Part shown: piece by piece, positions 1-64,000 of the stretch
Numbering within the stretch: the first letter of the stretch is position 1
How the letters are laid out: each line of letters opens with the position of its first letter
Source of the DNA: a virus
IMG/VR virus record: IMGVR_UViG_3300021964_000051
Coordinates: 1 to 64,000 of that record
DNA length: 64,000 nt
Reading direction: 5' to 3' (one strand)
Made by a program: the position numbers and the translations under genes
Notes under the pieces: generated by a model
Told to the model about the DNA's origin: nothing
Seen by the model: the letters and a program-made list of their open reading frames with translations, nothing else
Database searches by the model: none

Positions 1-2
1 AA

Positions 3-107
3 GGAGTCATTGACCCAGTTAAGGTAGTCAAGGGAAGTTTCAATTGTGCAATTTCAATTGCTCAATTGTTCTTGACAACTGAAGTAGCAGTATTGTTGGA
101 GGAATAA
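3..107 (+). CDS. groEL: Group I chaperonin GroEL, C-terminal fragment (cut by window edge)
   Basis: The third frame is open from the window edge to TAA at 105-107 and reads GVIDPVKVVKGSF, then an alanine/isoleucine helix, then LFLTTEVAVLLEE. This is the conserved end of the GroEL/Hsp60 equatorial domain (GIIDPxKVxRxALxxAxSxAxLLLTTE). It is unlike the group II thermosome end typical of archaea. The usual Gly-Met-rich tail is absent. Only the last 34 codons are present, so ATPase and apical domains cannot be judged. The next gene starts 2 bases later and its Shine-Dalgarno lies inside this gene, so the two are co-transcribed. A viral chaperonin would be expected to help fold capsid or tail proteins. 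Confidence 0.8.
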   Translation, partial: GVIDPVKVVKGSFNCAISIAQLFLTTEVAVLLEE

Positions 108-109
108 AT

Positions 110-571
110 ATGGAAAATAGTAAGAGCAGAACAAGAAAACGCGTGGGCTTTTGGAATAATTGGAAAAATGATTTTCCCCAATATCCTATGCCTGAAGAAA
201 ATGCCGCTAATTATGATATTGAAAGAATGGCGGATTATCTAAAAAGTGCGCCAGCCTTCTCACATTTTAGAGGTTCTTCTACTTGTAGGATTTGTCAGAA
301 ACCCAATGGCTCTACCACAAAAATAGACGGAGTTTATACCTTCCCAAGTGGTTTAGAACACTATGTTCGTGAACACCACATCAAATTGGATGAAGACTTT
401 GTTGAGCATGTAGAAAAAAATCAATATAGTTTTAAAAATACTTTTGATTCTTTATCAGACGAAAAGCAAAGGGCATTAGCAGTATTTTGGAGAAGAGAAA
501 TGCCGCAAGCCGCTCTTAATTCGTTAGCCGCTTATTATGCGGAAGAATTTCCCGAATGGACAGAGGATTGA
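110..571 (+). CDS. Putative zinc-binding protein (CxxC...HxxxxH)
   Basis: A 153-residue protein starting at ATG 110 behind GGAGG at 98-102, which lies in the end of groEL. The centre holds CRICQKPNGS, then DGVYTFPSGLEHYVREHH. The CxxC pair followed by two histidines suggests one zinc site. I recall similar Cys-x-x-Cys, Asn-Gly-Ser, Gly-Leu-x-His-Tyr proteins of unknown function in bacteria and phages. The N-terminus is basic (KSRTRKR), which would suit nucleic-acid binding. It is the first complete gene of the early block. No enzymatic motif is visible and the function is unknown. Confidence 0.6.
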   Translation: MENSKSRTRKRVGFWNNWKNDFPQYPMPEENAANYDIERMADYLKSAPAFSHFRGSSTCRICQKPNGSTTKIDGVYTFPSGLEHYVREHHIKLDEDFVEHVEKNQYSFKNTFDSLSDEKQRALAVFWRREMPQAALNSLAAYYAEEFPEWTED

Positions 572-575
572 TAAA

Positions 576-674
576 ATGGAATGTAAGAAATGCCGTAGAA
601 GCATGTTGTCCCAACATTTGAGTATTTTGTATATTTGCTATGATTGCTTGAAAAAATTGAGGGAAGAAGAATGA
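576..674 (+). CDS. Mini zinc-ribbon protein, 32 residues
   Basis: A very short gene, ATG 576 to TGA 672-674, encoding 32 residues with CKKC at residues 3-6 and CYDC at 21-24, the minimal pattern of a one-zinc ribbon. It starts 4 bases after the previous stop, and its stop overlaps the next start (ATGA at 671-674). That tight spacing supports it as a real gene. At least three other four-cysteine mini-proteins occur in the window (12973, 20003, 54041). The function is unknown; binding of nucleic acid or of a host protein is possible. Confidence 0.5.
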   Translation: MECKKCRRSMLSQHLSILYICYDCLKKLREEE

Positions 675-1069
675 CAGAAAGAGCAGTAACGGTGACTTTA
701 CCTGCCCCACATAAGGCAGAAATTAAATGTCCTATTTGTTCTGGAAACCGATGTAAAGTTTGTGAAAATAGTGGGTCGCTAAAAATTGCAGTTGCTCCCA
801 AAATCCCTATTCAAAGAGCGCACATTGTTAAATATGTGGTTGATAATATTCACGAAATTGCCGGAGAAATTACTAGAATGTATGGCCTAGTCCCCAAAGT
901 TAATACCGAAGAAGTTACTAGCATAAATGGTGGACAATATGAAATAGTTAAGGTTTCTAGTCTTGGCGGGGTCTGTTGGGTTGTTAATCGTATAGATGAG
1001 TTAGACACCCCTAGATATTTTACTTCATTACAAGAATTGGATAAGTTTAAGCAGGGGTGGATGAATTGA
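671..1069 (+). CDS. Zinc-knuckle protein of unknown function
   Basis: I place the start at ATG 671, overlapping the preceding stop and preceded by GAGGGAAG. An upstream TTG at 644 would lengthen it by nine residues but has a weaker ribosome binding site. The 132-residue protein carries CPIC and CKVC near residues 20-31, resembling half of a DnaJ-type or ribbon zinc site. An alpha/beta region of about 90 residues follows without recognisable catalytic motifs. It lies between the mini zinc-ribbon gene and the PC4-like gene, with overlaps at both ends. The function is unknown. Confidence 0.6.
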   Translation: MTERAVTVTLPAPHKAEIKCPICSGNRCKVCENSGSLKIAVAPKIPIQRAHIVKYVVDNIHEIAGEITRMYGLVPKVNTEEVTSINGGQYEIVKVSSLGGVCWVVNRIDELDTPRYFTSLQELDKFKQGWMN

Positions 1070-1263
1070 GCGAATTAGAAACAGTCGGAATTATAGCGAG
1101 AACCGCTACTGACACTATTCTCATTAAGAGAGGAAAATATTGGAATGTTGAAGTCTTGGACATTCGGTGGTATAATAACGATAAACCATCAAGAAAAGGT
1201 ATTCGTATGAATATGGAAGAAGCAAAAGAATTACTAGAAATATTAAGGAGAGAAATAGAATGA
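1057..1263 (+). CDS. PC4/p15-like single-stranded DNA-binding protein (probable)
   Basis: A 68-residue protein. The end reads VLDIRWYNNDKPSRKGIRM, then MNMEEAKELLEILRRE. This follows the PC4 (Sub1) pattern of a strand with DIR-x-Y/W, a basic K-x-x-R-K-G-I turn, then a helix beginning E-x-A/W-x-x-L. PC4-like proteins are ssDNA-binding dimers acting in transcription and replication and occur in some phages. The start is GTG 1057, overlapping the previous gene; TTG 1066 is an alternative with the GGGGTG behind it. It sits in the early block with two histone-fold candidates, which fits a DNA-binding role. A profile search would settle the family. Confidence 0.55.
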   Translation: MDELSELETVGIIARTATDTILIKRGKYWNVEVLDIRWYNNDKPSRKGIRMNMEEAKELLEILRREIE

Positions 1264-1532
1264 CTAGAATTAGTGAATTACAGGCAAAAAAGGCTTTGAG
1301 AAAAGCAAACCCTAAACGACAATATGGTTATGGGGCAGTTTCAAAGTTTAAAGTAAGTGCAGGAAAAATGGTAGATTTCATGGCGTTGTATATTGAACAA
1401 AGAATGCCCCTTCCCCCGAATAGTGGAAAAGGATGCAGGGTTCAGCCACATCACATTGAAAATTATTTCAATGAGATTGAAAATGCCCTACTAAAACTAT
1501 TTCTTTCCTCAAGTGGGGAGGAAGAAGAATGA
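1260..1532 (+). CDS. Histone-fold-like protein (candidate)
   Basis: A 90-residue basic protein whose predicted helices fit a single histone fold. A short helix (residues about 6-16, LQAKKALRKA) is followed by a loop NPKRQYGYG, a long helix from AVSKF to about residue 50, a longer than usual second loop ending GKGCRVQ, and a last helix beginning PHHIENYF. Archaeal histones are 65-70 residues and have the same short-long-short arrangement. The tail is acidic (GEEEE). The start ATG overlaps the previous stop. A second, clearer histone-fold candidate lies at 3822. Family membership is inferred from the pattern, not from a search. Confidence 0.45.
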   Translation: MTRISELQAKKALRKANPKRQYGYGAVSKFKVSAGKMVDFMALYIEQRMPLPPNSGKGCRVQPHHIENYFNEIENALLKLFLSSSGEEEE

Positions 1533-2026
1533 TGATGAAATTGGGGGATGCGATGCTTGAGTTAGCAACCATCGCCGCCGATTCTAAGGCATTTGATAAA
1601 TGGGTTCTTGAAAAGAGGGCGTGTTTAGATAAATCTTTGATTCCTAGATTTACAAAAGAATTGACTGGAATTAAAAAAATTCGCAAAAATAAAAAGTTTG
1701 CAGACCAATATAGGTTGCATTTAAGTCTCGTATTTATTTTCTTTTGGGAAGCAAGGGACGATTGGAGAGTTGAAAACTTTTGTTTTCAAGTCGCTCATGC
1801 AACAATTATGTTTATGCAACAAACTTCATTTCGTATGCCCGAAGAATTGAAGACAACACTAAATGACTTCAACTTCCTTGAAGTTTATTTAAATTGGGCA
1901 AACTCAGTATTAGAAGGAAATGATGAAAATGACATGGAAATTGATGACAAACTTATTGGAAGCGACGGATGGACGAACACCGACGATTCAGACAAAAATG
2001 ATTTTAAGGGAAATGGAGAATTTTGA
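1529..2026 (+). CDS. Hypothetical helical protein
   Basis: A 165-residue protein with a start ATG overlapping the preceding stop (ATGATGATG; any of three in-frame ATGs could be used) behind GAGGAAGAAG. It is predicted mostly alpha-helical, with a basic N-terminal half, an aromatic stretch (LVFIFFWEARDDW) too charged for a clear membrane helix, and a strongly acidic Asp/Asn-rich tail. The last 14 bases overlap the DNA ligase gene. I do not recognise the family. Confidence 0.55.
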   Translation: MMMKLGDAMLELATIAADSKAFDKWVLEKRACLDKSLIPRFTKELTGIKKIRKNKKFADQYRLHLSLVFIFFWEARDDWRVENFCFQVAHATIMFMQQTSFRMPEELKTTLNDFNFLEVYLNWANSVLEGNDENDMEIDDKLIGSDGWTNTDDSDKNDFKGNGEF

Positions 2027-3455
2027 TTCTCCCTATTTCTTTAAAATTCTAGCATTAGAATTGGACGCAAATAATATTGCAGAAAAGAAAGCAGAAAAGT
2101 GGATGGCTAATATTTTGGGTGTCCATGACGAAGAAATGGAAACTTCGGCCTACATTTCAGACGATTTGGGAGAAGCAGTATTTAATATGCACATGGGGAA
2201 AGAAACTCTTCAAGAACATTCTCTTGAAGAAGTTTCTAATCTATTGCAAATAAATTGTGCAAAAATGGATTCGCCTGAATTTAGAGCGATACGACTAGCC
2301 ATAGGAAATATGTCTGCGCTTGAAAGAAAGTGGTTTATCAGATATTGGCTTAGGACTCCAAGAAACGGCATTTCAAAAGGAAATGTTATTAAGATGGTTT
2401 CTAAGACATACAAGAAAAACCTTGCCGTGGTTAAGAAGCACACCAATTTTAATTCTATACAATCAACAGTAAGCCACTACGATGCAAATAGTGAACCTCC
2501 TTGCAATTTAACATTTGGTAAGTTTATTGCTCCAATGTTAGCAAAAGAAGTGCCTATTTCTAGTTGGCCTAAAAAGTATATTGTTGATTATAAATACGAT
2601 GGAAACCGCTACCAAATCCATAAGAAAGAAGAAGCAGTTATGATTTTTAATAGAAAGGGGAAAGAAGTCACCGAAAAGTTTCCAGATGTAGTAGAATTAA
2701 TTTCCAGATATAATGTAACTACGGCTATTTTTGATGGTGAAATCTATCCCGTAAATCCAGATGGTTCTCCGGCAGAACACAAAAAAATGGGGACGAGGGT
2801 TCATTCTAAGAATGTCATAGAAGCCGTTGAGCGTGTTCCTGTTGCGTGGGTCATGTTTGACTGTCTTCTATGGGAGAATGTAACTCTCATGGATTTGAGG
2901 TTCTCACAACGCTTAGAATATTTCAAGCATATGCCTAACCAAGCACATCGCTTAGAAGGTGGCGACATCATGGCTTTTTATGATAAGGCCATTAAAGAGG
3001 GCTTTGAGGGTATTATTATCAAAAACACTACTCTTCCTTATCACGCCGGAAAAAGAAGTATAGGTTGGGTAAAGTATAAGCCGCCACTAATTGAATTAGA
3101 TGTGGTAATTTTATCCGCAACCTATGGGACAGGAAAGAGAGCCAATGTTTTTGGCCGATTTGAAATTGGAGTTAAATCGGATAATGGCTATGTATCTGTA
3201 GGATATGTAGGTAATGGATTAGCCGACTATCAGTTTGATTTGTTAACCAAAACATTGAAAACAAAGGTAAAGCACTACAAGGATAGAATTTATACTTTTA
3301 TTCCTGAGATTGTTTTAGAAGTCCGAGCAGACTTAATTAGCCAAGATGCACAGGGAAACATTGGTCTACGGTTTCCCAGAATTAAACGAATTAGAGATGA
3401 TAAATTCGTTGAAGATATAGACACAATAAAAACAGTAATGGAGAAATTAGCATGA
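2013..3455 (+). CDS. lig: ATP-dependent DNA ligase
   Basis: Joins nicks in replicated viral DNA. With the start at ATG 2013 (AAGGGA just upstream) it has 480 residues. A longer in-frame reading from 1920 would run almost wholly inside the previous gene. The nucleotidyltransferase motifs are in order: I KYDGNR with catalytic Lys194, III FDGEIYP near 240-246, IIIa WVMFDCLLW near 279-287, IV EGFEGIIIKN near 329-338, V GWVKYK near 351-356, followed by an OB-fold region. The N-terminal 170 residues are helical, like the DNA-binding domain of archaeal and eukaryotic ligases, and a little shorter than the usual 550-600-residue archaeal enzyme. A second, much larger ligase lies in the late region at 45191. 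Confidence 0.93.
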   Translation: MENFDSPYFFKILALELDANNIAEKKAEKWMANILGVHDEEMETSAYISDDLGEAVFNMHMGKETLQEHSLEEVSNLLQINCAKMDSPEFRAIRLAIGNMSALERKWFIRYWLRTPRNGISKGNVIKMVSKTYKKNLAVVKKHTNFNSIQSTVSHYDANSEPPCNLTFGKFIAPMLAKEVPISSWPKKYIVDYKYDGNRYQIHKKEEAVMIFNRKGKEVTEKFPDVVELISRYNVTTAIFDGEIYPVNPDGSPAEHKKMGTRVHSKNVIEAVERVPVAWVMFDCLLWENVTLMDLRFSQRLEYFKHMPNQAHRLEGGDIMAFYDKAIKEGFEGIIIKNTTLPYHAGKRSIGWVKYKPPLIELDVVILSATYGTGKRANVFGRFEIGVKSDNGYVSVGYVGNGLADYQFDLLTKTLKTKVKHYKDRIYTFIPEIVLEVRADLISQDAQGNIGLRFPRIKRIRDDKFVEDIDTIKTVMEKLA

Positions 3456-3829
3456 CATGGAAACCACATTATATTGCAGACTCAGCAGGGAAAGTTAGAA
3501 GAATATCTGAATTGAGTCTTAAACAAACAGGAACGGCTATCGGACATATTTACAAAGAATTTCATTGTCGGCATCGGCAACTTATTTTTCTACATGACCG
3601 ATTGTGGACTCTTAGGAAAGAGGAAGACCCCCATGTTCTTAAAACAAACACGGAATTGAAAATTGCTGAACAGTTTAAACTTAAAGAAAATCAAGAGATT
3701 ATCAGAAATATGTCAGACGAAAACATTCGGCTCAAGACAATTATTTCTTTTTGTTTGCAAAATTTAGATAACATTCCTGTCGTGGAAGCCATGTTGAAAA
3801 ATGCGTTTGGAGAGGTTAAAAATGATTAA
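3452..3829 (+). CDS. Hypothetical coiled-coil-like protein
   Basis: A 125-residue protein overlapping the ligase stop by ATGA. The N-terminal 50 residues are basic and histidine-rich (HIYKEFHCRHRQLIF). The middle is a long charged helix of coiled-coil type from about residue 55 to 90, followed by a hydrophobic helix. No catalytic motif is visible. Translational coupling to the ligase and overlap with the next gene place it in the replication operon. Family not recognised. Confidence 0.55.
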   Translation: MTWKPHYIADSAGKVRRISELSLKQTGTAIGHIYKEFHCRHRQLIFLHDRLWTLRKEEDPHVLKTNTELKIAEQFKLKENQEIIRNMSDENIRLKTIISFCLQNLDNIPVVEAMLKNAFGEVKND

Positions 3830-4289
3830 AAAAGGAGAATTAACAGTTATTGACTTTGTGACATATACTTGCTTAAAGGTTGAAGATGGTAAAGCATATC
3901 TTAAAGATATTACTTCTACACAAGGAAGGCCAAAAATCATGGATGCGAGGTATGTTCCTTATTTTACCGTAGATGGTTTAGTTACACCAGAAAAGCCCGA
4001 ACCTAAGCAAGTGAAAATTTCTACCAAACTTAACTTGAGAAAACTTATTAAGGGAGAGATTGACCTACCTGTTACGAATGACGCTATTCGCTTCTTATCT
4101 GAATGGGCGGAAACAGCCATTTGTCAAATGATTTCATGGGCGGAAGAAAATGCTACAAGGCTAGGCCACGACAAAATTACTGCGGCTCATATTTATTGGT
4201 GGAGTTTGCATCCAAATCAAACAACTGAAGGTTTTTGGTCTGAACAAAAAAATTATTCAAGCAGGGTTCGTTATGAAAGAAATGACTGA
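3822..4289 (+). CDS. Protein with C-terminal histone fold
   Basis: The start is ATG 3822 with AGAGGTT upstream; an earlier ATG at 3801 lacks a ribosome binding site. The 155-residue protein has a beta-rich N-terminal half (1-60) and, at about 70-130, a strong match to the archaeal histone arrangement. There is a short helix (LNLRKLIKG), a loop with DLPVTND, a 27-residue central helix starting AIRFLSEW and ending ENATRL, a loop GHDKIT, then AAHIYWW. The G-x-x-x-I-T before the last helix corresponds to the GRKTV/I loop of histones. It may package or organise viral DNA, or bind host histones. The N-terminal domain is not recognised. Confidence 0.6.
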   Translation: MIKKGELTVIDFVTYTCLKVEDGKAYLKDITSTQGRPKIMDARYVPYFTVDGLVTPEKPEPKQVKISTKLNLRKLIKGEIDLPVTNDAIRFLSEWAETAICQMISWAEENATRLGHDKITAAHIYWWSLHPNQTTEGFWSEQKNYSSRVRYERND

Positions 4290-4623
4290 CTTCTTAGAAA
4301 AACATGGTGATTCTACCATTCTTTCTTGTAAGACCTTTTCTAACATAGGGGATGCCGACCTACTGATTCTTAAAACTGGAATTTCCCTACAACTTACTGC
4401 GCTTACGAGTAAAAAAGAATTTCTATTTATTGTTGAAGAAGTGGACGAAGAAATGGCTGAATTAATGCAAGATTATAAGGGCTTTATTATTAATGTGGTT
4501 ATTCCTTGCATATTAGACGATGAAGATGCTTTGGCTATGCTAAGGGAGTTTTCTTACGGTTTAAACTTTTTAAAATTAAAACATGATGTTATAGGGTATA
4601 AGGTTGTGGAAAATAATGTATAG
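4273..4623 (+). CDS. Hypothetical protein
   Basis: A 116-residue alpha/beta protein overlapping the end of the histone-fold gene; starts at ATG 4273 or 4282. It alternates strands and helices (ADLLILKTGISLQLTAL, FLFIVEEVDEEMAELM, GFIINVVIPCIL). It has no cysteine pairs, P-loop or acidic catalytic triad. The last bases overlap the next start. Family not recognised. Confidence 0.55.
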   Translation: MKEMTDFLEKHGDSTILSCKTFSNIGDADLLILKTGISLQLTALTSKKEFLFIVEEVDEEMAELMQDYKGFIINVVIPCILDDEDALAMLREFSYGLNFLKLKHDVIGYKVVENNV

Positions 4624-5014
4624 TGAAGACATGTTGGTAGGGATTTTAATTTCTCTTGGTAGGACAGATGTTTTAATTGAAAGGAAGGAAAGTGCTTCTC
4701 TTGGGTATAGAGTTAGATTGAGATTATCTATACGAGGAGAAATGGATTTTTTAGAAGCAATTCATAGAACTTTATTTCAGCATGAGATTAAGTCTTCAAT
4801 TTCTGATAAGGAGTCGGGAGGTAGGCCTAAGCCTATTCTTCGCATTGGTGGTAATCTTAACTTATACAAAACTATGGCTTTGATTCCACCATTCCTTCCG
4901 GACTGTAAAAATAACTTGAGTCTCTTCAGACAAATTGTAGAATTAGTAGCAAATAAAGAACATCTTCAACTTGAAGGCTTCAATAAAATATTAGAATTAA
5001 AGGGGCTAATTTAA
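4616..5014 (+). CDS. LAGLIDADG-endonuclease-like protein lacking the catalytic motif (tentative)
   Basis: A 132-residue protein, start ATG 4616 overlapping the preceding TAG; a TTG at 4604 is less likely. The fold pattern recalls half of a LAGLIDADG homing endonuclease: a first helix where LAGLIDADG would lie (LVGILISLGRTD), strands with R-x-R-L-R-L-S-I, a helix FLEAIHRTLFQ, then LRIGG and a C-terminal HLQLEGFNKILEL resembling the end of such enzymes. The acidic metal-binding residue at the end of the first helix is replaced, so cleavage is unlikely. It could be a domesticated DNA-binding protein. This is inference from pattern only. Confidence 0.4.
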   Translation: MYSEDMLVGILISLGRTDVLIERKESASLGYRVRLRLSIRGEMDFLEAIHRTLFQHEIKSSISDKESGGRPKPILRIGGNLNLYKTMALIPPFLPDCKNNLSLFRQIVELVANKEHLQLEGFNKILELKGLI

Positions 5015-5865
5015 TGGGATTTACAAATCTAAATAAAACAAGACCAATATTGATAACAGGAAAATCGGGAACAGGAAAAAGCACAAAGGCACTTACATTT
5101 GTAAATGACCCTGTTATCACATATGCTAACGAAATGGACATTGATGATTGGCGTTCTGTTCCTATTGATAGTGGGATTATTATTGAGGATGTTCACTTCA
5201 AACCTAAAAAAGAAACTATTCTAACTATTCTTAGAAGGTATAGGGGTCAAGTGGTCTTGACTTCTATTAATGAAAAGAGCGTCCCCAAAGAAATTAAATC
5301 AATGTGTCAAATAAAGAGAGCAGGGTCTAAACAATGGACTCAGTTACAGATAAAAGAAATTGCTCCCCGTTCAGATAGCCCGCTAAATACTGAAATAGAT
5401 ACATATTCTTTAGTGATGCAGTTTCTCAAAGAAACTGATAGAGAACTAATGGTAGAATTATTGAAGGTAAATAAACCAGCAGATGTCCAAATTTTAACTT
5501 GGTTGAATGAAAACATGCACCCCAACAAATTAATTTTTGTTGATGGCGTGGTAAAGAGAAGATGGGGACAAGATTATTTTTATGAGATGCTAGCATATTC
5601 TCATTCCGGTAATTCTTATGGAAGATTGAATATGCCCAAACGGGGAACCTATTCTAAAATTCCTTCTCTATTGAGAAGGCTAGGTATCAAGAATGCTGAT
5701 TTGCGTATTTTTAAACAAATGAAAAAAGACGAAGCGTTTGTCAAATATGCTAAAACAAAATTAAATAACAGCGATTGCAGGATTCTTGGTTTAGGCGAAA
5801 AGAAACGCCGTAAGAAAACAGACCCAATCGTTGTGAAACAAAATTCGCTGGAGGAATACATTTGA
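5014..5865 (+). CDS. AAA+-like ATPase with C-terminal PIP-like box (possible clamp-loader partner)
   Basis: A 283-residue protein with Walker A GKSGTGKST at 16-24 and a Walker B-like GIIIEDVH near 54-61. A helical C-terminal half follows, then a lysine-rich stretch and the exact C-terminus QNSLEEYI. Archaeal RFC large subunits also end in a basic tail plus PCNA-interacting box (Q-x-x-L-x-x-aromatic), so this may be a reduced large-subunit analogue working with the RFC small subunit encoded 460 bases downstream. Against this, no SRC motif or typical RFC boxes are seen. It overlaps the previous stop by ATGG and the next start by TTGA. Confidence 0.5.
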   Translation: MGFTNLNKTRPILITGKSGTGKSTKALTFVNDPVITYANEMDIDDWRSVPIDSGIIIEDVHFKPKKETILTILRRYRGQVVLTSINEKSVPKEIKSMCQIKRAGSKQWTQLQIKEIAPRSDSPLNTEIDTYSLVMQFLKETDRELMVELLKVNKPADVQILTWLNENMHPNKLIFVDGVVKRRWGQDYFYEMLAYSHSGNSYGRLNMPKRGTYSKIPSLLRRLGIKNADLRIFKQMKKDEAFVKYAKTKLNNSDCRILGLGEKKRRKKTDPIVVKQNSLEEYI

Positions 5866-6104
5866 GAAATGTTAGAATTATTGAAAAAATAGAAGAAATT
5901 TTAAACGGGGAAACTATGACGACGGCTCGTATTTATGATAAACTTCAAGATGCAAAAGCCAAGGTTAAGGGAACAAGAGAGAAAAGATGGAAACATACGC
6001 CGTCAAAAGGGCAGGTCAAAAATATATTGTCTTCCTATTCTCAGTTTAAAAGAGTAAATGATGGCTCTCCTGCTATTTGGACTTATGAAAATGAAGAGGA
6101 ATAA
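5862..6104 (+). CDS. Winged-helix DNA-binding protein (paralogue 1)
   Basis: An 80-residue protein, start TTG 5862 overlapping the previous stop behind GGAGGAA. Helix-turn-helix pattern: RIIEKIEEILNG, then TTARIYDKL, then a recognition segment TPSKGQVKNILSSY, and a beta wing ending SPAIWTYE. The next gene has the same layout and the same aromatic wing end (VAIWTIS), so they look like tandem paralogues. They may regulate the operon or act at the origin. There are 2 bases between the two genes. Confidence 0.6.
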   Translation: MRNVRIIEKIEEILNGETMTTARIYDKLQDAKAKVKGTREKRWKHTPSKGQVKNILSSYSQFKRVNDGSPAIWTYENEEE

Positions 6105-6106
6105 CT

Positions 6107-6322
6107 ATGGGAATAAGATTAAAAAACAAACTAAAAACTGTTTTGAACGGTAAAGAATTAACTGTTCAAGATATAATGATAGAATTGAAAAAGGAAGACA
6201 GAAGAAAATATTCCTTTACAAGTAATTCTATTGCTCAGACTCTTACCAAAAAGAAAGAGTTTGTAAAATGCGGCTTTGATTCTAAGAGACAAGTTGCAAT
6301 ATGGACTATAAGTGGTGAATAA
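6107..6322 (+). CDS. Winged-helix DNA-binding protein (paralogue 2)
   Basis: A 71-residue protein with the same arrangement as its neighbour: KLKTVLNGKELTVQDIMIEL, a basic linker, a recognition helix FTSNSIAQTL, and a wing KRQVAIWTI. It lies 2 bases after the first copy and 2 bases before RFC. Small paired winged-helix proteins may form heterodimers on asymmetric sites. The DNA target is unknown. Confidence 0.6.
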   Translation: MGIRLKNKLKTVLNGKELTVQDIMIELKKEDRRKYSFTSNSIAQTLTKKKEFVKCGFDSKRQVAIWTISGE

Positions 6323-6324
6323 AA

Positions 6325-7239
6325 ATGCTATGGACAGAAAAATACAGACCTAAACAATTGAGCCAAATTGTCGGACAAGAACACTTTACAATGGATGCAG
6401 TTAATTGGGTAGAAGAAAATAATATGCCTAATATTTTATTGTATGGTAATGCTGGCTTAGGTAAAACTGCGGCGGCAATCGCTTTAGCAAAATCAATGTT
6501 AGGAGAATCTTTTGAAGATAACTTCTATGAATTGAATGCTTCTGATGATAGACGATTAGAAACGGTGAGGACTACAATTAAAGAAATTGCTCAAGCAAAA
6601 ACTTTGGGAGGAATGCCGTTTAGGATTCTTCTTCTTGATGAAATGGGCGGCATGACAAAGGATGCTCAAAATTCTTTGAAGCGCATTATGGAAAGATATG
6701 CAGGTAATATTAGATTTATTATTACTTGCAACGATAGGAATAAAATTATTTTTCCTCTCCAAAGCCGGTGTGCTAATTATCGTTTCAAGCCTTTGGCTAA
6801 TGAAGTCATTTTAGAAGTATTGCAATCAATCATTCAAAAAGAAGGTTTGAGAACATTTGACGATGATGAATTGTCGTCTTTTATATATGACTTAAACGGT
6901 GACTTGCGTAGGGCGATTACTGAATTACAGGCGGCGAAAGCCTCTAACTTCACATTGTCTAAGCAAATAGAAGAATCAAATAAAGAATACATAGAAATAC
7001 TAAACCACCTACAAGAACGCAATTCCAACAAAGCCTTAACTATCCTCCATCAAATGATTTATGATGGCCGTTCAGTTAAGGAGATATGTAACGGATTGCA
7101 CAATTCTTTGCTTAATATGCAAGGATTAGAAGTGGGAATCAAATTTAAATATCTTAGAGTTATAGGAGAAACAGAATGGCGTTCCCCAACAATGACACCA
7201 AGAATTATTTTATCTTGGATGGTCGGTCAATTAATTTGA
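6325..7239 (+). CDS. rfcS: Replication factor C small subunit (clamp loader)
   Basis: Loads the sliding clamp onto primed DNA. It begins LWTEKYRPKQLSQIVGQEH, the RFC box II region. Walker A GNAGLGKT is at 41-48, a sensor-side NASDDR near 71-76, Walker B LLLDEMGG near 102-109 (DEM in place of the usual DEAD), sensor 1 TCND near 134-137, and arginine-finger motif SRC at 147-149. At 304 residues it is slightly shorter than the archaeal 320-330, trimmed at the C-terminal collar. The start ATG 6325 lies 2 bases after the previous gene. The clamp candidate is encoded at 10573. Confidence 0.93.
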   Translation: MLWTEKYRPKQLSQIVGQEHFTMDAVNWVEENNMPNILLYGNAGLGKTAAAIALAKSMLGESFEDNFYELNASDDRRLETVRTTIKEIAQAKTLGGMPFRILLLDEMGGMTKDAQNSLKRIMERYAGNIRFIITCNDRNKIIFPLQSRCANYRFKPLANEVILEVLQSIIQKEGLRTFDDDELSSFIYDLNGDLRRAITELQAAKASNFTLSKQIEESNKEYIEILNHLQERNSNKALTILHQMIYDGRSVKEICNGLHNSLLNMQGLEVGIKFKYLRVIGETEWRSPTMTPRIILSWMVGQLI

Positions 7240-7284
7240 CGGGAAAAACAAAAAACAAAAAACAAAAAAAAGGAAGTGTAATAC
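7240..7284 (+). promoter_or_regulatory. A-rich leader before the ssDNA-binding protein gene
   Basis: A 45-base gap made of repeated A-runs separated by single C (AAAAACAAAAAACAAAAAAC...), followed by AGGAAG and the ATG at 7285. It is the first real gap after a long overlapping series. An unstructured A-rich leader in front of a strong Shine-Dalgarno favours high translation, consistent with an abundant ssDNA-binding protein. No TATA box is evident. Confidence 0.4.
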
Positions 7285-8493
7285 ATGGACGAAAAAATTA
7301 AGAACGAAATTGAAAAGAGTTTGCAATACTTGGGAATTGCTTTTGATGATGCTTATCAAAAGTTTTTGAGTATTTGTGAAGAAAACAATGTGGAAGAAAC
7401 TGACCCATCAGCAATCGGTTGTTGGAGAAGTTATGTTTCACAAGGAATTAGAGCCAATAAGCGAGGTGGCGAAAGCAAGAGCAATAATCTGACAAAACAA
7501 TGTTTTGGTGCTTTTATTGCTCTTGAAGCCCCAAGAGATACGATGGCTTGGAACAGAACGAAAGCAAAAGAGGAATATATTCGTGATGCGGATAAAGCCC
7601 TTGAAGAAGGAATTGTAGCCTTGGCGACTCAAAACGCTTTGGGTAAGTGGACAGTTTCTCGCTATTTCAAGGGAGATTATCAAGAAAAGGTTGTTTCCGA
7701 ATTGCCCGAAGGTGCTGAAGAAGTGGAAGATGCGATGATTATTCCTCTTGACACGACTGAACGCTATATGAATGGTGGTGAAAATCGTAACTTTGGAAAG
7801 CCTTTGCCCGCTCAACAAATGCGCCGTAGTGGTATTTTCTATGGTTCAGTTGAAGGCGAAGACTTTTATGTTTATCAGTTTTCTTATAAAAATCAAGGAG
7901 GCGTAGATTTTCAACCAAATACTTTTGATTGGGTGCATTTTACTGCTATTCCTAGTGAAGACGGCAATAACATTTACGGTATGACAGATGTTACCTTGAA
8001 GACATTAATTGCAAATGACGATTTAGACCCTGAAAATTCGGCCTATCGTAACATGGGCCATTTTAATTTTCAAGACCTCTTGGTTGAGTCATTCAACGAA
8101 AATGTTTGTGCCTTGGTTGATATTGACCGAAAGCATATCCAAATGCAAACTTTGCCTTCAAGCCAAAGATTTGTTGTAACTGATGGAACGGTCTGCAATA
8201 TGAATATGACTCCGACTTCAAACGGAAACCGTATTCTTAATATTACTGACCTCAATGCGGAGTTTGATTATGAAAACGAAGCAGGTATGGTTACATGTTG
8301 GATTCCCGAACATTTGAATATTGACTTTGGAATTGGTTCAAACATTATTGTGATTGGTCGCACATCTCAAAGAATTGTTGATGGTGAAGCAGACCCCGTT
8401 ACAATCAATGTTTCTTCAATTCTAGTTACAGAGAAGAAGGGTTCTCCTATTGAGTCGGCTCAACCTGTGGAGGAAAACTACGATTGGTTCTGA
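7285..8493 (+). CDS. Probable single-stranded DNA-binding protein (RPA/SSB-like)
   Basis: A 402-residue protein between the clamp loader and the RecA-like ATPase. The C-terminal third is beta-rich and OB-like (a strand segment IDFGIGSNIIVIGRTSQ, then VTINVSSILVTEKK). The protein ends in a flexible acidic tail with aromatic tip, PVEENYDWF. Acidic tails ending in an aromatic residue are typical of SSB proteins and phage T7 gp2.5, where they recruit other replication proteins. Codons and leader suggest high expression. No zinc finger is present. The assignment rests on context, tail and strand pattern rather than a clear motif; another abundant replication accessory protein is possible. Confidence 0.5.
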   Translation: MDEKIKNEIEKSLQYLGIAFDDAYQKFLSICEENNVEETDPSAIGCWRSYVSQGIRANKRGGESKSNNLTKQCFGAFIALEAPRDTMAWNRTKAKEEYIRDADKALEEGIVALATQNALGKWTVSRYFKGDYQEKVVSELPEGAEEVEDAMIIPLDTTERYMNGGENRNFGKPLPAQQMRRSGIFYGSVEGEDFYVYQFSYKNQGGVDFQPNTFDWVHFTAIPSEDGNNIYGMTDVTLKTLIANDDLDPENSAYRNMGHFNFQDLLVESFNENVCALVDIDRKHIQMQTLPSSQRFVVTDGTVCNMNMTPTSNGNRILNITDLNAEFDYENEAGMVTCWIPEHLNIDFGIGSNIIVIGRTSQRIVDGEADPVTINVSSILVTEKKGSPIESAQPVEENYDWF

Positions 8494-8572
8494 TTTGATT
8501 ACCTTTCGGGGTTAGTGTAGGCGTTGGCGAAATGACGCTCGGTAAAGGTGCGAAGCCTATACAGGTGATATT
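8494..8572 (+). promoter_or_regulatory. Structured intergenic leader with alternative pairings over a ribosome binding site
   Basis: A 79-base gap, richer in G+C than its surroundings. Outer stem ATTACCT (8498-8504) with AGGTGAT (8563-8569), one G-U; this 3' arm is the Shine-Dalgarno of the gene at 8573. Second stem GTGTAGGC (8515-8522) with GCCTATAC (8555-8562), one G-U, stacked directly on the first. Small hairpin GGCG/CGCT at 8526-8529 and 8536-8539. The same 5' segment, ACCTTT (8501-8506), can instead pair perfectly with AAAGGT (8544-8549), which would free the Shine-Dalgarno. This looks like a translational switch or regulatory RNA. Confidence 0.45.
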
Positions 8573-9019
8573 ATGATAATTAAAGATAAATTTATTGAAA
8601 CAAGAAGAGCATTTGCTCCTTTGAACGGTATATCTCATATCTCTTGGTCGCATCATCAAGACGGAGAATATGATGTTAAATTACATTTAGGAAATGACCG
8701 AATCATTCAAAGGATGAACAAAGAAGAATTAGACGAATTAATTCTAGAATTTAAGTCTGTGGATAGAAGTAACATTAATCCCGATAGGCCAATTCTACAA
8801 GATTCTATCGGAAAACTATACATGGAGAATGGTTTTTTAGAACATTCTCGTAAATGGTCTGTGGACTTAACAGAAGTAGAATTTATTTCGTATAAACAGA
8901 ATGAAGAAAATTTTACATATTTTGTTAAACTTCACATTATGACTAAGGAAGTGCGTATTTATTTAGATACGATAGAAGAAGTTGAGCAATTAATTCAAAT
9001 TTGGAAACAATATAGGTGA
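8573..9019 (+). CDS. Hypothetical protein with internal duplication
   Basis: A 148-residue protein, start ATG 8573 behind AGGTGA. It seems to contain two copies of a unit of strands followed by a helix. Copy 1 has ISHISW, then YDVKLHLGNDRIIQRM and a helix EELDELILEF. Copy 2 has VEFISY, then YFVKLHIMTKEVRIYL and a helix EEVEQLIQIWK. The shared V-K-L-H-[LI] strand and terminal helix suggest duplication of a small domain or a pseudo-dimer. Function unknown. Expression is probably controlled by the structured leader upstream. Confidence 0.6.
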   Translation: MIIKDKFIETRRAFAPLNGISHISWSHHQDGEYDVKLHLGNDRIIQRMNKEELDELILEFKSVDRSNINPDRPILQDSIGKLYMENGFLEHSRKWSVDLTEVEFISYKQNEENFTYFVKLHIMTKEVRIYLDTIEEVEQLIQIWKQYR

Positions 9020-9024
9020 TAAAA

Positions 9025-9834
9025 ATGGGACTAGCAGATAAAAAAGGAAATGCAAATACAATGGACTTTGGGGCAAAACAAGAAGAATTTAATAATCGCT
9101 TTCGGGCGTTGATGGAAGAGAAAAGAAAGAACCGTAAATCTCGTCTTGTTCTTGGTCTTTGGGGAGAACCGAAAACTGGAAAGACGGGGATTGCTCTTGA
9201 TTTTCCCGACAGAAAGATTTATGTTCTTGATTGGGATAGCGGCGTGGAATCTACATGGATTGAATGTCATGATGCAACAGAGCGAATTGAAGTTTTTGAC
9301 CCCATCGTTCAAGATAAAGATAACAAAATTGATATTACTGTTTCGGAAAACAATTCACATGATTTTATCCGGTATGTTCGTGGTAAAATTGAAGAGGGAG
9401 AAAATCCTATCTTTGTCATGGATGGAGTAGATACATGGTTTGATAAGTGCATTTATAAGGTTAATCCTAATCCAACGACAGTAACGAAAATGATGCCCTT
9501 TCAGTATGGTGCTAGGAATAAAACCTTTTATCATTTGCTTGAGGCAATTTTTCAATTGAAGTGCGATGTTATCTATATTACTCACGAAACTGAAAAATAT
9601 GTAGATAATACTCCTGCTGGTATTCAGCCAGCATGGAAAGATTGGGGCGGTAAATTGGAACAAGAGATTTATTGTTCTAAAAAGAAAATCAAGGGCGAGA
9701 TTCATTTTATTGCTGAATTGATTGGTTCAAGGACTCACGGAAATAAAGTCGGAACTCGCTGGACTGTTCGTGAAGGAACGCCACCTAATATCGTTTGGAA
9801 CGGTATTCCCGATTTGCAGGAGGGTAAGATTTGA
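9025..9834 (+). CDS. RecA/RadA-superfamily ATPase (Sak4-like recombinase candidate)
   Basis: The start is ATG 9025 (GGTGAT upstream); GTG 9016 overlaps the previous gene and is less likely. The 269 residues hold Walker A GEPKTGKTG at 47-55, the strand KIYVLDWDSGVES near 64-76, Walker B PIFVMDGVDTW near 128-138, and a later strand CDVIYITHETEK, all in RecA-core order. Phage Sak4 and RadA-like single-domain ATPases of this size help annealing or strand exchange with the cognate SSB, which fits its place two genes after the SSB candidate. The N-terminal domain of full RadA is absent. Confidence 0.75.
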   Translation: MGLADKKGNANTMDFGAKQEEFNNRFRALMEEKRKNRKSRLVLGLWGEPKTGKTGIALDFPDRKIYVLDWDSGVESTWIECHDATERIEVFDPIVQDKDNKIDITVSENNSHDFIRYVRGKIEEGENPIFVMDGVDTWFDKCIYKVNPNPTTVTKMMPFQYGARNKTFYHLLEAIFQLKCDVIYITHETEKYVDNTPAGIQPAWKDWGGKLEQEIYCSKKKIKGEIHFIAELIGSRTHGNKVGTRWTVREGTPPNIVWNGIPDLQEGKI

Positions 9835-10571
9835 CTGTTAAATATAAATTAGTGGAAATTAAACCTACCGATAAGGTTTCTTTTCTAAAAGGAAATAGAG
9901 AAGTAAATGAAAAAATGGTAGGAAAAATTATGAAGAGCATGGCCGAATACGGCATTCTAACTTGTATTACCGCAACAAAATATAATGGGAGATATTTCAT
10001 TATTGACGGCCAGCACCGCTTTAGTGCGGCTAAAAAATTAGGGGCGAGTATTCCTGCTATTATTATCCCAAGACAAGCAATCAATGTTATTGTTGATTTA
10101 AATACAATCCAAAAGAATTGGGGATTGGATGATTATGCTGACTTTTTTGCTTCAAATGACGATAAAGACTTAGCCCTACCCTACGCCACGCTTAAGCAAA
10201 TTAGAGAACAAACTGGATTAAACTATACTGCGTTAGTCAAAATATACAGCACAGTAAGCATGGCTAAGTTTAAGCGAGGAGAATTAGTTCTTGATAGTTT
10301 TGATTTTGCAGAAAGATTTATGGGTTATCTTATGGATATTTCGGATTATGTTCCGTTCTTTAATAATGCTAGATTCATTCTTGGATATATTCATATTGCG
10401 AAGCATGAGCAATATAGCCACGAAAGAATGATGGCGAAGTTGAAGTTGAACGATAAGAAGAAAAAATATCTTTTGGACGGAGAATCAAAACCGACTTCTT
10501 ATGGTCGCCTAATGCAAGACATCTATAATATGCATCAAAAGAACGATTTGGTTATGTTTAGGAAGTGGTGA
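9831..10571 (+). CDS. ParB/Srx-fold protein
   Basis: A 246-residue protein, start TTG 9831 overlapping the previous TGA behind GGAGGGT. The N-terminal domain has the ParB core: NREVNEKMVGKIMKSMAEYG, then DGQHRFSAAKKLGASIPAII with the D-G-x-H-R-x-x-A box at 59-66. A helical region follows that could include a helix-turn-helix (LKQIREQTGLNYTALV). ParB-fold proteins can be partition factors, CTPases, or nucleases. In viruses they are often of unknown role. No ParA partner is seen in the window. Confidence 0.75.
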   Translation: MTVKYKLVEIKPTDKVSFLKGNREVNEKMVGKIMKSMAEYGILTCITATKYNGRYFIIDGQHRFSAAKKLGASIPAIIIPRQAINVIVDLNTIQKNWGLDDYADFFASNDDKDLALPYATLKQIREQTGLNYTALVKIYSTVSMAKFKRGELVLDSFDFAERFMGYLMDISDYVPFFNNARFILGYIHIAKHEQYSHERMMAKLKLNDKKKKYLLDGESKPTSYGRLMQDIYNMHQKNDLVMFRKW

Positions 10572-10572
10572 A

Positions 10573-11340
10573 ATGAAATTTACAACAGAACACCCAAATT
10601 TAATTTTTGACGCTATTAAAAAAATGGAAGTCAAAGGAAAATATTTGAAAGAAGGAGGACTCCTATCTGGAAAACTAAAGGACTATTTCTATTGTAGTCT
10701 TAAAGGAAACTTGCTTTCTTTTTGGAATGGAAATACCACATTCGTAGTTAATTATGATGTGCAAGTTACAGGAGAAGAAGACGGTGAATTTTTTGGTAGT
10801 GTATCTAAAATACTAGATTATATGAAAAAGTTTGAAGGTGAAACACATTTTCATGTAGGAGACTTTATTTCTATCAAGGATTCTAGAAAAGTTGCGTCTT
10901 TACCAAAAGTTGTTAATCATCCGGATTGGGCTTCTATTGAAAGAACAAAAGGAATGCTTGCTCATATTTCATATGAAGCAGAATTACAAAACAAGTTTTC
11001 TTTTGGGAGCAAAGAATTTGAAGGAGTATTTCAGACCTTTGGAAAAGACTTCAATGAAAGCATTTCATTTCTTGAATTATGTAGGAGCGGAGTCTATCGT
11101 TTAGATTTTGATGGAGAAGGTTGCACCTTTGGTTCTTCTTCTGGAATCCAAAATTCAACTTGTAATCTTGAAATAATTCAGGCAATTGGCGAAGCCGCCA
11201 CGCTAGAATACACTAGCCCTTTACATTCCTTCTTTGATAAGAACGAATTAATTAACTTTTATGTGCGGGATGATTTCCCAATCTTAATTGTTTCCCACAA
11301 TAAAAAAGTATTGAAAGCCCCATATACGGCAGGTAATTAA
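10573..11340 (+). CDS. Divergent PCNA-like sliding clamp
   Basis: 255 residues, the length of a PCNA subunit (about 245-260), and encoded directly before the polymerase. The sequence has a clamp-like layout of repeated strands in two halves: an N-terminal helix NLIFDAIKKM, FFGSVSKILDYMKKF, a central linker, then a second half ending LHSFFDKNELINFYVRDDFPILIVS and a short tail with KAPY, comparable to the final strands and APR end of archaeal PCNA. The RFC subunit and PIP-like boxes on the polymerase and on the ATPase at 5014 imply that a clamp exists. Sequence identity is low, so the call rests partly on context. Confidence 0.6.
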   Translation: MKFTTEHPNLIFDAIKKMEVKGKYLKEGGLLSGKLKDYFYCSLKGNLLSFWNGNTTFVVNYDVQVTGEEDGEFFGSVSKILDYMKKFEGETHFHVGDFISIKDSRKVASLPKVVNHPDWASIERTKGMLAHISYEAELQNKFSFGSKEFEGVFQTFGKDFNESISFLELCRSGVYRLDFDGEGCTFGSSSGIQNSTCNLEIIQAIGEAATLEYTSPLHSFFDKNELINFYVRDDFPILIVSHNKKVLKAPYTAGN

Positions 11341-11341
11341 A

Positions 11342-12976
11342 ATGATAATTAGTAGATGTTTAGACAACCAAACCATTTATACTTCTTGGAGAGAAAACGG
11401 AGAAAAGAAAATCGCAGTTGAATTATTTCAACCGTATTTTTATATTCCGGAAAATGCACCAGAACCTTCTTCCTATAAAATTGGAAGAGCGGCCACCCGC
11501 CCCTTTTCTTATGAAAGGGGAGACTGGGTAAATCTCAATAAAGAAAAACTTAAGCGAGTTTATGTTGAACAATCAACAGATATTTATGCCGCTAAGAAAA
11601 TGTGGCCTAAAACATACGAAGCAGATGTTCCTTATCATTTCCGATATGCAGTTGATAAAATCAATGAAATGCCCGAATACGATATGAGAAAGTGGTATTG
11701 GGATATGGAATGGCAACAAGGTGGAGAACACCACGATAAAATTACTACTATTGTAATGTATGATAATTATGATAAAGAATACTATCAATGGGCTTGGTTT
11801 CCTAATTATGAAGGAGAAGAATATTTGTTCTTTGATAATGAAAAAGAAATGATTGAATCCTTTATTCGGGTTATGGTGGAAAAAGACCCCGATATGTTAA
11901 TTGCTTGGTTTGGTAACTTTGCAGATATTCCCGTTTTGCTCAAGCGATGTTGTGCGTTGGGAATTAACCCTTTGCAATTGTCACCTATCGGGCGAGTAGA
12001 GGGCATTAAAAAGACCTCTACGGGCTTTGAATACACTAAGGGGAATGAAGGGTTCTCATCTATTCAACAACCCATAGGGGGGCGCATAACCCTCAATTTA
12101 GACCATGCTTTTGAAAGACAATGGAATGATTCACAACGAGGAAGTTTGCCTTCTTTGGCTTTAGATTATGTTGCGTCTTTGTTGTTTGAAGAAGGAAAAC
12201 ACCATGAATCTAAATTCACCGACCCTAACGAATTTTATCGTAGGGCATGGTTGGAAGATACAAAGAATTATCTTGACTACGCATTAAAAGATGTGGAACT
12301 TTTGGTTAGAATTGATGAAAGTAACTTTTGTAGTGAAGCAATTATTTCACTTCAGCGATTACTAAAAGCCCCATTTGATGCCTGTTTCTTTGCTTCTCAT
12401 ATGGGTTCAATTTATTTTATGAGAAACGCTTGGTGGAAAGCACCAACAGGAAAGAAAGTTGAAAAAAGACAAGAATATGAAGGTGCTATGATTTACGACC
12501 CACTAAGCGAAGGAACCAATGGTTTGCACCTTAATGTAGCCGCTTTTGATTTTGCTGGTCTATATCCTTCAATGATGATTGCACGAAACATTTCTTGGGA
12601 GACAAAATCTGTTGAGCCAACTGAGTTTGGAGTTAATATTCTAACTCCTAGAGATTTCAGCGATGTTAAACATGAACAAGTGCTATATTACAAAACAGAC
12701 AAACTCGGCTTGTTGCCGAGAGCCGTTCTTGAGTTGAAGGAACTCCGCAACGAATATAAACGACTGATGCGAGAGGCGAGAGAAACGGACAATGGCGAAT
12801 ATGCGAAGTGGTATAACAATCAAATGGCTGTTAAGAGATTAATGGCTTCTTTCTATGGTATTGTTGCCTTTCAAGGATTCGGTTGGGCTGATGTTGATTT
12901 AGCCGCAAGTATCACGGCCAGCGCAAGAGAAGCAATTAGATTAGCCGCATTTGCAGCAAAGGAGATGGAAATATGA
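11342..12976 (+). CDS. polB1: DNA polymerase B, N-terminal part (exonuclease plus motifs A and B)
   Basis: A 544-residue large piece of the replicative polymerase. Exo I is WDMEW (Asp121, Glu123), Exo II GNFADIPVLL near 191-200, and Exo III NYLDYALKD near 309-317, so proofreading looks intact. Motif A is DFAGLYPSM near 403-411. Motif B is KRLMASFYG at 498-506, with Ala in place of the usual Asn. It ends after the helix following motif B at TGA 12974-12976. Motif C is missing and is found at the start of the gene at 13539. Both parts have their own start and ribosome binding site, so this appears to be a two-subunit enzyme rather than a frameshift. No intein motifs are at the ends. Confidence 0.93.
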   Translation: MIISRCLDNQTIYTSWRENGEKKIAVELFQPYFYIPENAPEPSSYKIGRAATRPFSYERGDWVNLNKEKLKRVYVEQSTDIYAAKKMWPKTYEADVPYHFRYAVDKINEMPEYDMRKWYWDMEWQQGGEHHDKITTIVMYDNYDKEYYQWAWFPNYEGEEYLFFDNEKEMIESFIRVMVEKDPDMLIAWFGNFADIPVLLKRCCALGINPLQLSPIGRVEGIKKTSTGFEYTKGNEGFSSIQQPIGGRITLNLDHAFERQWNDSQRGSLPSLALDYVASLLFEEGKHHESKFTDPNEFYRRAWLEDTKNYLDYALKDVELLVRIDESNFCSEAIISLQRLLKAPFDACFFASHMGSIYFMRNAWWKAPTGKKVEKRQEYEGAMIYDPLSEGTNGLHLNVAAFDFAGLYPSMMIARNISWETKSVEPTEFGVNILTPRDFSDVKHEQVLYYKTDKLGLLPRAVLELKELRNEYKRLMREARETDNGEYAKWYNNQMAVKRLMASFYGIVAFQGFGWADVDLAASITASAREAIRLAAFAAKEMEI

Positions 12977-13074
12977 AAGAATGTAAAAGATGTAAAAGAC
13001 GACGGGCCGTTCACCCAATACACGGATATTGCTGGAATTGTTATAGACAATGGAGATGGGAAAATGAAAACTAA
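12973..13074 (+). CDS. Mini zinc-ribbon protein, 33 residues, inside the polymerase gap
   Basis: ATG 12973 overlaps the stop of the polymerase N-part. The 33 residues contain CKRC at 4-7, a basic run (KRRR), then CWNC at 20-23 and a tryptophan-rich end. The four cysteines can hold one zinc. It resembles the mini-protein at 576 in size and spacing. It might bridge the two polymerase subunits or bind DNA, but nothing in the sequence proves this. Confidence 0.5.
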   Translation: MKECKRCKRRRAVHPIHGYCWNCYRQWRWENEN

Positions 13075-13234
13075 ATATGTAACGATTAAAGTATCATATG
13101 ATACAGAAGAAACTTGGGATATTACTTTACAAGAAGTAAAGGAGTTATTTCAAATGATGAATAATTTAAAGCGTCATGCTATCATTATAGAAGTTGAACA
13201 AGGTGTTAATCGTGATGATGGACAGGACGAATGA
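13064..13234 (+). CDS. Hypothetical 56-residue protein
   Basis: A small alpha/beta protein, start ATG 13064 inside the end of the previous mini-gene (AATGGAGATGGGAAAATG supplies a purine-rich site). Strand YVTIKVSY, helix TLQEVKELFQMM, strand AIIIEVEQ: a beta-alpha-beta unit. It is the second of four small genes lying between the two polymerase parts. No motif identifies its role. Confidence 0.5.
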   Translation: MKTKYVTIKVSYDTEETWDITLQEVKELFQMMNNLKRHAIIIEVEQGVNRDDGQDE

Positions 13235-13343
13235 ATTACTGGAAGAGTTGCTAGCCATGATAAATAGAAGCAACAAGATTTTGATGATGGTTAATATAGT
13301 AAATATTGCGACTATCATTACGCTACTGGTGGTGGTATTATGA
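13215..13343 (+). CDS. Small single-span membrane protein, 42 residues
   Basis: Start ATG 13215 (or 13218), overlapping the previous gene. An amphipathic N-terminal helix (TNELLEELLAMI) is followed by one hydrophobic segment from about residue 22 to the end (ILMMVNIVNIATIITLLVVVL). This tail-anchored layout is shared with small phage membrane proteins such as holin-associated or superinfection proteins. Its position inside a replication gene pair could instead suggest membrane anchoring of replication. The function is unknown. Confidence 0.45.
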   Translation: MMDRTNELLEELLAMINRSNKILMMVNIVNIATIITLLVVVL

Positions 13344-13534
13344 GAGATGAAGAATTTTATTTTGAAGCATTAAAGGAAATTAAGAAAATGAAAGAACAGT
13401 TAGAAAACGAATTAGAGGACATGGAAATCAAACTTCGTTCTCTTCAATTGGTTAAGAGGCAGATTATGGAACTCCAATATGAAGTTGCTAAAATACAAAA
13501 AGAACCTGTTGGTATGCTTTTTTCTTTAGGGTGA
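13340..13534 (+). CDS. Small coiled-coil protein, 64 residues
   Basis: The start ATG overlaps the stop of the membrane mini-gene. Residues 5-52 form one charged heptad-like helix (EALKEIKKMKEQLENELEDM and onward), typical of a coiled coil. A short hydrophobic tail, GMLFSLG, follows. The overlap with the membrane protein suggests the two act together, but no known pair could be recognised. It ends 4 bases before the second polymerase part. Confidence 0.5.
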   Translation: MRDEEFYFEALKEIKKMKEQLENELEDMEIKLRSLQLVKRQIMELQYEVAKIQKEPVGMLFSLG

Positions 13535-13538
13535 TTAT

Positions 13539-14432
13539 ATGAAAGTAGTATATGGACACACAGATTCAATTTATGTGCAAATTGATTCTGTTGAAACTGC
13601 TGAATCTGCAATTAAGCAGATTGAGGCAAAAGTGCGAGAGCATTTTCCTAATGTAATGGGACTGGAAAATCATCCTGTTGTTCTTGAATTTGAGAAATAC
13701 TATTCTGCTTTGGGTGTTGGAACAACAAAGAACCGCAACGCTGGATTAGTTTCTTGGGAAGATGGAGAATGGTTAGATAAGCCAAAGTTTAGTATGACTG
13801 GTTTTACTGCAAAGCGTGTTAGTGAAACTAAATTAGCAAAAGAAGTGCAAACTAATACTCTTAAAATGTGGGTTGAACAAAAATCTTATGCAGAAATTAC
13901 TAAGTATTTGCATGAAACCTTTAGCGCAGTAAATAACGGTGAAATTCCTCTTGCTTCTATTATTAAGAGAAGTCGTCTAAGACAAAACAGATTTACTGTT
14001 AAATGCCCCGATTGTAACACTAAATATAATTTAAGAAACTGTTCTACTTTACCGCACAAAGTTTGCGAAAAGTGCGCTACACCAACGAAGCAATTCACCA
14101 CTCTTGAAGGAAAGAAACCTACTATTGGTTCAGGAATTGCTGGTGTTTTATACGCATGGGAAAAGAAAAACACTAATTTTGATGACTCTTATCTCTTCTT
14201 AAAAGTAAAGAGGGTAAATGATTTCTATACCCATCCTTTAACTCAAGAAAAGCGAGAAGTTGAATACTTATCAGGCATAACCTACGAGGATTTTGAGGGT
14301 TGTAGTCCCGATTGGGACTTCTATTCTCAACAGGTGGTTAAGAAGGCCGACCCTATTTTCAAGGCGATGGGGTGGGATATAGCGTCTATACGGACGGGAA
14401 AAATACAAGCAAGCCTTGACGAATGGTGGTGA
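13539..14432 (+). CDS. polB2: DNA polymerase B, C-terminal part (motif C, thumb with zinc finger, PIP box)
   Basis: A 297-residue small piece of the polymerase. It begins MKVVYGHTDSIYV, where YGHTDS is motif C (YxDTDS family) carrying a catalytic aspartate. A palm/thumb sequence follows. Between about 148 and 182 lies an insertion with CPDC and CEKC, a four-cysteine zinc finger inside the thumb region. The exact C-terminus QASLDEWW is a good PCNA-interacting box (Q-x-x-L-x-x-aromatic-aromatic). The ribosome binding site is GGGTGAT. Together with the N-part the enzyme has 841 residues, normal for archaeal PolB. The break lies in the loop before the motif C hairpin and seems to lose no conserved residue. 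Confidence 0.9.
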   Translation: MKVVYGHTDSIYVQIDSVETAESAIKQIEAKVREHFPNVMGLENHPVVLEFEKYYSALGVGTTKNRNAGLVSWEDGEWLDKPKFSMTGFTAKRVSETKLAKEVQTNTLKMWVEQKSYAEITKYLHETFSAVNNGEIPLASIIKRSRLRQNRFTVKCPDCNTKYNLRNCSTLPHKVCEKCATPTKQFTTLEGKKPTIGSGIAGVLYAWEKKNTNFDDSYLFLKVKRVNDFYTHPLTQEKREVEYLSGITYEDFEGCSPDWDFYSQQVVKKADPIFKAMGWDIASIRTGKIQASLDEWW

Positions 14433-14436
14433 AAAA

Positions 14437-15363
14437 ATGAATACAGAAGAAAAATATGAAGCACGAATTAAATCAATGAGAGAGTTCACTTACGATTGGT
14501 CGCCAGAAAATTATGACGACCCTTCAAAACCAATTTTGAAGATTAGCAAATCTTCTCTTGTTGGTGCTTTTTCTTGGTGTCCAAAGAAGTATGACTTCTC
14601 ATATATTCAGCGTTTGCCTCAAGACCAAACCGAGGCCATGAGGAAAGGAACTATTCTTCACAATAGCAGGGAAGCGTTCTTTGATGAGTTTGATATTAAG
14701 AAAGCAGAACAGATGAACAATTCTGAAGTGCTGGAATACTGCACTTCTCTTATGCCTGTTGATGATTATTTTGACATTTCTTTGACGGTTGCTGCTTTTG
14801 AAGCACAGCGATTTATTGAAGCAAGAACGGAAGATAGAGTCCATGAGTTTTTACCTGTTATTAATGAGAAGAAGTTTGATTGTGAATTTACTCTCCGAAA
14901 AAATACGAGTAAGAAATATCCATTACAACGAGATTATGTTATTCGCCTTCAAGGTATTATTGACCGTGTATTTATTGAGAACGGCAAACTTATTCCCTTT
15001 GAATATAAAACAGGAGGTTGGAAAGAATCTAAAGCATCTTCTATGCGTCAAGAAATGGCCTTTTATCAGTTGATGATTGAAAATGCACCCGAAGAAGTTT
15101 TAGAAAAACACGGTTTAACAAAAGACATGGAGGTTAGTCATTGGGGCTGGTATTATCCTGTTGCTAATCACATTACGGTTGAACCTGTTAAGAAGCAATC
15201 AATGACAGCACTATTGAATAATATGGCTAAGTTAGTCTATACTTATGAACAAAGAGCATTTGAGGAAGTAGATTTCCCTGCTATTTTTTGGAGACAGACC
15301 TGTTCCCAATATTGTTCTTATTATGGTATTTGTCCTGCGGCTCAAGAGGATGCTTGGTTATGA
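14437..15363 (+). CDS. Cas4/RecB-like PD-(D/E)XK nuclease, probably Fe-S
   Basis: Start ATG 14437 behind GGTGGTGA; a TTG at 14416 lies inside the polymerase gene. The 308 residues show the family order: a first cysteine in SWCPKKYDFSY, the G-x-x-x-H helix RKGTILHNS, catalytic Asp in GIIDRVF, E-x-K in IPFEYKTG, then a QEMAFYQLM helix. A C-terminal cysteine cluster CSQYCSYYGIC, with the first cysteine, could bind a 4Fe-4S cluster as in Cas4, AddB and Dna2. The likely role is end resection or flap processing in replication and recombination. There is no CRISPR array or cas1 nearby, so a CRISPR role is not supported. Confidence 0.85.
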   Translation: MNTEEKYEARIKSMREFTYDWSPENYDDPSKPILKISKSSLVGAFSWCPKKYDFSYIQRLPQDQTEAMRKGTILHNSREAFFDEFDIKKAEQMNNSEVLEYCTSLMPVDDYFDISLTVAAFEAQRFIEARTEDRVHEFLPVINEKKFDCEFTLRKNTSKKYPLQRDYVIRLQGIIDRVFIENGKLIPFEYKTGGWKESKASSMRQEMAFYQLMIENAPEEVLEKHGLTKDMEVSHWGWYYPVANHITVEPVKKQSMTALLNNMAKLVYTYEQRAFEEVDFPAIFWRQTCSQYCSYYGICPAAQEDAWL

Positions 15364-15380
15364 TAAAAGGAGGTGAAAAA

Positions 15381-15587
15381 ATGGTTGATTTAAAGAAAAC
15401 AAGAGAAAATTTTAAGAGAGACACTAGGAGAGCATATAGACTGAGACAGGCTACTATGGAAAAAATAGGGGTCAATTCCTATGAAGATTTTTTGATTGAA
15501 GAACTCATCAAAAAACATTATGCTCAATTCTCGCACATTGATTACGAAAAATTATTGGAGGCTCTTTTAGATGAAAGAATTAATTGA
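15381..15587 (+). CDS. Hypothetical small helical protein
   Basis: 68 residues from ATG 15381, with a near-perfect Shine-Dalgarno AAGGAGGTGA at 15366-15375. A longer in-frame reading from 15288 would lie within the nuclease gene and is rejected. The N-terminal half is strongly basic (KKTRENFKRDTRRAYRLRQ) and the C-terminal half acidic and hydrophobic. All-helical, no motif. The strong ribosome binding site implies good expression. Confidence 0.6.
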   Translation: MVDLKKTRENFKRDTRRAYRLRQATMEKIGVNSYEDFLIEELIKKHYAQFSHIDYEKLLEALLDERIN

Positions 15588-15942
15588 AAAGAAAGTCCTG
15601 TCAAGAAATTGGACATTTAATGAGATTTCAAATCTTAATGATACAGTAGTATCTTTATCACAAGATATTTATTCAGAAATGACGCTCATTGAAAAATTTA
15701 AACTTGTCCAAGATTTGAGAATCAAAGAGGACTATGTGGGAGCATATTTTGAAGATGTTCTCAAACTTACTGTAATGACAGTATTAAATGGCGAAATTGC
15801 TATGGTAATGAAGCAATTATTGAATGGTGCAACAATTAGTTTTGGAGGTAATAATAATGAAATTTCCGAGGGAAGTATGGGCGGGGAGCCACATCAAGAA
15901 CGCCCCACAAATGAAAAGAAAAGTCGTCTTAGCGAGGAATGA
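15571..15942 (+). CDS. Hypothetical protein upstream of primase
   Basis: A 123-residue protein overlapping the previous gene by 17 bases (ATG 15571, GGAGG upstream) and the primase by 86 bases in another frame. Helical N-terminal 85 residues; the tail after NNNEISEG is polar and disordered and coincides with the part shared with the primase gene, so its sequence there may be constrained by the other frame. Family not recognised. Confidence 0.5.
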   Translation: MKELIEKKVLSRNWTFNEISNLNDTVVSLSQDIYSEMTLIEKFKLVQDLRIKEDYVGAYFEDVLKLTVMTVLNGEIAMVMKQLLNGATISFGGNNNEISEGSMGGEPHQERPTNEKKSRLSEE

Positions 15943-16897
15943 TTATGCTGACTTTATTAATGCTCAAAATAACAGGACGAATGTATATACTACTGTCTAT
16001 GACTTTGAACATTTTTCGGAAAAAGCAAAAATAGAATCTTCTGTTATTATTGATAGAGTTTTTCTTGATTTTGATGCACATGAAAATGACTTAGATTTGG
16101 CTTGGAGGGATGTTAAAGTGGTAATGCAATTAGTCCATGCAAAAGATTATTTGCATACTCTTTTCTTTTCAGGTCGTGGATTTCATTTGTTTTTATTTGG
16201 TAAGAGAACAAAGAATATGAGAAATGTTCAAACCTTTTTCCGAGAAATTAAAGCATATCTTTCTTCAAAAGTGGGTAGCAAAAATAGTCTTGATGATAGG
16301 GTAGGGCAAACTACGAGATTGCGCCGTATTCCAAACACCGTTAATATGTCATCTTCGGATGATAATGGTAATCCTTATTATTGCATACCTTTAACACGGT
16401 TTGACCTTATGTGTGAAATTGAAGATATTCTTGAAATTGCGAAAGAGCCTCGCCTTATCCCCTTCCAAAAGGACGGAAAAAACGAGGTGTTGTTTCCCGA
16501 TGCACCCCCTATGGCGACGATAGAGGGAGAGATTTCTGTCCCAAAAACAGTAGGAAAACTCCCAATGTTGCCTTGTTTGCATAATGCAGTAATGACGGAG
16601 AATCCCTCCCATATGTCAAGGGCTTACCTTGTTTCATGGTATCGTGATTTGATTTCAGGCTACCGTGATTTGATTTCAGGACAACAAAAAATGCAAACAC
16701 TTGAGTTAGTCGTTGAAGAACTTGAAAGAGTATTTGCTAATTCTGATTCTGTTTGGTTAGATTGGGATAAAAACGAAACGAGAAAACACGCAAGATTTAC
16801 AGTATTCAATAACTACAATACTCCCCATTGTGATAAATTAATTAGTGAAGGATATTGTGTAGGTAAATGTTGGAGGTTCCCCGATGCTGATAATTGA
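15857..16897 (+). CDS. Archaeo-eukaryotic primase, small-subunit type
   Basis: Makes primers for replication. Start ATG 15857 with GGAGGT; an upstream GTG/ATG reading from 15824 lacks a site. 346 residues: VFLDFDAHEN with the catalytic D-x-D (71, 73), FFSGRGFHLFLFG with the S/G-R-G-x-H motif near 105-110, and DDRVGQTTRLRRIPNTVN, the third conserved block with the basic residues. The C-terminus has HCDKLISEGYC then GKC, a likely zinc site. A 21-base tandem duplication encodes YRDLISG twice near residue 265. No large subunit is recognised, so it may work alone, as in plasmid and phage PrimPol-type enzymes. Confidence 0.88.
   Translation: MKFPREVWAGSHIKNAPQMKRKVVLARNDYADFINAQNNRTNVYTTVYDFEHFSEKAKIESSVIIDRVFLDFDAHENDLDLAWRDVKVVMQLVHAKDYLHTLFFSGRGFHLFLFGKRTKNMRNVQTFFREIKAYLSSKVGSKNSLDDRVGQTTRLRRIPNTVNMSSSDDNGNPYYCIPLTRFDLMCEIEDILEIAKEPRLIPFQKDGKNEVLFPDAPPMATIEGEISVPKTVGKLPMLPCLHNAVMTENPSHMSRAYLVSWYRDLISGYRDLISGQQKMQTLELVVEELERVFANSDSVWLDWDKNETRKHARFTVFNNYNTPHCDKLISEGYCVGKCWRFPDADN
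16640..16681 (+). repeat. 21-base tandem duplication inside primase
   Basis: Two adjacent in-frame copies of TAYCGTGATTTGATTTCAGG plus one base, at 16640-16660 and 16661-16681, encode YRDLISG twice. The copies differ by two bases, one silent at the tyrosine-arginine junction and one at the last position, so the duplication is recent but not brand-new. Confidence 0.85.
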
Positions 16898-17573
16898 TTC
16901 AAGAGAAAAATCAAAACTAGCCAAACTAGTTATGCAGAAAGCAAAAGGATTACAGATTCCTTTTGAACAGCGTTGGATTGAGATTGGTGATTATGTTTAT
17001 GATGATATTTGTTTTGAAGCAAAATCCACGACTGATTTCTTAGGTTCAGTAATGTCAAAAAGATTATGGACTCAAGTTGATAATATGGATAGACATTACA
17101 AAACAAATGTAGTAATTATTCATGGTAGTCTTGATGAAGCAATTATGAATGTTATTGAGAACTCTCCTAGCAAAATGCCTATCGGAACAAGAAGTATTAT
17201 GTTAAACAATAAGTTTCTTGGGGCAATAGGTAGACTTATTCTTGATACGGATATTAAACCAGTATGGGTAGAAACAGAAGAAGAGGCCGCACTTATTATC
17301 ACGGCAGTTAGCAAAATGAAACCAATGACAAGAGATGTAATTGCACCTCAAGTATTTAAAAGATTAACAACCGATGATTTAAGACTTGATTTATTGTCTA
17401 GCATTAAAGGCGTTTCAATAAAGAAAGCAAAAAAATTAATAAAAGAATTTGGTTCTATTATGGAAATAGGTGAATGTTCAGCGTTTGAATTACAAGCCAT
17501 TGAAGGTATCGGAGAAACCTTAGCCAAAAGAATTATCTCCACATTAAACTCAGAAGAGAAGGTGAAAATATGA
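16884..17573 (+). CDS. XPF/ERCC4-type structure-specific nuclease
   Basis: 229 residues, the size of the short crenarchaeal XPF. The N-terminal nuclease has LIIDSREKS (Asp5, Arg7, Glu8), then EIGDYVYDD and FEAKSTTDFLGS, where the usual E-R-K-x-x-x-D is E-A-K-S-T-T-D. The C-terminal 65 residues are two helix-hairpin-helix units (SIKGVSIKKAKKLIKEFG and AIEGIGETLAKRI) for DNA binding. It cuts flaps and branched DNA in repair and recombination. It overlaps the primase end by 14 bases. No helicase domain is attached, unlike Hef. No C-terminal PIP box is seen. Confidence 0.9.
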   Translation: MLIIDSREKSKLAKLVMQKAKGLQIPFEQRWIEIGDYVYDDICFEAKSTTDFLGSVMSKRLWTQVDNMDRHYKTNVVIIHGSLDEAIMNVIENSPSKMPIGTRSIMLNNKFLGAIGRLILDTDIKPVWVETEEEAALIITAVSKMKPMTRDVIAPQVFKRLTTDDLRLDLLSSIKGVSIKKAKKLIKEFGSIMEIGECSAFELQAIEGIGETLAKRIISTLNSEEKVKI

Positions 17574-19033
17574 ATGAAGAATATGATGAAGAAGAATATA
17601 TGGAATTACTTGAAACCAATGCAGGTGTTTTTAGCGAAGCCTTACCAAGAATTGTTAGAGAGTTTCAATCATCAGCAGTTGAAGTATCACACTATAATGA
17701 TATTCCTGCTGGTATTTGTTTTTTCAATATTTTAGGTCAAATCGTGAAAGATTTTATCACGATTCCTAATGGAAGAAACCACGAAGATACTAGAATACAT
17801 TTTTGTTGGGTGCAAACTAGTGGAACTGGGAAATCTACAATGTGGAACTTTGTTGGGCCTGTTGCTGAAAAAACATTTGCTATGATTAATTCTAGCAACA
17901 AACACCCTCCGTTTGTTCGTAATAACTTACCTATGAACCGCATTTTCAATACTTTCGGCGTGACGGATTATACTGATTCTGTTCTTATTGGTGGCTATGA
18001 CAAAGAAATGAATGATGAGGATGAAGTTGAATTTGTGCGAAGGCCTGGAGTTTTAGAAGGAAATGGGCTTGCTCATTGGGATGAGTTTGAATATTCTGGT
18101 ATCTTTAAACAAAGCCAGCACAAAGAAAACTCAATTGTTTATCTAAATACTTTGATGAACTCATTAGCAGGTGAGTCTTGGATTATTTCTAAGGCTTTGA
18201 CTTCCTTTGGTGGTATGATTATGGAATGTTTTTGTGAGCGTTCTGTTTTGGCTATGACTTATCCGCCTAATAATCTAAACGATGTTATGGCTGAAAAGGG
18301 TGTTCTTCAAAGAATGCTTTTGTATGTTTGGGAAGTGCCTGAGTTTATTCAGCATAAAATGCGTCTTGAGCAAATTGAAAAGGCTGGAACTATTGAAGAA
18401 GTAAATCAACCAATTGATAAATATGCAAATGCTATCTTTAAGATTTATGAACTTACTCAACAACGATTTAATGAGGTAGGAGGCGACCCTCTCAAAACAA
18501 TGCGTTATACTGAAGATTTCAACCAAGTGTTAAAATTAGAATATGAAAGCATGAGAATGTATCTTCATAATACTCGCCCCGATGTTGCTAAAATTGCAGG
18601 TAATTTTACTACCCGTTTAATGAAGATTCTCTATAAAATGTCTGTTCTTTGTAGTGTGGCTTCTGCACCTTCAATTAAGAATAAAGACCAACAATTTGTT
18701 GTTACGGGGCATAATGTCCGTCAAGCGGCAACAATCGTCCGACAATGTTATATGACATTGGTAGATTGGCTAGAGCGAAGCCTCCGAGCGAAGCGCAAGA
18801 GCATAGCCGAGAACTCGCTTGAATCAGTCTTTATTGATGTTTATACTAAAATGAAGAAAGATGACGAAGGTTTCGTCAATAAGACAACTCTCTTAACAGA
18901 AGTCCGAACAAAGGCTAAGAAATCAAGAGCGCAAGTGTATAGACATTTTGATGTAATTAGACACAAGTTTGAAGAACAAAAAGGGTCAAATAACAGGACT
19001 TATGTTAAGTTAATTAGGAGTGATGAAGAATGA
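17570..19033 (+). CDS. P-loop ATPase with C-terminal winged helix, probable replicative helicase
   Basis: 487 residues. Walker A TSGTGKST at 83-90 and a Walker B-like LAHWDEFEY near 168-175, a central helical domain, and a C-terminal segment (LLTEVRTKAKKSRAQVYRHF) of winged-helix type, as in MCM and in phage/plasmid helicase-like proteins. It is the only candidate replicative helicase in the window and follows the primase and XPF genes. MCM-specific motifs were not identified, so SF3-like or DUF3987-like families remain possible. Two GAGCGAAGC repeats at 18773-18794 mark the junction between ATPase and winged-helix parts. Confidence 0.6.
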   Translation: MNEEYDEEEYMELLETNAGVFSEALPRIVREFQSSAVEVSHYNDIPAGICFFNILGQIVKDFITIPNGRNHEDTRIHFCWVQTSGTGKSTMWNFVGPVAEKTFAMINSSNKHPPFVRNNLPMNRIFNTFGVTDYTDSVLIGGYDKEMNDEDEVEFVRRPGVLEGNGLAHWDEFEYSGIFKQSQHKENSIVYLNTLMNSLAGESWIISKALTSFGGMIMECFCERSVLAMTYPPNNLNDVMAEKGVLQRMLLYVWEVPEFIQHKMRLEQIEKAGTIEEVNQPIDKYANAIFKIYELTQQRFNEVGGDPLKTMRYTEDFNQVLKLEYESMRMYLHNTRPDVAKIAGNFTTRLMKILYKMSVLCSVASAPSIKNKDQQFVVTGHNVRQAATIVRQCYMTLVDWLERSLRAKRKSIAENSLESVFIDVYTKMKKDDEGFVNKTTLLTEVRTKAKKSRAQVYRHFDVIRHKFEEQKGSNNRTYVKLIRSDEE

Positions 19034-19257
19034 AGTGGGAAAACACATACCTAGTGTTTCAAGTTGAGAAAGGGCCAAAAGTGATTATTGATACTTTAAA
19101 CACTTATGGTGAAGATGGTTGGGAATGTTGTTCTCAATTAATCGTAGCAAATAAGCAGATTGTCTGCTTTTTGAAGCGAAGAACTGACCTTGATGAAGAA
19201 CCAAAGGTGAACAAGGAAGAAGAAAAGATTAGTAAATTGTGGTCTAATGGTGAATGA
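19030..19257 (+). CDS. DUF4177-like small protein
   Basis: 75 residues starting with ATG overlapping the previous stop. The pattern YLVFQVEKG, then LNTYGEDGWECCSQLI and IVCFLKRR matches the small beta-alpha-beta DUF4177 layout (L-N-x-x-G-x-x-G-W-E, then F-L-K-R). The tail is charged. Function unknown in the family. Confidence 0.6.
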   Translation: MKWENTYLVFQVEKGPKVIIDTLNTYGEDGWECCSQLIVANKQIVCFLKRRTDLDEEPKVNKEEEKISKLWSNGE

Positions 19258-19258
19258 T

Positions 19259-19852
19259 ATGTCAGTATTGGCTATTGACCTTGAAACTAAAAATATGTCT
19301 TATGACATAGGCGGCTTTGGTAATACCCATATGTTTCAAGTTTCAACCGTTGCTACTTGGGACGGTAATACAGGAACAGTTTATGTGGATGAATCCGTTG
19401 ATTCATTTGCTAAGTCGGGTCATAATATCAAACCCCTATCTGAACTTAAATATGATTTAGATAATCATTTTCAAAAGGGAGGGCTATTGTTAGGACATAA
19501 CATTAAGGCTTTTGATTTACCTGTTCTTCGGGACTCAATGGACATTTATTGCATCAATAAATATATCAAAGAAGAACAGTTTATTGATACTTCAAAAATC
19601 CTTATGAAAGAACATGGTGAAAGATTTCAATTAAAAAATCTTGTTAAATGCACTATGAATGATTTTAAATTAATGGAAAGTGCCGATGCACCTAGATTAT
19701 GGAAAATGGGTCAATATGATGAAGTAGTTGAGTATTGTATGAAAGACACACAGTTAGTTTATGACCTTTGGAAATACGGACAGAATAACGGTATCGTTAA
19801 GGCTTTTTCTTTAGAACATGGAGAACACAAAGATTTGGAGGTGAATTGGTAA
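19259..19852 (+). CDS. DEDD-family 3'-5' exonuclease
   Basis: 197 residues from ATG 19259 (GGTGA at 19249-19253); an upstream ATG at 19247 is possible. Exo I LAIDLET, Exo II GHNIKAFDLPVL (N-x-x-x-F/Y-D), and Exo III VVEYCMKDTQLVYDL with Y-x-x-x-D, the DEDDy order. It is a free-standing proofreader or RNase T/ribonuclease-D-like enzyme that degrades 3' ends of DNA or RNA. The polymerase has its own intact exonuclease, so this one may serve recombination or nucleotide recycling. Confidence 0.85.
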   Translation: MSVLAIDLETKNMSYDIGGFGNTHMFQVSTVATWDGNTGTVYVDESVDSFAKSGHNIKPLSELKYDLDNHFQKGGLLLGHNIKAFDLPVLRDSMDIYCINKYIKEEQFIDTSKILMKEHGERFQLKNLVKCTMNDFKLMESADAPRLWKMGQYDEVVEYCMKDTQLVYDLWKYGQNNGIVKAFSLEHGEHKDLEVNW

Positions 19853-19998
19853 TGACGACTTGGGAATGGATTGGTTTGATTTTCTTTTTAATCATCTTAA
19901 TGCTTCTCTTCTTCGCAGCATTCGGTGGAACTAATATCACCGATGAAAGCGTTGAAGAATACATGAAGCGTTTGATGGGCGAAGAGAACCAAAAGTGA
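19852..19998 (+). CDS. Small single-span membrane protein, 48 residues
   Basis: ATG 19852 overlaps the previous TAA (TAATG) with GGAGGTGA upstream. One transmembrane segment spans residues 5-24 (EWIGLIFFLIILMLLFFAAF), and the rest is an acidic, soluble tail. Late in the early operon. Possible membrane anchor or lysis-related protein; unproven. Confidence 0.6.
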   Translation: MTTWEWIGLIFFLIILMLLFFAAFGGTNITDESVEEYMKRLMGEENQK

Positions 19999-20002
19999 TT
20001 AT

Positions 20003-20146
20003 ATGGCTTTAAAACAAGAATGCTTCTATTGTCAAGAAAAGACAGTAGCAAGAAGACTTCTTGGTTTTTATGTCGGTTCAACAGAACAGACAAAATTATG
20101 GGAATGCCGAGCCTGTAAAGCCATTTGGTCGGAAAAAACAAATTGA
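20003..20146 (+). CDS. Mini zinc-ribbon protein, 47 residues
   Basis: ATG 20003, 4 bases after the previous stop with GTGATT upstream. CFYC at 7-10 and CRAC at 35-38 form a zinc ribbon with a basic loop. It is the last gene of the rightward block; its stop directly abuts the terminator hairpin. Function unknown. Confidence 0.6.
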   Translation: MALKQECFYCQEKTVARRLLGFYVGSTEQTKLWECRACKAIWSEKTN

Positions 20147-20147
20147 G

Positions 20148-20176
20148 GGGAGCGTATGCTCCCTCTCCTTTTTTTT
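20148..20176. terminator. Hairpin terminator between convergent blocks
   Basis: Stem GGGAGC (20148-20153), loop GTAT, GCTCCC (20158-20163), then eight T at 20169-20176 and a second run of seven T after GGA. It follows the last rightward gene by one base. On the other strand an A6 run at 20133-20138 gives a U-run after the same hairpin, so it may also stop leftward transcription. Archaeal termination depends mainly on the U-run. Confidence 0.7.
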
Positions 20177-20226
20177 GGATTTTTTTCTATGGCCTATTTT
20201 AAATTCGCTTATTACGAATTTTGTTG

Positions 20227-20330
20227 GGCTAAATGAGAGCATTTCCGCATTTTAGAAAGGCGACCCCCCTTGCATTCAATACCACAATCTCGGCCAATAA
20301 ATGCAACGCAAAAGTTGGTATTGTTTAGCC
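20227..20330. other. Nested inverted repeats, possible pseudoknot, in convergence zone
   Basis: Three complementary pairs in 104 non-coding bases: GGCTAAA (20227-20233) with TTTAGCC (20324-20330); TGCATT (20271-20276) with AATGCA (20300-20305); CAATACCA (20277-20284) with TGGTATTG (20316-20323). The second and third interlock, the layout of an H-type pseudoknot, and the first closes the whole. It lies in the 3' region of both transcripts. Candidate structured RNA or DNA site. No gene is seen in 20147-20336. Confidence 0.4.
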
Positions 20331-20336
20331 AAATAC

Positions 20337-21656
20337 TCACAATTTGTAAGCCATCCATTCAGTTCCGCTTAAGCATATAACTTCCCAAATATCGCCAGCC
20401 GCACCTGTTGGAGTAGTTTGTGATAAAATTTCATAGGGAGTAAATACTGGAGTTCTAGTAACATCATACAATTGGTCACCACTTTGAACATCAATTGTTA
20501 AACTTCCTGTTCCAGTAACGGGAAGAATTAATCTGTAAATTTGTCCCGTTCTTGCAGAAGAAGCAGAAGGCAAATTTAAAGTCAAATTGTTTCCGATAGG
20601 GTCTAAAGAAGCAAGAATAATATAATCTTCATCTGTAATATCATAAGTATTAAATGGAGGTGGGGCGGCCACTTGTTCAACTAAATTCACAACTAAGCCT
20701 TTTGTTTTAGAAACGCCACTTACATGAAGTTCTGCATCGGGAGCCGCTACATTGATTCCGACACCATCTTGACTTCCATCAACAACCAACATATTGACAT
20801 TATTATCAGACTCAACTCTAAAATCAACACTAGCCCCTGCATCATTAAAAACAACATTTCCTGCAACAGTTAAAGCACCTGTTAAATCTAATGTTGATTC
20901 TCCTTCAACTGCTGAAATAGCCCTTGCCCCAGTATGATATAAATTAGTTGAACCTTCGCTTAAATCATCAGTATCTTTTGTAGCGAGCCTAGTATCAAAG
21001 TCTGTATTAAATGAAGTGTATGCGGATAAGTCTGCGATGCTTTGCGGAGTTACAGTTTTTAAAGTGTTATCTGTTGCGTCTTTAACATATATTCTATCGT
21101 TTGTTCCGTCTAAAGTAACATCTGTTGGCCCAGTAACTAAGATACCGTTAGCATCAGCAGTAATAGTTCCTTTTTCAGTATAGCCTGAATTATTATAACC
21201 AATACTTAGCGAATTTTCAGTTTTATTAACTGTTAAATACTGAATGGGCATAGGATTTGCCCCATCATATGTAATCATAGCAATAATAGTGTCTCCTGTT
21301 GTTATTGAAGGAACTTTTTGATTTGTTTCAGTAGCGGTAGGGGCTCTTAAAACAATATTATTTGAAGAATTTACAACTAACAAATGATAACCGTTAGTGT
21401 ATGTGGTAGTTAAGGTTAAACTGGAAGGAGTAGCAACAATTGAAATACTTTTACCATCTCTAAAAATTACTCCTGATGAAACATCAATAGATGTGGCGGA
21501 ATTAATCGTGATATTAAATCCACTAATAGCATAATTTTGACCTAATCCATCTGATAAGGCCTTAATGATTCCCGTATGGGGAAAATCTGTTCCATCAGTA
21601 ATTTGGTTTGGTGTTCCTGTTGTGCTTTGTCCATAAAAATTTGGGTTATTCACCAT
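20337..21656 (-). CDS. Tail fibre-like protein
   Basis: 439 residues from ATG 21656 (GGAGGTTGAG upstream). Ser/Thr/Asn-rich and beta-rich throughout. The middle has the typical fibre passage DLSEGSTNLYHTGARA and GALTVAGNVVFND, then GVGINVAAPDAELHVSG, found in many phage fibre shafts next to the head-binding part. The C-terminal domain (from about 350) is a compact beta region and may be the receptor-binding tip. It is the last gene of the late operon, where receptor-binding proteins often lie. No chaperone or endosialidase domain is recognised. Confidence 0.75.
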   Translation of the reverse strand: MVNNPNFYGQSTTGTPNQITDGTDFPHTGIIKALSDGLGQNYAISGFNITINSATSIDVSSGVIFRDGKSISIVATPSSLTLTTTYTNGYHLLVVNSSNNIVLRAPTATETNQKVPSITTGDTIIAMITYDGANPMPIQYLTVNKTENSLSIGYNNSGYTEKGTITADANGILVTGPTDVTLDGTNDRIYVKDATDNTLKTVTPQSIADLSAYTSFNTDFDTRLATKDTDDLSEGSTNLYHTGARAISAVEGESTLDLTGALTVAGNVVFNDAGASVDFRVESDNNVNMLVVDGSQDGVGINVAAPDAELHVSGVSKTKGLVVNLVEQVAAPPPFNTYDITDEDYIILASLDPIGNNLTLNLPSASSARTGQIYRLILPVTGTGSLTIDVQSGDQLYDVTRTPVFTPYEILSQTTPTGAAGDIWEVICLSGTEWMAYKL

Positions 21657-21657
21657 T

Positions 21658-21996
21658 TTACTCAACCTCCAATAATACAAATAGTTCTAATACTTCAGTA
21701 GTAGAGAAAGGGCCGACTCCATCAAAGTTAATTCTATAAACCAAATCGCTTCCATTAAACAAACCTAATTCACGAATTACCTTTCCTTGAATAGAGTTAC
21801 CATCAACACTTACTTTTACTTCTAATACATTCAAATCTGATTTTGTAATAGTAGGTGTTAAAGTAAGACCTAAAGGAACATCTAAAGAGGTAGCACTAGG
21901 GCTAGTTGAATTACCTCCTAATCCTATATCAGCAGAATCAAATAAATTATCTTTAATATAAGAAGCAACAAGAGTTTTAAGTTCATCTGTTATCAT
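21658..21996 (-). CDS. Tail-tip associated beta protein
   Basis: 112 residues. A helical start (DELKTLVASYIKDNLFDSADIGLGGNSTSP) is followed by strands with VPLGLTLTPTITKSDLNVLEV and VIRELGLFNG, then a final strand STTEVLELFVLLEVE. The R-E-L-G-L-F-N/D-x-x pattern recalls small baseplate or fibre-connecting proteins of siphoviruses. It sits between the giant tail-tip protein and the fibre and overlaps the former by ATGA. Inferred structural role. Confidence 0.5.
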   Translation of the reverse strand: MITDELKTLVASYIKDNLFDSADIGLGGNSTSPSATSLDVPLGLTLTPTITKSDLNVLEVKVSVDGNSIQGKVIRELGLFNGSDLVYRINFDGVGPFSTTEVLELFVLLEVE

Positions 21997-24900
21997 ATCA
22001 AATCTTCCTCCAGTAAATCAGTTATTGTAGTTATTCCTGCATTGAATCCAAATGGTGTTGTAGCAGTATTGAAGGCCGTTCCAAAACCGAGAGTTGCTCC
22101 GCCCGATGATTCCGTCTTGCGAATCTCCAATTTAAGTTCTTTGGTGTCAAGCGTATTAATGAAATTATATGAAATTTCATTGGAAGTTAATTCATTACTT
22201 CTAAGGGCGGCTTTTGTTTCTTTACTAGAAACCAATAATTCTGAAAAAATATCTGACAAATCTTTACTATATCTTCCTAATTCTAATTTAATGAATCCTT
22301 TAAGTTGGTGTTCCATTTCTAATACAATATATTTATTCATTTCAATATTTTCTCTAGGAATAGATACATTTACAATATCACCCACTCGTAGTTGATTTAT
22401 TCCTTTATTTTGCATAGTAAATGAAAGTTTCTGATTAAGACTAGAATGAAGGCGTAAAAGTTTAGTGGCTTTTTTATCTACTTCTTCTTGAGTAATTAAG
22501 GTATTATCTACGACTTCTAATGTTTTTCTTCCTCTTTTTTGTATTGAACGCAAGTCTTTACGAGTTGCTTTGTGAACATTTCCATAAACAATAATTTCAT
22601 TAAAAAAGTCAAAGAGAGTAGAAACTTTTTCAAAATCACTAATTAAAAAATTATCGCTATCATCAATTGTAATATTTGTTTTTACTGAATTTTCATCATC
22701 TGGGAAAATTTTAAACACATTATTTTCTTCAATAAGTTTCATTTCTTTTCTATCAAGAATATATCGGATTGCAGAATATAAGTTTATGCCTTGATAGTTA
22801 GGTGCTAAATACATCGGAACATCAGTTGAAGTAGTTGTAAATTCAATTCCTTCCTGTTCAAGCAGTTCATTTATTAAATCTTCGCCTTCAAGACCAATAC
22901 TTACAGTTGAACCAATACAGGCTCTATTAGCATCAATTTTTACTTCTTGCTTAGATGTAACTAAAAAGGTTTCAGAAACAGAAACAACTCCATTTAAATT
23001 ATAAATATTTGAAAAATTTAAAAGTCCTTCGTTATTCATATTTATTTTTATTTTTTTACTAGTATTTCCGTCACTAATATGCAAATCATGTTCCCCTTCG
23101 CTTAAAATATCATCTATAAAGTTATCTACATCTTTTATGACAATTCCATCATCTGATGATTGTTTATCTAAATCAATAGCAACAAACATAGATAAAATCC
23201 CCTCATCTCCAAAGGTATATGTATCTCTGTAATCTGTGGTTTCTTTCAAAAGGTAATTATCTTTAATATTATAAATTTCATTTTTATTTGCTATTTTAGT
23301 ATATTTATTATTTAAAGTATTTAGTTCAATATCTTTAGGGAAAAAAGAATATGAAAAAGTTTCATTTGGTTGTAAGATACGATAATTTGTTTCATAACTT
23401 AATTCAATATCTGTAATTAAGTGAAAGTGATTATCTGTTGTATTATCTGGTTCATGAGAAATAACATAAATTAGTTCCTCTGTTCTTAAACCATTAACGC
23501 TCCTTGAATCAGCACTATTGGCGATACTAGATTCAAACAATTGTCCTTTTTCTGCTACAAGATAACAACCTGTTAAATCAATAAATTTTAAAAATGAATT
23601 TGCATGACTTTGGTTACTAGTGCATCTAATAATTGCTTTGTAAATATTACCGTTTGATGAAGAAATTGTTGTAGAAGATTGTAAAATGGGATTAGTTTCA
23701 GTAGAAGCGTCAATTTTTAATATAGGTTTAAAAACCATATATGCCCCATCAATTCCTTGACTATCATAATTAGTAGTAGAAGTTGATTTTTCTGTTATAC
23801 TATCATAAGACTTAAAGTGTTCACTTGTTTTAAGAACAAGTCCTTCATAAGAACTGGGTGAACCCGCAGTATCTTGATGATAACCTCCACCAATAATAGA
23901 AGAAGTGGTAGCCCCTACATGAGCAGGATATTTTCCACCATCTTCAATACTAAATCTATCTAAAACAACTCCTTTCATATTATTATATGTATTTTGATGG
24001 CTAAGAAAATCATGCAATACTTTTAACTCATAACCATCATATGAATTACTAAACCCTAAGTGAATATAAATAGGAAGAATTATTTCGGAATCTGTTGCTA
24101 AAGAAACAACACCAGTTGCTTGAGGAATAATTACTGTTTTTAAAGGATGAGGAGTAGAATCTAAATTGTCGAATTTATATGAATTAACTTTGTTTCTTCC
24201 TTTAATTTCTTTTTGAGTGGTAGTTATTTTAACACACGAAGTCGCAATAGAACCATTATCTGTTAAATAAATAAGAGTAGAAGTGTTATAAGTAGAACCT
24301 GAAACAAATGAGTCTATTTTACAAATATAATTTCCATTAGTGTCATAAATTTCATCTCCGCTACTTAAAGCGGGACTAGGGTTAGTAACAAAAGTAATAG
24401 TTGAAGAAGTTACCGAAGAAATATCAGGCAATACTACAACATCAAACGCTAAGGGAATATCTGCATATCCTCTTGTTTTTTCTTTTAAGTTTTTTTCTGG
24501 ATTAACAGGATTAAAAAAACAATCATAACAAACTTCTGTTAATCTCATTAAACCAAATCTTTTGATAGAAGAAATATCTAAATCACTATTAAAATTAAGG
24601 TCTTGGAAATTAGCATCAGATAATTGTTCATTAGTATTTACCAAAAATAAATTATAGTTGTTTAAGTTTTTGTTTCCCGACATAAGACTATCTGTTCTTT
24701 TTGAAGAGTATGGTAATAAATCATAATTAACATACAAAAATAGTCTTTGGGCAGAATCATCTAAAAAGGTATGACTTCTACTAATTAATCCTAATTTATA
24801 ATCATATTTTATGAAAGCATTTTTTGTTCGGGTTTTATCAATTCTAACATCAGTTAAGTTAGAACCATAAGTGCTAGTTTGTGCCCTATAATCAATAGAA

Positions 24901-27900
24901 AAGGTTCTAAAGGCTGAGTCTGTTTTATCCCAGTTAATTATATTATTAGTTTCAGAATAAGGAGATACTCGGTAAGCACTTGTTAAATAATTTCTTTTTG
25001 AAGGAGAGTCATATAATTTTCTATCTGCTTGGTTAGATGAGGTCATATTTCCTACATTAGAACCAAAATTTCCTTTAGAAAATTTAATAGGGTGATAAAT
25101 AAAATTTCCATATTTATTGCTATAGTGTCCAGAACCATTTGTATTTTCAATATTAAATCCTATTGTGCCTAAAGAAGAATCATTTTTTGGATGAATTAAT
25201 CCTATTGTTTTGCCGCCCCATAAATGTTCACCGTTAATTGTAGCAACATTATGTATTTTAACATTAGCAGTATAAATTTTTGAACTTAAAGGTATATCGC
25301 CAACTGCTCTATCTAAGTAGACATTAAAAACACTTCCAGAAGAACTGGTTAGATTAACTATTTCTAATACTTTTCCTATGTAAATTTTATTTTCTCCCAT
25401 AAATAAAGGAGTATCTTTTATTAATGTATATGCTGTTGAAGAGGTTGTAGTAAAAACAAAATCATTTGTTCCTGCTTGACTTGCAGAAATAGTTGCTACT
25501 TCAGTAAAAGTGTATTCATTTTTATAGTCATGATATTCGGCTAATCTTCCTAAAGTGATTGGAATATATGGAGATAATTCTAATTGGGTAATATTTTCTT
25601 TTTTTGTGATAGAAACTACTTCAAAATCAATTAAGGTATTAATGGTATCAAAATTAGAATAAGCATCTGTTCCATGCTCATCCTTTAATCTAGTTTGAAA
25701 ATTTAAATCATTAGATATAGAAGAAGGTGAATTAATAGCGTAGCCTATTGCCTGTGAACCAGAATTAGAACTTGTCCCTACTAATGCATTTTCTTCAACT
25801 CCTGTTAAAATATTAATTTCATTTCCAGACTTAAAAACTAAACCCTTATTTGCAGAACCCGTAAGAGTGCTGGGTTTTATGCTATCTAAGTGTGATGCTC
25901 CTAATGCCTTTGATAATATATAATTTTTTACATTTCTATTAACAAAAATTTCTCCAGAATAAGCAATATTATCTGTCGTTTTTAAATAAATTTTGTATGT
26001 TATTCCAGTAATTAGTTCAACAGTTTGGACTTCCCCAATATAAATATCAGTAGTAAAAAGATAATCTCCTACTACTGGTAATTGATTTAAGGAAGTAGTT
26101 CCCGTTGAAATCAACCTATCGCCCTTTGAAGCATCGTCAGTAGCCGCCACACTAAATGAAGTTGATGTTTTAATAGAAGTTAATTGGTTATAATAACTTT
26201 TAGTAGAATAAATAATATCTTCGCTAAACAAAGTATTTAAATTTACAACAGGAGAAAGTAATTTGCTAAATTTATCTCTGCCTTGAATTTCCATAATAGT
26301 TTGTCCATCTTCTTTTCTGCTTTCAATATTTTCAACTTCACCGTTAAATCTCTCAATAAAAATTTGATATTGTCCTTTAGTAAAACTTAAAGCGTTAGAG
26401 GTATATGAATCATCATCAAAAGATAAAGTAATCATTCCTTTAACTGCATCACAAGCAGTAATTGTAGCAAACCTTTCATTATGATTTAATGATGTAAAAG
26501 AAACATACATCTTGCTAAACCTTCCATTCAGTAGTGAAATATCAAGCATAAGTGTCCCATTTGTTGCGTTATATGCTCGCCGTTGAAGCACATCTCCGCT
26601 TGATGGGGTCGTTGCTGATGAAGCAAAAACTCCCTCGCTCTCGGTTCTCACATAGGGGTCTGTGCCGTCATTCTCAACTGTGATTGTTTGGGTATTTCCC
26701 GACAGGGAACCAAAGTCCTCAATGATGAAAATATTGTTTCCTAATTTAATTTCATCTCCATCATTTAATACATCTTCTAAATCATATTCTGTATCAAAGG
26801 TATATACATTACCTGAATTAGAACTATAAGTAGCCTTAAGAGAAAAGAAACTATTTAATTCACCACGATGAATATTATGCCTTACCCTATAACTATAAAA
26901 CTCTTTAATTTTACTAGGCATAATTCTTGCATTATCAATAATTAAAGTTTCCGCAAATCCTCCCTTTCCATCAATAGATTCAGTATTAGTGTGCTCAAAT
27001 ACATTATACAAAATATTTGATTTTGTAGGAGAATAATCATAATGTAAATATCTAGTAGGGCCAATATAATTAGGAGAATTAATTTCATCATCTAATATTC
27101 TGTTAGCATTAATATAAGTTTGATTAAAAACAGTAGTGTCTGCAACCCCTGTTCTGCCTTCATTTGAAGTATAATTGCTGGCTTGAAGAGAATCCAATTC
27201 TTCTAACTTATCTGTTAATTTAACTCTATGAGAAAATTTACTGTAATCAACAATTATATTACCAAAATCCTGAAGAGTCACAAATGTTTTTGATGGGTCT
27301 GTATTGTCCAAAGTATAAGAATTAGCCGTTCCGCATTCTCTAACAGCATAATATTTTGTATTATGATTTAGTTCATTGGGTTTATCTAACCCGTCATAAA
27401 AATAAAAGTGTGGCCGAGCAACCACCATTCTTCTCGCTAATTCATCCACTAGGTCTGCTGAATTATCTTGAAGTAATCCCAAAGAAATAGCAACAACATT
27501 TGTATTTTTAACCATTTCAAAAATAATGAATTTAGTATCTTTAGGGATTTCATTTCCCAATTTTGGTGTAAATTCAAAAGCATCTCCTTCTTCATCTTCT
27601 GTTTTTACTTCAGTAATTTTAGCAAAATGATGTTGAAATGGACTATCTGAATATAATAAGACAAAATAATCATTTGTGTTTAGTTGTAATTCACTAGGAT
27701 TAAATCTAATTCCCTCGCTAGTTAGTGAATTAAAGCATTTGATTCTAAATCCTTTCGTTGTGTTTAGATTAGAATATTCTGAAACAGTTCCTCCCCATCC
27801 TTGAATAGAAATAGATGGGTTTCCAATAGATGTAATTGCAGTATAAATTCTATCTCCATCTGAAAAATCAGAAGTAGAAGAAGTCAATTGAGGATTTGTT

Positions 27901-27938
27901 GGTGCATTAAAATCATCACCTTGAATATTCAAACTCAT
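21993..27938 (-). CDS. Giant tail-tip/hub protein, 1981 residues
   Basis: The largest gene in the window. Start ATG 27938 behind GGAGGTGG. Ser/Asn/Thr-rich, almost entirely beta with repeated loop-strand modules, consistent with a large tail-tip or host-contact protein. The last 350 residues look like a tail-hub domain: STLFDFFNEIIVYGN, EEVDKKATKLLRLH, INQLRVGDIVNVSIP, YIVLEMEHQLKGFIKLELG, similar in order to gp27/late-D type hub proteins. It follows the tape measure by three genes. Part of the gene around 26570-26725 has less A+T than the rest. No lysin domain was recognised. Confidence 0.65.
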   Translation of the reverse strand: MSLNIQGDDFNAPTNPQLTSSTSDFSDGDRIYTAITSIGNPSISIQGWGGTVSEYSNLNTTKGFRIKCFNSLTSEGIRFNPSELQLNTNDYFVLLYSDSPFQHHFAKITEVKTEDEEGDAFEFTPKLGNEIPKDTKFIIFEMVKNTNVVAISLGLLQDNSADLVDELARRMVVARPHFYFYDGLDKPNELNHNTKYYAVRECGTANSYTLDNTDPSKTFVTLQDFGNIIVDYSKFSHRVKLTDKLEELDSLQASNYTSNEGRTGVADTTVFNQTYINANRILDDEINSPNYIGPTRYLHYDYSPTKSNILYNVFEHTNTESIDGKGGFAETLIIDNARIMPSKIKEFYSYRVRHNIHRGELNSFFSLKATYSSNSGNVYTFDTEYDLEDVLNDGDEIKLGNNIFIIEDFGSLSGNTQTITVENDGTDPYVRTESEGVFASSATTPSSGDVLQRRAYNATNGTLMLDISLLNGRFSKMYVSFTSLNHNERFATITACDAVKGMITLSFDDDSYTSNALSFTKGQYQIFIERFNGEVENIESRKEDGQTIMEIQGRDKFSKLLSPVVNLNTLFSEDIIYSTKSYYNQLTSIKTSTSFSVAATDDASKGDRLISTGTTSLNQLPVVGDYLFTTDIYIGEVQTVELITGITYKIYLKTTDNIAYSGEIFVNRNVKNYILSKALGASHLDSIKPSTLTGSANKGLVFKSGNEINILTGVEENALVGTSSNSGSQAIGYAINSPSSISNDLNFQTRLKDEHGTDAYSNFDTINTLIDFEVVSITKKENITQLELSPYIPITLGRLAEYHDYKNEYTFTEVATISASQAGTNDFVFTTTSSTAYTLIKDTPLFMGENKIYIGKVLEIVNLTSSSGSVFNVYLDRAVGDIPLSSKIYTANVKIHNVATINGEHLWGGKTIGLIHPKNDSSLGTIGFNIENTNGSGHYSNKYGNFIYHPIKFSKGNFGSNVGNMTSSNQADRKLYDSPSKRNYLTSAYRVSPYSETNNIINWDKTDSAFRTFSIDYRAQTSTYGSNLTDVRIDKTRTKNAFIKYDYKLGLISRSHTFLDDSAQRLFLYVNYDLLPYSSKRTDSLMSGNKNLNNYNLFLVNTNEQLSDANFQDLNFNSDLDISSIKRFGLMRLTEVCYDCFFNPVNPEKNLKEKTRGYADIPLAFDVVVLPDISSVTSSTITFVTNPSPALSSGDEIYDTNGNYICKIDSFVSGSTYNTSTLIYLTDNGSIATSCVKITTTQKEIKGRNKVNSYKFDNLDSTPHPLKTVIIPQATGVVSLATDSEIILPIYIHLGFSNSYDGYELKVLHDFLSHQNTYNNMKGVVLDRFSIEDGGKYPAHVGATTSSIIGGGYHQDTAGSPSSYEGLVLKTSEHFKSYDSITEKSTSTTNYDSQGIDGAYMVFKPILKIDASTETNPILQSSTTISSSNGNIYKAIIRCTSNQSHANSFLKFIDLTGCYLVAEKGQLFESSIANSADSRSVNGLRTEELIYVISHEPDNTTDNHFHLITDIELSYETNYRILQPNETFSYSFFPKDIELNTLNNKYTKIANKNEIYNIKDNYLLKETTDYRDTYTFGDEGILSMFVAIDLDKQSSDDGIVIKDVDNFIDDILSEGEHDLHISDGNTSKKIKINMNNEGLLNFSNIYNLNGVVSVSETFLVTSKQEVKIDANRACIGSTVSIGLEGEDLINELLEQEGIEFTTTSTDVPMYLAPNYQGINLYSAIRYILDRKEMKLIEENNVFKIFPDDENSVKTNITIDDSDNFLISDFEKVSTLFDFFNEIIVYGNVHKATRKDLRSIQKRGRKTLEVVDNTLITQEEVDKKATKLLRLHSSLNQKLSFTMQNKGINQLRVGDIVNVSIPRENIEMNKYIVLEMEHQLKGFIKLELGRYSKDLSDIFSELLVSSKETKAALRSNELTSNEISYNFINTLDTKELKLEIRKTESSGGATLGFGTAFNTATTPFGFNAGITTITDLLEEDLI

Positions 27939-29107
27939 TCGTCCACCTCCTCAAATCGCAAATATAAAACAGTATTGTTATAGTTCGGCATTAAGTTGTT
28001 AATAGCAGAAAATTCAGTTTTACGAATATTCATAATACTAAGTTCATGCAGTTCACCCATAAATTGATTATTAGTTGTGGCTGAATTAGCACCCGTTGTT
28101 CCACTACCATTTGCACCAATATAAAAATCCTCTGCTTCCATTGAGAATGAATCTGTTTGAGTATGAGTTCCACTTTTAACTATTCTTCCGTTAAAAAAGA
28201 TAAGTATTTCTTTATTTGTATTATCCCAAGAACAACCAATATGATAAGTGTTATTAATATAACTAGGTTCTTGAATGTTTTTTATATACAAAATATCACC
28301 ACTATTAATACTAATAGGTGAGTCAGCAGACAAAGTAATAACACTTCCTGTAAAAGAATCAATTGTTCCAATAGAAACAAATTCAGCATCTTGCCGAACA
28401 AATAGTTCAGCATTATCAAAAAGAGTTGAATAACCTGCGCTATAATTTACTGTTGTTCCCGAAGAACCACTTCCAGCAATTGAGTTTCTTCTATATAGCA
28501 TCTTACCATCAGTATCAAAGCCCTGTAAATCAGCAGTTGTTTGATATTTGTATTGACTACCTTCATTTGGTAAAATAACTGCATTACTTGTAAAGTATTC
28601 CATCGGTGCAGTTCCTAATTTAATTCCTACTTTAATTTTATATCTTGCTGGATTATTTTCATTATGTAGAGTATCATTAACTAAACTAATTTGAAAATTA
28701 GTGCTATGAAAAATTCTCATCTCATGGTTAATACGATTCGCTCTTGGTAAATATAGTTCACTTTCATGATTAGTATGAGTTGAAGCAGTATATATTGATT
28801 CTTCTAAAGCAGACATGATTTTTTTACTATTTGAAACAATTCCTATTCCATCAGTATGGGTTTCTTTAGTTAAATTACCTGTTTCGGGAATTGCTATATC
28901 TCCGCTTGCACTATGAGTCCCATAGCCATTAATTTCATAAGGAGTTAATACACATTCAAAAGTAAAATTATCATCTAAGTCCCAAACACCGTAAGAAATA
29001 CCTGTTCCTGAAGCAATATTATCTGAGTAGTCTAAAGTCAAAAAACCGTTACACATAACTGGAAAAACAAGCGAGCGTTGTTTTCCTGTGAAGATAGCAT
29101 AAGACAT
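27935..29107 (-). CDS. Tail protein with LamG/concanavalin-like domain
   Basis: 390 residues, start ATG 29107 behind GAGGTG. The C-terminal 150 residues have the jelly-roll LamG pattern: TYHIGCSWDNTNKEILIFFNGRI, then DFYIGANG, NQFMGELHELSIMNI and a final LYLRFEE. LamG/concanavalin domains bind sugars and would suit surface glycan recognition. It overlaps the giant tail-tip gene by 4 bases. Confidence 0.7.
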   Translation of the reverse strand: MSYAIFTGKQRSLVFPVMCNGFLTLDYSDNIASGTGISYGVWDLDDNFTFECVLTPYEINGYGTHSASGDIAIPETGNLTKETHTDGIGIVSNSKKIMSALEESIYTASTHTNHESELYLPRANRINHEMRIFHSTNFQISLVNDTLHNENNPARYKIKVGIKLGTAPMEYFTSNAVILPNEGSQYKYQTTADLQGFDTDGKMLYRRNSIAGSGSSGTTVNYSAGYSTLFDNAELFVRQDAEFVSIGTIDSFTGSVITLSADSPISINSGDILYIKNIQEPSYINNTYHIGCSWDNTNKEILIFFNGRIVKSGTHTQTDSFSMEAEDFYIGANGSGTTGANSATTNNQFMGELHELSIMNIRKTEFSAINNLMPNYNNTVLYLRFEEVDE

Positions 29108-29116
29108 TTTTACACC

Positions 29117-29734
29117 TCAAGGAAGAACAGTTGCTACGACAAACTCCATTGTAAAGGAAACTTCAACAGTTTCTCCACTCATGTCATAAGAAAAATTTTG
29201 AACAAATCCTGAAAGACCTGAAGAAGTTGAGGAAGTAGGAAATGGTTTAGCCAAAACAACATTTGTGTTATCTTTTTCTAAACCAATACCTCTTGAAGCA
29301 AAGGTTAAAGGAATGTTTCTTTCAGCAACTTGTGAGTAGTTTTCATCCACCATTGAAGGAATCAAAACGACTAATTCGTTAATTGCTTGATAAGAAGCCA
29401 GACCTGTTGAATCAACACCAGACGCAATCATTTGAGCCAATTCTTGAGGAGTAAAATTAAGAGAGTCTGGAATGCTTCCTGTTTTTGTGTGTGTTCTTTG
29501 AATATTAGTTTCAGTAATAAATCCATTTAAAGTGATTCGTTTATTTGACATACCTAAATCTAAAGCGACTGTTGCAGATTCTCCTGTTGCTAACCCACTT
29601 AAAGGAACAGGAATAGCAGGAATCGTTTTATCAACAGAAACGCTAACAGTATTTACTCTCAAAGGAATAGTATCAATAGAAGCACTACTTCCCGAATGGT
29701 TTTGCAGTTTTAAATAAACGAAATAGTCTGGCAT
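29117..29734 (-). CDS. Tail protein (distal-tail-like, tentative)
   Basis: 205 residues, start ATG 29734 with AGGTGATATAA. Beta-rich, with IPAIPVPLSGLATGESATVA, then DLGMSNKRITLNGFIT, and a closing pair SGFVQNFSYDMSGETVEVSFTMEFV. It lies directly downstream of the tape measure, the position of the distal tail protein in siphoviruses, and the strand layout would fit. The sequence is not diagnostic. Confidence 0.45.
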   Translation of the reverse strand: MPDYFVYLKLQNHSGSSASIDTIPLRVNTVSVSVDKTIPAIPVPLSGLATGESATVALDLGMSNKRITLNGFITETNIQRTHTKTGSIPDSLNFTPQELAQMIASGVDSTGLASYQAINELVVLIPSMVDENYSQVAERNIPLTFASRGIGLEKDNTNVVLAKPFPTSSTSSGLSGFVQNFSYDMSGETVEVSFTMEFVVATVLP

Positions 29735-29739
29735 TTATA

Positions 29740-31452
29740 TCACCTAAATGTGCTAGAAGAAGTGCTTCTATTAATCTTTGAGTTAATCATCCGTCCAATT
29801 TCATCGGCCATTCTTCTCATTTCTGCTTTTGAAGAATCTTTAGCATTAATAGTAATGTTAAAATTATTTACTGTTCCGCTTGAGTTCATTCTTCTTGAAT
29901 TACTGTTAGAATGCACTCTTGAACCTCTCGGTAATGAAACTAATTCTGGGCCTTTTTCACCAACAATAGCCATACCGTTATTAGCCATACCACCTGAAGC
30001 AAATAGTCCTATTCCTTTAATTTTTTTCCAAATCCATTTAACACCAGCCATTATAATAAAAACTCCTAAAACCGTTAAAGCAGCAGGAAGGCCAAAGAAG
30101 AAAGCAACAGCCGCAACAATAACTAAGGCCAATTTACCAAAGTTTTCTTTAAATCCTTTTACTGATTGTATTGCACCATTAAATAAATTTTCTATTGTTT
30201 TCCACGCTAAAGTAAATAATGCACTTGCAGTTACCCATAATATTCCTAAAGCAACCTGAACTAAGCCCCAAGCAATAGTAAAAATACCATCAAGCATTTG
30301 CATTAAATCTCCATTAATAAGACCCATAAATACATCTTTGACCCCTTCCCAAACATTTGCTAGTCCAGCAAGAAGTAGCCCTAAATTATTTTTAAATACA
30401 TCAAATGCTTCTTTTAATGCTGGCCAAATTGTTTTTCTTAGGAGAACTACAACAAGAGCAATACCAGTTAAATACATCATACCAGTAATTAAGAATTGCA
30501 TGACTGGTGTTTTAATTAGTTTAATAAATTGGTCTGCTATTGTTTTTCCTCTTTCTTTCATGCTCATATTATTAAATAAAATAGCACTTCGTAGAAATTT
30601 ACTTCTTAACGCTCTTGTCTTAACTTGTGCTTTTAAATGCATAAGTTCTAAAAACCCAATCGCTTTTTGCATTCTTAAAGAAATTCCTGCCCCTGCACTC
30701 CCAACCGCCTCCTTTGTCTTTGTAAAAGCGGATTTTTGGGATTGAGAAACTTTAGTATCAACTCTTTTTTGTTGCTCGGCATCAAATCCGAAAAGGCTTC
30801 CGAAAACACCCCCTTCTTCTTGTTCTGCTTTAAATCTCTGTGCTTCTGCATCCTGTGTCTTAGAAAGCCCTATTCTTTCAAAAGCACCCCTAATATTTAT
30901 TTTTCTACCTGCTTTACCAATTGTAGTAAAAATATTATTTGCATCTTCACCTTCTCCTGCTATTTGCCTAAGTGCTGCTGAAGTGGCTCTTAGGCTGGTT
31001 GATATTTTATTTACTGCTCTAAACATTCCAGGCGGTAAAAACCCATACATGATTTTTCTAGCAGTAGCGGCTTCAAATCCAAACACTTTAATTGTTTGAC
31101 TTGAACTGCTCAAAAGTAAATCAAGATATTCCATTCCAGCAATAACTGTTCCAGTCTTGCCTTTAATTCCTACAATATCTCTAAAAGTATCAAAATTTTT
31201 CTTAGTCTGTGTGAGACTTGATGAAATTAAATTAAGTTCTTTACCTTCTTTCTTTAATCTATCAACTAATTTTGAAGAAGCCTGTCCTCTCGTTAAGGCA
31301 ATCTCATTAGCCTTTTCGGAGACTTTATTTGCTTCTTTTGTAATTCTAGTTGTTCTTTGGAATTGTTTTTCTAAATTTCCTAGAACTCTATTCATTTCAA
31401 CTAAGGCCGCATTGTTCGCAATAAGCGTATCAGTATATGTCGGCCTAGCCAT
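29740..31452 (-). CDS. Tape measure protein
   Basis: 570 residues. N-terminal 100 residues form a coiled coil (MNRVLGNLEKQFQRTTRITK and onward). Several hydrophobic helices follow from about 320 to 470 (VMQFLITGMMYLTGIALVVVL, ALVIVAAVAFFFGLPA). The C-terminus has the signature GIGLFASGGMANNGMAIVGEKGPELVSLPRGS, very common at the end of tape measures. It sets tail length and probably passes the membrane at injection. The size predicts a tail of roughly 85 nm using the usual 1.5 Angstrom per residue. Directly after the chaperone GT pair, as expected. Confidence 0.92.
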   Translation of the reverse strand: MARPTYTDTLIANNAALVEMNRVLGNLEKQFQRTTRITKEANKVSEKANEIALTRGQASSKLVDRLKKEGKELNLISSSLTQTKKNFDTFRDIVGIKGKTGTVIAGMEYLDLLLSSSSQTIKVFGFEAATARKIMYGFLPPGMFRAVNKISTSLRATSAALRQIAGEGEDANNIFTTIGKAGRKINIRGAFERIGLSKTQDAEAQRFKAEQEEGGVFGSLFGFDAEQQKRVDTKVSQSQKSAFTKTKEAVGSAGAGISLRMQKAIGFLELMHLKAQVKTRALRSKFLRSAILFNNMSMKERGKTIADQFIKLIKTPVMQFLITGMMYLTGIALVVVLLRKTIWPALKEAFDVFKNNLGLLLAGLANVWEGVKDVFMGLINGDLMQMLDGIFTIAWGLVQVALGILWVTASALFTLAWKTIENLFNGAIQSVKGFKENFGKLALVIVAAVAFFFGLPAALTVLGVFIIMAGVKWIWKKIKGIGLFASGGMANNGMAIVGEKGPELVSLPRGSRVHSNSNSRRMNSSGTVNNFNITINAKDSSKAEMRRMADEIGRMINSKINRSTSSSTFR

Positions 31453-31456
31453 TTAA

Positions 31457-31681
31457 TCACCTAAGATTATTCATAGAACTTTTCGTTGCTTTGTCCATTT
31501 CTTCTGCTTTAATCTTTTCCGCTTCTGCATGAACTACTAATAAATCTTTGACTAAACTAACAGGCATTTGATATATTTCTAATGGGCTTATTCCAAGTGC
31601 TTGAGATAAAGAATAAACAACAGTAAGAGACACAATTTCAGGGTCAGAAGCCTTCCCCGTTAATGCGGCCCTTACTCGTCT
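31457..31681 (-). CDS. Tail assembly chaperone, T extension read by -1 frameshift
   Basis: Open from the slippery A-run to TGA at 31457-31459, with 74 codons and no start of its own. The sequence runs RRVRAALTGKASDPEIVSLT, a hydrophobic helix with SLSQALGISPLEIYQMP, and a charged helix ending MNNLR. It lies exactly between chaperone G and the tape measure, where siphoviruses encode the GT frameshift product. The tape measure start is 5 bases downstream. No standalone ribosome binding site and start were found in this frame, so frameshifting is the only obvious way to express it. Confidence 0.85.
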   Translation of the reverse strand, partial: RRVRAALTGKASDPEIVSLTVVYSLSQALGISPLEIYQMPVSLVKDLLVVHAEAEKIKAEEMDKATKSSMNNLR

Positions 31682-32040
31682 TTTTTTCCTTCATCATCCT
31701 CCAACGCCATAAATGGATTTGGTAGGACTTCTTTTAATTGATTCCCAATATAGGGAGTGAGTCGTAAAATGTCAATTGCGGAAAGACTTGGTTCAGTCTT
31801 TACCACAAAGTTTTCAACCATGAATTTAAACATAGCATTCAAATCAATGTTCATGTCTTGACGCTTTGCATCAATCTTCATCATACTGTTCATGGCTTTG
31901 TCCACCTCAAGCCATGTGGGTTCTTTGACCCACACTTTGAGGTATTCATCGCTTTCGGGTGCTACACGAATATAGTGTAGTTTTGGCTCGGTTAGTGCAA
32001 ATAGCACACTTTTATCTGATACAATTTTTCTGTTCAACAT
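31672..32040 (-). CDS. Tail assembly chaperone G
   Basis: 122 residues from ATG 32040 with AGGTGG upstream (GTG 32049 is an alternative). Short beta start, then helical, with MKIDAKRQDMNIDLNAMFKF and a C-terminal acidic tail DDEGKKDE formed over the slippery site. Position between the tail tube and tape measure genes and the frameshift near its end identify it. G and GT proteins coat the tape measure and recruit tube subunits during tail assembly and are not in the mature virion. Confidence 0.82.
   Translation of the reverse strand: MLNRKIVSDKSVLFALTEPKLHYIRVAPESDEYLKVWVKEPTWLEVDKAMNSMMKIDAKRQDMNIDLNAMFKFMVENFVVKTEPSLSAIDILRLTPYIGNQLKEVLPNPFMALEDDEGKKDE
31680..31689 (-). promoter_or_regulatory. 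-1 ribosomal frameshift slippery site
   Basis: On the coding (minus) strand the sequence is GGAAAAAAAG with zero-frame codons GGA AAA AAA GAC. The seven A form the ideal A-AAA-AAA heptamer for -1 slippage. The zero frame stops three codons later (TAA 31672-31674), while the -1 frame stays open for 74 codons. An A-run heptamer just before the end of gene G is the classical arrangement in bacterial siphophages. Confidence 0.85.
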
Positions 32041-32085
32041 ATTATCCACCTTTTATACCAACAAACAAACGGTGTTGGTGGAATA

Positions 32086-32190
32086 TTATTTAGTTAATTT
32101 AGATTTCTTTTTAACTTTCTTTTCTTTCTTCATAAGGTTGCGAGCAACCTTTTCTTTATTTTTATCGTATGCAGAAGGCAGATAAATCAC
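32086..32190 (-). CDS. Possible 34-residue lysine-rich protein
   Basis: GTG 32190 overlaps the stop of the tail tube gene (GTGA) and the frame runs to TAA at 32086-32088. The product is very basic, with MKKEKKVKKKSKLTK at its end. An AAGG lies immediately before the GTG, which is too close for a normal site, so expression may depend on re-initiation. A perfect hairpin AAGGTTGC-GA-GCAACCTT (32134-32151) lies in the frame. Otherwise the gap 32041-32186 holds nothing recognised. Confidence 0.35.
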   Translation of the reverse strand: MIYLPSAYDKNKEKVARNLMKKEKKVKKKSKLTK

Positions 32191-34202
32191 CCTTGTAGCA
32201 TCCAATGAGTAGTAACTTCACAAAGAGAACAAGTTCTCGGCATAACTGTTGCTTCAACAACAATTGGGCCTTTATCATCAGCAATTGGGAAATTGTTTGC
32301 GCTGAGATAATAGTTTTGGAAGTTTAGGTTAATCTTCTCTCCTGTTGATTTTGTAAAAGTTAATTCAATAGTATTGCTGGTATCTTCCACTTGATTTAAC
32401 AATTCATTGTATAATCTATCATCAGTCACATGACCAGTAAATGAAATCTCATAGGTTCTTTGTGCGGGAATAGCCTCCTGAATAGATTTGCTACCAACAC
32501 CAAAAAATCTTCGGTCTTGAAGAGAATTGTTCATGGTTAGAGTCAAAGTGTTAATTTTTAAGAAAGAATGACCGAAGCATTTGAAAACACCATCTGAGAA
32601 AAAGAAAGGTTCACGCAGTTCATCAACGGAAGTAAAGTTAAAGAAAGAAGTTTCGTCAGTCACGCCTCTTCTAGCATCATAAGATTCAGTCTTTTCTAAA
32701 GAATGAACAGCCCTTGTGTTTGCGCTAAGAGTCATTTTAACTTCTTCATTTTCATTAGCAGTTAAAGTGAGAGTATTAACTCGGCATCCTCTAGCGATTT
32801 TAACAAAGTTAAGTTCTTCGTTATCGTTAGCAGTTTGAGTTCGGTATGTGTCCGAAGAAGGCAATTTGCTCATCACTTGTTCTAAAGCAAACGAAGGAAG
32901 AAGGTCTTGTTCTTGTTCGGCAAAAGTATATTTAATAGCATTCTGCAATTTACCGCTAGTTAATGAGAAAGCCCCTACTTTATCAAGATTTGCCCTATCA
33001 TCAATTGAAATATTAACAGGAGGTGTCATTACATTTACACTATTTTCACGAACAGACCTTTGAAAAATTGGGCCTGTTTCTGAAATTGAATTGTAGTCAA
33101 TATATACTGCATTTGCGCTTTCAGCAGTAAAATCATTCGTTGGAGGAATCCCGCTTGGCGCACTTTCACTAAAAACATCACTTGTGCTAATATTTCCTAT
33201 ATCAACATTAGTGCATCGCCCTAAGAAATAATACAACCAAGCACCGTGATTCGCAACAAGACTCAAATCAGCCGCACCTGCGGTTTCAATACCCTTATAT
33301 TGGTAAGTCCAATTTCTTGAACCTCCAAGAGATAAATTGGTTTGTTTCATTTCAACCTCAGTAGTAGGGAAAGTAATAGATTCTGTAATGCCTAACCAAG
33401 TATCAGCAAGAAGTCTTTTTCCAGTAGTAGTGGTTGCCGTTGTTCCTACTACTGAAGTAATAGTCAAATTAGAATTAATAGACTTAGCGGTTCCATCTAA
33501 TTGACTCATTGTAGTTGCTACTGCGTTAGAACCACCATGAACACTAGTAATTGTGACTGTTGCGCCATTTCTTGTAGCAGTAGCATTAGTTAAGCCATCT
33601 GCGGCAGTAGCCAAAATCGCAGCAAATTCTTCTCTTGTGTTGTTTGATACTCCATCAATAGCCACTTCCGCAGATGTTGAAATACCTCCACTATATGTTT
33701 GACCACCAGATGAATCAATAAATAGGGCTGCTTGAGCCAAAGTCCCTCCACCTGATGTTTCAGCAGAAAGGAGATTCAAAACAATTACATCATCATCATA
33801 ATCAGTTTTATCATCACTAAGGAAAGTAATAGTCGTAATTAAATCGGTGTGGGTTGTTCCAGAAGAAACTTTTGGTGCAGGACATGGCGCACCATAGGAT
33901 TCAATAACGAAATAATCATCTGAAGCCAAAGTATCAACAGAAGGGCTGATAGTGATAGTAGTTTCTGTATTAGAAGTAATTCTGTGAATAGTTTGTAAAT
34001 TATCACCAGTATTATATCTGCGAATAACACAACCAACATAAATATCATTCACAAGAGAAAAATTATCCGTGAAGTTAGCGTGTAAAGTAAAGGTTGATAC
34101 ATTACTTCCTGCACTTGCAGTTGTAATTTTACAGTATAAGTCCAATTCAGGGACTTTTGTGATACTTGCTCCGCTACCTAAAAATATATCGCTATTTACC
34201 AT
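32187..34202 (-). CDS. Major tail tube protein with large N-terminal extension
   Basis: 671 residues, start ATG 34202 with GGGGGAG. The C-terminal 150 residues have a tail-tube character: TLTLTMNNSLQDRRFFGVGS, RTYEISFTGHVTDDRLYNEL, then NTIELTFTKSTGEKINLNFQ and a final VVEATVMP strand. Position just before the chaperone genes agrees. The protein is far longer than the usual 150-300 residues; the N-terminal 250 residues are Thr/Ser-rich beta with AVATTMSQL and LTITSVVGTTATTT and could form domains decorating the tail surface. It is almost free of lysine-rich stretches. Confidence 0.75.
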   Translation of the reverse strand: MVNSDIFLGSGASITKVPELDLYCKITTASAGSNVSTFTLHANFTDNFSLVNDIYVGCVIRRYNTGDNLQTIHRITSNTETTITISPSVDTLASDDYFVIESYGAPCPAPKVSSGTTHTDLITTITFLSDDKTDYDDDVIVLNLLSAETSGGGTLAQAALFIDSSGGQTYSGGISTSAEVAIDGVSNNTREEFAAILATAADGLTNATATRNGATVTITSVHGGSNAVATTMSQLDGTAKSINSNLTITSVVGTTATTTTGKRLLADTWLGITESITFPTTEVEMKQTNLSLGGSRNWTYQYKGIETAGAADLSLVANHGAWLYYFLGRCTNVDIGNISTSDVFSESAPSGIPPTNDFTAESANAVYIDYNSISETGPIFQRSVRENSVNVMTPPVNISIDDRANLDKVGAFSLTSGKLQNAIKYTFAEQEQDLLPSFALEQVMSKLPSSDTYRTQTANDNEELNFVKIARGCRVNTLTLTANENEEVKMTLSANTRAVHSLEKTESYDARRGVTDETSFFNFTSVDELREPFFFSDGVFKCFGHSFLKINTLTLTMNNSLQDRRFFGVGSKSIQEAIPAQRTYEISFTGHVTDDRLYNELLNQVEDTSNTIELTFTKSTGEKINLNFQNYYLSANNFPIADDKGPIVVEATVMPRTCSLCEVTTHWMLQG

Positions 34203-34229
34203 GCTAACTCCCCCTTCCTAACAAACTTA

Positions 34230-34742
34230 CTAGGGAATACTTAATGCAAATCTTTTTGCTTCTAATGATACTTTATATCCAAATAAACGCTTTGCTCTAT
34301 CATTTGATTCGCTTCTTGAGCCAACAAATAACTGATTGAATCTTGAGCCATCACTTGCAGTATAGCCCTTGCGCTTACCCTCAAGAACCCTACGCAGAAT
34401 CAAGTATATAGCCCTTAGCCTGTCTTTTCCGTAGTCGGCATCAGCCCCACCTCGCTCATCATGCAGGACACGAATATGAAGAGTAAATGAATAAGTTTCA
34501 TTTCTTACATCATAATGAATTGTTGGGTATGTAATTGATTGAGAATCCTCAAAAACAACGATTGTTGCAGGTGTCCTGCTCAAATCAACACGAACACCTT
34601 TATTTGCAGATAATGTTCTAATGTCAATAAAATCAGGAGTAACTGCATGAGAAGCATCAATTGTTCCATCGCTAACAAGGGCAGTAGCGTTAGATGCCCA
34701 ATTGTTTGATAATAAATCTAAGAGAAGAGAGACTTCATCCAA
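34230..34742 (-). CDS. Probable tail terminator/completion protein
   Basis: 170 residues from TTG 34742, supported by GGAGGTGGAAAA; no in-frame ATG fits. Alpha/beta: helix VSLLLDLLSNNW, then VDLSRTPATIVVFEDSQS, YSFTLHIRVLHDE, helix RLRAIYLILRRVLEG and a final strand YKVSLEAKRF. This fold order and the position between head-tail connector and tube match tail terminators, which cap the tube and join the head. Sequence similarity is not strong. Confidence 0.6.
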   Translation of the reverse strand: MDEVSLLLDLLSNNWASNATALVSDGTIDASHAVTPDFIDIRTLSANKGVRVDLSRTPATIVVFEDSQSITYPTIHYDVRNETYSFTLHIRVLHDERGGADADYGKDRLRAIYLILRRVLEGKRKGYTASDGSRFNQLFVGSRSESNDRAKRLFGYKVSLEAKRFALSIP

Positions 34743-34933
34743 TTTTCCACCTCCGTATTAATTTGTTTTTCAATTAATTTCTGATATTCTTCTAAAGCAA
34801 ACTTCATTACTTCATCATCACTAAAACCAATATCAATCCCTAATGATTCTGAAACGGCTTGCATGGTTAATTGTCTTTCTTTTTGAATCTCAAGTAATTG
34901 GTTAAACTTGGAAAGGTCAATTTCAATTGCCAT
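34718..34933 (-). CDS. Hypothetical small helical protein
   Basis: 71 residues from ATG 34933 (TTG 34942 is an alternative). It overlaps the tail terminator gene by 25 bases in another frame and the connector stop lies 6 bases upstream. Helical, with LSKFNQLLEIQKERQLTMQA, then DDEVMKFALEEYQKLIE. Conserved position among connector genes suggests a small head-tail joining or regulatory factor, but the family is not recognised. Confidence 0.5.
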   Translation of the reverse strand: MAIEIDLSKFNQLLEIQKERQLTMQAVSESLGIDIGFSDDEVMKFALEEYQKLIEKQINTEVENWMKSLFS

Positions 34934-34938
34934 AAAAA

Positions 34939-36246
34939 TCAATCCAAGAAATAAACAAGGTCAGCCTTACCTTTAAGAATATCCATAGCCTCTTTACGAA
35001 GAATATCATATTTTTCCTTTGTAGAAATATTTCCACCAGATTCAGTAATCAACACGCTTTGGTCATCATGTCGGATAATTTCTGATGCGGCTAACTTCGT
35101 GGTGGCTTCGTGAATTGCAGAAGGAACTCTATTATTTCCAGCAATATAAGTCACAATAACAGAATTATTTCTATGATAAGGATAATCCTTTAGAAAGAAA
35201 ATACGGCCTTCTTCATTAATTGTCCAGTAATCTCCAAGACGGCGCATATCTTCTTTGTCAGTAAATGCAGTTAGTGTGCAAACTGTTGGTATTTGGTCTG
35301 TTGTAATAAATGTCGCTGTTCCCGACCCTGTATTTGTAGTGGCGGCAGACATAGTAACATTTGTTGAATCCACAATAGCAGTAATTGTTGTTCCACTAGG
35401 AATGTGATTGTTATTATCTTCAACTTCCATACCTACAACTAATTTAGACGAATCAGCCACAATGAGGTTAGTATCTCCGTTTGTATGTGTGATTGACTGT
35501 TTTATGGTGGCCTTTAGCACACAATCTGCCCCATCGTCTCCCGAAAGTAGGGATGAGAAGAGAATCTCCTTGCCGTTTGACTTGTTCTTTCCAGCATAGA
35601 AAAAGTCAGAAATTGATAATTGCGAAGAAGTGAGGCTCTTTGGTGCAGTTGCTCCTGTAAATTGAGACATAGTAGGAAAGGTTTCATTTACTAAAGAAAG
35701 GATTTCTTCATTGGTTGTCTTGATACCAAAGGTATTACAAAATTCATCGTTTCCTAAATTATTCAATGTGTTTTCTGCAGCCATTTCAAAAGATACTCCA
35801 CTATTCGGTAATTGAAGAATAATAGAATTTAAGTCTCTAAAATTATCTAGAAGAGTTAATTTTGCTTGAGCCGATGCAATTTCAATATATTGACTTCCCT
35901 GCCAGAGTTGTAGAGAAACAATCTTTCTTACTTTCATTTTTGATAATTGCACAAAACCAACATGACCGCCATAATATGCCTTGTGTGGGAGATGAGAAAA
36001 TTCAAAGTTATGATACTCGTCCTTCGTAATAATTGGACGGTATGAACGCTTTACCTTGTCGTCCACGATACCCTCCACCCGTTTGATAATTGACCCGATT
36101 TGAGCCAATGTGGGGTAGGTAGATACCGAAAAAGCGGGAACCTGTAATAGATTAGCAACCTCGGTAGCATTAGTATAATAGCCTCTCCCTTCGCTATAAT
36201 CTGGATTAATTTCCGTAAAGTCGCTAGGCGAGATTGTTTGACTCAT
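34939..36246 (-). CDS. Head-tail connector/adaptor protein with inserted beta domain
   Basis: 435 residues from ATG 36246. The N-terminal part (ATEVANLLQVPAFSV, SIIKRVEGIVDDKVKRSY) and the C-terminal part (IHEATTKLAASEIIRHDDQS, KEKYDILRKEAMDILKG) together resemble the helical gp6/gp15-type adaptor that docks under the portal. In the middle, about 245-320 is a Thr/Ser/Asn-rich beta insertion of Ig-like appearance (SKLVVGMEVEDNNNHIPSG, VTMSAATTNTGSGTATF). The insertion could decorate the neck. Confidence 0.6.
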   Translation of the reverse strand: MSQTISPSDFTEINPDYSEGRGYYTNATEVANLLQVPAFSVSTYPTLAQIGSIIKRVEGIVDDKVKRSYRPIITKDEYHNFEFSHLPHKAYYGGHVGFVQLSKMKVRKIVSLQLWQGSQYIEIASAQAKLTLLDNFRDLNSIILQLPNSGVSFEMAAENTLNNLGNDEFCNTFGIKTTNEEILSLVNETFPTMSQFTGATAPKSLTSSQLSISDFFYAGKNKSNGKEILFSSLLSGDDGADCVLKATIKQSITHTNGDTNLIVADSSKLVVGMEVEDNNNHIPSGTTITAIVDSTNVTMSAATTNTGSGTATFITTDQIPTVCTLTAFTDKEDMRRLGDYWTINEEGRIFFLKDYPYHRNNSVIVTYIAGNNRVPSAIHEATTKLAASEIIRHDDQSVLITESGGNISTKEKYDILRKEAMDILKGKADLVYFLD

Positions 36247-36248
36247 TT

Positions 36249-37991
36249 TCAAACACCAACGATTTTCTTTAATCTTCTAATGTTTTTCTTAAGTTTGTTA
36301 GTATGGGTCGCCATTTTTCTATTTTGTTTCATTCTAGCACCACTTAAGTTAAATTCACCATGTTTAATTAATTCAATGGTTAATTCAACAATAGCACCAG
36401 CAAATGCGTCTTGAATATCATCAACATAAATATTGTCTGATTTATATTTAATACCACCAAAATCAGTTGATTCTCTTGTTGAAAGACTTGGTTTAATTTT
36501 AGGATTTTCACGGTCGCCTTCTTTAATGTCATAAATTCTAATTTCTGATTTATAGTCTTTTTTATCTTTAGAAGAAAGTGCATTATAGGCATTTTCAGAA
36601 ATAAATACTTTATTAGAATAATTTTTCTTTTCATCATTTCCTAACTCAAAATATTCCGAAGCACTAATTTTATTTCCTGTTTTAAGATTAGTATATTCTT
36701 GTTCTTTTTCTGTTTTGTGACTATAAGCCCTCTTAGATTGATTCTTAATATCTTTAACTGATAATTCCTTACCCGATTCTGCATCAACTAATTTATCATC
36801 TTCTTCGCTTTGAACACCTAAAGCATATGTTTGATAAGACTGAAGTTTAGTAGCCTTAGTGTTAATTTTACCATATAACTTAACACTATAAACATTTTCA
36901 GGATTTTCTAAATGAGGTTTAACAATTCTCATAATTAATGCTTTATTATCTTCAATAAATTGTTCGGGACTACCTGCACCTTTAGGGAAAGTAACTCTTG
37001 CTTGTTTTAAATCATCAACATCTGTAAATTTAACATAATAGTATTTATCATTCAACCTAATAATGCTTTCTTCTCTCATAGTATCTGTCCTATCTAAAGC
37101 AGATAAGGCATTTGCTACATTAAATGAGTTAATCTCATCTTCAGGATTAGAAGTAAAAGAAATTCTTTTACCTACCTCAGTAAAAACCTCTTCTCCATCT
37201 TCTCCTTCACTAAGTTCTTGTTCAATAACATAATCATCTTTACCTTTACCTTTTAATTGAGAAATGACAGAATCAGGTATTTTAAAACTAAAATCAATAT
37301 TTTCTGTTGCGATTTTATATTTGCCCGAAGAAGGACTAAATCTAGTTTCTTGACCAGTCTGTTCTAAAATATAATCAGCCTTAGCATTTGCTAAACTGTC
37401 GGGGTCATAAACAGGAAATCTTGCTTCAATATGAGTGTCAAGACCGCTTTTATATTGCTTATGTCCATAAGTATAAACATCTGGTAATTTAGAGTGTTCT
37501 GTTAATATTAAATCGTATTCAACTTCAATTTCTTTTTCTTCATCTGCAAATGAGTCATCCCAATCGTCAAAATCAAATGGCGGTAAAGTGATTTTTCCTC
37601 CACGAATAAAAGAAACATCAGTTCCTTTTAATCTGCTTAGAACTTCAGAGTCTAAAAGGTCAGAAAGTTTTTTTCCTTCAATAAATTTCAAATTTATTTC
37701 ATTATCTGTTTTTCTGTCTCTTAGTTTAGAAAACATCTTCCAAGCATCTGAGTCTTTTTGTAATTCAGGAACAAGAGGTTCATTAAGAACTTTTTCAAGA
37801 ACAGAGTTCATTTCTTCTTTAAACTTATTTAGATTCACTTCACTATCTTCCACGCTTTCTTTTGCGATTCTTACCTTTGTTCGGAAATTTTTATCTCCGC
37901 TACTAATATAATCACGCATCTGTGTTATAAGAAAATTTTCTGACTTAGGAAGAGAAAGAGTTTGATTTCCCCATCTAAAACTAACAGACAT
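36249..37991 (-). CDS. Hypothetical structural protein, 580 residues
   Basis: Start ATG 37991 behind GAGGTG. Mixed alpha/beta with many charged segments; the last 60 residues are basic and helical (GARMKQNRKMATHTNKLKKN). The N-terminal SFRWGNQTLSLP may be a strand pair. There is a conserved-looking segment DNIYVDDIQDAFAGAIVELT near 515-535. It lies between the connector and the small Gln/Gly-rich protein. No enzymatic motif recognised. Probably a neck or minor head protein. Confidence 0.5.
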   Translation of the reverse strand: MSVSFRWGNQTLSLPKSENFLITQMRDYISSGDKNFRTKVRIAKESVEDSEVNLNKFKEEMNSVLEKVLNEPLVPELQKDSDAWKMFSKLRDRKTDNEINLKFIEGKKLSDLLDSEVLSRLKGTDVSFIRGGKITLPPFDFDDWDDSFADEEKEIEVEYDLILTEHSKLPDVYTYGHKQYKSGLDTHIEARFPVYDPDSLANAKADYILEQTGQETRFSPSSGKYKIATENIDFSFKIPDSVISQLKGKGKDDYVIEQELSEGEDGEEVFTEVGKRISFTSNPEDEINSFNVANALSALDRTDTMREESIIRLNDKYYYVKFTDVDDLKQARVTFPKGAGSPEQFIEDNKALIMRIVKPHLENPENVYSVKLYGKINTKATKLQSYQTYALGVQSEEDDKLVDAESGKELSVKDIKNQSKRAYSHKTEKEQEYTNLKTGNKISASEYFELGNDEKKNYSNKVFISENAYNALSSKDKKDYKSEIRIYDIKEGDRENPKIKPSLSTRESTDFGGIKYKSDNIYVDDIQDAFAGAIVELTIELIKHGEFNLSGARMKQNRKMATHTNKLKKNIRRLKKIVGV

Positions 37992-38001
37992 TAATTACAC
38001 C

Positions 38002-38652
38002 TCACATGAGCCACTTAGCCCAAGCCGCCCCTTTTTGAATAGCCGAACCCAAATGTAATCCGCTTGAAGGTGGCTCATAACTCATTTGACCTTGAGCATC
38101 AATCCAATATGGGCGACCATATCCGTCTGTTCCCGAAGGAGGAATAGGATAACCTGAACCATTATTCATAGCACCTTGCATTTGATTGTATTGCTGAGTA
38201 TTTCCAGTAGCATTGGCTAAAGCCATACCTGCTGATGGTTGTTGCATACCTCCACCATTAAAGCCTTGCGATTCAAGATATTGTTGTTTAGCCATTTTTC
38301 TTTGCATAACAACTTCACTATTGATAGCAGACTGTAATAATTTTTGAATATCTAAGTCAATATTTTCTTGAGTAATTCTCTCGTATTCACGAAGAGCATC
38401 CCTGTTGATAGTCATGCTTGTTCCGTTAGTCTCAAAACTTAACTTAGCCAACATTTGAGAAACTACTCTTTCTACTACATCTTCCATCATTTTTTCAAAA
38501 GCAGTTAAAAACATTTCACCATGATATTGGAAAAATTCTTCAACATGATTTTCTTGTAATGAAAGAAGATTATTAACTGTTTTAAAGTTATTATCATTTT
38601 GTGCCTGAACTGCACCTAAAACTGTGTTATTGCTGGTTCCTAGTAGTCCCAT
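38002..38652 (-). CDS. Hypothetical protein, helical then Gly/Gln/Pro-rich
   Basis: 216 residues, start ATG 38652 with AGGAGGAATAA. Residues 20-125 are helical and partly coiled coil (VEEFFQYHGEMFLTAFEKMM, ITQENIDLDIQKLLQSAI); residues 128-200 are low-complexity, rich in Gly, Gln, Asn and Pro (NGGGMQQPSAGMALANATGN). The tail GAAWAKWLM is hydrophobic. The layout suits a virion scaffold-like or neck component. Family unknown. Confidence 0.5.
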   Translation of the reverse strand: MGLLGTSNNTVLGAVQAQNDNNFKTVNNLLSLQENHVEEFFQYHGEMFLTAFEKMMEDVVERVVSQMLAKLSFETNGTSMTINRDALREYERITQENIDLDIQKLLQSAINSEVVMQRKMAKQQYLESQGFNGGGMQQPSAGMALANATGNTQQYNQMQGAMNNGSGYPIPPSGTDGYGRPYWIDAQGQMSYEPPSSGLHLGSAIQKGAAWAKWLM

Positions 38653-38654
38653 AT

Positions 38655-39314
38655 TTATTCCTCCTTACTTTTTTCTTCTTCGTTTTGGGCCTGAACATTG
38701 TTCTTAAGCATCAAATGATTTAATCTTTCGGTCATAAGGCTGATTTCAGTAATCAAACGAATTACTTCTTCGGTGGCCGTCTTTGTATCTGCTAGTGCGG
38801 GTGGGGTTATAAACCATCCTGCCGCAGTAAGGGTCATAACATCTTCTTTAGTTAAAGTCTTAATTGGGCCACTTTTAAGCACTTTAGGCATTCGTGGCTT
38901 AAAAGCACTAAACTCAAGACCGTGTTTATCAGCCAGTATTTGTTGTTGAAGCATTTCCATTTGCATATAGATTGAAGCGTGTTTAGGACAATAAGTTCCC
39001 ATTAATGGCCTTCCTTTAGTAACTCCATCTAAAGGCATAGGAGGACGCATATAATCTCCTTGTTCCCAAATGTGATGAAAACCACAGACAACGCAACGGT
39101 CTTTAAGATTAAACTTTTTTCCATATTTGATGCCTAAAAACTTCTTAGGTTCTGCCTTTAAAACCAATTTAAGTTCCTTTAATTGTGCCTTTGGTTTAAA
39201 TGAAATAAACTTGTATTCTTGCACAACACCGCTTGCTCTCGCCTGTTGTAGCGGAGATAGCGCAGGGTTAAATTGTGCTGGTGCGTTTTGTCCTATAATT
39301 TGTTGTTGATACAT
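38655..39314 (-). CDS. Zinc-ribbon-containing structural-region protein
   Basis: 219 residues, ATG 39314 behind GAGAGGAATAA. A central metal site is suggested by CVVCGFHHIW near 74-83 and YCPKH near 108-112 (two Cys plus Cys/His). The N-terminus is Gln/Ala/Pro-rich and the C-terminus is a charged helix ending KSKEE. Position between head-tail genes and the GTPase cassette. Role unknown. Confidence 0.5.
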   Translation of the reverse strand: MYQQQIIGQNAPAQFNPALSPLQQARASGVVQEYKFISFKPKAQLKELKLVLKAEPKKFLGIKYGKKFNLKDRCVVCGFHHIWEQGDYMRPPMPLDGVTKGRPLMGTYCPKHASIYMQMEMLQQQILADKHGLEFSAFKPRMPKVLKSGPIKTLTKEDVMTLTAAGWFITPPALADTKTATEEVIRLITEISLMTERLNHLMLKNNVQAQNEEEKSKEE

Positions 39315-39340
39315 CTTTTATTCCTCTCTTCCACACAATA

Positions 39341-40009
39341 TCAATAATCCTTTATCATTGTAGTAATTCCTCTATAAACCATTTCAGGGTCAGACTTTGC
39401 GGAAACAATATACTTGAAACAAGGTATTCCTTTATCATTTAACTTTCTCATTCCGTATTTAAATGGTTCAAAAATTTGGTGTTTATCAATAGATTGTCCT
39501 TCTTCTAATGGATATTTTTTTGCCCATATATCATATTTATTTGCCCAAATACCTACCGCCATTGGATAATCCGAGTCTCTTTTCTTTTTTCCGTTTGACC
39601 ATGTGCTTGAAATAATTGAATCTACTAAAAATTTCCATGCTAATTGGTGGTCTAAGTTTGCTTCACTATCTAAATGCCTGTGGTCAATCATAAAAATAAC
39701 ATATTTAACTCGTCTATTTTGCATATCTTTTTCCCATTCTTTCCAGTAAATTGCTTCTCCACCAATATCTGCGCTTCTTACTGTATGTGAGTCTCCATCA
39801 ATTTTGACATTCTTTCTCGTTGCTCTATGTCTCCCAACGGTTCTTTGTTGTATTTGTGGAACTTCTCCTCTCGTTCTTAATTGATGACTAAGTGTTGTTT
39901 TACCGACCATTGTTGCCCCATAAACTCCAAAGTTAATAGCGTGAACCTTTTTGTAAAAACCTAATAGTGCTTCTCCCACTAAAATAGCAAAGCCTGTCAT
40001 TAGGGACAT
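39341..40009 (-). CDS. Ras/Arf-like small GTPase
   Basis: 222 residues from ATG 40009 (AGGTGA upstream; GTG 40018 less likely). All GTPase motifs are visible: G1 GATMVGKTT at 31-39, G2 threonine in QRTVGRHRAT, G3 DIGGEAI at 81-87 (close to the DVGGQ of Arf), G4 NKYD at 157-160, G5 SAKSD at 203-207. A hydrophobic helix (residues 1-19, MTGFAILVGEALLGFY) precedes the G domain, reminiscent of the membrane-binding N-terminal helix of Arf. It lies in the late region beside nucleotidyltransferase-like and ART-like genes. A molecular switch carried by a virus is unusual; host-cell manipulation or virion assembly are possible roles. Confidence 0.8.
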   Translation of the reverse strand: MSLMTGFAILVGEALLGFYKKVHAINFGVYGATMVGKTTLSHQLRTRGEVPQIQQRTVGRHRATRKNVKIDGDSHTVRSADIGGEAIYWKEWEKDMQNRRVKYVIFMIDHRHLDSEANLDHQLAWKFLVDSIISSTWSNGKKKRDSDYPMAVGIWANKYDIWAKKYPLEEGQSIDKHQIFEPFKYGMRKLNDKGIPCFKYIVSAKSDPEMVYRGITTMIKDY

Positions 40010-40010
40010 T

Positions 40011-40304
40011 TTATTCACCTATAAATACATCTAATCCAATAAATTCTCCTTCTATTTTCTTTTCGTAGTTCCAAAAAAGTTCTCCGTTAAATTCATCTTC
40101 ATCGGCATATCTCATTTTCCAACCTAAATTGTTCAGTTTTCTATTTAATTCATCCCAATTCACATCTAATGGAAACAGTAAATCAATATCTTTTGGATTA
40201 TCCTTTTTTCCGACAGAACCAACAATTTTTGGTTTAAATTCCTTTAAATCATCAAGCAAAGAATTAGCAATAGAAACATAGTTTTTGAGTATGCTAAACC
40301 ACAT
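40011..40304 (-). CDS. Minimal nucleotidyltransferase-like protein with W-x-x-I-L-K tag
   Basis: 97 residues, ATG 40304. Starts MWFSILK. The core has IVGSVGKKDNPKDIDLLFPL: the G-S-x-G then D-x-D (DID) of the polymerase-beta superfamily, with a possible third acidic residue in GLDVFIGE at the end. MNT-type domains of this size modify small molecules, RNA or proteins, and occur in toxin-antitoxin and defence systems. The stop overlaps the GTPase leader. Its leader and first codons share a 21-base repeat with the next gene upstream. Confidence 0.6.
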   Translation of the reverse strand: MWFSILKNYVSIANSLLDDLKEFKPKIVGSVGKKDNPKDIDLLFPLDVNWDELNRKLNNLGWKMRYADEDEFNGELFWNYEKKIEGEFIGLDVFIGE

Positions 40305-40319
40305 ATCAATGCCCCCACC
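40299..40319 (-). repeat. Leader repeat, copy 1
   Basis: On the minus strand this reads GGTGGGGGCATTGATATG plus TGG: the Shine-Dalgarno, spacer, start codon and Trp2 codon of the nucleotidyltransferase-like gene. It matches the copy at 40949-40969 at 20 of 21 bases. Confidence 0.85.
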
Positions 40320-40954
40320 TAAAAATATTTATTTAACATCATTTCTAAATGTTTTATAGCATCTTCCATCTCATATTCTGTAATTCCTGCACTTCTTCTA
40401 AGATTTTCTTCATCTTTACTCGTTAAAGAATTATTTTTCATTCTTTGTAATAATTGTTTTCCTAATTCTGCTACTTTTGAATCTGGTAAATATTTATATT
40501 TGGGGGTATCAGGCATTCTTCTATCTATTTTGGAAGGGAATTCTTTCCCTCTTGGGGTAATGTTTCTTCTAGTGTCAATAAACATCCAATAAATCTTATC
40601 TTCCGTATCTTTATAATTAGCGTAGCCTTCATCCATTCGCATTGAAAAATCTTGGTCTGTTTTAAGAGCCTGTTTAATTGTGGGTTTTGCTTCATTTTTA
40701 TATGAGGATTTTTGTTCAGGAACGACCTGTGAACCGAAGAAAGCATAACATAAGGCTTCATCTAATCTAGGAGTCCAATGTAAAGTGCTATCTTCATACC
40801 TTCTATTTTCTGGTAAATTTGAAGTTTTTCCTTGTGCGCCTTGAAATAATTTATTAAATTTAAATCTCATGTCATACGGTTCGCTGTCAGTTTCTCCGGG
40901 ATTTACAATTTCTCCATGTATAACATATGGCTTTTTTAAAATATCCCACCACAT
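40319..40954 (-). CDS. Possible ADP-ribosyltransferase-like protein with W-x-x-I-L-K tag
   Basis: 211 residues, ATG 40954. Starts MWWDILKKPYVIHGE. The segment DSTLHWTPRLDEALCYAFFG resembles the S-x-x-H/S-W-T-x-x-x-x-x-A-x-x-Y-A element of ADP-ribosyltransferase-fold proteins, where a strand is followed by an Ala-rich helix. A matching catalytic Glu cannot be assigned with certainty. The C-terminal 60 residues are helical. It heads the cassette of nucleotidyltransferase-like and GTPase genes. The family call is tentative. Confidence 0.4.
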   Translation of the reverse strand: MWWDILKKPYVIHGEIVNPGETDSEPYDMRFKFNKLFQGAQGKTSNLPENRRYEDSTLHWTPRLDEALCYAFFGSQVVPEQKSSYKNEAKPTIKQALKTDQDFSMRMDEGYANYKDTEDKIYWMFIDTRRNITPRGKEFPSKIDRRMPDTPKYKYLPDSKVAELGKQLLQRMKNNSLTSKDEENLRRSAGITEYEMEDAIKHLEMMLNKYF

Positions 40955-40969
40955 ATTAATGCCCCCACC
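40949..40969 (-). repeat. Leader repeat, copy 2
   Basis: Minus strand GGTGGGGGCATTAATATG plus TGG, the ribosome binding site, start and Trp2 codon of the gene at 40319-40954, and also the end of the upstream membrane-protein gene. One base differs from copy 1. Confidence 0.85.
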
Positions 40970-41156
40970 CGTTTAACAAAGTGTCAAACAAGAAACCCAT
41001 GATGTTGATGTCAAAAACACCAAGGATGTTTCCAATAAGGAAACCCGAAAGACAAGCGCAACTGCCCCAAAACCATGCTCGCATTTTCAAAAAGAAAATA
41101 TCAGCAGAATGCGCTCTTTGTTGATTATAAGCATAATCCGAATCGGAAAAGCCCAT
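40956..41156 (-). CDS. Small membrane protein
   Basis: 66 residues from ATG 41156 with GGAGAT upstream; a GTG at 41174 is less likely. A polar N-terminus (DSDYAYNQQRAHSADI) is followed by a basic residue pair and one or two hydrophobic segments (WFWGSCACLSGFLIGNILGV, IMGFLFDTLL). Could be a virion membrane-interacting protein or holin-like. The end overlaps the leader repeat. Confidence 0.55.
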   Translation of the reverse strand: MGFSDSDYAYNQQRAHSADIFFLKMRAWFWGSCACLSGFLIGNILGVFDINIMGFLFDTLLNGWGH

Positions 41157-41186
41157 CAAATCTCCAAAGACCACTCAACCACCGCC

Positions 41187-41570
41187 TTATTGAAGGGCGG
41201 CTAAGAACTCATTTCCAACGCTATTTTCTTCTTCCTGTTGAATAGGTTGATAAAAAGTAGTATTGTATTGCTTTGCGCTTTCACGCATCTTTTGTCTTTG
41301 TTGTTCGTCCCTAGCCTTTCTTTCCCAGTATGCCGCAATTTTACGGTCTAAGAGCCAAAGTTCAATTTTGTCGTTAAGGGATAGGTCAAAAATAGCCTTC
41401 ATAACCATAATCGCACCAATCGTCCCTAAGCCAAATAGAACTGAATGCGCTAATGGGCCATATGGGAAACTCATGCCGAAAGCGGCATATGCCCAAACAT
41501 TTGTTCCGCTTAATGCACCAACAAATAAAATGGTCATAATTAGACGAGTATCTTGACTTAATGCAACCAT
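41187..41570 (-). CDS. Two-span membrane protein with charged tail
   Basis: 127 residues, ATG 41570 behind GGAGGC. Two hydrophobic segments, about 10-32 (LIMTILFVGALSGTNVWAYA) and 42-62 (HSVLFGLGTIGAIMVMKAIF), then a long helix rich in charge (RKIAAYWERKARDEQQRQKM) and an acidic tail. The holin-like size and topology are suggestive only; it is co-directional with capsid genes. Confidence 0.55.
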   Translation of the reverse strand: MVALSQDTRLIMTILFVGALSGTNVWAYAAFGMSFPYGPLAHSVLFGLGTIGAIMVMKAIFDLSLNDKIELWLLDRKIAAYWERKARDEQQRQKMRESAKQYNTTFYQPIQQEEENSVGNEFLAALQ

Positions 41571-41594
41571 TTCACTTAGCCTCCTTATCTCACC

Positions 41595-41876
41595 TTAAGC
41601 AAAGTGAATGAACACATTTGCATTACCAGAGGTTTCCTCATAATAAAGTCCTTCAGAACAAAGAACGCTGTGCATATCAAATTCAATATTTTGAACAGCC
41701 GCACCATCCAGACTTAAACGGGCTAATTCTTTACCCGTATTATCGGTTCCATCAAATATCTTAACTTGACAAGCAGACCCGCTATCATTATTAACATGAA
41801 TAGAAACTAATTTGCATTTACCAGTAAAAATTTGTCCACTAGCCGTCAAAAGGCCACTACTTCTACAACTCGTCAT
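41595..41876 (-). CDS. Small beta protein, possible capsid decoration
   Basis: 93 residues from ATG 41876 with GGAG upstream. Nearly all strands: KCKLVSIHVNND, CQVKIFDGTDNTGKELARLS, NIEFDMHSVL, GLYYEETSGNANVFIHF. The compact jelly-roll-like pattern and the place just downstream of capsid genes suggest a decoration or spike protein. Four cysteines occur. Family not certain. Confidence 0.5.
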   Translation of the reverse strand: MTSCRSSGLLTASGQIFTGKCKLVSIHVNNDSGSACQVKIFDGTDNTGKELARLSLDGAAVQNIEFDMHSVLCSEGLYYEETSGNANVFIHFA

Positions 41877-41936
41877 TTTAAACAACTCCGTTCAACCTGT
41901 CTATGAGGTATCACCCTCTTAACCCTATCGCTAGGA

Positions 41937-42257
41937 TTATTCGGTCAAAGACGATTTTTTGCTCTTAGAAGAGGTTTTTTTCGTCTTTGGTTTAGCGGGG
42001 AGAAGATATTCACACAATTTATCATGTGTGTCAAAATCTCTTCCTAATGCTCTTCCTAAGCGAGTTAAGTGGGAAGGCTCTAATTGCTTTAATTCATTTC
42101 TTTCACTTTCTGCAAAAGAAATATCAAGACAATTATCACCTAAATATCGCAAAGCGTCTTGAGTAGGAATATCTAAAGTAATGTTCCTACTTAAGACCTC
42201 TCCATTAACCAATAGGGTTTTTGACCGAGAGCCTTGAGAAAGTTTAATTGTAGCCAA
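41937..42257 (-). CDS. Hypothetical head-region protein
   Basis: 106 residues from TTG 42257, supported by GAGGTGG. Strands IKLSQGSRSKTLLVNGEVL, then helices (AESERNELKQLEPSHLTRLG, HDKLCEYLL) and a basic disordered tail (KPKTKKTSSKSKKS). It might be a small DNA- or capsid-interior-contacting factor. Not recognised. The 51-base gap after it (41886-41936) shows nothing. Confidence 0.5.
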   Translation of the reverse strand: MATIKLSQGSRSKTLLVNGEVLSRNITLDIPTQDALRYLGDNCLDISFAESERNELKQLEPSHLTRLGRALGRDFDTHDKLCEYLLPAKPKTKKTSSKSKKSSLTE

Positions 42258-42267
42258 TTAAACCACC

Positions 42268-42603
42268 TCAAAGGAGGCCAAAGGCTCTAACTCTTACTGT
42301 TCCAGCATTTCCTGCTACTTCTGCGCCAGTAGCCAAAATATACGCTGTTACGGTAAAGGAGGAATTAGAGGTATAAGCCCCATTTGCTGCACAAAGAAGT
42401 TTAAATCCATTCAATGCACCTTCACTTCCAGTAATAACAACTGAAGAAATAGATGACAAACCCAAAGAAGAAGCAGTAATCACTTCTCCAGTAGGAGTAA
42501 GGGAAGTAATATCCAATGCTGCATCAACCATATATTCGTCGCCATTGGCTCTTGGCTTGGTAAAACCTTTATGGTCAGCCAGTAAAGTTACGGTATGCGT
42601 CAT
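42268..42603 (-). CDS. Small beta protein next to major capsid, probable decoration protein
   Basis: 111 residues, ATG 42603 with GGTGATTAA. Gly/Ala/Ser-rich strands (YMVDAALDITSLTPTGEVI, ISSVVITGSEGALNGFKLL, FTVTAYILATGAEVAG, VRVRAFGL). It lies 9 bases downstream of the major capsid gene, the usual place of a decoration or cement protein. Function inferred from position and fold type. Confidence 0.55.
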   Translation of the reverse strand: MTHTVTLLADHKGFTKPRANGDEYMVDAALDITSLTPTGEVITASSLGLSSISSVVITGSEGALNGFKLLCAANGAYTSNSSFTVTAYILATGAEVAGNAGTVRVRAFGLL

Positions 42604-42612
42604 TTAATCACC

Positions 42613-43965
42613 TCAAAGGAGATTGGTAATCTTTCCTTGGCCCTTGAAGTAAGAACAACCAGTTTCAGCCATTGTGCGGTAAAGAGCCTTGTTTCCAAGA
42701 GAACCGACACCGAATGGGTTTCCGTTGCTGATACCATCTTCAAAGTATTGTGTAGGCTTCATCACAGATAGCCACAAATGGTCAGTATCAAGGAAAAGCA
42801 TATCACTAATCAAAGAACTGTTTGTTCCAGTAGAAGGCATAGCCGCAACAGGAATCAAAGGAATGTCGTAGTAAGTAGAAACACGGAAACCGACTTCTGC
42901 ACCCTTAACACCACGAACACCGTTCACAGTAGGAACGATTTCCTTTCTATCCATGAAACGCTCTTGAGCCTGAAGCAAGTCAGAAAGCGTTTGAAGAGTA
43001 TCATATCCCGTAAGAATGACCTTTGGCGAACCACCAGCAACACGGAGTCTGCGAACCATGTCGTTAATCACAGTAAGCGTCAATTGTCGTGCTTCTGCGG
43101 AAAGGTAGCCATCACCGAAAGAAATCTCGGAGTCTAAATACTCATTACCAGCCGCACTTCGGAGTTTTCCGTAAAGAGTGTCAATTTGTTGGTCAGTAGC
43201 CGTTCCAACAAGGTTTCCTCCAGCATTGTCAGCCAATTCATCAATTTCAGCAGAACTGCTCACAATCTTGTAAAGAGAAGTGTATGCTCTATCAATGGCG
43301 TTTGCCGTAGCATATGCCGTAGTCGGAGAATAGTTCTCCAAAGGCATAACAAGCATTTGATTCTGCACTTCAGCGTGATGCTTACCCATATCCTCTCTCA
43401 ATTGCGCTCTAATATCACCGATACCATCGTCAATTTGAGCCATTTCCATAGCCAATTCGCTGAAAGCAAATTGATGAGCGATGATTTTTGGACTGGTAAA
43501 GAGCGTATCATACTCAGGAGCAATTGAAATCAAACCATCCGTATTTGAATCAAGGCTGGCGTTTTCGGGAACACCACCAATTCGGTCAGCACGAAGGGCA
43601 TCAGCACCATAAAGTGAATCAGCGAGAGCCGTGTTAGAAGCGGCAGAAATGTCCAAAAAGTTTCCAGCACCACCAGCAGGTCGCTTTCTGAGGATTCTCC
43701 AACCACTTGACGAATAAGGACGCTTTGCGATAACAGACAATGCGTTGCATTCTCGGTTTAGCATAGACCAGACCTTTTGGCCGTAAATCTTGTTGTAAAG
43801 GTTTGCATTAATACCCGTTGGGTCGCTTAACGAACCATCGTGAGCGACATGAATACCGCTAACGGTTCCTGCCGCTTTAAGCAATTGGTTGCTAATATGA
43901 CCAGTTGCGCCCGTTCCGTAAGTTTGTGCTTCTAAATCTGCAATAGTGTTAATATATCCTACCAT
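42613..43965 (-). CDS. Major capsid protein (HK97 fold, probable)
   Basis: 450 residues, ATG 43965 behind AGGTGATTTAAG. The sequence is rich in Ala, Gly and Asn, starts without a long coiled delta domain, and has typical capsid features: KPYSSSGWRI-like entry region near 80, a long helix IGDIRAQLREDMGKHHAEVQ (spine-helix-like), the passage PKVILTGYDTLQTLSDLLQA, and FRVSTYYDIPLIPVAAMP near the P-domain end. It follows the protease and precedes decoration-like genes. Codons here are less A+T-rich than average, in line with high expression. Confidence 0.85.
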   Translation of the reverse strand: MVGYINTIADLEAQTYGTGATGHISNQLLKAAGTVSGIHVAHDGSLSDPTGINANLYNKIYGQKVWSMLNRECNALSVIAKRPYSSSGWRILRKRPAGGAGNFLDISAASNTALADSLYGADALRADRIGGVPENASLDSNTDGLISIAPEYDTLFTSPKIIAHQFAFSELAMEMAQIDDGIGDIRAQLREDMGKHHAEVQNQMLVMPLENYSPTTAYATANAIDRAYTSLYKIVSSSAEIDELADNAGGNLVGTATDQQIDTLYGKLRSAAGNEYLDSEISFGDGYLSAEARQLTLTVINDMVRRLRVAGGSPKVILTGYDTLQTLSDLLQAQERFMDRKEIVPTVNGVRGVKGAEVGFRVSTYYDIPLIPVAAMPSTGTNSSLISDMLFLDTDHLWLSVMKPTQYFEDGISNGNPFGVGSLGNKALYRTMAETGCSYFKGQGKITNLL

Positions 43966-43976
43966 CTTAAATCACC

Positions 43977-45146
43977 TCAAAGGTTTCCTCCAACCATTTT
44001 ATGAATGTCAGCCCAATCCATTTCGGCTAATTCTTCCATAGTAGGGAGTTTGATTTGGGCTTCTTCTTGAGCCTTAATGATGCTATCTCTTTCAGTCGTC
44101 AAAGACTTTCGGAGAGCAGTAAATTCCTGCTTAAGAGAAGCAATTTCGCTTTGTGCATCATATTGCGACTTAGCGAGAATGTGTTCTCTTGAAGAGGTTT
44201 CAGCATTGAAACGAGCCTCAAATTGCTTTTGGAGGTTATCGTAAGCCAATTTCTCCAATTGTTCTTGACGGAAAGCCTCGTAAGCCTTCTCAATGTTTCC
44301 AACGGACAAATCAAGAGTTTCTAATTCTTGGTTGTCAAATGCCTTAACAACGGGCAAATCCGATGCTCTTGGCTTTCCGTTGTCAATAACGACTCTATCG
44401 GCAGGTTCACCGATTTCAACGCCAGCACCGTCAAGGGTAGAAACATAAGCCTTTGCTTCGGAATCACCGTAGCCCATGCTTTCTTCATCTTCTTCCATCG
44501 GCATACCCTTTTCATCTGCGGGCATATCCATACTTTCCTCTTCTTCTTCTTTACGGAGCATATTCACTTCTTCCATCAAAGCGTCTAGTTCCGCTAATGC
44601 TTTTTCAATTTTGGTCATATTTTTCACCTTTTTATCTTGCTTTAAAATGTCAAATTTTGCTTCTGGATTAATTCCTTTTTCACAAATAGTGACTTCGTGT
44701 AATTCTAACTTTGAAATTTCATTGTATTGTCCAAATTCATCATTGGTTTTCTTTACTTTTTCTAAAGCCTGTCCTCCAATACTGAAACTTCTTAATGAAC
44801 CTTTTCTAATGCCTCGGTTAATTTCTTTGGCTTTTTCAATATCATCTCTTAACTTAATAACAACAAAGAATCCAACATCATCAACTTCAGTTTTCCATAT
44901 TCGTCCTGTTTTATCTCGGTATGATTCAACAACTTCCCCAACTTGAACATTTGAATGATTAGTCATTACATTTCTAAACTTGGGGTTCTCCATATATTTT
45001 TTAACAGCATCATTGAGTGCTTTAAGTGTAATTAAGTCATTTTGCTTATCAACGATTTCAATGCTTGCATATCCACCAATCATTAATTCGTCGCTTTTTA
45101 GAATCCTGAAATCTTGAGTTGTGTTTCTCATCACAGCAGAAGTCAT
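43977..45146 (-). CDS. Prohead protease fused to scaffold
   Basis: 389 residues, ATG 45146. N-terminal 170 residues are an S78-type serine protease: MTNHSNVQVGEVVES with His64, GSLRSFSIGGQ with Ser122, and LELHEVTICEKGINPEAKF with a third catalytic histidine. The C-terminal 210 residues are acidic, low-complexity and coiled coil (MEEVNMLRKEEEEESMDMP, EFTALRKSLTTERDS), fitting an internal scaffold. The last residues EMDWADIHKMVGGNL are nearly identical to the end of the protein at 48720. The capsid protein lacks a delta domain, so this fusion probably supplies scaffolding. Confidence 0.88.
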   Translation of the reverse strand: MTSAVMRNTTQDFRILKSDELMIGGYASIEIVDKQNDLITLKALNDAVKKYMENPKFRNVMTNHSNVQVGEVVESYRDKTGRIWKTEVDDVGFFVVIKLRDDIEKAKEINRGIRKGSLRSFSIGGQALEKVKKTNDEFGQYNEISKLELHEVTICEKGINPEAKFDILKQDKKVKNMTKIEKALAELDALMEEVNMLRKEEEEESMDMPADEKGMPMEEDEESMGYGDSEAKAYVSTLDGAGVEIGEPADRVVIDNGKPRASDLPVVKAFDNQELETLDLSVGNIEKAYEAFRQEQLEKLAYDNLQKQFEARFNAETSSREHILAKSQYDAQSEIASLKQEFTALRKSLTTERDSIIKAQEEAQIKLPTMEELAEMDWADIHKMVGGNL

Positions 45147-45176
45147 TCTTCCTCACCCCTACTAACCAATATCCAG

Positions 45177-45185
45177 TATATAAAG
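45177..45185 (-). promoter_or_regulatory. Possible TATA box for protease-capsid genes
   Basis: Minus strand CTTTATATA, about 31-39 bases upstream of the protease start, in one of the longer gaps of the late block. Archaeal TATA boxes lie about 25 bases before the transcript start, which would give a short leader still holding the GTGAGGAAG site. No clear BRE. Confidence 0.35.
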
Positions 45186-45190
45186 AACAC

Positions 45191-48181
45191 CTAATCCTCA
45201 ACAGGAAGGGGCAATTTGTTATACCTATCCTCATAAATATTCCACTTTCCTTCATCCCCGTCTTTATCAGCAGGTTTTTGTTTGAATCCTGTCCATGCTA
45301 ACCACATAGACTGTCCATCAACTTCAATGACTCTATAATGCATTTTAGTTTCAAATTTATTGCCTTCTAAGAAATATTCATGGTAGCCGTCCCTTTGAAT
45401 ACCTAGACGAATTTTACCAGAATCTATAAGTTTTCCCTTAGAAACAGTCTTTGCTACTTCTGCTGGATATTTACCAGCCGCACCGAATAAGTCAAACATC
45501 TCTTCTTCATTTTCAATGTTAATTGTCCAGAACATATTTTCTGTTTTAAGTTTAATTGCTAGAGTTAAATTATCATCTTCTCTAGCATAAATTTTAAATT
45601 CTCCTTCTCTTAATTCAGGAGGTGTTTTATATTCTCCTTCTACTGCTTTAATATCCTCTTTTAGCATAGCATATTTATCACTAAAACCAGAGTCTCCGTG
45701 AACGCATTTTTGATATTCTTCTAAGGCTCGTTTTAGTTCACCTATATCTACCCCATCTACGGTAGTATCAAAAAATTCTTCAACTACTTCCACTAATATT
45801 TCACATTTTAAAGTATCTACTGCATTATTCATGGCTTGCACTTCTGCCTCATAATTGTTTTCCCAATTATCCTCTTCAAATTCTTCTGGTCTTGACAAAA
45901 CATCTTCATATAGTTTTTCATAACTGCCATAATATCTAATATGAGCGTCTAGGGTTTGTTTTCTGTTTTGTTTAATGGCTTCCTTTAAATTGCGACAACA
46001 TTCATCATCTTCGTTTGTATCAATTTGAACTGCATCATCTTCTTCTGCTTCTTCAATGATTTCTTTAGTGCGAACCAATTCAGCCATTTTAGTTAAACTT
46101 TTTTTAATTTCCTCTTCCTGCATAATTTTATCATCATCAGCAGCAATTTTATTATCTTTTTCACTAATACCGTCTCTAAGGACAGCCCATTGTTTTAATT
46201 TCTTTTCACTAGAATCAAGAACTTCTTCATATAAGTCCTTATGTTTTTCTTTCAAAAAATTATGTAATTGTCTCGGAGTCTGTTCTCCATTTAATTTTAG
46301 GTGCTGAAACATAGCAACAGTTAATTCACTTTGTTTAGTTTTCATAATGTCCAATGCCTGTTGCTTCCACATATCTAAATCCATAGTAGCGTTCTTAGAC
46401 ATTAAATTATTTTCTTCATATCCATAAATAGTAAATCCATCTAAATCATATTTTATGATTACATTTGCTTCTCCGTGAATATGGTCTGTAATTTTAATAC
46501 CTTTCTTAAATGCTTCAACATTATAGTTTAAAGATTTTTTGGTGTCTTGAGACAATAATTCCAAAGTGACTAATTTATCGGGATGTTCAACTTCAGGAAC
46601 TTCAATTACTTTAGCAGAAAATAAACTATACCCTTCTCCTTTCTTTTTAACTTCATCCACTTTAACTCGGATAATATCTCCAATATCAACAGAAATTTTA
46701 GTATTTAAAGCCCTACCTACATTTAAGTATTGTCTTTTATTAACATCAACTGTTCCTTCCATTTCTTCTGTGATTGGCCCAACACCAACACTATAAGAAT
46801 AAAGATTACTCTTGGTCTTTTTCTTGTCAAGAACAATAACATCTAAATCAACAAACTTTTTCCATTTAATCCACTTAGGATTTTTCTTTGTTCCGATATA
46901 ATAAGTTGAAGTAGAGTCTTTAATAACTACTCCCTCAGAAGCAGGGTTTTCCATAATTTCTTTTGAATACTTTTCAATATCCTTTAAGTTATCTGCTTGT
47001 CTTGTATCTTTCTTTGATGGGAAAGCAATCACTTCATTTGTTTTTGAAGAATAATTGTTGAATAATATAGTCATTCTATTTTCTAATTCCTCATCAGCGA
47101 GAGTTTGAGATTCATGTCGTATAATATCAAAGACATGACAACGCAGTTTTGCATCTTTGTATTTTCCTTTGAAAACATGAGCGATAGTATCTGCTCTATG
47201 CAAGGGTTCACCTTCATCATCAAATAGAACTAATTCACCATCTAAAATACAATCACCATATTCTTTCTTTTTAAGTTCCTCAACTTGTTCTTTACATTTC
47301 TTAGTAATGTCTTTTTCATTATAAGAATATATTGTAACTTTGTCATCAATTTTATGTAATTGAACTCTCATACCATCATATTTTTCTTGAACATACCAAT
47401 TTCCACTAAAGCCTTTTAATTCATTAATGTCATCTATTTCAAATATTCTATACATGGGTTTATTGGGAACAATAAATTGTGAAATTGATTTTTTCTCATC
47501 ACTTGGAACAGACTTAGAAAGACCTTCAATATCAATTAATTCTTCCCATTCTTTTTGTTCTTTCTTAGAAAAGAAAATTAGTTCTAACATATCCATAGCA
47601 GCCTTTACTTTAGATTCAACTTTCTTTGAGTCTTTTCCATCCCCGTAATGCTCAATAATATAGAGGGCTACATCGTCTGATTCTAGGTCAAGTCCGATAA
47701 GACCCTCCGTAATTGTGTCGGGGGTCATGCCTTTAACCTCATAAATGTCATCAGATAGTGCTTTATTGTTGTCTCTTATTGCATAATGCACAAACTTAAC
47801 CATAGATTCGGGATTATCTAACAATTCTTCAAGAACACCATCCTTGAACATGGAGGCGAAGGGGTCGTCCACAATGGACGAAGAATAACGAAGAAGTTTA
47901 ATATTTTCAAACAGTTCTTTAGCCTGTCTTGAAGTAGGGTCTTTAGTGTCCTTATCTTCTAAATTTTTTTCATCAATAAAGTTCCGCATTTCTTTTCCTG
48001 CGGCATCTGTTTCATTATATGATTCAATGATAGTATCAACTGCTTTACGCCAACGACCACTATACTCATTAGGGTCTTGCTTTGCAGATAAATAGGCTAC
48101 TCTTGTCTTTTCAAATAGACGAAGAATTTCTTGAGAAGGTTGTTTATCCTTCTCAATAGAAGCCAACTTCATACTAATCAT
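45191..48181 (-). CDS. Large second ATP-dependent DNA ligase with extra domains
   Basis: 996 residues in the late block. Nucleotidyltransferase motifs: I EKYDGMR with Lys267, III LDGELVLF at 313-320, IIIa HVFDII at 349-354, IV SEGVVIKD at 415-422, V WIKWKKF near 437-443, then an OB-fold (YLNVGRALNTKISVDIGDII). The N-terminal 240 residues are helical. After the ligase core come a helical basic-acidic region, a Cys pair (DDECCRNLKEA), and a C-terminal domain with LRLGIQRDGYHEYFLEG-type text (IRLGIQRDGYHEYFLEG) and MWLAWTGFKQKP, which resembles phosphoesterase-like or accessory domains of LigD and phage ligases. Its location between scaffold and portal hints at a virion-packaged repair enzyme. 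Confidence 0.8.
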   Translation of the reverse strand: MISMKLASIEKDKQPSQEILRLFEKTRVAYLSAKQDPNEYSGRWRKAVDTIIESYNETDAAGKEMRNFIDEKNLEDKDTKDPTSRQAKELFENIKLLRYSSSIVDDPFASMFKDGVLEELLDNPESMVKFVHYAIRDNNKALSDDIYEVKGMTPDTITEGLIGLDLESDDVALYIIEHYGDGKDSKKVESKVKAAMDMLELIFFSKKEQKEWEELIDIEGLSKSVPSDEKKSISQFIVPNKPMYRIFEIDDINELKGFSGNWYVQEKYDGMRVQLHKIDDKVTIYSYNEKDITKKCKEQVEELKKKEYGDCILDGELVLFDDEGEPLHRADTIAHVFKGKYKDAKLRCHVFDIIRHESQTLADEELENRMTILFNNYSSKTNEVIAFPSKKDTRQADNLKDIEKYSKEIMENPASEGVVIKDSTSTYYIGTKKNPKWIKWKKFVDLDVIVLDKKKTKSNLYSYSVGVGPITEEMEGTVDVNKRQYLNVGRALNTKISVDIGDIIRVKVDEVKKKGEGYSLFSAKVIEVPEVEHPDKLVTLELLSQDTKKSLNYNVEAFKKGIKITDHIHGEANVIIKYDLDGFTIYGYEENNLMSKNATMDLDMWKQQALDIMKTKQSELTVAMFQHLKLNGEQTPRQLHNFLKEKHKDLYEEVLDSSEKKLKQWAVLRDGISEKDNKIAADDDKIMQEEEIKKSLTKMAELVRTKEIIEEAEEDDAVQIDTNEDDECCRNLKEAIKQNRKQTLDAHIRYYGSYEKLYEDVLSRPEEFEEDNWENNYEAEVQAMNNAVDTLKCEILVEVVEEFFDTTVDGVDIGELKRALEEYQKCVHGDSGFSDKYAMLKEDIKAVEGEYKTPPELREGEFKIYAREDDNLTLAIKLKTENMFWTINIENEEEMFDLFGAAGKYPAEVAKTVSKGKLIDSGKIRLGIQRDGYHEYFLEGNKFETKMHYRVIEVDGQSMWLAWTGFKQKPADKDGDEGKWNIYEDRYNKLPLPVED

Positions 48182-48714
48182 CTATTTTTTTGGTATTCGG
48201 AGTCTAAAGTTTCTCCTGAATATTCCGAATCATAAGCAATCGTTTGTTCAGGAATTTGAGATAATTCGCTTTCAAGTTCCATTAATTTCTTATTAACTTC
48301 AACAATTCTATTCATCATCTCATTCTGTTCATCGGGTTTAGCATCCTTGATTTGTTTAGATAACCCAGTAAGCATAGCAGATAAACCATCAATTTGTCCA
48401 ATCAATCTCATTCTTTGTTCATGGTCTAACATAGGATTAGTTTCATAATCTTCAGGTAAAATGTTCTTTAGAATCTTAACCATTTTAGTTACTTCACCAG
48501 CATAAGCATGAAGAGTAGTCGGGCCATCATTTGATTCTGCCTTGTAGTTGTAATTTTCAGCCTTTGGTCGCTTCAATTTAACTGCTTCTGAATCATCATC
48601 TTCTGGACTACGGTTGTTGTCCATTAAGGATTGATAAAGCATTTCTTTTGCTTCTCTTGCTTTTTGAATCATAATACTGATTTTTCTTTCTTCTCTAGTA
48701 ACTCTTTGAGGCAT
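48178..48714 (-). CDS. Hypothetical helical protein
   Basis: 178 residues from ATG 48714 with GGAGTG. All-helical: REERKISIMIQKAREAKEML, then VTKMVKILKNILPEDY, RMRLIGQIDGLSAMLTGLSK and VNKKLMELESELSQIP. The middle (PEDDDSEAVKLKRPKAENY) is polar. The start and end overlap neighbours. Possibly a scaffold-associated or internal virion protein. No known family. Confidence 0.5.
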   Translation of the reverse strand: MPQRVTREERKISIMIQKAREAKEMLYQSLMDNNRSPEDDDSEAVKLKRPKAENYNYKAESNDGPTTLHAYAGEVTKMVKILKNILPEDYETNPMLDHEQRMRLIGQIDGLSAMLTGLSKQIKDAKPDEQNEMMNRIVEVNKKLMELESELSQIPEQTIAYDSEYSGETLDSEYQKNR

Positions 48715-48719
48715 TTTAA

Positions 48720-48965
48720 TCACTCCATCTTTGAAACCATTTTATGAATATCAGACCAATCCATGCTAGAAACATCGGTAGTGGGTAATGAATCAAAACC
48801 ACCAACAGTATTATCCATAGCAGGTGTTGGACTTTGTGAAACAACAAGACCCGCCTTCATCAAAAGACTGTCTTTTGCGTAGATTGTCTTTTCTAATGCT
48901 TCAACCTTTGCGGTCAAAGCCTTGATAATTTCTAAAACATCTTTGTTAATACTTTCTTCTGTCAT
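48720..48965 (-). CDS. Small protein with scaffold-like C-terminal motif
   Basis: 81 residues from ATG 48965; a longer reading from 49043 would overlap the previous gene. Residues 8-40 are a coiled coil (VLEIIKALTAKVEALEKTIY). The end reads SLPTTDVSSMDWSDIHKMVSKME. The protease-scaffold ends with LPTMEELAEMDWADIHKMVGGNL, so MDW-x-DIHKMV is shared, with the same LPT about ten residues before. A second, protease-free scaffold piece or a competitor for the same partner is likely. Confidence 0.65.
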   Translation of the reverse strand: MTEESINKDVLEIIKALTAKVEALEKTIYAKDSLLMKAGLVVSQSPTPAMDNTVGGFDSLPTTDVSSMDWSDIHKMVSKME

Positions 48966-48969
48966 AATA

Positions 48970-49224
48970 TCACATTCCAAATTTAGCCTTGCACCTGTCT
49001 CTTTCTTCCATATATTCTTTTTCAGACATTCCGCCCATTCCAAATTTCTTATTCAAACGGTCTATACAGGCAAGATAACTTTGAGAATCTAAAGTGCTTC
49101 CCCTCATGGGCTTTCTTCTACTTCCGCCTCTAAATCCTGCTGAACTCAGTCCTCTTCCTTTTGATACTTCATTACAGTCATCACAACCGCAACCATGTGC
49201 CTTTAATATATTTTTCCAACTCAT
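48970..49224 (-). CDS. Cys-rich protein with W-x-x-I-L-K tag
   Basis: 84 residues, ATG 49224. Starts MSWKNILKAHGCGCDDC; the cysteine cluster CGCDDC may bind metal. A Gly/Arg/Ser-rich linker (GFRGGSRRKPMRGS) leads to a helix with two cysteines (LACIDRLNKKFGMGGM, DRCKAKFGM), where KFGM is repeated. One of several late proteins with the same N-terminal tag. Confidence 0.6.
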   Translation of the reverse strand: MSWKNILKAHGCGCDDCNEVSKGRGLSSAGFRGGSRRKPMRGSTLDSQSYLACIDRLNKKFGMGGMSEKEYMEERDRCKAKFGM

Positions 49225-49586
49225 TTCTTTTCCTCTCCTTTTCCACTAGGATAAACTAAATCTCTTAATTGCCGATAGAGTAACTCATACTCCTTACGCA
49301 ACTTCGTAGCAGTAGCCACAATATCAATGTTGCGCTCATCCATAGACTTCATTTTTTTGTTTAATTTCTTATCTGACTTAGTTAAATCTAATTCTCTAAG
49401 AACCTCAATAAGTTCACCTAATTTAGTAAAGTCTTGACCGAAAAACTCAGTTGGTTCTGCGGCTTGAAGAGTTTTCTTTAACTTTTTTCTTCCTTTAGCA
49501 TCTAAAGAATCAAGAAGTTTTTTAGGTTCTTGTTTTTTCTCTTTGAGAATAAAATTATCACCATCACCATAATAGTCCCAAGTCAT
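49221..49586 (-). CDS. Hypothetical helical protein
   Basis: 121 residues, ATG 49586 with GGAGGAAG. Starts MTWDYYGDGDNFILKEKK, a looser version of the tag with Trp3 and a later ILK. The rest is helical and charged (LDAKGRKKLKKTLQAAEP, DFTKLGELIEVLRELDL, KLRKEYELLYRQLRDLV). It overlaps both neighbours by a few bases. Function unknown. Confidence 0.55.
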   Translation of the reverse strand: MTWDYYGDGDNFILKEKKQEPKKLLDSLDAKGRKKLKKTLQAAEPTEFFGQDFTKLGELIEVLRELDLTKSDKKLNKKMKSMDERNIDIVATATKLRKEYELLYRQLRDLVYPSGKGEEKK

Positions 49587-51241
49587 TACTCTTCCTCCTG
49601 TGGTGAATCTTTGCCTTCAACTAAACTATCTAATTGCTTAACAATATCAAATAGTTGATTTTCTTTTTCTTTAAATTTATCAGAAACTTCTTCAAATTCC
49701 ATTAATTCATTAACTGGAATTGTAGGGAATCCTTCAAAGAAGCCATCAACAATAGTTGTTGCAGTTGGATTTTCTTCCATAAACTCTTTAAAACCCATGT
49801 TTATTTGTCCTTCAGATTTTCTTGAAATTTTAGACATAGCAGTAGTGTGTTTCCTCATATAAGGTAACAAAGTAATTCCTTTTGTTAAAAGTCTTTTAAC
49901 TTCAGCAATAGGTTCCATTTGTCTAAAACGATTTAAATAACTATTGAATTTAGAAATAGTTTCATTACTATCAAAAATATCAACATCTGCAATAACTCTA
50001 TGGAGTTTTCTTTTTTCTGCTTTAATTTCTTTTTCTAATTCTTCAGTTGCTTCTTGAACATATTTTTCTTTGTTATTTTTAATATCATTCATCATATCCA
50101 TTAATTGTTTAATATTTTTGTCTCTTTTCTTTTTATTATCTCTTTTGTTTTTTGATTTACCAGAAGAGGCAATAACCGTTCTTAATGAAGTATTTAGTTT
50201 TTGAATTTTCCTAGCAATAAGTTTATCTTTATCTGCAAGTATTTTTTCTAATTCTGCAATTTTTTCTTCATAAAATATTTTAGATTGTTGAATTTCTCTT
50301 TTATCTTTTTTAATTCTATCAATTCTTCTTAATGCCCTTTCATATTCTGCATTTGTAGAGCCTTCTGTTCTTCTTCTCGCTCTTTGTAGCATTCTTAATC
50401 GTTCTGCTTTAACCTTGCCTCTAGGAACAAGATTCCTTGGTTGCCTTTTATATTTTTGAACATGAAGTAATCTAAACATTTCTAAGAAATCAATACTATC
50501 AACAACTGTTCCAGATTCTTCAACAGCCATTTCAAAATCAAGAATAGTATTAATATTAGATATTAGTCTATTAACATCAATATCTTCTCCTCTTTTAGTT
50601 TCTTCTCTTTCTTTTCTTGAAATAGTATAGGACTTACCTGTTAATATACCATCAACTAAGTATTCTCCATATTGTTCTTCTAAGTAGTCGGGATTATTCT
50701 TAATTGTTTGAAGTAAAGTAAGTAATTTAGAAGATTCACCTGAAGTTGCACCTAATCTTAAGTAATCTTGCATGGCTCCTCTAACAGTTAGTTTATTTTC
50801 TTCTTTAACTACTTTAATTTTATCAGAATTTCTAACCATATCAATTAAAATATCAACTTGAAATTCAAGTTGTGAAAGAAACTTATATGCAGAATCTTCT
50901 TTATTTTTTCTATCAACTGCTTCTCCTAATCTTCTTTCAGAAAGAACTCTTTTCCTAGCATCTTCTTCTTCAACTACACTATCATAAACTTCATCAGCAT
51001 CTTCTTCTTCACTTAATCTTTCATCAGCCCTTCTTGCGGCTTCATCATCTTCTTCTTCTTTAGCAATACGAATGTATTTACGATAGGAAATCATATTTTC
51101 CGAAGTGATATTATCCATCAATGATTTTTTAAGAATAGAAATACTTGCCCCTTCTTTAACTAAAGCAGCAGTAGTGTCATCTAAATCAGCCTTTCTCAAG
51201 ACATTTATCAAAGATTTGTCTTTGGCTAATTCGTAGAACAT
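49586..51241 (-). CDS. Long coiled-coil late protein
   Basis: 551 residues, ATG 51241 behind GAGGTGG. Extremely charged. Long coiled-coil segments occur at about 60-115 (IRIAKEEEDDEAARRADERL) and 300-430 (YERALRRIDRIKKDKREIQQ, IAELEKILADKDKLIARKIQ). The N-terminal 45 and C-terminal 90 residues are more compact. The basic block SKNKRDNKKKRDKN near 375 may bind DNA. A scaffold or internal core protein is plausible from position between scaffold and portal. Confidence 0.5.
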   Translation of the reverse strand: MFYELAKDKSLINVLRKADLDDTTAALVKEGASISILKKSLMDNITSENMISYRKYIRIAKEEEDDEAARRADERLSEEEDADEVYDSVVEEEDARKRVLSERRLGEAVDRKNKEDSAYKFLSQLEFQVDILIDMVRNSDKIKVVKEENKLTVRGAMQDYLRLGATSGESSKLLTLLQTIKNNPDYLEEQYGEYLVDGILTGKSYTISRKEREETKRGEDIDVNRLISNINTILDFEMAVEESGTVVDSIDFLEMFRLLHVQKYKRQPRNLVPRGKVKAERLRMLQRARRRTEGSTNAEYERALRRIDRIKKDKREIQQSKIFYEEKIAELEKILADKDKLIARKIQKLNTSLRTVIASSGKSKNKRDNKKKRDKNIKQLMDMMNDIKNNKEKYVQEATEELEKEIKAEKRKLHRVIADVDIFDSNETISKFNSYLNRFRQMEPIAEVKRLLTKGITLLPYMRKHTTAMSKISRKSEGQINMGFKEFMEENPTATTIVDGFFEGFPTIPVNELMEFEEVSDKFKEKENQLFDIVKQLDSLVEGKDSPQEEE

Positions 51242-51250
51242 TTAACCACC

Positions 51251-51475
51251 TCAAAAGGGAATGTTTTCTTTCTTTCCTCTTTTCCTAGAAGGAAGGAGAA
51301 TAACATCAGGATTATCAGCAGAAGAAGGTAAAGATTTATGAGAGGAATCTGGAGGAAGTCCAACAGACATATCTTTATTCTTTTGAACCTTATTATTTTC
51401 TTGAGCCGTCATAGCCTTAACTTTGGCTAACTCTTGAGTCAATCTTCTTTGCTTTTGGTGTAAATCTTCGCTCAT
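51251..51475 (-). CDS. Hypothetical small protein
   Basis: 74 residues, ATG 51475 with GGAGGAAAAAC. A short coiled helix (LHQKQRRLTQELAKVKAM) is followed by a disordered Ser/Pro/Asp tail ending LPSRKRGKKENIPF. It overlaps the stop of the upstream tagged gene. No family recognised. Confidence 0.5.
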   Translation of the reverse strand: MSEDLHQKQRRLTQELAKVKAMTAQENNKVQKNKDMSVGLPPDSSHKSLPSSADNPDVILLPSRKRGKKENIPF

Positions 51476-51801
51476 AGTTTTTCCTCCAATGTTCCCTGTG
51501 TTCTTTCTAAAATAGCAATGATTTGTTCTTTGGAAAGGCTTTTAATATAATTAGTAGCCCTATCAATTAAATCTTCTCTTGTCATTTCAGCAAGATTAGA
51601 CATATCTTCTTCAAAAACCATATCTAAACTATCCACTCTTCCTCTTGGATTTAGGTCAGCAATAGGATTTCCTCCCTTCATTCTTGTTTGAGTGGGTCTT
51701 TTGACCTTATTACTCAAAACCTTTTCAGGGATTTCTTTACCCCCTCCAAGTTTGCCTTTTCTATCTCTTACTGCTTTTAAAATATTTTCCCAATTATTCA
51801 T
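51472..51801 (-). CDS. Late protein with W-x-x-I-L-K tag
   Basis: 109 residues from ATG 51801, chosen for the AGGAGAGTTGA before it; the longer reading from 51852 would lie inside the portal gene. Starts MNNWENILKAVRDRKGK. A basic Gly-rich region follows (KRPTQTRMKGGNPIADL), then a helical C-terminus (EMTREDLIDRATNYIKSL, EQIIAILERT) resembling a small SAP or HTH-like unit. The start lies 1 base past the portal stop. Confidence 0.6.
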   Translation of the reverse strand: MNNWENILKAVRDRKGKLGGGKEIPEKVLSNKVKRPTQTRMKGGNPIADLNPRGRVDSLDMVFEEDMSNLAEMTREDLIDRATNYIKSLSKEQIIAILERTQGTLEEKL

Positions 51802-51802
51802 C

Positions 51803-53443
51803 TTAATCAACTCTCCTTTCGGTTCTGTTGTCATTGTTTTGATTACCTGCATCTAATGGTAATCCCGAAAGTCTCTTATCGGGTGCTACGCTCATCCTGC
51901 TTTTATTCCTTGTGGCGGGTGGGTTCTCTTGAGGTTTCCCTCCGCCTTCCATAGCCTGTTCTTGCATCTGCCCTAGTTGTGAAGCATCAATATTTGTTCC
52001 TGCATAGGGGTCAGGAGCCGCTTGTTCTCCTTCACCTTCTGCTGGCGGTTTTTCTTCGGGTTCAGGTTTCTTAAAAGTAAAGTTACCATCTTCATCCATA
52101 TCAACATCAAATCCTAAATTTTTAGTTGATGCTGCGATATTAACTTCTATTTCACGCTTACGAAGAACAGCAATTTCATCTTCTTCTTCGCTCGGTGGTA
52201 ATTTCAAATCCCAATCTGTAATTCCAAATTGTTTAACAAGGAACGGAAATACATAATTATTATACACAGTTTGTGCTTTTTGAACTGCACGATTTGTTAC
52301 GAGGATTTGCATACCTTCATTGTTTAATCCACCGCTTGTAGTGTTATCAGCCATGAATACTTTACTTACACCATAGAACGCTGAAATTCTATCTCGCAAA
52401 TCATCTTTAACAGAAACATAATCCATTTCCTTAAGACTATCCATGAACTTAATCCATTCAACTGCTCCCTTACCACTTTCTGCTTCAATTCCCATAACTG
52501 GGATAAAATGAGGGTCAGCCTCCATTTTTTCTTTTACTGAACGCCAAAAAGAACGCATTGAGTCCATATTTCTAGTTTGAACTGCAAGTAATCCTCTCGG
52601 CATTCTGCTCTTAGTATAAGATTGATTAACATAGTTTTCCATAGCAATAAGAGTCATAATATTATTAAATAAAGTAATAACAGGAGACATACCATAAAGA
52701 CGAGAAGGACTATATTTACTAAAATGTAATACTTCTCCCTTTAAAAAGTGCTGGTCTTCCCCATTTACTCTATTAACATAATGAATAGGAAATAAATTAC
52801 TATCACAGACTTCACATCTTTCGTGAGGGTCAGGATGAATGACTCCACGATGATTTACACAAGTGAAACCTTTAGTTCCTCTTTGTCCATTTTCATCACT
52901 ATAAATAAACATAGTAACTGGGTCGCCACGATAAATTTCTTTAATTCTATGCATTCTAATTTTACCATTACCATCAATAAAATATTCTTTAACCAAAACA
53001 ATGTAAGCATCGTCCATGATATTTAAATCATCTTCAAGTTCTTGAAGAACATCAATAAATAGTTGTTCAGATTTATTAACATATCCTTCAATGAATCTTT
53101 CAGCATATTCTAATTGTTTAACATCAGGAATTTTTAAATCAGGACTTTTACAACGAGAACATTCTTGAACAGGTCTTTTATGTTCTTTTCCACAAGAATT
53201 ACATAGTGCTTCATAAGACTTTTCCCAAACATATCCTCTTCTAAAAACTTCTTGTTTTAGTTGAGTAATACAAGTTCTAGCAATAACAGATTGATTAACA
53301 ATATTATAGATAATTGGGCCAGTCATCATGTGATTGGTTTCCCTTTCTTGGATGCCCATATTGAAAACTTTTCTATCAGCAGGTTTAGGAGTTTGCCTCC
53401 TAAAGAGGTTACTAAAACTAAATCTTCTGCTATCTTCAGCCAT
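51803..53443 (-). CDS. Portal protein with two zinc ribbons
   Basis: 546 residues, ATG 53443 behind CAGGGGGTG. Forms the DNA channel of the capsid. Portal features: an early basic segment, NIVNQSVIARTCITQLKQEVFRRGYVW, EVLHFSKYSPSRLYGMSPV, DLRDRISAFYGVSKVF, GGLNNEGMQILVTNRAVQ. Two Cys-rich insertions appear: CNSCGKEHKRPVQECSRC near 82-99 and CVNHRGVIHPDPHERCEVC near 197-215, each fitting one zinc. The C-terminal 100 residues are Pro/Glu/Gly-rich and disordered. Confidence 0.88.
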   Translation of the reverse strand: MAEDSRRFSFSNLFRRQTPKPADRKVFNMGIQERETNHMMTGPIIYNIVNQSVIARTCITQLKQEVFRRGYVWEKSYEALCNSCGKEHKRPVQECSRCKSPDLKIPDVKQLEYAERFIEGYVNKSEQLFIDVLQELEDDLNIMDDAYIVLVKEYFIDGNGKIRMHRIKEIYRGDPVTMFIYSDENGQRGTKGFTCVNHRGVIHPDPHERCEVCDSNLFPIHYVNRVNGEDQHFLKGEVLHFSKYSPSRLYGMSPVITLFNNIMTLIAMENYVNQSYTKSRMPRGLLAVQTRNMDSMRSFWRSVKEKMEADPHFIPVMGIEAESGKGAVEWIKFMDSLKEMDYVSVKDDLRDRISAFYGVSKVFMADNTTSGGLNNEGMQILVTNRAVQKAQTVYNNYVFPFLVKQFGITDWDLKLPPSEEEDEIAVLRKREIEVNIAASTKNLGFDVDMDEDGNFTFKKPEPEEKPPAEGEGEQAAPDPYAGTNIDASQLGQMQEQAMEGGGKPQENPPATRNKSRMSVAPDKRLSGLPLDAGNQNNDNRTERRVD

Positions 53444-53496
53444 TGATTACACCCCCTGTTTAAAGCCTACGCTATTCCTGCCTATCAACGCTTCGG

Positions 53497-53736
53497 TTAG
53501 GGTCGTCCACTATCCTCAACATCATACCTTTCATTACTTGAACGAAGCATTTCTTCAAGAATACCCTTTAAACACATAACTTGCTTTTCAGGGCGTTTAT
53601 ATCCAAGTTTAAGATAGTAGATGACCATTCTTTTATTAATATCAGATAAATTACTAAAGCGAACATATTTAGTTCTATCTTTTGGTAATTTATCAGAAAC
53701 AATTCCTTCTTTTAATTCTTTCCAAGTCATTGACAT
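53497..53736 (-). CDS. Small late protein with tag-like N-terminus
   Basis: 79 residues from ATG 53736 (GGTGATATTA upstream). Starts MSMTWKELKEGIVSD, a variant of the W-x-x-I/L-x-K tag. Helical remainder with NLSDINKRMVIYYLKLGYK and MCLKGILEEML. Directly downstream of the tagged zinc protein at 53742. The 53 bases before the portal start (53444-53496) hold no gene. Confidence 0.5.
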   Translation of the reverse strand: MSMTWKELKEGIVSDKLPKDRTKYVRFSNLSDINKRMVIYYLKLGYKRPEKQVMCLKGILEEMLRSSNERYDVEDSGRP

Positions 53737-53741
53737 TAATA

Positions 53742-54029
53742 TCACCACAATTTTTTACAGGCTAAACATTTAGGAGTAGTAATTCTTCCTTTACATTGGT
53801 CACAGTTATGTCGTGCTTTGAAATTAGCACGACGCTTTTTGTTAGTATGTGTTCCGCCACCACGATTCTTTCCTTTTCCTTTGTAATTACCATAACCCTT
53901 CGCACCAGCATGAATTTTCTTTCCTTCGTGAGTAAGCATCATAATTTTCTTACCTTCCCTATCAGAAGCATAAACACGACCAACTCTCATATCTTTTTTG
54001 TCTTTCTTTAAAATTTCTTCCCATACCAT
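53742..54029 (-). CDS. Basic zinc-ribbon protein with W-x-x-I-L-K tag
   Basis: 95 residues from ATG 54029 with AGGAGATGAT. Starts MVWEEILKKDKKDMRVG. A middle beta pair (GRVYASDREGKKIMMLTHEG) leads to a Gly/Lys-rich basic stretch (AKGYGNYKGKGKNRGGGTH) and a C-terminal ribbon with CDQC and CLAC. Strongly basic, likely to bind DNA or RNA and perhaps packaged with it. Confidence 0.65.
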   Translation of the reverse strand: MVWEEILKKDKKDMRVGRVYASDREGKKIMMLTHEGKKIHAGAKGYGNYKGKGKNRGGGTHTNKKRRANFKARHNCDQCKGRITTPKCLACKKLW

Positions 54030-54040
54030 AATATCATCTC

Positions 54041-54205
54041 CTAATAAGGCTTTGTCCATAATTTTGCTTCATCAATTTTACAAGTCCAACAGCGTTTGGA
54101 AATAGTTTCTTTTTTACATTTTCTACAAACGGTTGCGTATCTAATTTTTTTAGGCAGTTTTGTTCTTACTCTATGCTTAAAAACATCATAATGTCTGCGA
54201 GGCAT
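54041..54205 (-). CDS. Mini zinc-ribbon protein, 54 residues
   Basis: ATG 54205 overlaps the stop of the upstream gene by one base spacing and has AGGAAAGGTTGA before it; stop TAG 54041-54043. A basic N-terminus (MPRRHYDVFKHRVRTKLPKK) precedes CRKC at 27-30 and CWTC at 39-42. Ends KLWTKPY, and its neighbour ends KKLW. It lies in the portal-terminase interval with other basic ribbons. Confidence 0.6.
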   Translation of the reverse strand: MPRRHYDVFKHRVRTKLPKKIRYATVCRKCKKETISKRCWTCKIDEAKLWTKPY

Positions 54206-54580
54206 TCAACCTTTCCTCCTTTTATAAGTTTTACAAGCGGCACAGGTTGGTCGGCATCTTTGCTTTGTTCCTTTAGAAGCATCCTTTCTTCCGCAAGGTT
54301 TTGTTCCTTCCTTATCATCTTCGCAAGATTGACAAGAAACCCAACCTTTCTGTCCATCTCCACCTCTTCTTGAAAACCAACCGTGAAGTCCTTCCTCTTT
54401 TTCTCTTTTGAAATTATCTCCGCCTTTTTTTACAGAATTACCCCAATTCTTTGCACCGACCTTTCGGCATTGAACCAAAGCACCTGAAGCATAAGCAGAA
54501 GGCCATTTCTTATAACGACTCCGCACCTTATGATAACAGGCATCTTTTTCCTTTATGAGTTCTTCAAACCATAAGGACAT
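54206..54580 (-). CDS. DUF5872-like Cys/Trp-rich protein with tag-like N-terminus
   Basis: 124 residues, ATG 54580 with GGTGATTTAA. Starts MSLWFEELIKEKDACYHKV. It carries two segments that I recall as widespread in large-virus and phage proteins: KDACYHKVRSRYKKWPSAYA followed by SGALVQCRKVGAKNWG, and GLHGWFSRRGG, GWVSCQSC, PCGRK, CRPTCAAC. The second resembles the DUF5872 type. Cysteines suggest zinc. Role unknown; such modules are common in virion-associated polyproteins. Confidence 0.6.
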   Translation of the reverse strand: MSLWFEELIKEKDACYHKVRSRYKKWPSAYASGALVQCRKVGAKNWGNSVKKGGDNFKREKEEGLHGWFSRRGGDGQKGWVSCQSCEDDKEGTKPCGRKDASKGTKQRCRPTCAACKTYKRRKG

Positions 54581-56204
54581 TTAAATCACCCTTCCAAACG
54601 CTTCCTTTTTCTTCCACATATAACTTAATATATGTATGCATTCTTCCTATCGCATAATTGTAATTATTTCCTGATTCATACATATAATCTGCTATTTTTA
54701 ATTCATGTAAAATTTTATTAAGTCTTTCATTGTCGTGTGATTTTCCTCTATTTAAAGATAAAATGTTTTTTGCTGTTTTAATAATATGTTCTACTGCGCT
54801 ATCATCTAATCCTTTCTTTTGTCTTAAATAAGGCGTGGAACTTTTAATAACTGTTCCGATTTGTTCAAGCGAATCCATCACAGAAATTTTACAATTATCT
54901 TTATATTTTTGAATATCGTCAAGATTAATATTTTCTTTTGTCCAATCAAATCCTACATGGTCTTTATGATTTTCCCACTTCATTAATTTAAAAATTTCAT
55001 CACATCTATTTTTATACCAGTCTGCTTTCTTGTATGATTTCTTCATACGAATCAATTCAAGAAGCAATTCAGCATTACCTTTCTTTAATCTAAAATGAGG
55101 TAAGCATTTTGTTAAAAGATTAGAAACATCTGCCTGTGAATAAAAATTTAAACGATTAATAAGACGAGTATCTTGTGGTGATTTTTGGTCTAAGTGCATA
55201 CGGCCAAAACCAATTGATTTGTGCATTTCTTGCATAAAAGCCTTACCTCTTTCACCAGTAGCAACTAAACCTACTCTTGGGTTCATATTACGGTCAAGAG
55301 TAATATAACCATCAGAGTCAATAAACGCAGCAGTATAAGCCCAAATATTTTTCTTTATCATTGAAGGAACTTTATAGTAAGAACCCTTCACAGAAACAAT
55401 ATCTAGTTTTTTAATTGCCTTTGAGATAGAATTAGGGCTTGCCGCTTTATGTAAAGTAGAAGGCATTCTTTCGTGAATACTTGACGCATTAATTCCTGGA
55501 TTTTCACAAACCATTTTGAGAATAAAATCATTTTGTCTTTCATTTTTTGATTTAGTAAGTGATTGGTCAGTAATTTTGTTAATTGCTCCTCTAAAATCTT
55601 TTTTAGCAGAACTCATAGTTTTATGTAAATCAGAATATTTTTTTCCATAAGCCATTCCTGTTTGCTCAATTTCTGCCTCCCAAAACTTACAAAGAGCATC
55701 AATAGTCTCTCTTCTTAATTCAGCACTTTTCATCTTATGGAGTTTTGACAAATCTTTTTCGTTATAGCGCATCTTTCTAAGTGGAATCTGATAATCATTT
55801 AACCAAGTTATAGAATCAATACACTTATTTAAATGGTCAGTATAAGCATCAATCATTGTATCAATTGCTTTTGACATTCGTGTTCGGTGTTCTCCTTTTA
55901 ATGCACGACGAGCCTTTCTCATCTTTCTAACTAAATCGGGAATAGTATGTTCTTGAACAATGTATTCATTAGGAAATTCAGTTAATCTTTTTCTTGCATC
56001 ACTAGCATTAATGTTAAAAGAATTAGATAATTTAACGATTTCTTCATGCTCAGACATTACATAAGAATTACTAAAAACACTCTTTAATTCAGTATCTAAT
56101 TGTTCCTCTATGGTATCTTTGACACTCTCTTCTTCTTCGTCTAAATCGGCCAAACGGTTCATTTGTTCAGCCGCTTGTCGGTATTTATCTGCCTGTTCTG
56201 TCAT
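54564..56204 (-). CDS. Winged-helix plus LAGLIDADG-domain protein beside terminase
   Basis: 546 residues, ATG 56204 behind GAGGTATTT. Helical N-terminal 220 residues; a winged-helix-like segment near 225-285 (DFILKMVCENPGINASSIHE, SPNSISKAIKKLDIVSVKG); then WAYTAAFIDSDGYITLDR near 290-307, which fits the LAGLIDADG catalytic motif with Asp. Strands and helices follow (FGRMHLDQKS, RLINRLNFYSQ, AELLLELIRMKKSYKKADWY), as in one LAGLIDADG unit. It lies directly downstream of TerL, 9 bases away, where many cos phages carry an HNH nuclease. It may assist genome cleavage or be a homing enzyme that became fixed. Confidence 0.65.
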   Translation of the reverse strand: MTEQADKYRQAAEQMNRLADLDEEEESVKDTIEEQLDTELKSVFSNSYVMSEHEEIVKLSNSFNINASDARKRLTEFPNEYIVQEHTIPDLVRKMRKARRALKGEHRTRMSKAIDTMIDAYTDHLNKCIDSITWLNDYQIPLRKMRYNEKDLSKLHKMKSAELRRETIDALCKFWEAEIEQTGMAYGKKYSDLHKTMSSAKKDFRGAINKITDQSLTKSKNERQNDFILKMVCENPGINASSIHERMPSTLHKAASPNSISKAIKKLDIVSVKGSYYKVPSMIKKNIWAYTAAFIDSDGYITLDRNMNPRVGLVATGERGKAFMQEMHKSIGFGRMHLDQKSPQDTRLINRLNFYSQADVSNLLTKCLPHFRLKKGNAELLLELIRMKKSYKKADWYKNRCDEIFKLMKWENHKDHVGFDWTKENINLDDIQKYKDNCKISVMDSLEQIGTVIKSSTPYLRQKKGLDDSAVEHIIKTAKNILSLNRGKSHDNERLNKILHELKIADYMYESGNNYNYAIGRMHTYIKLYVEEKGSVWKGDLNVLMV

Positions 56205-56213
56205 ATAAATACC

Positions 56214-57644
56214 TCAAAAGTTCAAGCCTATGGTGGACGAAAAGCCCTGTTGTGGTCGTTGTGGCTCATCACCAAACAGTCCTAAATCATCAAGGAGTAT
56301 GAAGTTATCCGAGGCTTGGTATGTGGCCGCATTTGCTAAAGCAAGGCTCATCACCATGTCGTCATGCGCCCCAATTCCCTCAAACTTTCCTCGTTCAGTA
56401 ATCGCAAACATTGACATTTCTTCAATCAATAATGAAGAAACTTTTCTACTCTCTTCGTTGCCGTATGGAAAGTTAATCTTTCCATTTTCAAGAGTCATCT
56501 GTAAATTAAGAATAATCTCCTGTTTCTTTCTTCGGGTTGTATCAAAATCATGAACATTTACATCAGCAACTTGCCGAAGTTCTTGAGTAAAGGATTTAGC
56601 AAATGTGTTTGTTTCAAACAGAATAACTTCTGGTCTAAAGACCTGATTTAGTAATTTTACCTTTTGAATGTTTTCACGAAACTGAACATTTTTTGCTCTA
56701 TCAACATAGACAATAGATTTATTTTCATTAGCGTCCATTTCAATGACAGTAATAACATTATAGTCGCCATCTGTTGAAATAGCAGGGTCTACGCCAATAA
56801 AATACTTATATCCTTCACGCTTCAAAGGCTTCAATACTAAGTCTTTATTCTTAGCATTCTCTAAATGTTCTGGACTAAACAAAGAAGTTCCTGTTGAAAT
56901 CGGAACACACATATATTCTCTTGTGAACATCAATGAACCAACTTCCGCCTTACGAGCCATTAATGCTTCATAGTTCCAACGCTCAGGCCATAGCGGTTCG
57001 TTTAGTGCGTTTAAACAGGGGTAAGTTCTAACAGTATAAGCAGTATTTTCTGCTAATTGTTGGTAAATATCTGTATAACTGAAAGGAGTTCCAATGACAC
57101 GCAAAGAAGCGGTGTGGTGAAGAGTAGGAATCATATCACCATAAAACCAATCAGTCACTTTTTGAATACCTGTCATACTAAACTCTTTCAAAGGGTCGTC
57201 AATAATAATTTCTTGAGGGTGAAGCCCACGAATCTGCGAACCAACCGACCTCTCAAGGATTTGGTTTCCATTGGTTAATGTAATGTTTCCAATAGCCCAA
57301 CCTCTTGCGGGTTTAAACTTCTTAAGCATTGGATGGGTGAACATTTTATCAATGTCTCTCATGTGAACGAGAGTCTGCTTTTGGTTAGAAGAAATATAAA
57401 GCATTTGATATGGTGGCTCTTCAAAAATTAACTTCCATACAACCCAACTGTGCATAAATACAGATTTACCGTGGTCACGGGAACAAATAATAACTGTTCT
57501 TTGGGTAGTGTTCATTAATTCGTGCCATTCTTGAATATAGGAAGGAAAGTCAAAACCTAATACATTTTGAAAGAAATACGGAAATGAATTGCGGGACAAT
57601 TGCATATCCATTTCGTGTTCAAAATTGAAGGCTTCTAATTCCAT
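56214..57644 (-). CDS. terL: Terminase large subunit
   Basis: 476 residues, ATG 57644 with GGAGGCG. Motor that packages DNA into the prohead. Walker A-like CSRDHGKS at 54-61, Walker B EIIIDDP near 145-151, and coupling motif GTPFSYTDIYQ. Nuclease residues: FIGVDPAISTDGDYNVI, VILFETNTF, GAHDDMVMSLALAN with the paired aspartates. The length is near normal. The C-terminus is Gln/Pro-rich. No small subunit is recognised nearby; the winged-helix/LAGLIDADG protein downstream or one of the large genes upstream could supply DNA recognition. Confidence 0.92.
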   Translation of the reverse strand: MELEAFNFEHEMDMQLSRNSFPYFFQNVLGFDFPSYIQEWHELMNTTQRTVIICSRDHGKSVFMHSWVVWKLIFEEPPYQMLYISSNQKQTLVHMRDIDKMFTHPMLKKFKPARGWAIGNITLTNGNQILERSVGSQIRGLHPQEIIIDDPLKEFSMTGIQKVTDWFYGDMIPTLHHTASLRVIGTPFSYTDIYQQLAENTAYTVRTYPCLNALNEPLWPERWNYEALMARKAEVGSLMFTREYMCVPISTGTSLFSPEHLENAKNKDLVLKPLKREGYKYFIGVDPAISTDGDYNVITVIEMDANENKSIVYVDRAKNVQFRENIQKVKLLNQVFRPEVILFETNTFAKSFTQELRQVADVNVHDFDTTRRKKQEIILNLQMTLENGKINFPYGNEESRKVSSLLIEEMSMFAITERGKFEGIGAHDDMVMSLALANAATYQASDNFILLDDLGLFGDEPQRPQQGFSSTIGLNF

Positions 57645-59722
57645 TAATACGCCTCCTCAAGTAATTTATCTACTTCTTCTTTTTGTTTTTTACCGATAAA
57701 AATGTTTTTCTTTCTATTATCTAAAATAGTCTTGTCAATCATCGGTCTTACATGGCCTATGGGTAATCGCCAGTTAAGTTTTGTTTGTAATATTTTATCT
57801 ATTCTGTCTCTTGCATTTTGCTTTCTCTCAGCAGGAGATAGTGTTGAAGAAACGGCTGGTTTAGTTTCAGGCTTTTCTTCTTTTGGTTGTGTTTCAGGCT
57901 TAACTTTACCTTGCTTAAATGCTTCTAGGCTTGTTAAAAGTTTATTTTTCTCTTCTTCTGTCATTTTTTTATTACGGACTTCTTCTAATAATGCTGCCCC
58001 TAACTGCTGAATTGCTAATTGTGGGCCTAAACTACTCATAGTGACTCCATATTTATCTAATACTTCTTTTACTTCTGCAAAGGTTTTTTGAGGAATAACT
58101 TCTTCTTCCCACATAGGGTATTCATCTTTTACATCTCCCCTTTTATATCCAGCATCTTCATCAGAATATTGATGTTTAGGTTTTCCATAATCACCGTCAT
58201 AAATTGTAGTGAAAACTACTGCTAAATCATAAGGATTTGTTGCTTTACCTGCACGAGAACTAGTTTTTGCCTGTTGTGGTAGGGTATCTCCTTTACCAAG
58301 CATTTCAAAAACAATTATTTCATTTCTGTTAGGTTTAATATAAAACCAACCATGTTTAGAAGAAGGAGGATTACTTAAAATCTTTTTTGCGAACATATCT
58401 AAATCTTCTTCTGTATATATGTCAGTATTTTTAAGATATTGTTCACCCCTATAAATGTAATGCCCACTAACATAAACTCTTTCGTTTGTTGGAACATCTT
58501 CGTCCTTTTTAGCATCTCTCATAGAAACAGGTGCTTTACTTTTATATCCGCCAGCATCATGTGGCTTATAAAAGTCAAAATCAACATAACTACTATCTGG
58601 CCTCCACTTAAGAATATCTTTCCAAGACTTCTCAAAAGTTGGGAAAATATTCTTTGGTTCTTTTGGTAGTCTCCTATTATTTGGTTTTCTTCCCAATCCT
58701 CTCACCCCATATTTTCCATGAATGTTAAGAAATTTTCTTCCTTTTGGAATACCTTGTCCTCTTTTGACTTTACCGACCATTTCTTTGCTAACGCCTGTAA
58801 AAACAATAGCAGTTTCAAATCCTTCCAAATTAAGTTTCTTATCTGCGGTTGCTGTGTAAGGCTCTCCTTGTTTGATAACATCAATCATAACATAAGTATT
58901 GTCTTGCTTTACATTTGTTCCAAAGAACCAGTATTTTCCTTTCTTTAGATTCATCTCAGTTAATTTTTCTAACCAACCTTTCATTAAAGTAGTCCCTGCA
59001 TTTGGTATTCTGTCGCTAACCTGTCTTAAATATTGCTGAGAGACAAATGCCTTATATTCTGCTTTACCCTTTGACTTAATATTTTTGTCTTTAAATCTGT
59101 CTCTTGTTCCTAAGTCGGGTGCAGGTTCTCCCAACTCAAAATCATCCCAAGTGTTATCGGGTAAGTATTTGAGAAGATTAAACCAAGCAGGAGCAGGGTC
59201 GTCAAGATAGATACACTTAGCAAACTCACCCTTACCACGAATAGAACGAATAGCCCAATTACCATTAGGATATGCACTATTCCATTCATTAACTACTGAT
59301 TCGGGAAGCATTTGTTTTGCTTGTTCCCAATTCTCGCTATCTGGAAAAATCCATCCATTCTGTTTTGCAGTAGAAATCCAACGAGCATTATTACCATCCC
59401 TATGTCCAAAAGCAGCAACTAAAGGTTTAGATTGATTTAACTGTGGCTCTCTCGCATCCTGTAATGCACGATTATTTCCACCTATTTCTCTTCCTTTAGC
59501 ACTAGCATACATTCCACCAACAACAGTATGTGATGGGTGTTCTTTGAAGCCGACTGTTGATATTGCTTTATTATCATCATCAACACGAATAAGCCAGTTA
59601 TCTAAAGCATAAAGACCAGTTTCTAAATCCTTTCTGCGAGTATAAGGGTCGTCAGGGTTATCCTGAGCAAACCTTCTTTTCATATCTTCATATGAAAATA
59701 TCGCAGGAAGAACCTTAACCAT
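57644..59722 (-). CDS. Large late protein, possible GNAT-like N-terminus
   Basis: 692 residues from ATG 59722 (AGGTGATG upstream). The N-terminal 200 residues contain LYALDNWLIRVDDDNKAIST, a glycine-rich GGMYASAKGREIGGNNRAL and VAAFGHRDGNNARWISTAKQ, which recalls a GNAT acetyltransferase core but is not certain. The middle (from about 280) has repeated beta modules with VYVSGHYIYRGEQYL. FEKSWKDILKWRP near 370 is an internal W-x-x-I-L-K. The C-terminal 130 residues are helical with ARDRIDKILQTKLNWRLPIG. Function unknown. Confidence 0.5.
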   Translation of the reverse strand: MVKVLPAIFSYEDMKRRFAQDNPDDPYTRRKDLETGLYALDNWLIRVDDDNKAISTVGFKEHPSHTVVGGMYASAKGREIGGNNRALQDAREPQLNQSKPLVAAFGHRDGNNARWISTAKQNGWIFPDSENWEQAKQMLPESVVNEWNSAYPNGNWAIRSIRGKGEFAKCIYLDDPAPAWFNLLKYLPDNTWDDFELGEPAPDLGTRDRFKDKNIKSKGKAEYKAFVSQQYLRQVSDRIPNAGTTLMKGWLEKLTEMNLKKGKYWFFGTNVKQDNTYVMIDVIKQGEPYTATADKKLNLEGFETAIVFTGVSKEMVGKVKRGQGIPKGRKFLNIHGKYGVRGLGRKPNNRRLPKEPKNIFPTFEKSWKDILKWRPDSSYVDFDFYKPHDAGGYKSKAPVSMRDAKKDEDVPTNERVYVSGHYIYRGEQYLKNTDIYTEEDLDMFAKKILSNPPSSKHGWFYIKPNRNEIIVFEMLGKGDTLPQQAKTSSRAGKATNPYDLAVVFTTIYDGDYGKPKHQYSDEDAGYKRGDVKDEYPMWEEEVIPQKTFAEVKEVLDKYGVTMSSLGPQLAIQQLGAALLEEVRNKKMTEEEKNKLLTSLEAFKQGKVKPETQPKEEKPETKPAVSSTLSPAERKQNARDRIDKILQTKLNWRLPIGHVRPMIDKTILDNRKKNIFIGKKQKEEVDKLLEEAY

Positions 59723-59728
59723 CAAACA

Positions 59729-62176
59729 TCACCTAAACGATGCTTTGATTAGATAAACCTGTTCACTACTAATACCATATTCTCTTGAAATATTTTCGTG
59801 AGAATCAACAGCCTTAATAATCTGTTCCACCTCAAATGAAGTCAAGTCAATATTATCATCAACTTGAAGTTTAGTAATCATCTTATTAATACCGTAATCA
59901 TTAAGAGGAATTTGTCCGTAAATAACTTGCTTTCCTAATTGTTCTCTAATTGCATCGTGAGCCTTTAATAATTTGTGAAGAAGAACAGGTAAGTCCACTT
60001 GAGCCGACTCAAAGATAGCCTTCAAATTGTTATATGCTTTCTTAGAAGCAGGAGATTTTTTCGTAAGAATACCTTGATTCATGTCTAACCAATGAGGCAA
60101 AGCAAAAACAGGGAAAGGTTTTCGTGCTTTGAAGTCTTTGTAAAATTGCTCGGCTCTTTTCTTAATAGACTTACCATCAAAGTCTTTCTTTTCTTTTTCC
60201 ATGCTTCCAGTTTCTCGCATATAATGATGCAATAGTGCGGCAGCATAATTATTGTTTTTCTCTTGAGTGCCTTGACCAAAAATTTCAGTTAATGCGTCAG
60301 CAAACTCTTCACCATCAGTAATCAAACCAGAATCAATTTTAACTTCGGGCATAAAGATAACATTGAGAAAATCAGCAATAGCATTCATATCCCCAACATC
60401 AATTTCTTCTCTTGAACCCTCAAAAAGAGTATCATACGCACCAGACATAACAGTATCTAAGCCCAAATCAAGACTTAAGGTTTGCATAACCTTTGAACCA
60501 ATACTAGAAGCAAAATTAGGCATTTCAATAGGTAGCATACCACTATAAATCGGGTCAAAGAAATAAGCAATAGCAGAATCCATCATCTTCTGCAAGTCAC
60601 TTTTAAAACCTTCTAATTCTCCTCTTAGTTGGCCTTTTTGATTTAAAGACAAGGGAACCTTTGCTCCACCAATTAAACCAACGGTTGAACCTTGTGCTTC
60701 TCTTGCTTCAAAATCACTACCTCTTCCTCTTCCTTTGGAACTTCGGGCTTCAACCTCCATTCGGAAATCGTCATCACTTAAAATTTCATATAAGTCATTA
60801 AAGAAATTTTTAATGTTATCAATATTTTGAACACTAATTTTTTCTCCATCAACAAAAGAAGGGAATGAATCTTCTTCATAAATTTGATTAAACTTAGCAT
60901 TATTAAGAACAGAAATAGGCAAGGCCATAACATCAACTTCGCCTTCATCAAGAATCTGAGTATCTTCAACTTGTTCTAACCATTCTTCAACATCTCTAGT
61001 AGTTTCTAAAGTAACTCCTTCTCCCTCATCTAAACTATCTAAAATATCATCAAGAACTTCAAGAATTTCTCTTTCCATATCTTGAGTAATAGCAATTAAC
61101 TTTTCTCCTCTATTATATTCATAAACCAATAAAGGGTCAGTTGATTCTAAAATATGTCCTAATTCATCTTTCCAAGTGTATTCTTCTCCTAATTCAGATA
61201 AATCAACAGTATCGCCTTCATTACTACCTCTAGAAAGAGAACTACTCATATCCTGTAATAGTTCTTGGTTCACATCTGCGGCATCAAATTCATCTTTGTA
61301 ATTTCCTGCATTAGTTTCTTTAGTAAGCATTCTATCCATAGCCAGTTTATAAGAAACAGCGTTAAAGAAACGATGATAACCAGACTCAAATTTTCTATCA
61401 ACATTATCAAACTTAGCAATATATTCTAAGTTTAAATCATTAAACCGACGAGACAAATCATCAAACTTAGATTGAGTAGTCTCATCCCATTCAATTTCTC
61501 TAACTTCAATAAAGAAGTTAGCCATATCTTCTTCAAACTGTTCATATAGGCCACCAATTTTTGCCCAGTAATTATATACTTCAATACGATTGCTTTTCTT
61601 AGAAACATCAATCGCTCCTAGAACACTATTAATATCAATAGTAAAAGAACTATATTGAGTAGTTTCTAATCTATCTTCAAGAACTTCTTTTACCTTTTCA
61701 AGATTATATCTTAATTCTTCATTAATTAAAGATGTAGGGCCAAGCATCATATTTAGTTCTTTCATCACTTCTGCTTTGGGACTCCTAACATCAATGCTTC
61801 CTTTAATTTTTTGATTTAGTAATTGATTAGAAGAAACTCTTGCTCCTTGATTATATAGATTTAAAGACATAATGTTTGAAACCATTCCAGAAGACTGTTG
61901 TTGCGAAGCCCGTTCCTGTTTCATAGGCTTGGTTTTCAATTGTTCTGTAATATATTTTCTTGCTGCTTTTCCTTTCTCAGCAATACCCGATAGTGCTTTT
62001 TCTCTTTCGGAAGCATCTTCAATTAGCCGAGCCTTATCTCTAAGAGAATCGGTAAAGCGATTTAAAATAGAACGCATCTCGGTTCTTTTCTCGGCGGTTT
62101 CTGCTCTCGCTAATCCTTCAAGCCTTTCACGGCTAAGGTCTAGCATTTCTTTTTCTTCCTTTGTTAATTCAACCAT
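59729..62176 (-). CDS. Large acidic late protein, 815 residues
   Basis: ATG 62176, with a GTGATTAGG site. Highly charged and helical, starting with a coiled coil (LTKEEKEMLDLSRERLEGL). Long acidic stretches occur (LEVLDDILDSLDEGEGVTLE). The C-terminal 60 residues carry a helix-turn-helix-like unit: DLTSFEVEQIIKAVDSHENI, then REYGISSEQVYLIKASF, of the type seen at the ends of homing nucleases and in DNA-binding late proteins. It may be a terminase-associated or internal virion protein. No enzyme motif seen. Confidence 0.5.
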   Translation of the reverse strand: MVELTKEEKEMLDLSRERLEGLARAETAEKRTEMRSILNRFTDSLRDKARLIEDASEREKALSGIAEKGKAARKYITEQLKTKPMKQERASQQQSSGMVSNIMSLNLYNQGARVSSNQLLNQKIKGSIDVRSPKAEVMKELNMMLGPTSLINEELRYNLEKVKEVLEDRLETTQYSSFTIDINSVLGAIDVSKKSNRIEVYNYWAKIGGLYEQFEEDMANFFIEVREIEWDETTQSKFDDLSRRFNDLNLEYIAKFDNVDRKFESGYHRFFNAVSYKLAMDRMLTKETNAGNYKDEFDAADVNQELLQDMSSSLSRGSNEGDTVDLSELGEEYTWKDELGHILESTDPLLVYEYNRGEKLIAITQDMEREILEVLDDILDSLDEGEGVTLETTRDVEEWLEQVEDTQILDEGEVDVMALPISVLNNAKFNQIYEEDSFPSFVDGEKISVQNIDNIKNFFNDLYEILSDDDFRMEVEARSSKGRGRGSDFEAREAQGSTVGLIGGAKVPLSLNQKGQLRGELEGFKSDLQKMMDSAIAYFFDPIYSGMLPIEMPNFASSIGSKVMQTLSLDLGLDTVMSGAYDTLFEGSREEIDVGDMNAIADFLNVIFMPEVKIDSGLITDGEEFADALTEIFGQGTQEKNNNYAAALLHHYMRETGSMEKEKKDFDGKSIKKRAEQFYKDFKARKPFPVFALPHWLDMNQGILTKKSPASKKAYNNLKAIFESAQVDLPVLLHKLLKAHDAIREQLGKQVIYGQIPLNDYGINKMITKLQVDDNIDLTSFEVEQIIKAVDSHENISREYGISSEQVYLIKASFR

Positions 62177-62177
62177 C

Positions 62178-63989
62178 CTAATCACTCACTTGTTGTCTAA
62201 TGATGTTTGCCTCAAGGAACCTTTTATTAGCAAGAATAACTTGGTTGTCTGGGAATGAGGCTGGATTTTTAACAAATTTCTCAAGATGTAATTTAAACCC
62301 TTCAATAATCTGTTTTTTGATATTTTCTATAATGTTAGGCATATTGTCATTTAATTTCTTAGCCGCCTCTTGCGCTTCTGCTGAATCGGGGTTAGCGTCT
62401 ATGGTCTTAAAGGATTCCCTTACTTCCTCGTCGCCAACCAACTCATCAACTTGAGCAAAGAAACTTAAACTTCTTTCGGGAGTAATTGTCTCTAAAGCAG
62501 ATGCTTTATTTTCTAAAGTGTCAGCGAGTTTTATTAAGCCCCCACTATCCTTTAATTTTTTACCCATCATAATAATATATGCTTCAAAATCTTCCATGTT
62601 TAAAACTTCTTGACGAAGGGTTTCAGTTTGAGCAGAAATATCTATTTCTTTTTTACCTTCTAATCTTTTCTCAGTTTGAGCAATATCTCTTTTGAGATTC
62701 TTAATTTTTTCTTCTTGTCTTGAAATAGATTCAAGTTTATCCTTCGGTAATTTTGCTTTTCTTCGCATGGCTGTTTCTAATTTTTGTTTAAGATTAGAAA
62801 GTGTTTCCTCAGTCTTTGTTTTTGCACTTTCGGATAACTCAGCAGTTTTACCTCTAACTCCTTCCTTATATGCAGTTTTGGGAGAAACTTGTTTTAATTC
62901 TCCTGTTTCATCATCAATAACTTTAATTACTGCATAATTTGCTTTTTCTTTACCTGAATACCATCTCATTATTTTTTGTCCAGATTCATCATATTGTTCG
63001 TTTCCATTTTCATCAAGGTCAGGCCCAAGAAACTTTGTGTCATATCCGTCTCTAAAATATTCAACAGTAAAATCTTCACCTTCTTCATAAAATAGTTCAT
63101 CTTCTAAAGAGTTAATATAAGCAGTAGCCTCTTTAATAGTAAAATTACCTTCAAGGAATGTCAATTGTTCTTTTTGTCTATTTAGTGCTTCTGTGGAAAT
63201 TATGTTCTGGATTCTCTCACTATCAGAAATAATTTTTCTAATTTCAGAAGTAATTTGTTTTCTAGACTTTGAGCCAAGTCCATCAATACTAGTAAAAGCA
63301 CGAATATTAAACTTTCTATCAGTAGATGTTTTACCAGCAATTAATGCTTGATAAATCTCTTCAATAATTGTTTCAGTTGCCTGTTCTTCTGTAAGTAACT
63401 GCTGGACTCTTATAGAATTAAAGAAAGGTTTAGCCCAATCATTAGGAAAGTCGTTTGTAAGAATAATTTTAACAAAAGGATTAACATTTAAAGATTTAGG
63501 ACTAGATTTATCCAAGAAAATAACAGAAGCAAAGTCAGAACCGTTTGGAAATTTTTTAGGCCTAAATGCTCTTACACTTCCAGCAATATTATCAACCGCA
63601 CTAATGTATTTCATAACAGAAGCACCAGTAAAAGGCTCAACGATTTCCATTTTTTCGCCTGTTGCTACAAAAATCTTCTTTTGACGAACTAAATCATCAA
63701 CTTCAACAGATTCGCTGCCTGAAACAAATAACATTTTCGTATTTGTCTTGCTTCCATCGGGATTTCTCATAATTTTGTTGTAAGTTTGCTTAACCCTGTC
63801 TTTTTGCGTAATAGTCGCATCATCGTCAATGATTTCCTTTGTCTTTTTGCTTCTTTTTGGAACCATTAGAGCAACTAATTCACCATTATCTTTTAAATCT
63901 GTCAAAATTGAGCCTTCTTTTAGTTCTCCGCCGATTGCTTCGGCAAAATCAGCCAAAAGTTGCTCATTTGATGGTGGATTTTCAAACAT
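62178..63989 (-). CDS. Large late protein, 603 residues
   Basis: ATG 63989, only 11 bases from the window edge, so the ribosome binding site cannot be judged fully. N-terminal alpha/beta region of about 200 residues (LLADFAEAIGGELKEGSIL, MLFVSGSESVEVDDLVRQKK), then a basic helix-rich part containing FTSIDGLGSKSRKQITSEIR, which looks like a helix-hairpin-helix segment (G-L-G-x-K). A beta module with EDFTVEYFRDGYDTKFLGPD and a long coiled coil (about 390-460) follow. The C-terminal 120 residues are helical. Function unknown; adjacent to the other two large upstream late proteins. Confidence 0.5.
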   Translation of the reverse strand: MFENPPSNEQLLADFAEAIGGELKEGSILTDLKDNGELVALMVPKRSKKTKEIIDDDATITQKDRVKQTYNKIMRNPDGSKTNTKMLFVSGSESVEVDDLVRQKKIFVATGEKMEIVEPFTGASVMKYISAVDNIAGSVRAFRPKKFPNGSDFASVIFLDKSSPKSLNVNPFVKIILTNDFPNDWAKPFFNSIRVQQLLTEEQATETIIEEIYQALIAGKTSTDRKFNIRAFTSIDGLGSKSRKQITSEIRKIISDSERIQNIISTEALNRQKEQLTFLEGNFTIKEATAYINSLEDELFYEEGEDFTVEYFRDGYDTKFLGPDLDENGNEQYDESGQKIMRWYSGKEKANYAVIKVIDDETGELKQVSPKTAYKEGVRGKTAELSESAKTKTEETLSNLKQKLETAMRRKAKLPKDKLESISRQEEKIKNLKRDIAQTEKRLEGKKEIDISAQTETLRQEVLNMEDFEAYIIMMGKKLKDSGGLIKLADTLENKASALETITPERSLSFFAQVDELVGDEEVRESFKTIDANPDSAEAQEAAKKLNDNMPNIIENIKKQIIEGFKLHLEKFVKNPASFPDNQVILANKRFLEANIIRQQVSD

Positions 63990-64000
63990 AATTACAGATT

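Follow-up and report, generated by a model that had tools for sequence, protein, structure and literature searches.

Background

What does a Ras/Arf-type small GTPase do among the virion genes of an apparently archaeal tailed virus, and to which branch of the GTPases does it belong? The question is raised by the gene at 39341..40009 (- strand) of the window, by which we mean the whole 64,000-nt stretch of DNA analysed here, taken from a viral contig of 65.8 kb (IMG/VR record IMGVR_UViG_3300021964_000051). One would not expect a slow-evolving, never-missing GTPase of this type among head genes; giant eukaryotic viruses are where small GTPase switches have been described.

Judged by the genes it carries, the window appears to come from a magrovirus-type archaeal tailed virus. 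It encodes a family B DNA polymerase split in two (11342-12976 and 13539-14432), an RFC small subunit, an ERCC4 nuclease and ATP-dependent DNA ligases, together with a virion set of terminase, HK97-type capsid protein and prohead protease, and the replication and virion genes lie on opposite strands. Published descriptions of magroviruses agree with both this gene set and the strand layout (PMC10768690, PMC12999244). By analogy with magroviruses, the host would be a member of the Poseidoniales. One polymerase gene encodes the N-terminal part and the other the C-terminal part, and small ORFs separate the two, a layout like that drawn for the Aoguangviridae. The two ligase genes differ from each other; one lies at 1920-3455 (+), and the other (45191-48181, -; 996 aa) adjoins the prohead protease inside the virion gene block. 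To our knowledge, magroviruses have no cultured member. They are perhaps third in abundance among the viruses of marine plankton, behind cyanophages and pelagiphages (PMC10160649).

Results

The gene and its G motifs

The ORF is real, judging by its sequence. It is listed at 39341-40018 with a GTG start at 40018, and an alternative ATG at 40009 gives a protein of 222 aa. The ATG is the better start because a putative ribosome-binding site, GGTGA (40015..40019, -), lies 5 nt ahead of it and most relatives begin at a matching M-S-x-[ML]; the same evidence favors the 5' end of 40009 that an earlier, sequence-only reading of this DNA had adopted.

Five G motifs are readable on the - strand (residue numbers are counted from the GTG start), and the pattern given for each holds in 204 of 204 distinct relatives. 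They are the P-loop or G1, GATMVGKTT (residues 34-42, 39893..39919; G[AS][TS].[VA]GKTT in relatives); switch I or G2, RTVG with Thr60 (residues 59-62, 39833..39844; RT.G); switch II or G3, DIGGE (residues 84-88, 39755..39769; D.GG[EQ]); the guanine-specificity motif G4, NKYD (residues 160-163, 39530..39541; NK.D); and G5, SAK (residues 206-208, 39395..39403). Equally invariant (204/204) is Trp95 (39734..39736), which lies 11 residues past the G3 Asp, as it does in Arf, Sar1 and G-alpha. Conservation to this extent is far beyond chance. The sequence-only reading had quoted all of these motifs except RTVG, and had made its case depend on the switch motifs being kept in relatives, as they are throughout.

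The combination of NKxD and SAK selects guanine. At the position equivalent to the catalytic Gln61 of Ras, 197 of the 204 relatives have Glu (D.GGE) and 7 have Gln (D.GGQ). Accounts of Ras Q61E conflict, with slower hydrolysis in one (PMC6813200) and increased activity cited in another (PMC2987813), so the Gln-to-Glu change leaves the hydrolysis rate of the viral protein open.

Predicted fold and family placement

The protein was modeled with AlphaFold (AF2) from a 61-sequence alignment, reaching pLDDT 76.5 and pTM 0.76; this alignment was used instead of one of 30 near-identical sequences, which gave a pLDDT of only 58. The model has an N-terminal helix (residues 3-25) followed by the alternating order of a small GTPase. 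Foldseek comparison with the PDB returned Rab33, Rab1, Rab5, Ras, Arl8b and G-alpha (E to 4.7e-9, target TM to 0.71), and every match listed was a small GTPase or G-alpha.

Sequence profiles gave weaker matches of the same kind. Leaving aside Pfam families that only a few members matched, those found were all GTPase families (MMR_HSR1, Roc, SRPRB, Ras, G-alpha, GTP_EFTU and Arf), each under the curated cut-off in the members with scores shown. The window protein scored 20.3 bits for MMR_HSR1 (cut-off 21.9) and 22.8 bits for TIGR00231 (small_GTP, the sole NCBIfam match; cut-off 42.5). The best Arf score seen (PF00025, gathering score 22.3) was the 20.9 bits of relative L390 (E 2.6e-4), and L384, which has DIGGQ, matched this family with E 1.9e-3. 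SRbeta (PF09439) matched weakly in 48 of 61 members, with a best E of 4.7e-4 and, for L390, 18.8 bits against a cut-off of 25. Because profile searches of the PDB were non-significant (0.02-0.06), sequence does not settle the subfamily; the top phmmer match in the PDB, SAR1b, was likewise non-significant (E 0.13). The nearest solved structure varies by query among SAR1b, Rab33, Ras and 8OUN, the last being a 'GTP-binding protein' that L390 matches with E 0.013 and that is probably an Asgard ArfR.

The sequence-only reading had called small GTPases of this type rare in viruses of prokaryotes, and the searches accord with it: among 50 Foldseek matches listed from predicted viral structures, all those named belong to giant eukaryotic viruses, none of the small-GTPase families of PHROG matches (weak matches to guanylate kinase and Sak4 were returned), and tblastn against INPHARED, which appears to be without magroviruses, gave no match. 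A search of a defence-system library returned nothing relevant. The magrovirus literature searched mentions no small GTPase; Philosof 2017 and Prabhu 2025 lay outside that search and may annotate one. Among the genome contigs searched, a single one matched, L156 (NZMJ01000024.1, labelled Maricaulis sp. in GTDB), and was rejected as a source of a cellular homologue, since the complete head operon of the virus is present on it and marks it as a magrovirus contig placed in the wrong bin.

Taken together, sequence and predicted fold firmly identify the protein as a Ras-superfamily (TRAFAC) small GTPase in the broad sense. Pfam, NCBIfam, the AlphaFold model and Foldseek agree with the Ras/Arf-type assignment made previously, and the contrary outcome named with it, a non-GTPase P-loop family, is not borne out; such a family was rejected on G4, G5 and the predicted fold. 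DxGG and the later Trp point toward the Arf/SRbeta/G-alpha side. No named family fits, because the Arf and SRbeta cut-offs are missed, the WDxGGQ and amphipathic helix of Arf are absent, and the nearest structures depend on the query.

The N-terminal helix

The helix modeled at residues 3-25 (39944..40009, -) is hydrophobic, and its G9, F10 and E16 are invariant. Over 61 relatives, the N-terminal 18-mer has a mean hydrophobicity of 0.68 and a moment of 0.19, against 0.47/0.44 for an Arf1 reference peptide and 0.55/0.40 for a Sar1b one, both entered by hand. High hydrophobicity and low moment make it resemble a hydrophobic anchor rather than an Arf-type amphipathic helix. The median KD peak is 1.66, over a stretch of only ~17 residues; because a membrane span would usually be longer and the stretch encloses an invariant Glu, the helix may pack against protein. 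Among the genes compared in the block, only the GTPase and its 127-aa and 72-aa neighbors have a median hydrophobic peak above 1.6, transmembrane calls being made throughout from hydropathy. The description of the helix as Arf-like in the sequence-only reading thus holds for its position but not for its character, which is hydrophobic and not amphipathic, with Ser at position 2 in place of the Gly used for myristoylation.

Occurrence and evolutionary constraint

The count that needs no prior find of the GTPase is the one anchored on the capsid gene. This census comprised 156 loci from two capsid scans (the seed of the second came from a GTPase-positive locus) that reach down to ~57% capsid identity, and the GTPase was present in 98 of 98 loci with at least 4 kb downstream. 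It was also present in all 19 loci reached via the 127-aa membrane protein. That scan revealed a second set of more divergent loci, in which the GTPase is 59-68% identical to that of the window and the capsid protein ~57%; gene order is kept in this set, and the capsid gene was found in 75/75. Each of 30 records of 84-102 kb holds exactly one GTPase copy, a result that speaks to copy number only, because the records were chosen among GTPase-positive loci. Record IMGVR_UViG_3300021958_000021 (184.7 kb; loci L002 and L067) has two capsid genes and two GTPases, 83% and 100% identical to that of the window, and is probably an assembly artefact that joins two magrovirus genomes.

Measured against the window copy, the GTPase has a median dN of 0.119, the lowest of seven head-module genes compared (capsid 0.279, protease 0.167, the other four 0.174-0.297). 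Its median dN/dS is 0.084, and only the 127-aa membrane protein is lower (0.062, from fewer pairs). Distances of GTPase and capsid are correlated (r = 0.71, 90 loci), which is consistent with mostly vertical inheritance. Vertical descent as a core gene of the group is the likeliest history of the GTPase, rather than recent capture from a host. From the sequences compared, it is a core head-operon gene, on the same strand and in the same position in all sampled related loci.

The head operon

On the coding strand, the order is prohead protease, major capsid protein, small decoration-type genes, 127-aa protein, 72-aa protein, GTPase, 219-aa Cys/His protein, 216-aa protein, adaptor-like gene and tail genes. 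Neighbors were counted in a first set of 274 loci and in the second, more distant set, with each gene scored where the flank suffices; counts are given below in that order, and all coordinates refer to the - strand. Normally the gene directly upstream of the GTPase, at median gaps of 12 and 16 nt in the two sets, encodes a small membrane protein of 72 aa with a hydrophobic peak (40956..41174; 265/265 and 83/83). Before it lies the 127-aa membrane protein, with two predicted TM helices, a charged tail and a median of 2 hydrophobic peaks (41187..41570; 263/263 and 81/81). Downstream are the 219-aa protein, whose Cys/His pairs (CVVC...C..H) look zinc-ribbon-like by eye (38655..39314; 236/236 and 74/74), and a conserved soluble protein of 216 aa (38002..38652; 223/223 and 67/67), which is probably virion-associated and weakly matches a virion structural PHROG (E 0.014). 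The major capsid protein that anchors the census (42613..43965) matches phrog_24667 with E 3e-18 and resembles the major capsid proteins of HCTV-1 and HVTV-1. A conserved gene at 34939..36252 (178/178 and 48/48) is taken as the head-tail adaptor from its position and its resemblance to HVTV-1 gp125.

Fewer than 60 nt separate the 72-aa gene from the GTPase in 344 of 379 loci. This slot (40011-40954 in the window) is cargo-like and is filled in 35/379. The window has two occasional inserts there, one of 97 aa that starts MWFSILK (40011..40304; 11/271 loci) and one of 211 aa that starts MWWDILK (40319..40954; a similar protein in 22/266 loci). Where the ORF of an insert was recovered, the window included, its start is nearly always MW..[IV]LK.

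Many small late proteins of these viruses open with the same kind of terminal peptide, M(x0-3)W..I[LI]K; across 5820 non-redundant locus ORFs it lies in the first 25 aa in 195 and internally in only 1. In the window it occurs at the N-termini at 40304, 40954, 49224, ~51800, ~54030 and 54577 (-), and a related MDW[AS]DIHKMV ends the prohead protease and the 107-aa protein (C-termini of 43977-45146 and 48720-49043). The peptide may be a capsid- or scaffold-targeting tag, similar in concept to the T4 capsid targeting sequence.

Discussion

A fixed, always-present GTPase suggests an essential, GTP-controlled and probably membrane-bound step late in infection. With a probability of roughly 0.5, we read the protein, from its sequence and predicted structure, as a membrane-anchored GTP switch that would act in a late step, assembly or release, together with the two adjacent membrane proteins. 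It would be made late, alongside the virion proteins, and held on the host cytoplasmic membrane by its N-terminal helix, where it may pair with both membrane-protein neighbors through the invariant Glu16. Cycling between GTP and GDP would then time or drive one late step, most likely either virion assembly at the membrane or the opening or remodeling of the membrane for release, between which we state no preference. No GAP, GEF or effector was identified for the GTPase. Known phages exit by holins and endolysins. It is doubtful, but conceivable, that the GTPase and the two membrane proteins form a GTP-powered exit or assembly machine of tailed archaeal viruses, one without counterpart among known phages that evolved in the slot held by a single membrane protein in haloviruses.

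The alternative that survives best, though we consider it somewhat unlikely, is a soluble GTPase of virion assembly, whose helix docks on a head, portal or neck protein and whose hydrolysis is a checkpoint or chaperone step, or which is itself built into the virion. Such a protein would suit a gene that sits between those for capsid and adaptor and invariably has downstream of it two conserved genes for soluble proteins, of which one is weakly virion-like, and it would suit a helix with an invariant Glu16; it suits less well the invariant upstream neighbors, which are membrane proteins, and a helix that is TM-like in both hydrophobicity and moment. We also know of no tailed phage that employs a GTPase factor of this sort.

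Quite unlikely is a host-directed effector that subverts the GTPase signaling or membrane traffic of the host, in line with the action on host membranes that the sequence-only reading had offered as one possibility. Regulation of cell membranes is a classic role of small GTPases, but host-interaction genes are usually variable and accessory, whereas this GTPase is among the slowest-evolving genes, never missing and with a constant place in the head operon; it is the adjoining MW..[IV]LK inserts that are variable and accessory-like. The possibility draws some support from Asgard ArfRs, which indicate that an Arf-like protein of archaea can act as a switch associated with membranes (PMC12554972). 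The earlier placement of the gene among possible effectors gives way to one within the head/virion operon, where it is invariably present, and this universality and position rule out an accessory effector. Very improbable is a P-loop protein that has lost its GTPase function, or is an ATPase or nucleotide kinase, since the sub-threshold family scores, the weak guanylate kinase and Sak4 matches and the catalytic Glu that speak for it are set against guanine-selecting NKxD and SAK in 204/204 relatives, a catalytic position that alternates between Glu and Gln, and listed fold matches that are all small GTPases or G-alpha.

The GTPase and its neighbors make a concrete five-gene cassette for expression and testing, and the family adds a viral branch to be placed when archaeal Arf-like GTPases are traced.

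Comparison with known systems

With Arf/Sar1 (PF00025) and Asgard ArfR, the viral GTPase shares DxGG[E/Q] with a Trp 11 residues on, a TxG switch I and a helix before strand 1, and Arf/Sar1 gives the best family score for some viral relatives, although below the cut-off in the members shown. The Arf consensus has a W before DxGG and a GLDxAGKT P-loop (PMC2237903), both of which the viral GTPase lacks; switch II is WDxGGQ in Arf but ADIGGE in the window protein, with Ala for the Trp and with Gln at the last position in 7/204 relatives. The Arf helix is amphipathic with a myristoylated Gly2, whereas the viral helix is hydrophobic with Ser2. SRbeta, the beta subunit of the SRP receptor, shares DxGG and has its GTPase domain behind a hydrophobic N-terminal anchor, to which the viral N-terminal helix may correspond, but the viral GTPase shows no SRalpha-like partner, and the members with scores shown do not reach the SRbeta cut-off.

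The Ras/Rab GTPases of giant eukaryotic viruses (pithoviruses, Tupanvirus, Klosneuvirus, Edafosvirus) are also virus-encoded and are the top viral structural matches listed (E 2e-8), but they belong to another viral realm and host domain and have 10-20% identity to the magrovirus GTPase. We know of no giant-virus GTPase with an N-terminal-helix/head-operon arrangement, and the two groups most likely represent independent acquisitions. The Rab of Mimivirus has been discussed elsewhere (PMC4569851).

HVTV-1 gp124 and HCTV-1 gp116 (Druskaviridae) occupy the same slot, between the capsid/decoration genes and the adaptor, and have one hydrophobic N-terminal helix, but they are 109-110 aa long and without a P-loop or GTPase domain. 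A one-helix membrane protein in this slot also favors a membrane link for the GTPase. A search of the head regions of these two viruses found no GTPase homologue. Because the slot in these related haloviruses holds a one-helix membrane protein and no GTPase, the GTPase looks as if it was either gained by the magroviruses or lost from the haloviruses.
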